The position numbers were made by a program, and so were the translations under genes. A stretch of DNA of 64,000 nt from Gigantopelta aegis (taxonomy: Eukaryota; Mollusca; Gastropoda; Neomphalida; Peltospiridae). The notes beneath the pieces were generated by a model. It saw nothing but the letters and a program-made list of their open reading frames with translations, was not told where the DNA came from and searched no databases. The stretch lies in the NCBI RefSeq assembly GCF_016097555.1, contig NC_054708.1, forward strand, positions 3,895,938 through 3,959,937, in the 5' to 3' direction. Positions 1-64,000 of this stretch are shown here, piece by piece. How positions within the stretch are numbered: position 1 is the stretch's first letter; each line of letters begins with the position of its first letter.

Positions 1-539
1 TTTCACTGAAAGGAGAACCTTCCTATGAGGTTAGCTTTATAATAAGGTAACTTTAAATCCAGGTAAGAATATGTTTTACCAAGTTGCAGACAAACAACAG
101 GAGGTGACATTACGTATGTTTTTATTTCCAATACAAGACATTTTAAATTTATAAAAATTATTGAAAATCCTGCATTAAAAATGCTTTTTGACTGAAAGGA
201 AAATATGGTCCTAGAATAGTAGGATACTTCAATAATGATGTCATCCTTGTTTTCAAATAAAGTTTGGAATGTTTAGCATCTAGGTATTTTGTAAGATACT
301 TGATGGCACTAACATGTACATGAAAGCAATAAGTAGAAATAACACTTTTTACTTCTTATTGTGAATAAAAAGTAGGCAGTAAAATAGATTTAAGCAATAT
401 GCATGTACATGTAGGTCATGGTTAATAATTTTATTACAGAGTTAACCGTTAACTTGTCTTTGAATTCAGGTACAATTCACTGAACCCTTGCTTCCACAAG
501 AAGCAGCACTAAACATGCTTACATCTTTCACATATGTAA

Positions 540-775
540 GGAACTTAAATTATAACATATAGTCTTAGAGAGAAAACCCACTACATTTTTCCATTAGTAG
601 CAAGGGATCTTCAATATGTACCATCCCACATACAGGACAGCACATACCACAGTCTTTGATATACCAGTTGTGGTGCACTGGCTGGAACGAGAAATAGCCT
701 AATGGGCCCATCGACAAGGATAGATCCTAAACCGACCACACATCAAGTGAGCTGTTTACCACTGGGCTACGTCCC
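540..775 (-). mobile_element. tRNA-derived SINE, family A
   Basis: Family A reads, in sense, as a tRNA-like head (CGTAGCCCAGTGGTAAAGCG, then GGGATCGATCCC) followed by a body with CCGTGGTATGTGCTATCCTG and GATCCCTTGCTGCTAAT. This copy is reversed and degenerate, with the head at the high end. It lies downstream of PPP1R11 exon 2. About a dozen copies occur in the window. Interval 1-540 is AT-rich with nothing recognisable. Confidence 0.75.
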
Positions 776-780
776 ATCCC

Positions 781-1020
781 CCACAAGAAAGAGATGTCAA
801 TCACTTAAACAACTCTCCACCCCCACAAGAAAAAGATGTCAATCACTTAAACAACTCTCCACCCCCACAAGAAAGAGATGTCAATCACTTAAACAACTCT
901 CCACCCCAACAAGAAAGAGATGTCAATCACTTAAACAACTCTCCACCCCCACAAGAAAGAGATGTCAATCATTTAAACAACTCTCCACACCACAAGAAAG
1001 AGATGTCAATCACTTAAATG
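781..1020. repeat. 42-bp minisatellite abutting the PPP1R11 exon 2 donor
   Basis: About six units with core GATGTCAATCACTTAAACAA, then CTCTCCACCCCCACAAGAAA. On the gene strand the first intron bases after the donor (GTGAGAGTCATTTAAGTGAT) are the diverged first unit; later units carry GTGGAGAGTTGTTTAAGTGA at the same place. The array therefore starts within a few bases of the exon end. Confidence 0.85.
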
Positions 1021-1028
1021 ACTCTCAC

Positions 1029-4000
1029 ACTTTGACTTCTTCTTGTCCATGTGTTCATTGTCCACCGTTTCCGTCGTCCATTTCACTTTCTTGTTGTTCT
1101 TTGGTTTGGTCAGCGTCAGTCGCAGTCGAGGACTTCTCTAAATAACATAATCATATTTCAGTTAGAATGAACGAAAGAGAACTTTGAAAAGCTATGTTTG
1201 CAACTGGTTTTATTTACACCAGGGCTTCATACACGTTGTTGTCAATCAAACTCCATAGCTTTCCATCACTTCTTAATTGTAGTTCAATTTTACGATGAAC
1301 TTTTTAAAAAGGATTTTCAAGAATTAATCTGCAGGCCTGTGTGCAAGCGGGTGGGGGGTGGGGGTTCACAAGTCAAAATCAACCTAGTCAAAGCAAATTT
1401 TCCTTCTTAAAAAAAAATAAAAAAATATTTTGACACCTGCAAAACTAATCTAAATGATTAAACGGCAGTCCAACTACACAAATCTCAGAGTGGGTTCATC
1501 ACAAAAGTCGCAGAACCATCAGCTGCAGAATATTTTATCAAGAAAATTATTTATTGTATTTATTGTATTTATTGTATTCGGTGTTTGAAAAGCGCAGGAA
1601 CAAATGCAAGCAGCCTGAACTAATGAAACATCTATAACTTAGTATAAGGACTCACACTGGCGCAGAACTGCAGAGTATTAATTAATCCCTGGCAATTATT
1701 AAAATGTACTTAATCTGAGCATAATCTGGTTAGCCCAACACGTTGTAGTCACTTTCAAACAAAATTACCAATTGGCTAATTTGGCAATGGACAGGGTGAG
1801 CCCTGATCTATTCAATGATTTTAATATTTTAATTCAATACTCTATGACAGACTGATCTATATATATGCACATGAACACATTACAGTGTAAACTGTAATAT
1901 TTAGGAAAGACCCACACTATTATGTGGTAATGAATGCACATCTTCTTTGCTGTTTGTCCTATAGAGCCTACCAAATTAAACAATATATATGTGAATGAGA
2001 TATGTTCCTGTTTAATGCAATTTATTTAACACGGTAATCTATTTTCACCCTAAAACATACATGTATTTAGCCTTGCCAATGTGGTAATACATGTATTTGT
2101 TGTATTACTTATAACTAATCAATGTTTTATCCTAAAACATATTTTAAACAAATGCTAGTTGACTCAGCCCTAGACCAAATATTTCTATCTCTGTAAAGTG
2201 TGCATAGTCAACTTGCCCCAATCCTATGTTGCTATGTTTGTAAATTATATATTTATGACTGTGTCAGTTTACACTGACTCTGTTACATTTATGCTGACTC
2301 TAATCAGTTGATGCATGTAACAGGGCTTCTAGAATTTTTATAAAATCCACTATCCATGGTATAAGTGATTTAAAAAAATGTATTAGCCACAATTAAAAAT
2401 TCACGAGCCCTACTTTACTTAAGTTAATACAATTTTACTAATTAATAGTAATAATCAGATATGTCACCTAAAAAGGGAGACATAGCTTAAAAACACTAAC
2501 ATGGTGGGGGTCACAGGATATTCATATTTACAAAATAGACGTAACTGCAGCATTTGACTTTTTTTTCACTAGCCGTCGGGCATGACAATAGCAGTTATTT
2601 ACTAGCCCAACACTGAATATCACTAGTCATGGGAGTGGGGCTACCATAATCCAGAACCCCTCATGTAACATCAATGTCTACATTGTGTCTATTTGTACAT
2701 CACTTTTTATTCTGTATATGGTTATGATTCAAATCACTTCAAAATTTGGACAAGATCAGTCAATAAGGATATGAGAACTAAATGCTTGAAGTATATTGGT
2801 AAAATTTAAATTAAGTTACTTGAATAGGATCCATGATGACATTGGATTATACATTTTAATTATGCACAGGACATTATTTTACAATTAAACTTGCACATGT
2901 TCAGTAATTTGTACTACTGAATTGCCTATAGGACTTACCAAGTAAGCAATGGGGTTAGTTCAAATTGTTAACTTCTGCCAGGCAAGTTGACTACACAGGT
3001 TGGGGAAAACTGGTACAAGTGTAGGTGGTGATTTGGATTTGGGGCAAGCTGACCCACTCACTTTCTTGATAATGAGAAAGCGTTTGATCGTATGTGGCTT
3101 GATGGTTTGTTTTACAAATTATATAAGATTGGAATTACAATGTACTGGCAAATTATGGAGAATTTTACGATTGCAGGGCACAATATTTAACTTTGCGTAA
3201 CCGACACGCGAACAGAACAGCGGTTTGCGTGTCGGTTACGCAAAATTAAATTTATGCGAACCGCAAATCGGTTACGTCGTGACCTGTAGACGTTCAGAAA
3301 TTAAAACTTGCAGACTTCACGATTACATTAAGTTTATTCATGCAGACATACTACTAGTACTAGTATTCCGACAAATGTTTTAGACTGATTTTTAGATACT
3401 TGATGCACGGAAAACCAGTTGACAACGGTATATTGCAATGGTTGTAACTTGCGACCAAAAGCTCAGTATTAGAGTCGAGCCAAAAGTTTTAAAGAAATGT
3501 GCACGTACCACTAAGGCACCTAAATTATCTGGTGCTATTCTATCTCTAAAGGAATATATGTAGACATAATATTGGATTGTCTATAATTTTACAAAGGTTG
3601 AAAACGGTTTTAACGTAAACAAAAATGCAAAAATGCCACAAATACTAACATCGCATAATGAACTTCAAATAACAAACATTTGGAACGTCACTGTGGTATA
3701 GAAGTACCAGCGATAAAATGAAATTAGCATCGCCACCACAAAATATCAGTGTCAAATTGTGATATTTCTTTTTATGTTATTATAAGATTTATTTTGATTA
3801 AAGTTACAGTCTCTGGTTAGCATATTATAACATCATGTTCATGTACAAATATGAAATACAAGCTCAAATGCACTTTTAAAAAACTCACATGTGTGTTCGC
3901 TATGAACGGAGATCGTCAAAAGTATACGCTTGATTCGTCGCCTGTGCCGCCATAGCTCGGCAAAGCGCAAACGACAGCCTGTGCTTTCAGTTAACACGTG

Positions 4001-7000
4001 CGTTTGCCGATTTCAAATTGTAGGGTTCATCTCAAAAAATTAAGAGAGAAATCTTGCGCTGTACGAAGAACGTTCGGTTGAGAATACGGTACTAAGAGTC
4101 TTTCGTTAAAACCGGTTTGATCTTGACAACGTATTATCGACAATCGTACCTTCCTATTTTAGAATTAATATTTTATAAAGTGTTAGTAGAATTTTCAAAG
4201 TTTAGTTTGTATACTAGTAACACATTAATCATGTATATATTTTTAAAATAAAATATACTAAAGTAGACAATGAACGTTTTCACTTCTTAATTTTACGTGT
4301 TAAAATCGACAAATTCAAATAAATATTCTTTCGTTTGGAAAGGGTAAAGTTGTTTGGGGTGGGGGTGGAGGTGTTTAACGACATCAAAGTTACAGCATAT
4401 TGATTTAATAATCATCCGACGCCATACAACTGTAAATAAAATGTGTTGAGTGTGTTGTTAAATAAAACATATCCTATCTTTCCTTCCATCTGCTGTTGGA
4501 TGTCTAACATTTGATAATTTTGACATAATCTTAGAGAGGAATTGGATGCATGTGCAGGGGGAGAGTATTGGAGGTCGAAACCCTTACTTGCCCAAGCTTA
4601 AAAAAAAATGAAATGTATTTTCTGGGGGAGCATGGCCCCATATAAACTTCGCTCAACAGTCTATAACCCCAACCCCGCTGAAATCCCTTCACACGCACCT
4701 TGGAAACACACTACATTTTTTTTTTTAGCAAGGGATTGTTTATATATGTACCATCCCACAGACAGGATATCACATACCATGGTCTTTTATATACCCGCCG
4801 ATGGGGATAGATCCTAGACTGACCGCACATTTCCAAAAAACTAATTTTTACGTCAAAGTAATGAATAAAAATAACATATAGTCTTGAAAAATGTTACGTA
4901 AATCGAATACAGTACCCTCTTCTTCTACCCCTAGAGCATTACGTAATTAGTAACACCCCCTTACATGTAACGCGTATGCCAACAGCTGGCCACTGTCAAA
5001 ATGTCAAGGCAAATCCCCCACCCACCGACCCCTGGAAAGGCGTTGTACCATACCTCTATGGATATAAATATGTTTTGGAAATATAAGACGACCCCTCAAT
5101 CAAGACAGTTAAATTTGTTCAAAATTTTTGAAATCTCACGTGATCTCGTTGGGGAATTCCACACTTGTGATAACCCAATGAAAACCGAGATCGGTAGGAG
5201 CCCGTCAAAAGTGTCCCACTTTCAAAATACTGGCTTTGTTCTTGATCTGGATAAGCCAGCGTAGTGAAACCAATGCGGAGTGCGGAGTCATCTATGCACC
5301 AAACGTAACTGGATTTTCTGTTCTATGTGCTTAAATAATAAAAATATTCTGGATACTGCCGCTTTAATCTAATCATGCACCAATGAGTAGCATGTTTTAT
5401 AGTTCAGAGGAACTGGACATTTGTTGTTTGGGTTTTTGGTGGGCTTTTTTTAATCTGCTGTATACTAAATTTTACATATCAGTTACAAATGGTAGCCTTT
5501 ATTTGTTATTTATGAAAGAAAATTATTAGTCTAATCATGCACCAGGGAATGGGCATTTTTCCTCCAAATGTATCTATTTTGTTTCAGTACTGGGCTGATA
5601 TTTTTACAATAGTATTAACTGCCGCAAGCTGCACAGAGGTTCTAGAATACGGTGGCCCGATTCCCGAGAACAGTGTTTTTTAGATTCAGGCAACTAAAAA
5701 TTACTTTTTGCGATCTCGATGGTAAGTGGTGAATAATAATAATAATAATAATAAATCTACAACGCTACGATCGTACGAAAACAAAAGAAACATCTACAAG
5801 TCACTTCTTTCGATTTGCAAGCATTAAAGAAACTGTTTTATAAAACGTTTTATTTTTTTTGTATTTGTTTTAACTTTATGTTTGAGCTAAAAATTATGTA
5901 TTTAAAATATAATTTCATCGTAACTTTGAGGTAACCGATCAGGTAATCCACAGGTTACGCAAATATAATTCACGTAATCGAACAATTGGTTACCTAGGTA
6001 AAAACCACGTGAACCGACTTCCGGTTACCTCAGATTTCGAAATATTGTCCCCTGCGATTGTCATATTACTCAATGCAGTCATGTGTTAGTTATGGTGGCT
6101 ATAAGTCAGAGTTGTTTCATGTTAAGCAAGGAGTTGGCCAGGGCAGAGTTATATCTGCATGGCTTTGTACTCTCTATATTAATGATTTATTGCATGCACT
6201 GAATGATTCTGTTAATGGTCTTAATCTGCCCTGGGGGCAATGTCCTGGCATACTCCTTGCTGATGATACAACGTTACTTAGCAACAGCCCAACAGGTCTG
6301 CAAAGACTACTTAATATTACAGAAGTATAAGCAAATAAATGGAAATTACGATATAATGCAAGTAAAAGTACTATACTGCAATTCGTGTGTACAAGAAAAC
6401 CATTGTTACAAACTACACTACATTTGGGCAAAATTAAGCTACCTGTTAAAGAATCTGTTGTATATGCTGGTGTTTTGATTAGTTCAACTAAATCAACATT
6501 AGAACGAACAACCCAAGCTTGTGATAAACTTAGAAAGCTAATTAATGCTAATCATGATTTTGGTTTGTGTTTTGGTGGTTTTAATCCCATTTCCTCTCTG
6601 AAAATCTGGAAAAGAGTTCTTTTACCATGTGGTTTATATGGATGTAATGTGTGGGGATGACTATCACTAAAAGAATATGAAATGCTAGAAGTAATCCAGC
6701 GCTACTTCTGTAGAAAGGTGCAGGGTTTCCCTAAACAAACTCCTAACGTAATTACCACAGACTCGATTGGACTCATTTCTTTACAAGGGCATATAGATCA
6801 CTAAGCACTGGTATTCCTGGGTAAACTTTGTAATGCAAAGTCATCGTTTATTTTTAAAAAGATGTTTTTAGCCAGACTTGGGCAGTACAGGTTTAAGTCA
6901 GTGTTAATTCATAAAGAGAACTGGGATACTAAGTCTCCTATCTTTAATATGTTGCAACTAGTTTGTAAATATGATTTGTGTGGTGTGATAGGTGACTATG

Positions 7001-8100
7001 TATGTAATTCTATGTTTATGACTAAAAGCATATGGGCTCAAATTTTAATGCAAAATATACGTTCCCATGAAACTACATTAGTACTAGTAGAAAGACAACT
7101 CAAATCTAGACTGTCTCTTTCATGCTATTGTACAATTAGATCTGGTTCTGAACATAGACTATGGAAACTTGCTTTAGAAAAACCATACAACTTTCGTGAT
7201 ATCGCTAGACTCATTCATGTTGGTTCAACTCCATTGCAATCAAAAGAATGTTTAATGTGGCACAGTAGCTCATGATATAGTTAAACACGTGTTTTTATAA
7301 TGTCTTGTCAAAATAAACTTCAAGAAAGAGGTGTTCTGTTTAACAAGGTATGTGACTTGCTTAATATTGAATTATTTGTGAAGTTATGGGAAGATGAAGA
7401 TTTGTTTTTGTCATTTTTACTTGGCGGTTTGCCTGTAGATTGCCAATTGTCTCTAGATTACGACATGTGGGAAAGTGTAATGCTACTGGTTAGCTATACA
7501 CTACGAAAGTGGAACATTCTTCTTTAACACTAATAGTAAAGTTATACGAAGTTATTTAGTATTGATTAGTAACCGTTTTTGTATTTTTACATTTATTTAT
7601 TTTGATGCTGTATTATGTCCTGTCTATTTGTTATTGTATTTGTAAACTATTTAATAATCTTCATTTTATGGAGGAAATAAAGAATATCTATCTATCTATC
7701 TATCTACTGTCCCTTTAAGCATCTCTTTAACAATGACTATGGTACAAGCTGACTCAGTCAGTGACTGTGGTACGAAATGAGTTAATGACTCATTGACTGT
7801 GGTTTGAAACGAATTTGGTGTGAAATGACATTTCACAATCAGTGACAATGGTACGAAATGACACTGGACCTGGTATGAAATGATTATAGTATAAACTGAC
7901 CAGGCAATATGCCATTTCGTACTATAAATAATAACTTTCAAGCATATCATGAAACTGAAAGTCGTTACAAAAAAGAAAAAAAAAGAAAAAAAGCACCCCC
8001 CCCCCCTCCCCCCCGAAGCTATAACACATTAAATTACCGATCCCTCTCGAACCACTGTTTCGGTTTGTGAACCAGCTGCAGAAGACATCTCGAGCGACAT
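1029..8100 (-). CDS. PPP1R11: Protein phosphatase 1 inhibitor-3 / E3 ligase PPP1R11 homologue, 5' part (exons 1-2)
   Basis: PPP1R11 is a small, mostly disordered protein that inhibits protein phosphatase 1 and has been described as an E3 ubiquitin ligase. Exon 1 (8038-8100) starts at ATG 8100 and includes SQTETVV, like the TET-rich N-terminus of the family; a second in-frame ATG lies at 8088. It ends in phase 0 at a GTAATT donor. Exon 2 (1029-1137) follows acceptor TTATTTAG and encodes LRLTLTKPKNNKKVKW and TETVDNEHM, matching the family core (KKVEW, the PP1-docking region, then DTVDNEHM). It ends in SK plus one base at donor GTGAGA, where the family continues into its CCC-IYEKP segment. That exon is not visible at 1-1000 and should lie beyond the left edge. 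The 6.9 kb intron is filled by transposons. Identification is strong; the exact start is less sure. Confidence 0.9.
1138..3050. other. PPP1R11 intron 1, unique AT-rich part
   Basis: No gene or recognisable repeat was seen beyond short A/T runs and a three-fold TTTATTGTAT repeat near 1553-1580. Confidence 0.5.
3174..6054. mobile_element. Non-autonomous DNA transposon nested in the LINE
   Basis: Terminal inverted repeats read CAGGGCACAATATTT on the left and AAATATTGTCCCCTG on the right (one mismatch), flanked by CGATTG at 3168-3173 and 6055-6060, a 6-bp target duplication. Subterminal regions (3195-3280 and 5930-6035) are crowded with GTAACCGA / TCGGTTAC motifs in both orientations, including a hairpin at 3198-3246; these could be transposase-binding sites (inference). 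No transposase ORF was seen. SINE pieces and an AAT microsatellite (5733-5752) lie inside. Confidence 0.8.
4355..4830. mobile_element. Family A SINE fragments, both orientations
   Basis: A plus-strand tail piece (4415-4470, with CATACAACTGTAAATAAAAT) is followed by a reversed body and head piece (4490-4830, with CATCCCACAGACAGGATATC and GATGGGGATAGATCCTAGAC). They lie within the nested DNA transposon. Confidence 0.65.
7706..7930. repeat. Imperfect short repeats just past the LINE tail
   Basis: Variants of TGGTACGAAATGA, GTATGAAATGA and CATTTCGTAC recur about eight times. Origin unknown. A poly(C) run follows at 7996-8013, about 25 bp from the PPP1R11 exon 1 donor. Confidence 0.5.
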
Positions 8101-8892
8101 GTTCGTGTAGCGATGTAACTTAACAGATAGTGTAACTGTATCAGTTTACAAATCTAACTCCGAAAAATAAATTGACATGATCAACAAAACGTTGACAGTT
8201 GGATCAGTTACTTCCCCTTTACTTTTCTTAGTACTTTCCTTCTTTTTTCTTTATGAGGGACACTTCATTTTCAGACATCTTTTTTTCTTTTTCTTTTTCT
8301 TTTGTCTCGAAAGCGGCGGCGTTGACGGCGTCGGATTTTGCATTTATCTCAACTCCATTTCTTACAAACTATAGGCTAAATTATACATCAATGAAACTTG
8401 GTTGCACCTTGAATAAGTTAGTCGTATGAATGTATGATTATTATTTTTTTAAATTCAATTAATTTAATTATAATTTTAATTGGATTAAAAAAGAAAGAAA
8501 ATGTTTCAATAGAATTTTTAAAAAGTTTATTTTTTATATTATTATTATTTTATGTTTTATTATTATCATATTATACATATTTCCTGAATAACAATACAAC
8601 TGCATGGACTGTTGGACTCAAATTTGTTCTGTTTCAGGAGAACTCCAGTCTTCACAGTGGAAATTTTAAGTGTTCCCCATTTGCAGGAATTACACATATT
8701 TCCTGAGTGAATCAGACATTACACATATTTTCTGAGATTTTTAGGAATTATACATATTTCCTGATAATACATATTTTCTGTAACATAGATATGCCTATAT
8801 ATTTGCATGCTTGCGTTTTTAAATAATTTCTCTCAATCTCATGCTACAAAGACGACACAATTTGTTTTGTTTAATAATTGGAAGAAAAAAAA
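8101..8892. other. PPP1R11 upstream region
   Basis: This holds the presumed 5' UTR and promoter. No TATA box is evident at normal distance. A GC-richer patch (GGCGGCGTTGACGGCG near 8311) sits about 215 bp upstream of the ATG. TTACACATATTTCCTGA-type repeats occur at 8570-8780. Confidence 0.4.
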
Positions 8893-9395
8893 AATGTTTT
8901 ATTTAACGACGCACTCAACACATTTTAATTACGGTTATATAGCGTCAGACATATGGATAATGACCACACAGATATATAGAGAGGAAACCCGCTGTCGCCA
9001 CTTCATGGGCTACTCTTTCCGATTAGCAGCAGGGGATCTTTTATATGCACCATCCCACTGACAGGATAGCACATATCACGGCCTTTGATATAACAGCCGT
9101 CGTGCACTGGCTGTGACGAGAAATAGCCCAATGGGCCCACCGACGGGGATCGATCGTAGACCGACCGCTCATCGAGCGAGCGCTGTACCACTGAGCTATG
9201 TCCCGCCCCTGGCTATTGGATGTCAAACATTTGGTTATATTTGCACCACCCACATGCATGATGATACACACCACGACCTTTGATATACAAGTAGTGGTGC
9301 ACTGGCTTGGACGAGAAATAGCCCAATGAGCCCACAGACGGGGATCGATCCCAAACCGACCGCGCATCAAGCGATAGCTTTACTGGGCTACGTCC
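8893..9395 (-). mobile_element. Two adjacent family A SINEs
   Basis: A near-complete reversed copy (8893-9210) ends in the tRNA-like head (CACTGAGCTATGTCCCGCCC). A second reversed partial copy follows (9230-9395), ending in ACTGGGCTACGTCCCCTCCC and a poly(C) run. Confidence 0.85.
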
Positions 9396-9660
9396 CCTCC
9401 CCCCCCCCCCCCCATCACAAACATAATCAGTTACACAAAACCGAAAACCCCCCATAAAACCAGATTACCTTACCTTATACAGTGCCTCAGGAGACCATTT
9501 CCGTTGTCCCATCCAATACCTCACGACAGATACATATGTATCAACGGTTGTGGTATATGCTGTCCTGCTTTTTGGTAGGAGTAGGCCTAGCCTATGTATA
9601 TTTTCTCCACAAACCGGCGTAGGAAGGTGGGGGGGGTGTGCGCACACACACATAAATACA

Positions 9661-9707
<47 letters not shown>

Positions 9708-10327
9708 AACCATTGCTGCTGCTACAAAGTGTGGGGAACATGTACTCCTTGTCCCACCCACATACACACGCTTTCTACGCCAGTGATGAGGCACTGGCGG
9801 AGATGAGGAAAGATCAAGAACAACAGGTCCACAGAGGGAAATCAAACCCCAGGACTCGTGAGATCCTCAGCAACCACTTCCGATAGTACTTGACTTACCA
9901 TCGACGTCCCAAACTGCGTTCACCTAACAACAAAAACATGAATACGATATTTACGGAAATACTATTTTACATTTTTCAGCCACGATATGGGAAACAAAAT
10001 AAATTGCAATCAGTTAACGTGAAAAATTAACAATATAGACGTAAAACAAATCCATTCTAGTAAACAAAAGTGAAGCACCCTCCAGTACACAGGAAACTGT
10101 ACACCGTTGCTAACTGCGTTCAGGCGCATGTATTTGCAAAAAAAGTATCGTACCGCACATGTGCGGTTCGTAATTTTCCATTTTTAAGGCCACTACATGA
10201 AAAATATATGTTTCTTAAATATGCACAGTTGACGAACACGTTGTTTAATATTGTTTTTAATTTAATTTCACGCTCATGTTCATGTATTTTGTTGAAAAAC
10301 ATAATTGGAACGTCTAGTGATCAGTTT
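9396..10327. other. Intergenic, microsatellite-bearing
   Basis: Contains a TA dinucleotide run at about 9665-9703 and a decayed SINE-like fragment at 9525-9590. A possible minus-strand exon at 9480-9572 was judged unconvincing. Otherwise nothing recognised. Confidence 0.4.
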
Positions 10328-10720
10328 AAAGGGACACACCCTAGTTTCAACCCGTGAAAATTAACACTAAGTTTACTTAATCTACAAACCTGTAACACAT
10401 TTGGATAAAGTTACAACTGAGATATTAAAAACACCTGGATGACCAAAACACTTCGAATGTACGGAACTTAATTATCTAAACAATAAAATCTAAGTAAAGT
10501 ATTATTTAAGTTATCAAAAACGGTTACAATAGTCAAAAATATACGTTAGCGTTTAAAAACGAGGGGATTTCCCATCTTTATTCGTCGATGGTGCAATGTC
10601 GATAATTCGGGCATTTTAAAAACAAATCCTTTAAATTCGGGCAAAACTCAGCCTGCCCACACCACCCCCAACTCCGAGAAAAATTGAAGCCCGTACGCCT
10701 GTGAGGGGCTGTATGATGAG
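10326..10720. mobile_element. MITE-like end plus 'ATTCGGGCAAAA' repeat fragment
   Basis: TTTAAAGGGACACACCCTAG at 10326 matches the terminal sequence of the TTAA-flanked element at 34515-35319, and both share AATCTACAAACCTGTAACAC. The opposite end was not found, but 11860-12005 shares internal sequence with that element (GATACTTACTTGTCTGAAC). At 10600-10690 a fragment with ATTCGGGCA motifs belongs to the family seen again at 52.9 and 57.0 kb. Confidence 0.6.
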
Positions 10721-11238
10721 TATAATGTTATCATTAACAGACAATGATTCATAGTTTGTAAAAAACAGGAATCTAGAAAAATAACAAATGAATCACTAAA
10801 CGCGCACGTGGTAAAATTGACCCCATCAGTGTGTTTAAATTTTGGTATTGGGCATAGCTTTGTTTTCTATTTGGTGTATTGACGGCATCGAAATCGCTTT
10901 CGTGAATAATATTTAAGTCAGTTGCTCCCCCTTGACTGTTAATTCGACAAGGGTATTGCAATCCAAGTTCCACCACTGACTTTATTCGAGACGGAATGAA
11001 ATGTATGACATGTTAAACATATTTACGGTACCGGTACCAGTCATATGTCAGACAGGGTTGACTTGAGAACGCATTTGACAGAGTGAGCTGTTAAATAAAT
11101 TCATCTCTAAACAACATGCAATATGAAAAGCAATTCGCCGAATGCAACAAAGTCAATAATCATATTTAACTGTCATTATGTTTCGGGTGATCGTAGTTGA
11201 TAAAGATATTTCGTAAACGTATTTATTTTATTGACCAG

Positions 11239-11340
11239 TTATATTATAACTTTTTTTTTTTTCATGAGAAAAGCGTCCATCGTTTGCCAGCTCTTGGCTG
11301 CACGTTTTTTGTTTCGCTGTCTTTGCTCAGGTCGTCCCAT
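11239..11340 (-). CDS. Small basic ORF, unknown, possibly transposon-derived
   Basis: A 33-residue reading frame begins MGRPEQRQRNKKRAAKSW and has a K/R-rich amphipathic look before an A12 run. Its ATG has a reasonable context. It sits inside a region sharing sequence with the TTAA-flanked element family, so it may be a remnant of an element ORF. No family was recognised. Length and setting make it weak. Confidence 0.2.
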   Translation of the reverse strand: MGRPEQRQRNKKRAAKSWQTMDAFLMKKKKVII

Positions 11341-11612
11341 GATAGTCGTAGTTTGTAAGTCGACAAAATAGCGCGCCACATGATAGACTGGTTCTCAACT
11401 GAATATACCCATAACGACGCCTTGTAATATCATTCGTGTAACACATGCACCATTTTTGGCCAAATAAATAATTATTTACGGAAATTTCCGAACGCTGAAA
11501 TTAATATTTGAGCTTCTACAGATACGAGCCAAATAATATCAAATGACGGGCTTCCAATAATGGCTTCGAATAAACTAGCATTTAATACTTATAATAGGCG
11601 GAACTCAAATTT

Positions 11613-11615
<3 letters not shown>

Positions 11616-11651
<36 letters not shown>

Positions 11652-11709
11652 CGCGTTCGCACCCGTCGCACTCCCCTTGGCTACGGGCCTGTCATACCAG
11701 TGAAGTTTG

Positions 11710-11762
<53 letters not shown>
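11616..11762. repeat. Compound microsatellite (TG)n (CG)n ... (TA)n
   Basis: GT repeats at 11616-11643 pass into GC repeats to about 11655. A TA run follows at about 11712-11762. Confidence 0.9.
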
Positions 11763-11766
<4 letters not shown>

Positions 11767-12152
11767 ATACAAAAATAGCATGTGACGCGCACCGAATGTT
11801 AATTCATCTTCCACCATTTTAAGTCAATTTCTACGTCACGTGGAACCGACATATTTACGGGTTTGTAAAGTTTTGTATTTAGATACTTACTTGTCTGAAC
11901 ATTTTTGGTAATGAAAATGTTCCTGAACTGTGAAGAAAAACCTCACAATTGAACGACTAACAGACGACAACAAATCGGATGTTGATTGCGTGAACCATTC
12001 ATGAGAAAACAAGCTGAACGGAGTGGCAAGCATAACGCAGTTAGGGACGTTGACGACAGATCATGTTCCTTTGAATTTGTCGGTTATTATTTTTGTTTAA
12101 TAGGACACTTTCAGCGGTTGTGAAGGGAGTGGGTTGGGTAGCAGCTCAAACT

Positions 12153-12300
12153 GTCCCAGTGTCCCGTCGAACCTCACTCTGGACTCGCCACTGGCCGTTC
12201 AGCACAGATCTCACAAACAACACGTCCCAGTGTCCCGTCGAACCTCACTCTGGACTCGCCACTGGCCGTTCAGCACAGCTCTCACAAACAAAACGTTTGT
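12153..12300. repeat. Two tandem copies of a 73-bp GC-rich unit
   Basis: GTCCCAGTGTCCCGTCGAAC, then CACTCTGGACTCGCCACTGG, occurs twice with few changes. Unlike the AT-rich surroundings it is GC-rich, but no conserved protein was recognised on either strand. Confidence 0.75.
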
Positions 12301-12590
12301 TTGGTTCAACGACACCACTCTTATTAATAATCAGCTATCAGATGTCAAACATTTGGTCATTCTGACATGTAGTCATCGGAGGAAACCCGCTACATTTTTT
12401 CTAATGCAGCAAGGGATCTTTTATATGCACCACCCCACAAACAGGATAGCACATGCCACGGCCTTTGATATACCAGTCGTGGCGCAGCGGCTAGAACGAG
12501 AAATAGCCCAATAGGCCCACCGACGGGGATCGATCCCAAACCGACCGCGCATCAAGCGAGCGCTTTACCACTGGGCTACGTCCCGCCCCC
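12300..12590 (-). mobile_element. Family A SINE, full-length variant
   Basis: Reversed copy running from the tail (TTGGTTCAACGACACCACT) to the tRNA-like head at the high end (GGGATCGATCCC, then ACCACTGGGCTACGTCCC). Confidence 0.85.
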
Positions 12591-12599
12591 TCACAAATA

Positions 12600-13412
12600 A
12601 ATCACTCGAAGTCAGGAATTTGTTTAAAGATTATTTTATTGTAATTATTATTGCTAAATATGTGATTTTTCAACTTCAGCAATCATTGCGTAAGTTTTCA
12701 CCTACACATCCTGCACTCAAACAGAAAGAAGAAACATGTTCTAAAAATACTTTACGAGCAGATTAAATCTACAGACAAAAACAAAACCAAACACGGTAAG
12801 CAGTCCAACACACGTATGTGACACGGATGTGGTTATTGTAATATTTCCTACGTAGTAAAAATGGTGATCAGGTATCCGAATATCCACATAAACGCTATTG
12901 CCGACCTGCATGCAGTCTGAAATACAGATATACACAGTCTGAAATACAGATATATACAGTCTGAAATACAGATATATACATAGGCTTATAGCTAGCTATA
13001 CATATACGAATACACGCATGCACGTGACAATTAAAATGTTTTTACCATTGTCTTTACTAAATCTGATTTTTATATTAAATGATAACTGATATTGTTATTC
13101 AAAACAACAACAACAATCAGAGCCATAGTTAGGAATTTGTGTGTGGGGGTGGGGTGGGGGTGGGGGTGGGGGAAGGGTGGAGTGTGTGTATGTGTGTGTG
13201 TGGGGGGGGGGGAGGGGGATGAAGTCTTGGGACGAACATGCAAGTCGCAAGCCACTAGTGGGTCCGGTGGCATGCCCCTTCCCCTAAAAAAAATTGAAAT
13301 CTAGAAGCTCTGAAATACCATTTTGCAGCCATTCCATGTAGGTTACATACTTAAAACGTAAATATGAATGACCAGTATTATTTTTACCGTTAGCTACGGT
13401 CCTGACAATGAC

Positions 13413-13444
<32 letters not shown>

Positions 13445-14575
13445 TAACAACAACAACAACAATAATAATAATAATAATAATATTGTTGTAAATTACATTG
13501 TGTCCAATGAAACCTTTACTAAATTAAAAATGAATATTCTCAAAATAAGGGTCAGTTTGGGGGTTTTGTATCTTTTAATTTAGTTTTTTTTTCTGGGGTT
13601 TTTTTGTTGTGTTTTTCTGTTTTGTCTTTTTTTGTTTTAAAGACAATGGTACATTCCAGAGCTTACCAATACAGAGTGCATGTGTGCCAGGTGTGATAAT
13701 TTCTAATGTGACAGGTAGAAATATAGGCGTACGGGCTCCCATATAGCCTAGCACGCTTATGTGTAGAAGGATTTAACCTGAGTAGAGTGAACATTGGACA
13801 CCGACCGCCCACATTATTTTATTACAAAGACATTTGATTAAAATTCTACTGACAAACGACAGCAGTTCCTAAAACAGCTACACGCTAATTAGTTGTACTC
13901 GTTTCAGAAGACATACCGTAGTTTCACCACCACCGCTACCACCTCCATATGTTGTGGCTGTTGTTGCTGTTGTTGTTGTGGACGATTCTGTTAGAAAAGC
14001 AATATACATTACTATTAAAATCTTGGGTTTTTTCCTAACAAATATTTATACAGATTACGACCAGAAGTTTAAAGGTATGATAGTACGTATTGACAGTTGA
14101 TCTATTGAATGGCCAACAATTACATTAGTGTTACAATACATCAATCTGGCGACACAAATACTTTATTTAGTCTCTTTATTCCACCTTATAAATAGTTTCA
14201 CGTATAACCGAATTATGGCTACACGTATCCATAAACAGAAATGTAGGGTGGGGCAACAATTTCAAAACAAAACAAAAACACAAACAAATCCAGAACAGCA
14301 AGAAAAGAAGAGAACAGAACATAATTACACCCCCCCCCCCCCCCCCCCCAACGAAAACCCCCCACATAAAAACCCCAACAACAAAACAAACAAAACAATA
14401 AAATACAAAACAACAAATAATTTTTAAAACCCCCAAACCCCAACAACAATAAAAAAAACCCCACCCCCAAACCCCAACAAAAACCACCAATAATAATAGT
14501 AAATAGATTAATAAAATAAACAACTACTAAAAAAAAGAAAGCAATGTTGTTGTTTTTTGGGTTTTTTTTTTTAAT
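12600..14575. other. Intergenic, simple-repeat rich
   Basis: CAGTCTGAAATACAGATATA-type short tandem at 12920-12975; G-rich (GGGGT)n at 13141-13215; mixed AAT/AAC repeats at 13408-13482; poly(C) at 14329-14349; AAC/CCCCAAAC-type low complexity to about 14490. No gene recognised. Confidence 0.6.
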
Positions 14576-14579
14576 TTAC

Positions 14580-14865
14580 TTTTTTTATTTAACGACGCAC
14601 TCAGCACATTTTATTGATGGTTATATGGCGTCAGCCATATGGTTAAGGACCACACAAATATTGAGAGAGGAAACCCGCTGTCGCTACTTCATGGGCTACT
14701 CTTTTCGATTAGCAGCAAGGGATCTTTTATATGCACCATGCCATAGACAGGGTAATACATACCACAACCTTTGATATGCCAGTCGTGGTGCACTGACTGG
14801 AACGAGAAATTGCCCAGTGAGCCCACCGATGGGGATCGATCCCATACCGACCTCGCATCAGGCCC
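14580..14865 (-). mobile_element. Family A SINE inserted into a Tc1-like relic
   Basis: Reversed copy from tail (TTATTTAACGACGCACTCAG) to head (GGGGATCGATCCCATACCGA). The transposase-like sequence begins immediately after it. Confidence 0.85.
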
Positions 14866-15500
14866 GCTGAAAGCAAACAACATCCGTGCACAACGACCCA
14901 TTATATGATACGCTACATCTGCAGTGGGCAAGACATTATATGCAATGGACCAGAATTCGTTGGAGAAATGTTTCCTTTAGTGACGAATCGAGATTCATCT
15001 TAAGAATTGCGGATGGATCTATCAGGGTATACCACAGAAGAGGTGAGAGATACCAGAATTGTTGTGTAACGGAAGTGGATATGTTTAGCGGAAGTAGCGT
15101 CATGGTGTGGGTTGGGATTTCTGGGTGAGGTCGACCTGACCTTCATCTTGTTCATAGTAACCTCACAGATATTACTGAGACAAACTCATTGCTCCTGTTG
15201 TTCCATATCTCGCAAAACATCTGCACATGGCACTTCAACATGATAACGTATATGGATGTATTGCCCTGGTCAGCACTGTCACCATACCTCAATCCCATTG
15301 AACATCTGTGGGTTGGACTTGGTATACGAGTTCACATGTGAAATCCTGATCCGCTAAACATTCAGCAGCTGCAGCAGGCCCTTGTACAGGAGTGGCACAC
15401 TATGCCAGTTATGCTGGTGAACAGGTTTATTGAGTCTACGAGACAACATTGTCAAGCCTGCATTGACGTCCGCGGTGGCCACACCTCCTACTGACCTGTA
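14866..15500 (+). pseudogene. Tc1/mariner-type transposase relic
   Basis: The conceptual translation shows HLQWARHYMQWTRIRWRNV, then FSDESRF (catalytic-core region), VMVWVGISG, and PWSALSPYLNPIEHLWVGLG, which matches the conserved DLNPIEHLW block with D replaced by Y. A frameshift and stops follow the VMVWVGISG block (about 15125), so it is not functional. The N-terminal part is missing where the SINE sits. Confidence 0.88.
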
Positions 15501-15822
15501 GGGACATTTAACATTATGCGAGTCGTTGCAGCGGAGGACTGTGATTTTGGCTTTAGTCGTGTTGATGGTTATTGTGAGGTCAGTGTAGACAAGTAATGTG
15601 ACATTTATTTACACACACATTCTGTGTAATGGTCCATTTATCTCTTCTTTTTTTCTCTTCTTTTTTTAATAAAAATTTCATCCATGAATGTAAGAATGAT
15701 GAAATAGACAGAATATTAGTACATGTATACTTTCGTCGGTTGTTTTGTGTTGAGTATATATTAACTTCCTAGGATATTATATAGTATTATATATATCTAT
15801 ATCCCGCAGTGGTGACCATTAC

Positions 15823-15875
15823 CTGTTGTTCGGCAGGCATTCCAAGTCTCATCAATAGTCGAAGTGTCACTTTTG
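15823..15875 (-). other. Candidate isolated exon
   Basis: Strong acceptor (CTGTATTTTCAG) and donor (CAG then GTAATGG) bracket 53 bases whose open frame reads KVTLRLLMRLGMPAEQQ. No partner exon or family was found. It could be an orphan exon or chance. Confidence 0.25.
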
Positions 15876-15899
15876 CTGAAAATACAGTCAAATGTAGTG

Positions 15900-16770
15900 A
15901 GTTTAGAAAAATACCGTAGTAAGGCGGCAGATTATAACATGTTGCCGCTTAACAGAGATGAATCCATTAATTAACCTGTGCTATGTACATACTGTTTCTG
16001 TGTGCTTGTTTATTTATCTTTGCTTACTACTGTTTTCTATTTGGGTGCATCTGAATCCTACCGTATATTTTTATGTATATGGGGCGTAGGCTGAGGGGGT
16101 GGGGATCCGGGGTCCACTTGGTTCATATTCCAACCCCCACAGGTCCAGATCACGCTACGCCCCTGTCTATCTCAGGCCAGTAAGAACCAGAGGGGGAGGG
16201 TTTGGGGGGGGGGGGGGGGGGGGGGGTCCCTTCTAATCGTGTGAAGACTACAGAATGTACTTTAAATTAAAAAAAAATCCTATTATAAAAACAACAGTAA
16301 CCTTTAAAACAGCTACAATCCAAGACACCACACACACCATTTCTCGTGTTGTTACTTGTAACTTCTTGTAGCAGCTTAATATAGTCCAGTTTAAGAAATA
16401 GTTCCTCATTAAAAACTACTAGAAATTGTGAAATCTCTTTTGAAATCTTTCTTTGATGATTACAAGTAGGTTACCTCCGTAGTATTTAAATAACCCATTG
16501 GTTTGAAGTATTGTCCTTTTTAGGATATATTGCCCCAAGGCAGACAGAAGTGCATAAATAATCCACGCCTACTATTATTAATAAAAGTTCTATAGCCACT
16601 AATGCTAAATATAGGTCTGAAATAACTGTCATCTATGGCTACACCGTCTTTAAATACGGTACATAGTATACTATTTAGTGGTAATTAAGTACGACATTTT
16701 AGCAAATAATGATGCTTCACGTTTTTAGACTGAAATAATTACAGCAGTAGAAACAATGACTTGTTATGTG
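15900..16770. other. Intergenic
   Basis: Contains a poly(G) run of about 23 at 16204-16226 and a G-rich segment with SINE-like AGGCTGAGGGGGTGGGGATC. Nothing else recognised. Confidence 0.4.
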
Positions 16771-16771
16771 T

Positions 16772-16777
16772 TTTATT
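16772..16777 (-). terminator. Poly(A) signal of the small secreted-peptide gene
   Basis: AATAAA on the minus strand, about 25 bp past the stop codon at 16802. Confidence 0.7.
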
Positions 16778-16801
16778 GATAAACCTAACGCTATTATCAA
16801 C

Positions 16802-18106
<1,305 letters not shown>

Positions 18107-18160
18107 GTTGCAGATCTTGTAATGTTAACACATATCTCTAAAATATCAAACATGCTGGTT

Positions 18161-18168
18161 TTTATATA
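18161..18168 (-). promoter_or_regulatory. TATA box of the small secreted-peptide gene
   Basis: TATATAAA on the minus strand, about 55 bp upstream of the ATG at 18106. Confidence 0.6.
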
Positions 18169-18706
18169 CTTTCTAAATCATTTTAAAATACGCAATAACA
18201 TTTCTGAAGGGTTTGGAGAAGTACGTATCAGTGTAAATGTCATGCTATATTTATTGAAAAGCAAATAAATATTTCAAGGGTTCGGAGATTTACAAGAGTT
18301 AATCACATAATGTAACTATATGACCTTATTCGAGAGCAGTGGCAACAGAGAGAACACGTTTGATGACTTGATGACGAAAACAGTATAAAACAGTATAAAA
18401 ACGCCATAAACATTTAAACTCTAGGCAGTTTTATATCGTTTAACTATATTTATAAGGAGCCTTTTCGCTATTACTGTGTATTAAACCGTGCCAACAGTGG
18501 GTTCATCGATATGAATTTTGTTTGTTTTTTATAGTGGGGAGTGGCGAATAATATTCATTAAGAGCATTTGAAGATTAAAAACTAAAGTCCTAGTCAGAGT
18601 TATACCCAACTATTTAATGTTTATTACAAAATTATGATTCCTAAAGATCACCTCCTAGAACCTTGTTCGGTCAGAGAGACCGCGATCCTGTTCTGAATTT
18701 CTCTAC

Positions 18707-18870
18707 AAAGTGCAGTCACTGCGATTCGACATTTGTAGAAAGTGCAGTCACTGCGATTCGACATTTGTAGAAAGTGCAGTCACTGCCATTCGACATTTGT
18801 ACAAAGTGCAATCTCTGCGATTCGACATTTGTAGAAAGTGCAATCTCTGCGATTCGACATTTATAAGAAT
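18707..18870. repeat. 32-bp minisatellite, five copies
   Basis: Unit with GTGCAGTCACTGCGATTCGA followed by CATTTGTAGAAA. Confidence 0.85.
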
Positions 18871-19196
18871 GTAAGCATGTCTTGTACAAAATGGTCTCAA
18901 TTATTGATCCAAAACCAAATAGGCCAGACATTGCTAACTATATTTGTGAACGTGACTAATTAATACCGATCTTAAATTAGAAAAAAAAATTCACTTCATA
19001 ATGATAAAACCCTTAGGTGTATGGAAAGAGTACGAGGTCCATGGAATTAGTTTGTACAATATCTACAAATAGCAAGTCTATTTCGTATTTGAATTAGAAT
19101 ATAATTCAGTTACCGAGAAGGTTCACATGCACCTATTTATAGAACCAGAAATATTTTACACATGGAGAAATCAGTATATGTTTTTGTTGCGTACAG

Positions 19197-19280
19197 TCCA
19201 AGTCATTGCGATCTGTACAGTGCATTCATTACGATCTGTACAGTGCATTCATTGCAATCTGTACAGTGCATTCATTGCGG
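19197..19280. repeat. 23-bp tandem repeat, four copies
   Basis: Variants of CATTGCGATCTGTACAGTGC, then ATT. It lies just before a family A SINE. Confidence 0.8.
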
Positions 19281-19314
19281 GTTTCGTTTTGTACATATGT
19301 GAAGTCAATCATCC

Positions 19315-19612
19315 AGGGGCGAGACGTAGCCCAATGGTAAAGCGTTCGCTTGATGCGCGATCGGTTTGGGATCGATCCCCATCGGTGGGCCCATTGGGCT
19401 ATTTCTCGCTCCAGCCAGTGCACCACGACTGGTACATGAAAGGCCGTGGTATATGCTATCCTGTCTATGGGATGGTGCATATAAAATCGAAAAGAGTGGC
19501 GACAGCGGGTTTCCTACCTCAATATCTGTGTGGTTCTTAACCATAATTCCGACGCCATATAACCGTAAATAAAATGTGTTGAGTGCGTCGTTAAATAAAA
19601 GATTTCCTTCCT
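19315..19612 (+). mobile_element. Family A SINE, best full-length copy
   Basis: Head with A-box-like TAGCCCAATGGTAAAGCG and B-box-like GGGATCGATCCCC, then the body (CCGTGGTATATGCTATCCTG) and tail (AACCGTAAATAAAATGTG, GCGTCGTTAAATAAAA). It defines the family in the sense orientation. Confidence 0.9.
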
Positions 19613-20039
19613 TCATTTCAATCATCCATGTCAAATGAACACAAAGAAAGGAATATTACTTTCAGACGTCGATCAACCGGTTATCATAAAAGAGAGTAGA
19701 AATGCATTGTTTGCCTTTTGATAGGATCTGATTTTACTGGAAAACATATAAATAATTTAGATATCTTGGCATACATGGCATTCCGTAGATTTTACTATAT
19801 TTAACTTGTTTCAGGGTTTGAAACATGGACACCTCTGTGCGATGTGGTCACTGCACCAGGATTCAAAAATAAAAGTTCTGTTTAAAACAATTCAACAAAC
19901 AGAAGTACAAATATCAATATTTGCCAACAGAAGCTTTTGATTCTGTGTCATGATGATTCATAGATCAAGAACTTGAAACTGGACCAAAAAGAACAATTTT
20001 AGAACAATTCGTTTTGTAAAGTAATATAAAATAGATTTC

Positions 20040-20255
20040 TTGCAGAATCAATTATGTTAGAAGGGCTGCAGACAGGATGACTCGTTGTCGCCATAAATCT
20101 TCATTTATGGTGCTGAAATCCTTGCAGTTATGATTAGAAACAACTCAACCATTACAGGCATAAATATAGATAATAAGCAATAGTTAATATTGGAATACGC
20201 ATATGATACAAGGTCTATTATAGGTGGATCCCCCGATTTGTTTTCTTTAACGACT
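20040..20255 (+). pseudogene. Second LINE reverse transcriptase fragment
   Basis: A frame-broken translation resembles GC-Q-DD-LSPYIF, AEILAVMIRN, GINIDN and EYA-DT, the order of RT motifs B and C in non-LTR elements, with the catalytic YADD degraded to YAYD. Stops and frameshifts abound. Confidence 0.6.
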
Positions 20256-20299
20256 TCACTAGATCACATTGATTTGTTAATCGTCGGCTACTGGAAGGA

Positions 20300-20815
20300 A
20301 GGAAGGACATCTTTTATTTAATGACGCACTCAACACATTTATTAACGGCTATATGGCGTCAGACATATGGTTAAGGACCACACAAATATTGAGAGAGGAA
20401 ACAAGCTATCGCCAATTCATGGGCTACTCTTTTTGATTAGCAGCAAGGGATCTTTTATATGCACTATCCCACAGACAGAATAGCATATACCACGGCCTTT
20501 GTTACACCAGTTGTGGAGCACTGGCTGAAAAAAGAAATAGCCCAATGAATTGTCGGCTATTGGAGGTCAAACATTTGGTCATTGTGACACGTAGTCAGAG
20601 GAAACCCACAGCATTTTTCCATTAGTAGCAAGACATCTTTTATATGCCCTATCCACAGACAAGACAGTACATATCAGACCTTTGATATATCAGTCGTGAG
20701 GCACTGGTTGGAACGGAAAACCCCCAATAAGAGAATTGGTCCACCAAGCGGATTCAATCCTCCGACCGAAGCACGTTAGACAAATGCTCTACCGACAAAG
20801 CTAGATCTCGCCTTG
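20300..20815 (-). mobile_element. Two nested or adjacent SINEs
   Basis: A reversed family A body (20300-20550) is followed by a related reversed copy (20552-20815) with a different head, whose sense strand reads GATCTAGCTTTGTCGGTAGA and GGATTGAATCC. Confidence 0.75.
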
Positions 20816-20874
20816 TGTGTCTTTCTACTAGTAGGCCTATATTCGGATTTTATGTTTGCTAATGCAAGCTAAAC

Positions 20875-20996
<122 letters not shown>

Positions 20997-21105
20997 TGCG
21001 AATCATTGTGCGTTCTCAGATGACGATTAAATTTATAGGTATACTTTGATGTATAGTCACGAAATCTGCTTTGTTTCAGCGATCCAGAATTGACATCTTC
21101 TATCT

Positions 21106-21320
21106 CGACTTCACTGCCTACGACTGCCTCTCCGGGATAGAAAGGGGGTTGGACAAAAAGTGCTCTGACTTTATTTGGTTAATTAGTGATCTATAATTCA
21201 TGCACTAATTACTTCACTGCCTGCGACTGCCTCTCCGGGATAGAAAGGGGGTTGGACAAAAGGTGCTCTGACTTTATTTGGTTAATTAGTGATCTATAAT
21301 TCATGCACTAATTATTTCAC
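21106..21320. repeat. About 105-bp tandem duplication carrying poly(A) signals
   Basis: Two copies of a unit with ACTGCCTCTCCGGGATAGAA and TAATTAGTGATCTATAATTC. Each copy has AATAAA on the minus strand (21170-21175 and 21273-21278), about 300 and 400 bp past the stop of the LU/His-rich gene. These are plausible alternative poly(A) sites. Confidence 0.75.
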
Positions 21321-21577
21321 CCCACCAGTGGTTTATATTCAATACTTTATTAACCTTGAGAGTTCAACTGACATACCTGTATGTAATACAAACAGAACTC
21401 TGAACCATATGAGGATTTAATTAATTTTGGGATAACCACTGTGTATATTATCTAGCATATTATACCAAATAAGTTTTGTGTGGTTTTCTCAATTTCCCCA
21501 ACCAGACGTAAATCTGAAATCAAAGAAAAGACTCAATATACTGTTTAGATTGTTTATTAGAAGAAGCACAATTAACG

Positions 21578-22653
21578 TTATGGTTTGTGCACTCGACTTG
21601 GATCATACAGCGTCGTGGAATCGGGGATGGCACCCTCGTTACACTCGTCTCCGTAGCAACAGAACCTACAGTCAAGTTCCATTCCTGGGAAGCCTGTCGG
21701 GGATTCGTCGAGCAGGAAGCAGTCCGCGTGTCCTGCCGTCTGCTTCCACCATTTCTCGAGACACACGTCCTCCTTGACACACCTGAAAAGGACGATTGGC
21801 ACTTTCTAAATACATGTATGCCCAGAACCGCATGTTTTGTTCTATTTGTGGCGCCTCTACTCGCTCGAAAAACAACACTTCATAGGAAAAGTAAAATTAG
21901 TTAGTCTACCCTACAGTTTTTAATTCAAATTTTACGTTACGTGAATTATATAAGTGTAACTGATGAGTTACATTTATTCATTCATTTTAACTTATCTCCG
22001 TGCTTATATCCAATTAAGGTTCAAGCACGCTGTCCTGGGTACACACCTCAGCTATCTGGGTTGTCTGTGCAGGACAGAGGGTTAGAGGTTAGATGTTGGT
22101 GGTTAGTAAGAGGGAAGTCGGTGTAATGGTCTTACACATACCCACTTAGTCGTTAAAACTCGCTCTGGGTTGGAGCCGGTACCGGGCTTCGAACCCAGTA
22201 CCTACCAGCCTTATGTGCCATGGCTTAACCACAATACCACCGAGGCCGGTGAGTTACCTAACTCTAATGTACGTTCCAAATTACGTATTAATTTATTTTT
22301 GTGATAATTTTGATCTGCAATACACCAAATGTCCAAAAATCAGTCTGATTGCAGCTTTTAATTTTAAAACCACGTGACCATGAAGTTCGCGTGATTTTAA
22401 ATTTGCGTAACCGACACACGAGCGAATCAACAGCGACATGTCTATTTTCAAAAATGTTTAGTTATTTCTCAACTGAAAGAGGTTACCATTCCATGTTGTG
22501 AATAGGGTCCGTTTTTCACCTTACCCGACCTCAAATACGAAATTTCGGTTTCATAGTAGAGGCGAACCATCAATTATTTAGAGTATCAATATGTAAGATG
22601 TGTGTGTGTGTGTGTGTGCGTGCGTGTGTGTGTGTGCGTGCGTGCGCGCGTGT

Positions 22654-22685
<32 letters not shown>

Positions 22686-22689
22686 CACA

Positions 22690-22724
<35 letters not shown>

Positions 22725-25700
22725 AAATACTATTATCGTTTTAAAATAAATTAATATACTTTTATTTAGTGTACACTAGAGGTTTAAACGAATAAAGTGA
22801 ACAGTAAAAGAAAATTTCTTATAAAAACATTGTATAAATTACTAAAGTGTCATCTGCCACTCCATTTTTGTAGACTAGATTCAATGTAATAGGTCACAAT
22901 GTGTTGCCTGTTTATACCAAGTGAGGTTAGAAAATGTTAACATTATCGGCAATGGAATTGATGTATTACAAACATGATTTCATGATTTAATTGTTTATTA
23001 CAGTGATAATCCACATAAAATTATAAAATCTTAACATGAAATAGACCGTCACCTAGCCTAAACAAGCTTATGAGACACATGAAACATTGTAATACATGTA
23101 TGTAAAATAAAATATTCCTCAATGCCATACAACTATATATAGAAATTAATAACAAAATATATAATATTATAAAACTACTTCAGCTACTAATACTTAGATT
23201 GACATCAACGATAATAATTATAATGAAATGAATAAGAATGAACATCCAACATTAATAAGGACGCATCCTCCCCAAAGTATCCGTTCAGTCATGTCGAGGA
23301 CGACACACAGTTTAATAAGAAATAACAAGTAGTCGGGTTGCCAGAAGAAGAAAACAACAAATACAAACATTGCTAACTGTTCGTGCATTATCTCATACTC
23401 ACAATAGAACATCCTTTATTATACTGCTTCAAACTTTGAGTCAATTCAGACTGTTAAAGGTATGGCACATGACGCCAACTTACCGGAATTCCAATTAAGT
23501 GACAAACAGACAAAACACTACCTCTTGTAGAAGGTCCTAGTTCCGTCTTCGTTCTGGGCGATGCTGCTAAGGCAGTAGGGAAAGCCAGAATCACAGTTTA
23601 TCAGCTGCTGCTCGAAACAGGCTGCATCCGAGCACGAGTAACACCTGGCCGCTGAAATGTTGTGACACGAGTCATTCGGCGACAACAATTACTGAGGTAG
23701 AGAATTGTGTCCAATTTTTACAAGTGTCGGTGTGGGCAATTTTTGGCATGCTTCCATCAGAGAACTGATTAAGCACGCCTGTCGTGGGCACAACATCTGA
23801 CTTCGCCAGAGAATTATGTCCATGACAGATGTTTACAAATAACATAAACACAGCAATATATTACAGACCAATAATAGATAAAACAGGTTCTACACAGATA
23901 CAGATATTGAATAATAGATAAAACAGGTTCTACACAGATACAGATATTGAATAATAGATAAAACAGGTTCTACACAGATACAGATATTAAATCGAAGAAA
24001 CACATGGAATAATAGACAGATATTTATTGGAACAAAGCACGGATAAACGGACACCTATTTTCCTCCTCAAAGCGATTTCAAGGATTGAGACTTTAAATGT
24101 AACTAGTGACTAGCTGTACACATGGGCCAACATTTTCGAAGCTATCTTAGCTCTACGATATCGTAAAACTATTGTAGGCTATGACATGCGTCGTTATGAT
24201 GTCATAGCTTACGATGGTTTTACGATATCGTAGCGCTAAGATGGCTTCAAAAATCTCTGGCCTGGATATAATTATTTGTTAAGTAACATCTGAAGATTTT
24301 CGAGAGACGAGTTCTAAAGCAGGAATGTCTGTTTGAGAAAGCTGTGAAAATCCACGTCACCGTCCAGTCTTCCTGGGCCTCAGGTTAATCTTGAGGAAAA
24401 GCGTGGATCAGTTACCGCTTACCATTTGTTCACAAGACATTCCACAGGTTACCAACCTTGGGGCGTAATGGTTTGTACCCAAACTGGGTTTCACGACCGT
24501 GGATAGATGTAACACCACTACACCGACGTCTCTCTCACCAACCGCTAAACAAAAACCAATGATGGTTTAGTAAGTAGTGGATTGCAGGGAATATTATTTT
24601 AGTGTCCGCACATGTCTTTTTGTGATATTTGGGGAATTCTAATTTCACAACAGCCCTTAACTACAGAGTTCACTGAAAATATGACCATCGGAATACTTTT
24701 ATTTCTATGAGCTTGTTTTTAGAGCAACATACACATAGGTTCTTTAGGGTTTATTGTCTTGTAGTTATTGTCCTCTCGTCTAGGTCATACCTTTTTGTGT
24801 AGTGGTAGAAGGTGCTGTCGTGGTTGTGTGTTCCATTGCTGATTTATTTGTTGTCGCAAACATCGATGTGGTAGGTGCCTCTGTAAAAGGTGTTGGTGTC
24901 GACTTTTCAGTAGTTGATGGTGTCACCTTTTTAGTAGGTGTTGGTGCTGCCGTTTCAGTAGGAGTTGGTGTCGTCTTTTCAGTAGATGATAGGGTCTCCT
25001 TGTCTGTAGTTAACTGTGTGGTGGTAGACACTTGGCCAGTAGTAACGTCCTGTTTTGTTGTTGGCTCGTTAGTGTTGGGGACAGTAGGGCTACTTGTTTC
25101 AGCTTTTGGAGTGGCTGTAGACAACGACACAAGATATCTATATAACACAACACAACATGCAATATTGTGCTTATTACCCAATGGGATATTATTTAGCAAA
25201 AGTAAAAAAAAGTTTGTTTTATTTAACGACGCCGCTAGAGCACATTGATTTTTTTATCTTATCATCGACTATTGGACGTCAAACATATGGTCATTCTGAC
25301 ACTGTTTTTTTTAGAGGAAACCCGCTGTCGCCACATAGTTATTTAGCAAATGAGAAATAACAAACATTATAAGCTAAAACGTTTGACTAATCGTATATAA
25401 ACTACTCAATGCCCGAGCATTAGAAACGACGAAAGTAGACGCCCAGGCGCGTGTACAAGCATTTTAGCATGGGGTGGGGTCAAGTCTGTGGCGACTGAAG
25501 TTTATAGGGGGGAGTCGAGTCATGCTCCCCCTAGAAACTACGTTGAAGAAAACGAAAATATGCTTGAGCAGAGGGGTTCTAATGACAAATTTAGGGGTTC
25601 ACGACATTTTACATGAAATTATTGTAACACTGCATTTAGTTCTAAAATAAATAAATAAATAAATAAAATAAATAAATAAATATATACTGAATGTAAAACA

Positions 25701-27781
25701 CAATAAACATTTAACAAATATTGACTCATGTTGGTTTAGGTCACAATGTCTACGTTTGGACGTAATAGTATCTGGGTTTTTTCATCTTCATTAGTGACTG
25801 ATAAAAAAACCTTCATAAAAGATAATTATATATAAGTATAATTTGGCTGCCATAGTAATTAAATTTTGTTAACTAGGACACGTATATAATAAAAAGAAAA
25901 GCCACATACGCTCATCAGTTGTTGATTTGATGTAACTGACCGCTTGTGGCCGAGGGCGGTCAACTGGTTTCACAGAACACGGGCAGGTGGCGCCACCAGA
26001 CAGTTCACTGGACGGTTTTAAAAACAAGCCACCAATGTGAAGATTAATACTGATGTCAAGGCCAGATCCCAGGCTATTTACCCCGGCACTTTTACCAGAA
26101 TGGTCTTTGTGACACGGCTGTCCGTCGTGACAATGGCAGCCTTGTAATCCAGCTGGAGTCTGAGGTTTGGAGTTACTCTGCCCATCCAGTTTGCTTTGCC
26201 CGGAGTTTGGTTTTGCATGACCATGATCATTGTCGTGTCCATCATGTTTTGTTTGTCCAGAGTTTGGTTTCTGATGACCATGGGCATTGCCTTGTCCATC
26301 GTGTTTTGTTTGTCCAGAATTTGGTTTCTGATGACCATGGGCAGTGCCGTGTCCATCATGTTTTGTTTGTCCGGAGTTTGGTTTCTGATGACCATGGTCA
26401 ACATGTCCATCGTGTTTTGTTTGTCCAGAGTTAGGTTTCGGATGACCATGGGCATTGCCCTGTCCATCATGTTTTGTTTGTCCGGAGTTAGGTTTTAGAT
26501 GATCATGGTCAACATGGTCAACATGTCCATCGTGTTTTGTTTGTCCAGAGTTTGGTTTCTGATGACCATGGACATTGCCTTGTCCATCGTGTTTTGTTTG
26601 TCCAGAGTTTGGTTTCTGATGACCATGGCCATTGCCTTGTCCATCATGTTTTGTTTGTCCGGAGTTTGGTTTCTGATGACCATGGCCAACATGTCCATCG
26701 TGTTTTGTTTGTCCAGAGTTTGGTTTCTGATGACCATGGACATTGCCTTGTCCATCGTGTTTTGTTTGTCCAGAGTTTGGTTTCTGATGACCATGGTCAA
26801 CATGTCCATCGTGTTTTGTTTGTCCAGAGTTTGGTTTCTGATGACCATGGGCATTGCCTTGTCCATCGTGTTTTGTTTGTCCAGAGTTTGGTTTCTGATG
26901 ACCATGGGCATTGCCTTGTCCATCGTGTTTTGTTTGTCCAGAGTTTGGTTTCTGATGACCATGGGCATTGCCTTGTCCATCGTGTTTTGTTTGTCCAGAG
27001 TTTGGTTTCTGATGACCATGGGCATTGCCTTGTCCATCATGTTTTGTTTGTCCGGTGTTTGGTTTCTGATGACCATGGTCAACATGTCCATCGTGTTTTG
27101 TTTGTCCAGAGTTTGGTTTCTGATGACCATGGACATTGCCTTGTCCATCGTGTTTTGTTTGTCCAGAGTTTGGTTTCTGATGACCATGGCCATTGCCTTG
27201 TCCATCATGTTTTGTTTGTCCGGAGTTTGGTTTCTGATGACCATGGTCAACATGTCCATCGTGTTTTGTTTGTCCAGAGTTTGGTTTCTGATGACCATGG
27301 GCATTGCCTTGTCCATCGTGTTTTGTTTGTCCAGAGTTTGGTTTCTGATGACCATGGGCATTGCCTTGTCCATCGTGTTTTGTTTGTCCAGAGTTTGGTT
27401 TCTGATGACCATGGGCATTGCCTTGTCCATCGTGTTTTGTTTGTCCAGAGCTTGGATTTGGATGACCATGGTCAACATGTCCATCATGTTTTGTTTGTCC
27501 AGAGTTTGGTTTCTGATGACCATGGGCACTGCCTTGTCCATCGTGTTTTGTTTGTCCGGAGTTTGGATTTGGATGACCATGGTCAACATGTCCATCGTGT
27601 TTTGTTTGTCCGGAGTTTGCTTTCTGATGACCATGGTCTGTATTCCCTTCATGTTTTACTTGTTTGGAGTTTGGTTTTGGATCTGCATTTCCATTGTGTT
27701 TCAAACTGTGATCTGTTTGCTCATGCCCATGTTGTTTGGAATTGCCATGTCCTTTATGAGGTGGAGGCGCGATGTGTTCAG
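21578..27781 (-). CDS. Secreted His-rich repeat / mucin-like / LU-domain protein (four 3' exons)
   Basis: Four exons join in frame: His-rich 25910-27781, mucin-like 24791-25114, LU-a 23522-23651, LU-b 21578-21782 (TAA). The His exon has about 26 copies of the 19-mer NSGQTKHDGQGNAHGHQKP, then CHCHDGQPCHKDH and ATCPC. The next exon is Thr/Pro/Ser-rich (TTPTPTE), as in heavily O-glycosylated linkers. The last two form one Ly6/uPAR domain: RCYSCSD, FYKRC, then CRFCCYGDECN, the diagnostic CC...CN ending. The first three exons start in phase 1. The His exon lacks its own ATG: its acceptor (TATTCTCAAAAAG) needs an upstream exon ending in one base. Exon 1 or 2 of the neighbouring LU locus (33197-33233, 32198-32242) both fit, so shared signal-peptide use by alternative splicing is likely but unproven. 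His clusters suggest metal binding (inference). Confidence 0.78.
22010..22252 (-). mobile_element. tRNA-derived SINE, family B
   Basis: Sense features of the family are ACCGGCCTCGGTGG, AAGGCTGGTAGGTACTGG and a tail with GTGCCCAGGACAGCGTGCTT. This copy is reversed, in the intron between the two LU exons. Other copies lie at 37118, 47545 and 60400. Confidence 0.85.
22340..22430. mobile_element. Fragment related to the 3.2-6.0 kb DNA transposon
   Basis: Shares ATTTGCGTAACCGACAC and AACCACGTGACC with the subterminal regions of the element at 3174-6054. Confidence 0.5.
22595..22725. repeat. (GT)n (TA)n (GT)n compound microsatellite
   Basis: GT run, TA run, then GT run, in the LU intron. Confidence 0.95.
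23859..23987. repeat. 40-bp tandem repeat, three copies
   Basis: Unit ATAATAGATAAAACAGGTTC then TACACAGATACAGATATTGA, in the intron between the mucin-like exon and LU-a. Confidence 0.9.
24124..24264. mobile_element. Palindromic MITE / hairpin, about 140 bp
   Basis: Arms pair across the whole length: CTCTACGATATCGTAAAAC on the left with GTTTTACGATATCGTAGCG on the right, and GGCCAACATTTTCGAAGC with GCTTCAAAAATCTCTGGCC at the ends. This is typical of a foldback element. It is intronic. Confidence 0.8.
24480..24550. mobile_element. Family B SINE remnant
   Basis: TGTAACACCACTACACCGAC and CTCTCTCACCAACCGCTAAA match the middle of the family. Confidence 0.4.
25212..25345 (-). mobile_element. Family A SINE 3' fragment
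   Basis: TTGTTTTATTTAACGACGCC to GGAAACCCGCTGTCGCCAC, reversed, in the intron between the His-rich and mucin-like exons. An AAAT microsatellite follows at 25645-25680; 25350-25860 is otherwise featureless. Confidence 0.75.
26210..27640 (-). repeat. 57-bp coding minisatellite in the His-rich exon
   Basis: About 26 units of 57 bp (19 codons) in two main variants, one with KHDGQGNAHGHQKP and one with KHDGHVDHGHQKP. The unit length is a multiple of three, so frame is kept whatever the copy number. Three other frames also stay open through it, giving large but spurious ORFs. Confidence 0.93.
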
Positions 27782-27988
27782 CTTTTTGAGAATACACAGA
27801 AAAAATAATTATAAAACAAATAAATTTCCAAAATAGAAACAGCAAAACACACCGTCATATTAGAATGTACAATGGTGTCTGGTCATATTTGTATAATGAA
27901 TGCGTTCGTGTAAGCTATATACTGACATAACAATAAGATAAAGATACAGTACTCAAAGTGCACATGCTATTTTACAATAGGATACTAA

Positions 27989-27994
27989 TTTAAT
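27989..27994 (-). terminator. Possible poly(A) signal (ATTAAA) of the LU gene
   Basis: A common variant hexamer about 120 bp past the stop at 28114. Weak on its own. Confidence 0.35.
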
Positions 27995-28113
27995 TTCACT
28001 TTTCATATTTGAAGAAATATTAAAGCCATTATTTTTGTTTTATGTATAAGTAATTATTGAATTACATTTGCCCATGTTAGAAAATGTAACTTTACTAAAG
28101 CTACTTTAAAAGC

Positions 28114-31100
28114 TTATGATGCAAACTGTTTGGTTCCTACGTGCAGCCATACGGTATCAAAACTGATTGAATTGACTTTAAGAGACTTGCCATTTTGGGT
28201 AAGCTGTTTGTTACATCCGGCTTCTCCACAGCAGAAAAAACAGTGACCTTCAAATTCCTCATCCAGGTTACTACAACCCGGTGCATTGTTTTTCTCATAG
28301 CTATAACAACTCTGAAAAACACGATATTAGATATTAATTTGGTTTTGGTTAAAATGAGCAACTGATGAATGTATTTATAAAATTTCAATATTTTAGATAT
28401 ATATCTTATACAGTGTTCGTATTCCAGTAAAAAAAAGGCATGAGTTACAACATACTAATTATTATAGGATGTGAACTGCTAAATAAAAGTGTAGAATAGA
28501 CATTCACAGCATATCTGTAGTTTGGCTCACCTATTGCAAGTTACTAGACCAGTGTGTAACCAGTGCATTACAACTGGTATAGCAAAGGCCGTGGTATGTG
28601 CTATACTGTCTGTGGAATGGTGTTTATAAAACATTCCTTGCTACTAATGGAAATATGTAGCGGGTTTCCTCTTGAAGACTATACGTAAAACTTATCAAAT
28701 GTTTGATATCCAATAGCTGCTGATTAACAAATGAATGTGCTAGTCAAACAAAACTAACTAAACAGTGTGTATTGTTTATAGAAGTGTAAAATAGTTAATC
28801 ATACCTGCAGTTTGGCACACCTCTGGTCAATGAGCATTGTTAAATAGAAGTGTAAAATAGTTAATCATACATGCAGTTTGGCACACCTCTGGTCAATGAG
28901 CATTGTTAAATAGAAGTGTAAAATAGTTAATCATACCTGCGGTTTGGCACACCTCTGGTCAATGAGCATTGTTAAATAGAAGTGTAAAATAGTTAATCAT
29001 ATCTGCAGTTTGGCACACCTTTTGTCAATGAGCATTGTGAAATAGAAGTGTAAAATAGTTAATCATATCTGCAGTTTGGCACACCTTTTGTCAATGAGCA
29101 TTGTTAAATAGAAGTGTAAAATAGTTAATTATACCTGCAGTTTGGCACACCTTTGGTCAATGAGCATTGTTAAATAGAAGTGTAAAATAGTTAATCATAT
29201 CTGCAGTTTGGCACACCTCTGGTCAATGAGCATTGTTAAATAGAAGTGTAAAATAGTTAATCATACCTGCAGTTTGGCACACCTTTTGTCAATGAGCATT
29301 GTTAAATAGAAGTGTAAAATAGTTAATCATACCTGCAGTTTGGCACACCTCTGGTCAATGAGCATTGTGAAATAGAAGTGTAAAATAGTTAATCATACCT
29401 GCAGTTTGGCACACCTCTTGTCAATGAGCATTGTGAAATAGAAGTGTAAAATAGTTAATCATATCTGCAGTTTGGCACACCTCTGGTCAATGAGCATTGT
29501 GAAATAGAAGTGTAAAATAGTTAATCATATCTGCAGTTTGGCACACCTCTGGTCAGTGAGCATTGTTAAATAGAAGTGTAAAATAGTTAATCATACCTGC
29601 AGTTTGGCACACCTCTGATCAATGAGCATTGTGAAATAGAAGTGTAAAATAGTTAATCATATCTGCAGTTTGGCACACCTCTTGTCAATGAGCATTGCGA
29701 AATAGAAGTGTAAAATAGTTAATCATATCTGCAGTTTGGCACACCTCTTGTCAATGAGCATTGTGAAATAGAAGTGTAAAATAGTTAATCATATCTGCAG
29801 TTTGGCACACCTCTTGTCAATGAGCATTGTGAAATAGAAGTGTAAAATAGTTAATCATACCTGCAGTTTGGCACACCTCTGATCAATGAGCATTGTTAAA
29901 TAGAAGTGTAAAATAGTTAATCATATCTGCAGTTTGGCACACCTTTTGTCAATGAGCATTGTGAAATAGAAGTGTAAAATAGTTAATCATATCTGCAGTT
30001 TGGCACACCTTTTGTCAATGAGCATTGTTAAATAGAAGTGTAAAATAGTTAATCATACCTGCAGTTTGGCACACCTCTGGTCAATGAGCATTGTTAAATA
30101 GAAGTGTAAAATAGTTAATCATACCTGCAGTTTGGCACACCTCTGGCCAATGAGCATTGTTAAATAGAAGTGTAAAATAGTTAATCATACCTGCAGTTTG
30201 GCACACCTTTTGTCAATGAGCATTGTTAAATAGAAGTGTAAAATAGTTAATCATACCTGCAGTTTGGCACACCTCTGGTCAATGAGCATTGTGAAATAGA
30301 AGTGTAAAATAGTTAATCATACCTGCAGTTTGGCACACCTCTTGTCAATGAGCATTGTGAAATAGAAGTGTAAAATAGTTAATCATATCTGCAGTTTGGC
30401 ACACCTCTGGTCAATGAGCATTGTGAAATAGAAGTGTAAAATAGTTAATCATATCTGCAGTTTGGCACACCTTTTGTCAATGAGCATTGTGAAATAGAAG
30501 TGTAAAATAGTTAATCATACCTGCAGTTTGGCACACCTCTGATCAATGAGCATTGTTAAATAGAAGTGTAAAATAGTTAATCATGCCTGCAGTTTGGCAC
30601 ACCTCTGATCAATGAGCATTGTTAAATAAAAGTGTAAAATAGTTAATCATGCCTGCAGTTTGGCACACCTCTTGTTATTGAGTAGACCAGTGTCTATTGT
30701 TAAATAGAAGTGTAAACGTGTTAATCATGCCTGCAGTTTGGCACACCTCTTGTTATTGAGTAGACCAGTGTCTATTGTTAAATAGAAGTGTAAACGTGTT
30801 AATCATACCTGCAGTTTGGCACACCTCTTGTTATTGAGTAGACCAGTGTCTATTGTTAAATAGAAGTGTAAACGTGTTAATCATACCTGCAGTTTGGCAC
30901 ACCTCTTGTCAATGAGTAGACCCGAATCTGCGAACCATACGTGTGTTAGACACTGTGCCTGTAAATAAAATCACCATAGTATTGGTATTGAATTTTCATG
31001 GGTAGAAAAATACTGTTATTCTGCATTTAAAAAAAATCTGGTTTTAATAAAGATTTTAAAAGTTGGACAATTAAGCGAACACAATCGTATTATTTTCATA

Positions 31101-33233
31101 CTAAACATTTATGAATTTTAAAGTATACAAAAAGCTTGTTCATTTTGTGAATGTCTCAAAACTAAGCTCAAAGTACGTCAGGCCTTGAATTTTTTTATTA
31201 AATTAACTTAAAACTAGAACCATACCACCCATACATTAGTGTTTCATTTAGTGAGTGTTATGTCTATGTGCGTTATGTGCATGCGTGCATACGTGCACGC
31301 AAACGTATGAGCATATACTATACTAGTATTTATTGTAGCCATGTTGAACACATATATTTACATTGTCCATGTGGCACCTCTCTATGTTGGTGCATTCAGA
31401 ATTGTCTACAGCATCTTCACACGAGTAGCAGTAGAATGACCCATCTGCAATAAAATGCAAATATCAGTAGAATGACCCATATAAAAATAGCAGTAGGATG
31501 ACCCATCTAAAATCAAATCTGAATAGCAGTATGATAACCCATCTGAAATAAAGTGACATATCTGCAATAGAGAGTAAATAGCAGTAGAATGACCGATCTA
31601 AAATAAAGTGACATATCTGTAATAGAGTGTGAATGGCAGTATAATGACCCATCTGAAATAAAGTCACATATCTGTAATAGAGTGTCAATAGCAGGAGAAT
31701 GACCCATCTGAAATAAAGTCACGTATCTGTAATAGAGTGTCAATAGTAGTAGAATGACTAATCTAAAATAAAGTCACATATCTATAATAGAGTGTGAATG
31801 GCAGTAGAATGACCCATCCAAAATAAAGTGACATATCTGCAATAGAATGTCAATAGCAGTAGAATGACCCATCTAAAATAAAGTGACATATCTGTAATAG
31901 AGTGTCAACAGCAGTAGAATGACCCATCTAAAATAAAGTGACATATCTGCAATAGAGTGTCAATAGCAGTAGAATGACCCATCTGAAATAAAGTCACATA
32001 TCTATAATAGAGTATGAATGGCAGTAGAATGACCCATCTGAAATAAAGTCACATATCTGTAATAGAGTGTCAATAGCAGGAGAATGACCCATCTGAAATA
32101 AAGTCACATATCTAATATAGAGTGTGAATGGCAGTAGAATGACCCATCTGAAATAAAGTCACACTACTACTACTACAACAGGAATTGGCAACATTACCTC
32201 GACCTTGAGTAGGAGGCGCACACTTCACCACAAGACTGCAAGCTGCAATAATAATGTAATTCTGTTACAACAAACATATGACATTTTATCATATAACGCT
32301 AACATCATCTATTTGACTTTTCCCCTCATTGGGACGGGATTTTGCTCAGTGGGTAGAGCATTCACCTAGGTCTTATGATTGATCTTATTTAATATACTCG
32401 TGTTTTCCCCTTCCAACGACTGATATATTAAAGGACTTAGTATATGCGTTTCTGTCTGTGAGAAAGTCCCCTTCCAACTACTGATATATTAAAGGACTTA
32501 GTATATGCGTTTCTGTCTGTGAGAAAGTCCCCTTCCAACGACTGATATATTAAAGGACTTAGTATATGCGTTTCTGTCTGTGAGAAAGTACTGGATGTAT
32601 CTTTATATTGGATCTCTCATTGCTTACACCGAGTGTCAAAATAAACATGTTACATACCAAATAGCCTTTGTTTAAATTTGTTCTGAGGTGTTGTTAAAGA
32701 AATATTCCTTTCCTGTTCCGTTCTTTTCAGTTGAATAATTATAACATTGTGGATAGTAGCACATCTCTCTTACTGCATTGGTTGATCATTGATTTAACAT
32801 AGCTGTGTATGTCTCCCACACAGCTACAGCCAAGCGATACTAATATAAACAGTACAAGTATGTAACATAGATAATCAACTTGACTAAACACAATTGGAAA
32901 TGAAGTAAAACGTTTTTAAAAACCCCCATAAAATGACCCCAAAACCCCCCAAACAACAACAGCGAAAGAAAGAAAGAAAGAAACACAAAACCCCAACAAC
33001 AAATAATCATCCCTCACCCACACCCAACAACAACAACAACAACAACAAATCCACCCACGAAGTGAAACGAAAATTACATGTTAAACGTGCTGTATAGAAA
33101 CAGCAACAACAGCAGCAACAGCAGCAGCAACAGCAACTACAACCTTTCTCGCAAAATTATACTGGCATCAGTACACACAGAAATTGAAAAACCTACCTGC
33201 TATGACAAGAACGTGAACGAAAATAGGTGCCAT
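28114..33233 (-). CDS. Secreted LU (Ly6/uPAR, three-finger) domain protein, five exons
   Basis: Exons: 33197-33233 (MAPIFVHVLVIA), 32198-32242 (CSLVVKCAPPTQGR), 31362-31444 (FYCYSCEDAVDNSEC), 30887-30958 (AQCLTHVWFADSGLL, RCAKLQ), 28114-28311 (SCYSYEKNNAPGC, then CFFCCGEAGCN, stop TAA). Phases 1, 1, 0, 0 all agree and the total is 435 bases, 144 residues. After a signal peptide comes one LU domain with the expected cysteine pattern, including YCYSC near the start and CC...CN at the end. These disulphide-rich folds are usually secreted or GPI-anchored ligands or receptor modulators; no hydrophobic GPI tail is visible. A TATA box precedes it and ATTAAA lies about 120 bp past the stop. Exons 3 and 4 are each flanked by large arrays copied from their own splice junctions. 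The partner ligand is unknown. Confidence 0.85.
28545..28755 (+). mobile_element. Family A-related SINE without head
   Basis: AAAGGCCGTGGTATGTGCTA to the tail GATATCCAATAGCTGCTGAT, in LU intron 4. Confidence 0.75.
28805..30886 (-). repeat. Splice-donor minisatellite of LU exon 4 (66/78-bp units)
   Basis: CTGCAGTTTGGCACACCTCT recurs at 28805 and then every 66 bp to 30653, followed by three 78-bp steps that end at the real exon (30887). That makes 31 extra copies. On the gene strand each unit holds the last 30 or so exon bases (TTGAC-AGAGGTGTGCCAAAC) and then CTGCAG/GTATGATT, the intact donor. The 78-bp units nearest the exon keep more exon sequence (CTACTCA), so the array grew from the exon outward. 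Confidence 0.93.
31445..32165 (-). repeat. Splice-acceptor minisatellite of LU exon 3 (55-bp units)
   Basis: About 13 units. On the gene strand each contains TGACTTTATTTCAG then ATGGGTCATTCTACTGCT, i.e. an acceptor plus the first 18 bases of exon 3. The functional acceptor (TTTATTGCAG at 31445) is the last in the series. Confidence 0.92.
32335..32590 (+). mobile_element. SINE head followed by a 61-bp triplication
   Basis: TTGCTCAGTGGGTAGAGCAT is a tRNA-like A-box region. The body piece with CGACTGATATATTAAAGGAC, TTAGTATATGCGTTTCTGTC, TGTGAGAAAGT is present three times in tandem. Confidence 0.75.
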
Positions 33234-33306
33234 TGTCAGCGACCTCTAGTAAAAGACTAAACTATGATGACAAGACTGTGTCCTTGGCACAAACACCAAA
33301 CAGACA

Positions 33307-33314
33307 TATTTATA
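33307..33314 (-). promoter_or_regulatory. TATA box of the LU locus
   Basis: TATAAATA on the minus strand, about 75 bp upstream of the ATG at 33233. Confidence 0.65.
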
Positions 33315-33880
33315 CCCATCTGATGAGGGAGCGGGAGTCAAAACAAATATTATTATTCATTATTGTACAGAAATAAAAAATAATTTATAATTCTTGCCCC
33401 TTTTGCATAACTCGTTTACTTTATGAAAAAGGAATTCAGAGGATTCCACCTTGTGAATTGTACCAGGCTTATTTACCAGATGCTTGGGAAGCTAGAGAGA
33501 TGAAAGTAATCCTTTGGTCTGGGAATGTAAAAAATGCACACCGTTATCTTTTGTACACAGAAACAAAGACATCTGTAATAGAAAGTAATAAAACTTGATT
33601 AATTAGAACGTCTCGGCAGTATTTGTACGTTAGTTGAAGACAACTATTAGAAATAATATGTTACAGCGAAACAAATATGTAACTGCCCATTCACATTTAC
33701 ATTTTATTTGAACAAATGTACACATATTTAACAAGTAGCGTGATATAAACAAAATGGAGATTAGATGTCATTCGAGTCGACACCGTGAAGAAAATGAAGG
33801 GGATGATGTATATGGTTAGTTTGTCCTTGTTCTAGGGAGACATGGCCTTGGTGTATCGATCGTGTTGCACTGGCTGGGAC
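33315..33880. other. Upstream intergenic region of the LU locus
   Basis: No recognisable gene. AT-rich, presumed promoter-proximal sequence. Confidence 0.4.
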
Positions 33881-33884
33881 GAAT

Positions 33885-34195
33885 GGGGCGGCACGTAGCC
33901 CAGTGGTAAAGCGATCGCTTGATGCGCGGTTGGTCTGTGATCGATCCCCATTGGCAGACCCATTGAGCTATTTCTTCCCAGTGCACCATGGCTGGTATAT
34001 TAAAGGCCATGGTATGTGCTATCCTGTCTGTGGGATGGTGTATATAAAAGATCCTTGCTACTAATGGAAAACATTTAGCGGGTTTCCTCTCTAAGATTTT
34101 ATGTAAACCATTACCAAATGTTTGAAATCCAATAGCCCCTGATTAATAAATATTGTGCTTTAGTAGTGCAGTGTGTCGTTAAAGCAACCAAACAA
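33885..34195 (+). mobile_element. Family A SINE
   Basis: Head CACGTAGCCCAGTGGTAAAG and GTGATCGATCCCC, then body and tail ending GTCGTTAAAGCAACCAAAC. Confidence 0.85.
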
Positions 34196-34244
34196 ACTTT
34201 AACATTGGTTGGCACGGGTGATGCATGTTACGACCATTCTACTA

Positions 34245-34512
34245 CCGAGGAGCGGATCTAGTTAATTGGGTAGAACGCTCACCCGAGGTGCTTGGACCTT
34301 AGGATCGACGTCCCTCTGTGGAACAATTGCATATTCCCCGTCCCAACCAGTGTCCGGCGACTGGTGTATCAAATATCATATCATCTGTCCCGTCTGTGGC
34401 AAAGTGCGTATCAGTGACCCCTTGCTGCTAACAGAAAACTATGTTACTGATTTGTCTGGAGACTACACGTAAGAATGACCAAATGGTTGACATCCAATAG
34501 CCGGTGATTGAT
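34245..34512 (+). mobile_element. SINE with variant tRNA-like head
   Basis: GGATCTAGTTAATTGGGTAG is followed by a body related to family A (GTGTCCGGCGACTGGTGTAT, GACATCCAATAGCCGGTGAT). The TTAA-flanked element interrupts its 3' end. Confidence 0.7.
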
Positions 34513-34514
34513 TG

Positions 34515-35319
34515 TTAAAGCCGCACACCCCAGTTCCATCCAGCGAAAATAAATTATAATTTGGTTAATCTACAAACCTGTAACACACTTAGATCACGTT
34601 TTTATCAAATGGAGTGAAAAAGCAGGTTTTATATCGATAAATAACATGGGAATCCCCATGTCCCAATTGCTTGAAATAATTTTGAAAGTTTGTATTCTGA
34701 TGTCACCGGTAGATGTCGCTCGAAGCACAACAATGCCTACGTCACGACAAATTTCACAGACTTCGGGTGCGTTCTTTTCACCTCTCCTGGACATGTTCCA
34801 ACTGCTCTGTCCTGGTTGTATCCCCTCTCCAGATATCGTAGGACTTAGCAAAATTATTGGTTTTAAGGGTTTGTAACGTTTTATATTGAGATACTTACTT
34901 GTCTGAACTTTATTGTTACTGAAAATGTTCACGAACTGTGAAGAAAAATCTCACAAATGAACAACAACAAATGATGTTGATTGCGCGAACCGTGCACGAG
35001 AAAACAAACCGAACCAAAATGATAACGGTCACGTGGTATACCAACGTCTGTGACATTGAAATGGAAATATCCCGTCTGCTCAACGGTTTTTTCTCAAACG
35101 TGCGCCCGTTTTTCAGAAATAGGAAAAATGCATTTTGTGGTATTACAAACACCAGGATTACCAGGATTACCAAAAAACACTTCAGGTGAATGGAAATGTA
35201 TATTCTAAATAATAAACGGTAAGTAAAGTGCAATTTTATTTGTGAAAAAATGGGTTTAATAGCGAAAAACAACGCCGTAATGGTTAACAACTAGCCGTAA
35301 CTAGGGTGTGTCCCTTTAA
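34515..35319. mobile_element. TTAA-flanked MITE, about 800 bp
   Basis: Ends TTAAAGCCGCACACCCCAG and CTAGGGTGTGTCCCTTTAA are inverted repeats with TTAA at both borders. A TTAA target is typical of piggyBac and Kolobok superfamilies (assignment is inference). It interrupts a SINE tail: GATTG before and AATCACTGTGTTTTAGTGG after. Confidence 0.78.
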
Positions 35320-35679
35320 TAATCACTGTGTTTTAGTGGTTTGGGTCACTATTCTGCCACGACCTGACAGAAGTCCAGCTCTCAAAACTGGAAACATCCT
35401 TGTGCGTCGCATACAGGCATTAGACCCATCTGTACAGACTGGTAGAACTGGATGCAGCTTTACACTGCGAGTTGTCCCGTCAGCTGATCACACGACTTAC
35501 GGGAGGGATGCGACGAAGGGTCGAAGCCGTTATCCGCTAGGCTACCCTATGTTGACAATACCTAGCAAGTGCAAGTTTGGTGAAAACTGATTTACCAGAT
35601 ACGTTCCCTACTTTTAATGATGCATTATTAATCAAATGATGGAATGATAATATACACAAGACACGATAAGCAGAGCCAG

Positions 35680-35792
35680 AGCGCCACGACTGGTGTATCA
35701 AACGCCGTGGTATGTGCTATCCCGTCTGTGGGATGACGAATATGAAAGATCCCTTGCTAGTGGCGTCGTAAAACAAAACAAACTTTAAATTT
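35680..35792 (+). mobile_element. Short family A SINE fragment
   Basis: CACGACTGGTGTATCAAACG to GTGGCGTCGTAAAACAAAAC. Confidence 0.7.
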
Positions 35793-36072
35793 TTTAAGCA
35801 GTATCTTAATCCCGTGCTGATATTGGCTTTCCTCGATTACTCAAAATGTTTCAAACATGACCTCCTAGGTTTTGCCATCTCAGGGTAGAGAGGTACAAGC
35901 AACTGATGTTTTGGCTAAAGATATAATCTTTGAATTCCAAATAAAAAGTCCTCAGCAATATTAGTGGGAACGAATTTCTGTACACCGCATAAATTGTAAG
36001 GTTTTTCATATTAGACTAAAATGTGGCAGTAAATTAAAAGTGACCACATAAACGTACGAATGATCTACTAGT

Positions 36073-36470
36073 CTGTGAGTGGCAGTCCTCTCTATGACAG
36101 TGCAAGAGGGATGAAACGCCCAGTAAAGGATCCCATCGGGAGTGGCAGTCCTCTCCATGACAGTGCAAGAGGGATGAAACGCCCAGTAAAGGATCCCATC
36201 GGGAGTCGCTGTCCTCTCTATGACAGTGCAAGAGGGTGAAACGCCCAGTAAAAGATCCCATCGGGAGTGGCAGTCCTCTCCATGACAGTGCAAGAGGGAT
36301 GAAACGCCCAGTAAAGGATCCCATCGGGAGTGGCAGTCCTCTCTATGACAGTGCAAGAGGGATGAAACGCCCAGTAAAGGGTCCCATCGGGAGTGGCAGT
36401 CCTCTCTATGACAGTGCAAGAGGGATGAAATGCCCAGTAAAGGATCCCATCGGGAGTGGCTGTCCTCCTA
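36073..36470. repeat. 63-bp minisatellite, about six copies
   Basis: Unit AGTGGCAGTCCTCTCTATGA, CAGTGCAAGAGGGATGAAAC, GCCCAGTAAAGGATCCCATC, GGG. Divisible by three, so several frames are open, but none resembles a protein. No adjacent exon was recognised. Confidence 0.9.
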
Positions 36471-36499
36471 TAGTTTAGCTTAGTAACTGGTTTAACGTG

Positions 36500-36600
36500 T
36501 CCATATACCACTAGGGTTTCGAACACGCCTATCCCGAGTCCGGCGTCCGATAGGATCGGGGGTCTGACTCGGGACAGAGATAATGTCCTGCTATAGACGA
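36500..36600 (-). mobile_element. SINE family C fragment
   Basis: CATATACCACTAGGGTTTCG, then CACGCCTATCCCGAGTCCGG; related fragments at 47350-47405 and 61325-61420. Confidence 0.45.
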
Positions 36601-37117
36601 GGCAGTAGATAGATTTATAGAATCGATGATTATTTTGTCAAATGCCCCATTCGACTCTGCATTGTTCAGATACGGCCATGTATTACGTTTTTGTTGCTCA
36701 GATACATTGTTATTTGCACACATTCGATGGTTTGACTGACAACCGATAGTCCCGAGTGCGACTGAATTGAAATTAATTGCCACAAGCATACCATGATTAC
36801 GTTTATGCGGTAACGGACTTGATCCACGCCTCCGAGTAACCTTGCATGACGCTGGCTCAGAGAAGTGGGGTTTAGAAGTTTGCGGTTATACAGATCTATT
36901 GCATACTTTTGTCAATAAGAAAGCAATATAAGCGTTGCCAAATTACAGTTGATGACAAATTGTATTAATCTACACTAGGGTATTTTACTGTAACAGTATC
37001 CATACTAACAGTTGCAAATTCTGAGTATGGTCAAAATGATGCTAGTAGATGTTGGGAACGTCCGATTCTAAAAGTTTATAAAGCGGAAAATGGAATGGGA
37101 AAGATTGAGAAGCTATG

Positions 37118-38005
37118 ACCGGCCTCGATTGTCCGATGGTTAAGCCATCGGACATAAGGCTGGTAGGTACTGGGCACGCAGCCCATTACCGTTTCCCGCA
37201 CAGAGCGAGATTTAATGACTCAATGGGTAGGTATAATTAACCACTAACTGTTCGTCCTGGACAGACAGCCCTGATATAGGGACAAAGCGGATAAAGGCCC
37301 CATTTTTTTTTACTGTTTCAATATGTCCTATGATTAGATTTTTTTCCTGTGAGCCAACCTGTCAGTGCTTTGGGACAAATTATATCACAGATACATCACA
37401 TATATTAATAAAACATGGATATAGCAGTTTGAATTGTGGTCTAAGAGTATTTAGAACTCAATATAATGACAAAACCGTCTCGTAAATGGCGGCCATCTTG
37501 AAATCAAGATACAGTTTGTGAGATATATCACGGATACATCACACACATTAATAAAATATGGATATAGCAGTTTGAATTGTGGTATGAGAGCATTTAGAAC
37601 TCAATATATTGACAAAACTGTCTCGTAAATGACGGCCATCTTGAAATCAAGATACAGTTTATGAGATATATCACAGATAAATCACACACATTAATTAAAC
37701 ATAGATACAGCAGTTTGAATTGTGGTCTGAGAACATATAGAATTCAAAATATTGACAAAATCATCTCATAAATGGTGGCCATCTTGAAATCAAGATATAA
37801 TTTGTCCCAACCAGTTGGCTCATAGGAAAAATCTAATCATAGGACCTACAGAAACAGTAAAACAAAATTTTGTGTTTTTATCCGGTCTGTCCCCATATCA
37901 TCCAAATATGTCGCTCAGCTACTGAACTAATAGCTGAGGTGTGTGCCCAGGACAGCGTGCTTTAACTTTAATTGGATACAAACACGAAAGTAAGTTGAAA
38001 TGAAA
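37118..38005 (+). mobile_element. Family B SINE interrupted by a long-TIR MITE
   Basis: SINE parts are 37118-37272 (ACCGGCCTCGATTGTCC, GGCTGGTAGGTACTGGG) and 37920-38005 (AGCTGAGGTGTGTGCCCAGG to the tail). Between them lies a MITE, about 37273-37899. Its inverted ends pair over roughly 110 bp (GTCCTATGATTAGATTTTTT and its complement), and inside are three direct copies of a roughly 145-bp unit with GGCGGCCATCTTGAAATCAA. Confidence 0.85.
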
Positions 38006-38189
38006 TGAATGACAAGTTATGGTTGAAAACAAGAGTAACAACATTTTTAAACAATAATTTAGAATGGACTGCCATGCCGCTCCAGGGACTAAACATTTCT
38101 GATACTCAAAAAAAAAAAAAAAAAAGGGGAAAAAAAAAAGAAAAACAGTTATTCAGAAAATATATTTATCCTTTGTGTGAACATCAAAA

Positions 38190-52399
<14,210 letters not shown>

Positions 52400-52439
52400 G
52401 ACGTGCGTGCTTGTTTCTACTTCTTGCCATTTCGGCGCC

Positions 52440-52445
52440 TTTATA
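52440..52445 (-). promoter_or_regulatory. TATA box of the temptin-monooxygenase gene
   Basis: TATAAA (context CATATAAAGG) on the minus strand, about 40 bp upstream of the ATG. The paralogous gene has a CATAAAAAGG motif at a similar place. Confidence 0.6.
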
Positions 52446-52914
52446 TGAGAACCAGGAGCACCGGTATTTCGCAAGCAGCGTGCGGTGTTTGACTCACTCA
52501 CATTGATAGCACTGTTTGTTCAAGAGTGCGGCTTGTTTAACACAGGAATGTCATCTGTATGATTTTTCACCACACCAAGTTAGCCACACTGTATTTGAAA
52601 ATATTTGAACACGGTGATGGACATACTCCTGCTTGTTTGGGGGTTTGGGTCATGAAAACCCAATAGGGCAACTGCTGGAAATCGATTCTTTCGATCCCTA
52701 GCTCCCCCGATAAACGTACAATTATCAGAATTAATTGATCAGACAGCAAATTGCATATTGTGCTTTCAACTCAATTTAATGATCTATTGAAACTGAACAA
52801 TAACTGCTTATCAGTTACAAATATAAACAACGTACTGGAAAACAAATGAAAGGTGTAAAATAGCATTATTACAATCAAATGAGGATATAATTGGAACATG
52901 TACAAATAGACTTT
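52446..52914. other. Intergenic between divergent temptin genes, left part
   Basis: Nothing recognised beyond the promoter region. Confidence 0.4.
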
Positions 52915-53215
52915 GTCTTCACAAGCGTACGAGACGGGGGAGGGTGCAGGGGACACAAATCCCCCCCCCAGTCCTGGAGAATATCCTCAAATTCGGGCAA
53001 TAAAGATAGAAAAATTCGGGCAAAATGAGCTGGTCTGAACACTTTTCACGATGTATTTCCATCATTCTTCCCACATTAGGTGTAATCCAGGTAAAAGTGC
53101 TTGGCAATTCGTTAGGTGTTTGGCAGTAATGCTAATATGAATAAATGCTGTTATCCAGATTCGGGCACTTTTGTTTAATTCGGGCAAAAATCAGCCTGAC
53201 CCCCTAACAAAAGTC
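52915..53215. mobile_element. 'ATTCGGGCAAAA' repeat family, copy 1
   Basis: ATTCGGGCAATAAAGATAGA, TGTATTTCCATCATTCT, TTGGCAGTAATGCTAATATG and a terminal AATTCGGGCAAAAATCAGCC. A second copy lies at 57030-57335 and a fragment at 10.6 kb. Confidence 0.75.
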
Positions 53216-53274
53216 ATGGTTTATGCTACTCGTCTGTGGGAAAGTTAATTAAAAATATTCTACTATTTAAAAAA

Positions 53275-53550
53275 GTTTAAAAGTACATTGATTTATGAAT
53301 CATCAGCTATTCGATGTCAGACATTTGGTAATTTTTACATATAGTCTTAGAGAGGAAACCCGCTACATATTTCCATTAGTAGCAAGGGGTTTGTTTTATA
53401 TGCACCGTTGTACAGACAAGATAGCACATAACGCGGCCTTTGATATACCAGTCGTCGTGCAATTGCCAGAAGGACAAATAACGCAATGCGCCCACCGACG
53501 GGGATCGATCCCAAATCGAGCGCTTTACCACTGGACTACGTTCCGCCTTG
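53275..53550 (-). mobile_element. Family A SINE
   Basis: Reversed copy from AATCATCAGCTATTCGATGT to the head GGGGATCGATCCC, TTTACCACTGGACTACG. Confidence 0.8.
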
Positions 53551-53984
53551 TTAAAAAAATAAGAAGAATAAAGAAGAAGAATTACCTATGTGGCGGAAGC
53601 GTGTTTTGTGTAGCCTACTAACAATAATGCTATCAGACTAGGCAGCTGGCTTATGTCCCATGGAGAGCGCTCTTGAACCTTAATTAGATATAACTTTTAA
53701 GCACGAATATAACCGAGGTGAGGGTGTGATAATATATCTTTAATTGAGATTAATGTGAAAAATGTGTTTTCGTTACATTTTGTCATTTTTTAGTGGGGTT
53801 TTTTTGTTGTGGGAAGTGAAAATTGCGAAAGTTGCGAAAAATGGTAAAAACATTGTGAACGCATATTTCACGAAAATTGCGGCTGGATTCTTCACACGTG
53901 TGAAAAATGTATTTTGTAAAAAAAAAATAGGTCCAGCAGAGAACACTAATTGTTTGATATAAGTTGCCACATTATTATCCTTTT

Positions 53985-54400
53985 CACATTTAGACCTGAG
54001 TTCATCACAGGCAGTATGCTATATACAATTATTATCCTTTTCATTTTCACATTTAGACCTGAGTTCATCACAGGCAGTATGCTATATACAATATACAGTA
54101 TGCTATATACAATATACAGTATGCTATATACAATATACAGTATGCTATATACAATATACAGTATGCTATATACAAGTATTCGTATTAATAAATTGAACCA
54201 GTATTTTAACATATGATACTTGTGTACATAGGACAGGGGATAACTACCTAGTTCAAAATATACCATAATACTGGTTGTGGGGCCTTTAACTTTTAAAATA
54301 TCCGTACATGAACTAAATGTAACTTTTAAAATATCCGTACATGAACTAAATGTAACTTTTAAAATATCCGTACATAAACTAAATGTAACTTTTCTATTCA
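53985..54400. repeat. Three short tandem arrays
   Basis: A 59-bp duplication with TTTAGACCTGAGTTCATCAC (53989-54085), a 21-bp TATACAATATACAGTATGC array with about five copies (54070-54175), and a 33-bp AACTTTTAAAATATCCGTAC array with three copies (54287-54392). Confidence 0.85.
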
Positions 54401-54491
54401 ATCAGCTTTATAGTATCTCCATATGTCACAACAGTAATACAAAATATTTGAAATGTACGTATTAAACAGAGATAAAGAAGTCCTTAAATTG

Positions 54492-54760
54492 AACATTAAA
54501 TGATTAGTATTTTCTTTTAAGTGCGTACATGGCTTTCCGTCCTTCATCTGTGATGATTGTAATAGCAGGAGTAAATTTAAAATTATAATTAAAAGTTAAA
54601 CCTAAGTAAGTGAACTGGTCTACATTATCAAGCAAAACACCACTGTAATACCACTTCTCATAATCTTTTATAATACCACCGTTTCGGAACACTACAATCT
54701 TAGTTTCTGCAAAACTACACTCTTCCCCATACTGTATTCTATACTCTCCGGAAAGGGAAG
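54492..54760 (-). pseudogene. LINE open-frame fragment
   Basis: The frame reads FRNGGIIKDYEKWYYSG, then DNVDQFTYLGLTF, the pattern found downstream of the RT core in many LINE proteins (KWYY-G, FTYLG). Both ends are lost. Confidence 0.6.
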
Positions 54761-54839
54761 ATTATTACAAAATTATATTTAGTATATACTGCTGAAGTAA
54801 GTAAAAATAAACATTATAAAAGTAATAATAATTAATAAT

Positions 54840-55245
54840 AACAACAAAATCCGCCCCCCCCCCCAAAGAGAGCAATTAAAAACAAATACCCCTACAAACC
54901 CCCCCCCCCCAACCCCCCACTACAAAACACCTCAAAAACAAAACAAAACTGACACAAAAACAAACACCAGAAACAGAAACAAAATATACAAGACTCCCCA
55001 CAACCAAAAACAACAAGAACACCATTCCCCCCCAACCCACCCCCCAACAAAAAACAACCTCCATAAAAACAACAAAACCCCCACACAAACATCAAAGACA
55101 GAACCCCCAAAGAAGAACAACAAACAAACAACAACAAACAACAACAACAACAAACAACAACTAACAACAACTAACAAACAAACAAACGAACAACAACAAA
55201 AACAAAACAACAAAAAGTGAACCATAACATAACATAACCATAACA
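54840..55245. repeat. C- and AAC-rich low-complexity tract
   Basis: Poly(C) runs and (AAC)n, (CAAA)n. No gene; open frames here are compositional. Confidence 0.85.
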
Positions 55246-55719
55246 TATATTTTAAGCACTATAAAAGTTCCATCGTGTTTCTCGGTTGTGCATTATACAT
55301 TTTGCGACTAAATAGTAATTATACCTGTTGTACATTTATTTCACACAGAAAATTACATCCTTACGGAAGATGGAGCATTATAAGGGCGAAAGAAAATGAA
55401 ATATGTATACTTGAAACGATACTACTTGCACTGGTAGTAGTAACACGAAGTGTGGTTTAGTCGTTTTGAATATTGCATGTACACGTATATGTAAAACTGA
55501 CACAGATTGTAAATAACCAGTGAATCTAGGTACACAGCACGGCCATTCACCAGGCTATTTTGAACCATTTAGGTGGAGAATATAGACGGGATTACCGCTG
55601 TGTTTATTTACTCCTTGTTACCACTCACACGACCATGAGTAAAACCTCTCTATTGAAGATATGCCACATACGTATGATACTGGGGAATTATGGATGTATG
55701 TATTGTATGTACAAACATA

Positions 55720-55825
55720 TGTATGAATATCTATATATTGTATGTATGTATTGATGTATGAATATCTATATATTGTATGTATGTATTGATGTATGAATAT
55801 CTATATATTGTATGTATGTCGAGGT
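55720..55825. repeat. 36-bp tandem repeat, three copies
   Basis: GTATGAATATCTATATATTG, then TATGTATGTATTGAT. Confidence 0.85.
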
Positions 55826-55849
55826 TGACTATTACATACATAGATATTA

Positions 55850-55995
55850 ACGCACTGGCGCAGGGGATAATTAAATCCTTTTTGGCCTCAAACATTGTCC
55901 CATGCCGTTGCTGAGACTCGAACCTGTGGCACAGAATCACTCGCAAATTGCAAGACTAACCACGATGCGCTCTGAGCTATCGAAGCATCCATAAA
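55850..55995 (-). mobile_element. tRNA-like SINE head, another family
   Basis: On the minus strand TTCGATAGCTCAGAGCGCAT and CACAGGTTCGAGTCTCAGCA resemble tRNA A and B boxes, but no cloverleaf with paired acceptor arms was visible. Confidence 0.5.
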
Positions 55996-56084
55996 AAGGA
56001 TGTTCTTTAACTCAACCACATGCATGGGGCTTACAATCTACGCGGTCGATTCCGCTTACGTGCATGAAACAGTGGGCAGACCCG

Positions 56085-56148
56085 TATGTGTGTATGCATG
56101 TATGTTTGGATGTATGAATGTATGTGTGTGTGTATGTGTGTATATGTA

Positions 56149-56207
<59 letters not shown>

Positions 56208-56345
56208 GTAGGTATGTTTGGATGGATAGATGGATGATATGGATGATATGCATGTATGTATGCATGCATGTATGTATTGATGGATGGATAGATCCACGCA
56301 CGCATGTATTTATATGTATATATTTGTATGTTTACGTATGTGCAT
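56085..56345. repeat. TGTA/GT/GGAT microsatellite cluster
   Basis: Followed by a CTGT/CCTGTCTG-rich tract at 56450-56545. 56546-57029 has only a 40-bp duplication with ATAGATATAGCCTCAGAATG at 56895-56970. Confidence 0.9.
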
Positions 56346-57029
56346 GTGTGCGTACACGATCCGTGAAATGTCAGGAGGTTATTACAGACATACCACAGAA
56401 ACTTCCCGTAGACTCAGTACAAACAGCTAAAATAAAACGAATGCAAACCCTGTCTCCCTGTCTGTCCCCCTGTCTGTCTGTCTGTCTCCCTGTCTGTCTG
56501 TCTGTCTGTCCCCATGTATGTCTGTCTGTCTCCCTGTATGTCTGTCTTCCATTCTCTATATATACATCTTGCCTTTCTCGGAAAGAGGAATGCCACTCAC
56601 ATACTAGTTTACTAAATCAAAATTATAAAAGGACAAAGCTCATTGGAATAAATACAACTGTGATGAGATACACTCATGAATCACTGTCAGAACAGTGATG
56701 ATATCAGGTGTTCACGAAATATGAGCATAGCCTGCCCCACTGGTGGTACTCGCCCTGAGTACTCTCAAGTCCGTTGCTTCATCTAAAACATGAAAATATA
56801 AATGTGCAGGAGATTCACCAAACAGATGAAAAGGTATACGAAAGTTCAAAATATGGAATAGCATCGGCCATCATTTTGGTCAGTGATGGATCGTATTTGA
56901 TAGATATAGCCTCAGAATGTCTGAAACGTATCGTATTTGATAGATATAGCCTCAGAATGTCTAAAACGTATCGTATTTAATAACCAACTTACTTCTGTTA
57001 TATACTTTTCAACTGTCCCACTAGTGCTG

Positions 57030-57340
57030 GAGCAAATCCTAAAATTCGTGAGAAAAAAAAAAACGATAGAGATATTCGGGCAAAATGTGCTAACCTGAGA
57101 CCTCTTTACCATGTATTTCCATCATTCTACTATAAATATTAGTTGTAGTCCATGTAAATATGCGCAGTAATTCGTTTGTAACCCTATATAGCTGTTTGGC
57201 AGCAATGCTAATATGAATAAATGTTGTTATCCAGGTTCTGACCTTTTTTTTTTAAATTCGGACAAAAACAAGTCTGCCCAGCCCCACAAACCCCCTCCCC
57301 ACCCCCACCCCCCATGTAAAATGGGAGCCCATACTCCTAT
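57030..57340. mobile_element. 'ATTCGGGCAAAA' repeat family, copy 2
   Basis: GATATTCGGGCAAAATGTGC, TGTATTTCCATCATTCT, TTTGGCAGCAATGCTAATAT and AAATTCGGACAAAAACAAGT, parallel to the copy at 52915. Confidence 0.75.
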
Positions 57341-57399
57341 GTCAAGCTCTACCGCAGACTTCCTAGCCACCCGACTAATAAAGGTATGACTAAAAGTTT

Positions 57400-57600
57400 T
57401 ATTGTTGTTGTTGTTTAACGACACTATTAGAGCACATTGATTTATTAATCATCGGCTATTGGATGTTAAACATTTGGTAATTTTGACATATAGTCTTAAA
57501 TAGAAAACCCGCTACATCTTTCAATTAATAGCAAGGGATCTTTTATATGCACCATCCCACAGACAGAATAGCACATGCCACGGCCTTTAAGATACTATAT
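57400..57600 (-). mobile_element. Family A SINE, 5' truncated
   Basis: TTGTTTAACGACACTATTAG to GCACATGCCACGGCCTTT, reversed. Confidence 0.8.
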
Positions 57601-58252
57601 GTCAAAATAAGCAAATGTTTCGCGTTACAGAAAACAAACTTTAACTTTTCAAACCTGATATATGTATATATTTAGAAACTTGGTCAAGACCACGACAGAG
57701 AGATCCGCGTATCTTTTAGATGTAGGCCTACTTTTCCTCCAAAGATGAATGACGCCAAGTTCTACCGCTGAGCTACTAATCATCCGACAGGTAGAGGTAT
57801 GACTACAATGTCGGTGACCTGAACAACACGGTCACGTGAATGTTGCTGTATTCAGGGTGGACAGATGTAAAAATAATTGCTTGACGGTATGTGTTTTGTA
57901 AAAACAAATCTGTTTGACGGACGTGACATGATTGCTTGATAAGTACTGTTTGTATTATGTGGAGTGGAAATAAAATTACCAGCTATCATGTGATGTTGAG
58001 TAAAAAGTTTATTATGATGACATTGCGGTTTGGTGACGGCGTTGGTTAGGCCGGGCAAGCCGCACCCATTCTGTATGTATTTATATGGATCTGTGTCCTA
58101 TTTTACTAACCGTTACAAGGACAGACACTGATAATTTCCAAGAGTCATACTCGGCTGAGTATGAGTAACAGTCTTAAAAAAATAGATGTATATCGGGTGG
58201 CGTGAAAAAAACAACGATAACCCGACAGAGTATGTAATTATTGAAAAAATAT

Positions 58253-58565
58253 GGGGACTGTGACTTTGATATTTCACGCCCAGTATTATATGGATTATCT
58301 GCCACATTCGCTAAAAATATTAGGCCCATGAGTCAACTATTGTTAAAATAGCAACAGATATAAAATTGGAAGTGAAAAATAGAACGCCAGACAGGAGGGA
58401 AATAAATACAGTAAGCGTCGTATTCGTTCCACTTACAGTTTTCAGTCTGTTGCTATTTTAACAATATTTCACCTGTGGGCCTCATAGTTCCACTAAAGGT
58501 TGCAAATTTTCATACAGTAATCGATGTGAAATATCAAAGTTACAGTTCCTATACTTTTAAACTAA
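58253..58565. mobile_element. Foldback element inside the Tc1-like element
   Basis: Arms pair: CTTTGATATTTCAC with GTGAAATATCAAAG, and TTGTTAAAATAGCAACAGA with TCTGTTGCTATTTTAACAA. An internal spacer of about 85 bp remains. Confidence 0.75.
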
Positions 58566-58689
58566 TTCCATATTCAGTAGGTTTATCTGTGTTTGTTTTT
58601 CGGGCCACCATATATACACCTTGGAATTAATTAAGCGCCACCCAATTTATATTGTCGCCAAATTATTATTATGGGTGGTAGCCAGGCAA

Positions 58690-59600
58690 TATTAATACTG
58701 TAAACATTATGTCCCTTCGCACGTTCCATACCGTCGTTTCGCTGTCTTCAGCCGTCAAGAACCCACACAAATAGCACGTGCAGCAAGCTACCTCACACTG
58801 ACAGATTATTGGAATGAATAATGCGAGATTGTCACGCAGGGAAATTGGGCGTCAATTGGGTCGGAATCATACTGTAATTAATGGACTCCAACGAAAACAT
58901 CAACAAACCAATGACGCCAAGGACAGGAACCGTCCAGGACAGCCTAGCAAAACATCTCGATGAGAAGACAGGGCATTGATAAGACTTGTGCGACGTTACC
59001 CCTTTTCCAGCCAGAAGACACTGAGCGATAACTCAACAGGGCCAATTTCACGAGGACCCTAAGGAATCGGCTAAAGACTGCCTGGTACCTAGCCAGGAGA
59101 CCTTTCAAACGTCCCCTTCTGACACCAGCGCACAAAGCAGCACGTTTCGCTTGGTTAGGCACGCTACAGAGGTAATCTTGCGTCATGGAGGAAGATTCAT
59201 TGGTCCGATGAAAGTGACAGATGGAAGAACTCGTGTCTGGAGGCAACCAATGCCGCCTATGCCGCAATGGCCAAGATATCAGAGGGACATCCTGGGAGCC
59301 GTTGTCGTCCCTCACTTCGATAACCATGCTTTGGCCACGAGGCCAGAGTTTATGGAAAACAATGCTAGACCCCATCGAACGCGTGCAGTAGTGGATTTCT
59401 TACAGCGAAGAAGCCCCGACCTTAATCCAATTGAACACTTGTGGGACATTCGTGATCGACGAGTACGTCAGAGACATCCTCCAGTCCATAATTTAGCAGA
59501 TTTGGCAGAAGCATTGCATCAGGAATGGCGGTCGATCTGACAACGTCAGATCCATCGTCTGGTCCAGAGCATGCGAAGAAGTATGGACGCGGTCAACCGT
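58690..59600 (+). pseudogene. Degenerate Tc1/mariner transposase
   Basis: Frame-shifting translation shows RLSRREIGRQLGRNHTVI (helix-turn-helix region), a catalytic-core-like IHWSDES, ENNARPHRTRAVVDFLQ, and SPDLNPIEHLWD. Numerous stops and frameshifts. Confidence 0.85.
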
Positions 59601-60384
59601 ATCGGCGAGGGTTACACCAGATACTGAACTACGGGCCTTGTTCGAGCATGATAGCCATAGAACACGTCTGCAAATCATTTCAACTAGCGTCAGCCAAATT
59701 GACACATTGCATTTCCCTTGTAAAATGTCAAGTTAAATTGGGATGAAATTATGTTTTTACTTTCTTCCAATCATGTGCCACGCACCCTCTCCACCAAAAA
59801 TAGCATGGGAATGGGTCAATTAAATAGTCACATATACTTCCCAAAATCAGGGTGATGCTTAATATAAATAAATATATATATATTTATTTTCGAGAGTGTT
59901 ACTCATGCTCAGCCGAGTATGACTCGTGGAAATTGCCAGTGGCTGTCCTTGTAACGGTTAGTACAACAGGTCACATGATATCGACAGATCCATACAAACA
60001 CATACAGACTGGGTGTGGCTTGCCCGGTCTCATCTAAATCAACTTTCATTCAGCCGGTTACAGTTCCCTTACTTTTAAATACAATTCCATATTTAGTCAA
60101 GATTGGTCTAAAGGTCACCTGTAAATTACGGCCACCTATCCATAGCGGCCCCTAAAAACCCGTCCAGTGCATTTCTTTTTTTATTTTACCTGTGTATATA
60201 AAAGCCACCTTTTCACTGCAGCCAGCGGCCACCATTTGTTTTACCAAAATGAATTGCTGAACCTGCTATATAACGGTCACAAAATATACTGACCACTATT
60301 GTTTTTGTCCAATGGACAGATGAATTTGCCATGTATTGGCCTGTCCCACTAATTTAAGTTAAAACATGCTCCAGTGCATCACCA

Positions 60385-60585
60385 ATTAATTCATTTCAAC
60401 TTATTTTTGTGCTTAAATTCAATTAAGGTTCAAGCACGCTGTCCTGGGCACACACCTCAGCTATCTAGGCTGTCTGTCCAGGACAGTTGTTAGTGGGTGG
60501 GAGCCGATACCAAGCTGGGAACCCAGTACCTACCAGCCTTACGTCCGATGGCTTAACCACGAGACCACTGAGGCCGGTGCATCAA
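60385..60585 (-). mobile_element. Family B SINE
   Basis: Reversed copy from the tail (AATTAAGGTTCAAGCACGCT) to the head (GAGACCACTGAGGCCGGT). Confidence 0.85.
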
Positions 60586-61100
60586 TTAATCGTATCTGCA
60601 TGCTATATCTGTGTGATGTCGTCTGTCATTTGCAAGGCACGCATATTCACGCACGTATCCACATGATGAGATATTAAATGAGAAATTACAAAAAAGTATT
60701 AAGAAATTACGACAAACATATTCAAGTTTACCCCCTCCTTACTCACTCAACCACATTACCCTCTCTTTCAGTCACTAACTCACTAACTTACTGATTAACT
60801 CACTCACTCAGACACACTACTCTCACTCACTCTCTCACTCATTCATTTGCAGAATGATACTTTAAATAAACTGTACCTAGTAATATATTTATGACTGTTA
60901 GATGTTAGATCGTTTGAACACTGACCGAGTCTATCAATAGACTACTTGCATTGTTGGCGTCGATGACTAAGTAAAGCATTCATAAGTTCTTTGTCAACGT
61001 CCAGTTAAATGGAACGTCATAAACAAACACCGTCATCAGATTGACCGAGCAAACGAGAAAAGGGTTACTATAAACATTGCGAAATAAAGGACCCGTAGGT
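60586..61100. other. Upstream region of the second temptin gene
   Basis: Contains CACTCACT-type short repeats at 60790-60845. No gene seen. Confidence 0.4.
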
Positions 61101-61112
61101 TGCATAAAAAGG
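61101..61112 (+). promoter_or_regulatory. TATA-like element of the second temptin gene
   Basis: GCATAAAAAGGCC, about 50 bp upstream of the chosen ATG. An upstream, out-of-frame ATG lies at 61120. Confidence 0.45.
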
Positions 61113-61153
61113 CCAGGGCATGGCGAACGCACCGCAGAGGCAGCTAACAGACC

Positions 61154-63439
<2,286 letters not shown>

Positions 63440-64000
63440 GTATTCTATATTTAGCAATTTGGCAATTTAGCAATTTGGCACTACTGAATTGTACTTTAAA
63501 AATACAAGCTATATTCTATAACGTGACAATTACGCATTTGATTTTCTACTGCAAATCTTCTGTTATTTATACTGACTCATCAGGCATCAATTACATCCAG
63601 GGTCTGATGCCACTTTGAAAGTCATCCGTTTTCCTTTATTTAAGCACCTTTACCAAATTGCTAAACGTTTTTATCTTGGTAAATATAAACAAGGTCAATG
63701 AATATAAAATATTGAAGCGCCGGCTGATCCGTCAATAGTTTGTATGTGTTTTTTTTAAACTGTGTTAGTCTGCACTATCGTGTTCTGTCATATCTTTCAA
63801 TGTACCAAATCGCACAGACGATCGGCAAGGGAACTTCCCATAAACAGGATATATAGCACAGGACAACTGTGGCAAGCTGTTTAGACACGAATAGCTAATG
63901 TGTCCATCAAAGATGATCAATGCTATAACCAATCGTACTTCAGGTTATCATTGATATATATTTGCCCAAGCTGGTTTTCAGTATCTGTCATTGACTTGAA
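63440..64000. other. Intron 2 of the second temptin gene, start
   Basis: Nothing recognised apart from a short CAATTTGGCAATTTAG repeat at 63455-63480. Confidence 0.5.

Follow-up and report, generated by a model that had tools for sequence, protein, structure and literature searches.

Tandem arrays carrying exon borders in the genome of the gastropod Gigantopelta aegis resemble lancelet mirages

Introduction

Tandem repeats whose units carry a copy of the adjoining exon-intron junction are known from lancelets as mirages, a name introduced by Canestro 2002, as cited in the lancelet mirage papers. They have been described in Adh3 and in the globin genes BflGb6 and BflGb9 (Ebner et al. 2010, PMC3087553) as well as in Adh, troponin C, and PGBD5 (PMC3902484). 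Splicing is reported to be undisturbed, and intron gain is proposed for the globins. AG or GT is kept in many but not all copies, the interior of an array is homogenised with the exclusion of its edges, and the gene is functional. The lancelet cases were described in one gene at a time, and a role as a route to new introns has been proposed for them.

Similar repeats are known from human genes. In intron 7 of F7, the units of a 37-bp repeat carry a donor site beside their exon, as the units of the donor-side arrays presented here do. In IFI6 (6-16), a minisatellite with multiple splice donors was published in 1995 (cited in PMC2572611), and according to its title the units, too, carry a donor site next to their exon; like F7, it is a single human locus. 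Genes in human segmental duplications contain internal tandem repeats at exon-intron boundaries (PMC2812944). These are likewise exon-border minisatellites and can alter splicing and make new introns, but they are primate-specific and variable, have units of 30 bp on average in four copies, and are associated with 27 intron modifications. The polyubiquitin gene UBC harbors a tandem array of dual-specific splice sites (PMC10809524). The likeness lies in splice-competent AGGT motifs in tandem within a repeat array; the units of UBC encode ubiquitin and are spliced to variable numbers, whereas the decoy sites described below break the reading frame. Outside lancelets and humans, no such arrays were found by title in the open-licence literature of PMC.

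Here, we present a computational analysis of arrays of this kind in the gastropod Gigantopelta aegis. The window, meaning the whole stretch of 64,000 nt that was analysed (contig NC_054708.1, positions 3,895,938 to 3,959,937), had been described in an initial annotation that knew of no comparable system. This is wrong, since lancelet mirages have the same structure (PMC3087553, PMC3902484). The arrays of the window share those defining features of mirages that can be tested, homogenisation being judged by eye only. New in comparison with lancelets are the copy numbers (up to about 76 in the window, against 3 and 6 in the two haplotypes of BflGb6), the recurrence in adjacent genes, the evidence of age, and a sampled frequency that was tested against random seeding. 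Lancelet genomes are also much smaller than the genome of the window with its 1,149,253,464 bases (1.15 Gb), whose interspersed repeats have a molluscan appearance.

Results and Discussion

Two neighbouring genes with arrays at four exon edges

Two genes on the minus strand were modelled by hand with AG acceptors, GT donors, and one GC donor. Gene 1 (21578..33233) comprises nine coding exons with an intact open frame of 960 codons (960 aa), and gene 2 (38190..52399) ten exons with an intact frame of 576 codons (576 aa). Pfam assigns to gene 2 a Temptin_C domain and both copper type II monooxygenase domains (Cu2_monooxygenase N and C). Exons 1-5 of gene 1 encode a Ly6/uPAR-like first domain, for which two Ly6/uPAR models score just under their cut-offs (31.2 vs 31.5 bits and 22 vs 24.8). 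A related model of the three-finger type, "snake toxin and toxin-like", narrowly passes its own (23.8 vs 21.2); the second cysteine-rich part in exons 8-9 has no significant Pfam match. Gene 1 also contains two fully coding arrays, a 57-bp repeat in exon 6 (26190..27636, minus strand) encoding about 25 copies of a 19-residue unit rich in His, Asp, and Gln, and a Thr/Pro-rich repeat of eight residues in about five copies in exon 7 (24888-25009).

According to the initial annotation, four arrays in these genes end at an exon and every unit contains the splice junction of that exon. TRF and the gene models bear out the position of all four arrays and the junctions in their units, all on the minus strand; that every unit offers a usable site does not hold, as GT is present in only 17 of 32 copies of the first array. 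This array, A1 (28771..30922), copies the donor junction of exon 4 of gene 1 (30887..30958, donor end 30887), with 78-bp units adjoining the exon and 66-bp units beyond. A2 (about 31426..32163) consists of 55-bp units with the acceptor junction of exon 3 (31362..31444, acceptor end 31444), and diverged copies adjoin this exon; the order of copies next to both exons was read by eye from the alignment. In gene 2, the 49-bp units of A3 (40051..41275) contain the acceptor of exon 8 (39960..40056, acceptor end 40056), and A4 (48560..51571) repeats a 40-bp unit about 76 times at the acceptor of exon 2 (48386..48578, acceptor 48578), in which the core of a signal peptide is recognised by eye. Alignment of the units to the exon borders gives about 30-36 exon bases per unit in A1, 19 in A2, only six in A3, and about 20 in A4, where they are joined to about 20 intron bases. 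The junction is thus spanned most weakly in A3 and in a fifth array, A5, described below (four exon bases identical to its own gene, 12 to gene 4). A probable diverged relic of A1 units lies in the same intron past an interspersed repeat (28440..28560, minus strand), where two weak matches extend over 20 bases (90%) and 23 bases (87%).

The units of A1-A5 are no more alike than shuffled sequences in all ten pairwise comparisons, and a blastn search of the 64-kb window yielded no strong match to any unit outside its own array. Neither result supports a kinship of the units with one another or with another repeat of the window. They agree with the earlier statement that the arrays are mutually unrelated, and since the units match their own borders, also with the view that the arrays derive from exon borders and arose several times independently. 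A4 contains exactly duplicated blocks of 436 and 587 bp and A1 one of 325 bp, a pattern that fits unequal exchange.

A fifth array and the paralogues of gene 2

A5 (62194..62334, plus strand), which was absent from the initial annotation, belongs to the exon-2 acceptor of gene 3, a plus-strand temptin paralogue of gene 2 at the right edge of the window. Its 24-bp units with an acceptor-like junction are located in intron 1, 913 bases from exon 2 (63247..63439, plus strand). The two are parted by an insert of 887 bp flanked by TTAA (62336..63222, plus strand), whose termini show an inverted match of 13/16, TTAA included. After removal of the insert in silico, the units continue in exact 24-base register up to exon 2. 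They match the exon-2 start of the paralogous gene 4 (P 0.0055) and not that of gene 3 itself (P 0.99), where agreement is limited to the first four exon bases; exon 2 of the two genes is identical in 51 of 63 residues. Because of this match to gene 4 instead of gene 3, A5 looks older than the split of the two genes. A single ancestral exon-2 array behind both A4 and A5 was considered and is not supported, as their units are unrelated and A4 matches the exon of gene 2, A5 that of gene 4.

Gene 2 has 38 matches in the genome, some of which were fetched. Spanning arrays occur at exon 2 of gene 4 and, in gene 5, at both the donor of exon 4 and the acceptor of exon 7; no array overlaps the matched exons of gene 6, and most junctions of the paralogues are without an array. 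Two further arrays of gene 4, near exons 3 and 6, stop short of the exon and were not counted. The one at exon 6 is a 30-bp array of 2.8 kb (positions 9355-12199 of the joined sequence L033-L034) that takes up the greater part of intron 5, ending about 15 bases before the exon. It may be an exon-5 donor array severed by an insert; it matches the end of exon 5 of gene 2 (P 0.004) and not that of gene 4 (P 0.41).

Proposed origin of the arrays

In our reading, the arrays are probably mirages, that is, minisatellites which arose by tandem duplication across an exon edge, grew by unequal exchange or slippage, and are carried as tolerated passengers. A short tandem duplication straddling the exon edge would seed the minisatellite, and unequal exchange or slippage would then lengthen it. 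The extra junctions lie on the intron side, leaving the copy that adjoins the exon body intact, and this exon-proximal copy, assumed to be the one that is spliced, would yield the normal protein. Since it gives the shortest exon, the spliceosome may be expected to favour it under exon definition. The surplus copies would be passengers and not a selected splicing device.

Exon edges as sites of array formation

Within the window, 30 bases around each of 40 junctions of 20 introns were compared with the own intron and with the other introns, using a threshold of 24/30. The own-intron match exceeds that in other introns at five junctions, those of A1-A5, and the remaining 35 do not surpass the mismatched controls. 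A1, A3, and A4 have own-intron copies of at least 24/30; for A2 and A5 the best own-intron match is 23/30, just under the counting threshold, compared with 20 and 19 in other introns. For a random-placement test, each array was collapsed to one unit and placed in noncoding sequence with 42 junctions. Among the 16 noncoding arrays with a unit of at least 20 bp and at least three copies, four span a junction where 0.61 are expected (P 0.0023), or five if A5 is counted (P 0.00019); for all 25 noncoding arrays of at least two copies, the count is four against 0.96 (P 0.014). All four noncoding arrays with at least ten copies and a TRF score of at least 500 lie at junctions (expected 0.17 for the window, 0.47 for genic sequence). 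These P values are not trustworthy alone, as the window was picked for its striking arrays.

An independent sample was taken from Pfam matches to p450 (93) and protein kinase (136). Both sets comprise the best-scored candidates only. Single-exon, near full-length matches and small contigs were excluded, and short stretches around 54 of the 229 matches (29 p450, 25 kinase) were used, at 49 loci with 105,900 bases. The sample covers two families and was chosen blind to array content, the last nine loci being added after inspection of the first 40. Array spans were judged by eye. Spanning arrays occur on seven of 108 match edges of the 54 exons (about 6%), where the 108 edges exceed the true splice junctions, since a stop codon terminates two of the matches (L050 and L087) as judged by eye. 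A Pfam match can also overrun the donor. The arrays are a 44-bp donor array of about 20 copies (L049), acceptor arrays of 50 bp (L051) and 65 bp (L074), and, at one exon each of L068 and L083, an acceptor array (80 bp in L083) together with a donor array. The latter two loci, a p450 and a kinase gene between them, thus carry junction arrays on both sides of one exon. Taken with the window and the paralogues, both types of splice site are hit: acceptors in A2-A5, L051, L068, L074, L083, exon 2 of gene 4, and exon 7 of gene 5, and donors in A1, L049, L068, L083, and exon 4 of gene 5. Three further temptin-related loci with four exon matches, which stand outside this count, have no spanning array.

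Seventeen sample arrays have a unit of at least 20 bp and at least three copies. Seven of them span an edge, against an expectation of 1.18 (P 6.5e-5); a single count per locus leaves five (P 0.0045). With TRF's own units in place of three base units set by eye, the result is 6/16 (P 0.00089; per locus 0.0063). The first 40 loci alone give 5/15 (P 0.0015; per locus 0.011), and TRF units with at least two copies give 7/28 (P 0.0053; per locus 0.074). Over all counting rules, P ranges from 2e-5 to 0.074. The earlier proposal that arrays choose exon borders is therefore sustained as far as an excess in an array-blind sample is concerned, its strength varying with the counting rule up to the per-locus P of 0.074; the stricter counting leads us to judge the excess weaker, and its size is uncertain. 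Uniform seeding predicts one to two edge arrays in the sample and seven were counted, so that either seeding or survival seems to require some bias.

Several arrays bear on where such a bias would act. Those at L069, L072, and exons 3 and 6 of gene 4 end about 10-45 bases short of the junction, as judged by eye, and were not counted. At L087 (C10:61691701-61693000, positions 823-1205), a repeat of 140 bp in about 2.7 copies, not counted as spanning either, has a unit that resembles the 3′ end of a p450 gene with its stop codon and the start of the 3′ UTR; this array sits at an exon edge that has no splice site. Together with the coding arrays of gene 1, these cases suggest that the seed may be exon edges in general and not splice sites. 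Tentatively, and with rather less confidence than for the origin of the single arrays, we consider it possible that minisatellites of this genome preferentially arise at exon edges, with about 6% of the sampled edges occupied, several-fold over random, and with splicing, transcription, or the step between coding and noncoding sequence as the driving factor. If so, there would be thousands or more of such arrays in this genome, assuming a gene number like that of other animals, which was used for scaling up to the whole genome.

A more specific possibility, which we regard as unlikely, is that transcription or splicing at the junction copies the DNA, through an R-loop, stalled replication, or RNA-templated repair, and makes splice sites themselves the hot spots. 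It would account for the exon-edge excess in a sample chosen blind to arrays, for the exons of L068 and L083 that are hit at both donor and acceptor, and for units of contiguous intron and exon, as expected from DNA or unspliced RNA. It accommodates less well the stop-codon array of L087, which suggests a wider exon-edge effect, the arrays that end 10-45 bases before the junction, and the fully coding arrays of gene 1. Still less probable is chance alone, with a minisatellite-rich genome dropping some arrays on exon edges and a rich window being noticed. The genome is indeed very rich in arrays, the window was selected as striking, and the least favourable count (TRF units, at least two copies, one count per locus) reaches only P 0.074; against this, most other counts are significant (7/17, 6/16, and 5/15 in the first 40 loci), and the per-locus values at three or more copies are 0.0045 to 0.0063.

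Decoy splice sites and reading frame

Many decoy sites retain GT or AG, and the spliceosome must therefore choose among many near-identical sites. The donor core of A1 reads GT in 17, AT in 12, and GC in three of the 32 copies including the authentic one. The acceptor core keeps AG in 13 of 15 copies of A2 matched by one anchor (authentic site included), CAG in all 24 anchor-matched copies of A3, and AG in 72 of 76 copies of A4. In the sample, donor cores are kept in 11/11 copies of L083 (GTAAGT), 23/23 of L068, and 19/20 of L049. At exon 2 of gene 4, by comparison, AG is found in only 2 of 5 decoys matched by one anchor, and the consensus unit at exon 7 of gene 5 is without AG.

Use of a decoy would keep the frame in 0/19 cases in A1 (GT or GC decoys only), 0/12 in A2, 0/23 in A3, and 1/71 in A4, so that 124 of the 125 decoys tested break the frame; with all CAG triplets of A4 included as candidates, it is kept in 2 of 148. 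With the frame kept in 1 of 125 cases, an in-frame, dual-specific array of the UBC type was rejected. The core GT/AG columns are as variable as the other columns of the unit, with a mean mid-rank of 0.52 over eight arrays of 4 to 74 copies and a span from 0.26 (A3) to 0.93 (A1); A5, L074, and the L068 and L083 donor arrays lie outside this comparison, which is weak for short arrays. As judged from the unit sequences, no sign of selection on the decoys is seen in this test.

These data bear on the suggestion that the arrays are a selected splicing buffer or timer, in which competing sites tune intron removal or make unproductive isoforms. The cores preserved in A3, A4, L083, L068, and L049 would suit it, and those kept completely (A3, L083, L068) are also what a functional model predicts; the nearly always frame-breaking effect of decoy use resembles a poison splice. 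Core columns conserved no better than the rest of the unit, GT gone in 15 of 32 copies of A1, the losses of AG in genes 4 and 5, and the absence of an array from most paralogue junctions speak against it, and we consider such a device quite improbable. This part of the initial annotation is accordingly not upheld. A false expansion by assembly error is the least credible explanation, since the units hold distinct variants, the contigs reach up to 120 Mb, and the same structure was found again at unlinked loci, even if the exact 436- and 587-bp duplications in A4 could partly be assembly-made.

Significance and further observations

As mirages seeded at exon edges, the arrays would open several questions to study. 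If several percent of exon edges carry mirages beyond random seeding, the origin of minisatellites becomes testable in one genome, and so do the tolerance of splicing towards dozens of near-identical decoys and intron gain by duplication of boundaries. The arrays would then amount to an extensive, permanent store of surplus splice sites and partly formed introns. As a practical consequence, gene annotation and the mapping of short RNA reads may be unreliable at array-bearing exons.

Further repeats and frames were seen in the course of the analysis. Just to the left of the window, at positions 13817-15759 of C10:3880001-3896500 (L041/L042), a 67-bp unit is repeated 29 times, and its consensus includes a donor-like GTGAGC. 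Numerous kinase matches that have long open frames were located on unplaced contigs of small size, such as C627, C666, C776, and C1387, which possibly stem from a symbiont or contaminant. In the window itself, frames resembling reverse transcriptase and Tc1/mariner transposase were recognised by eye at 6013-6330, 14871-15128, and 59025-59540.
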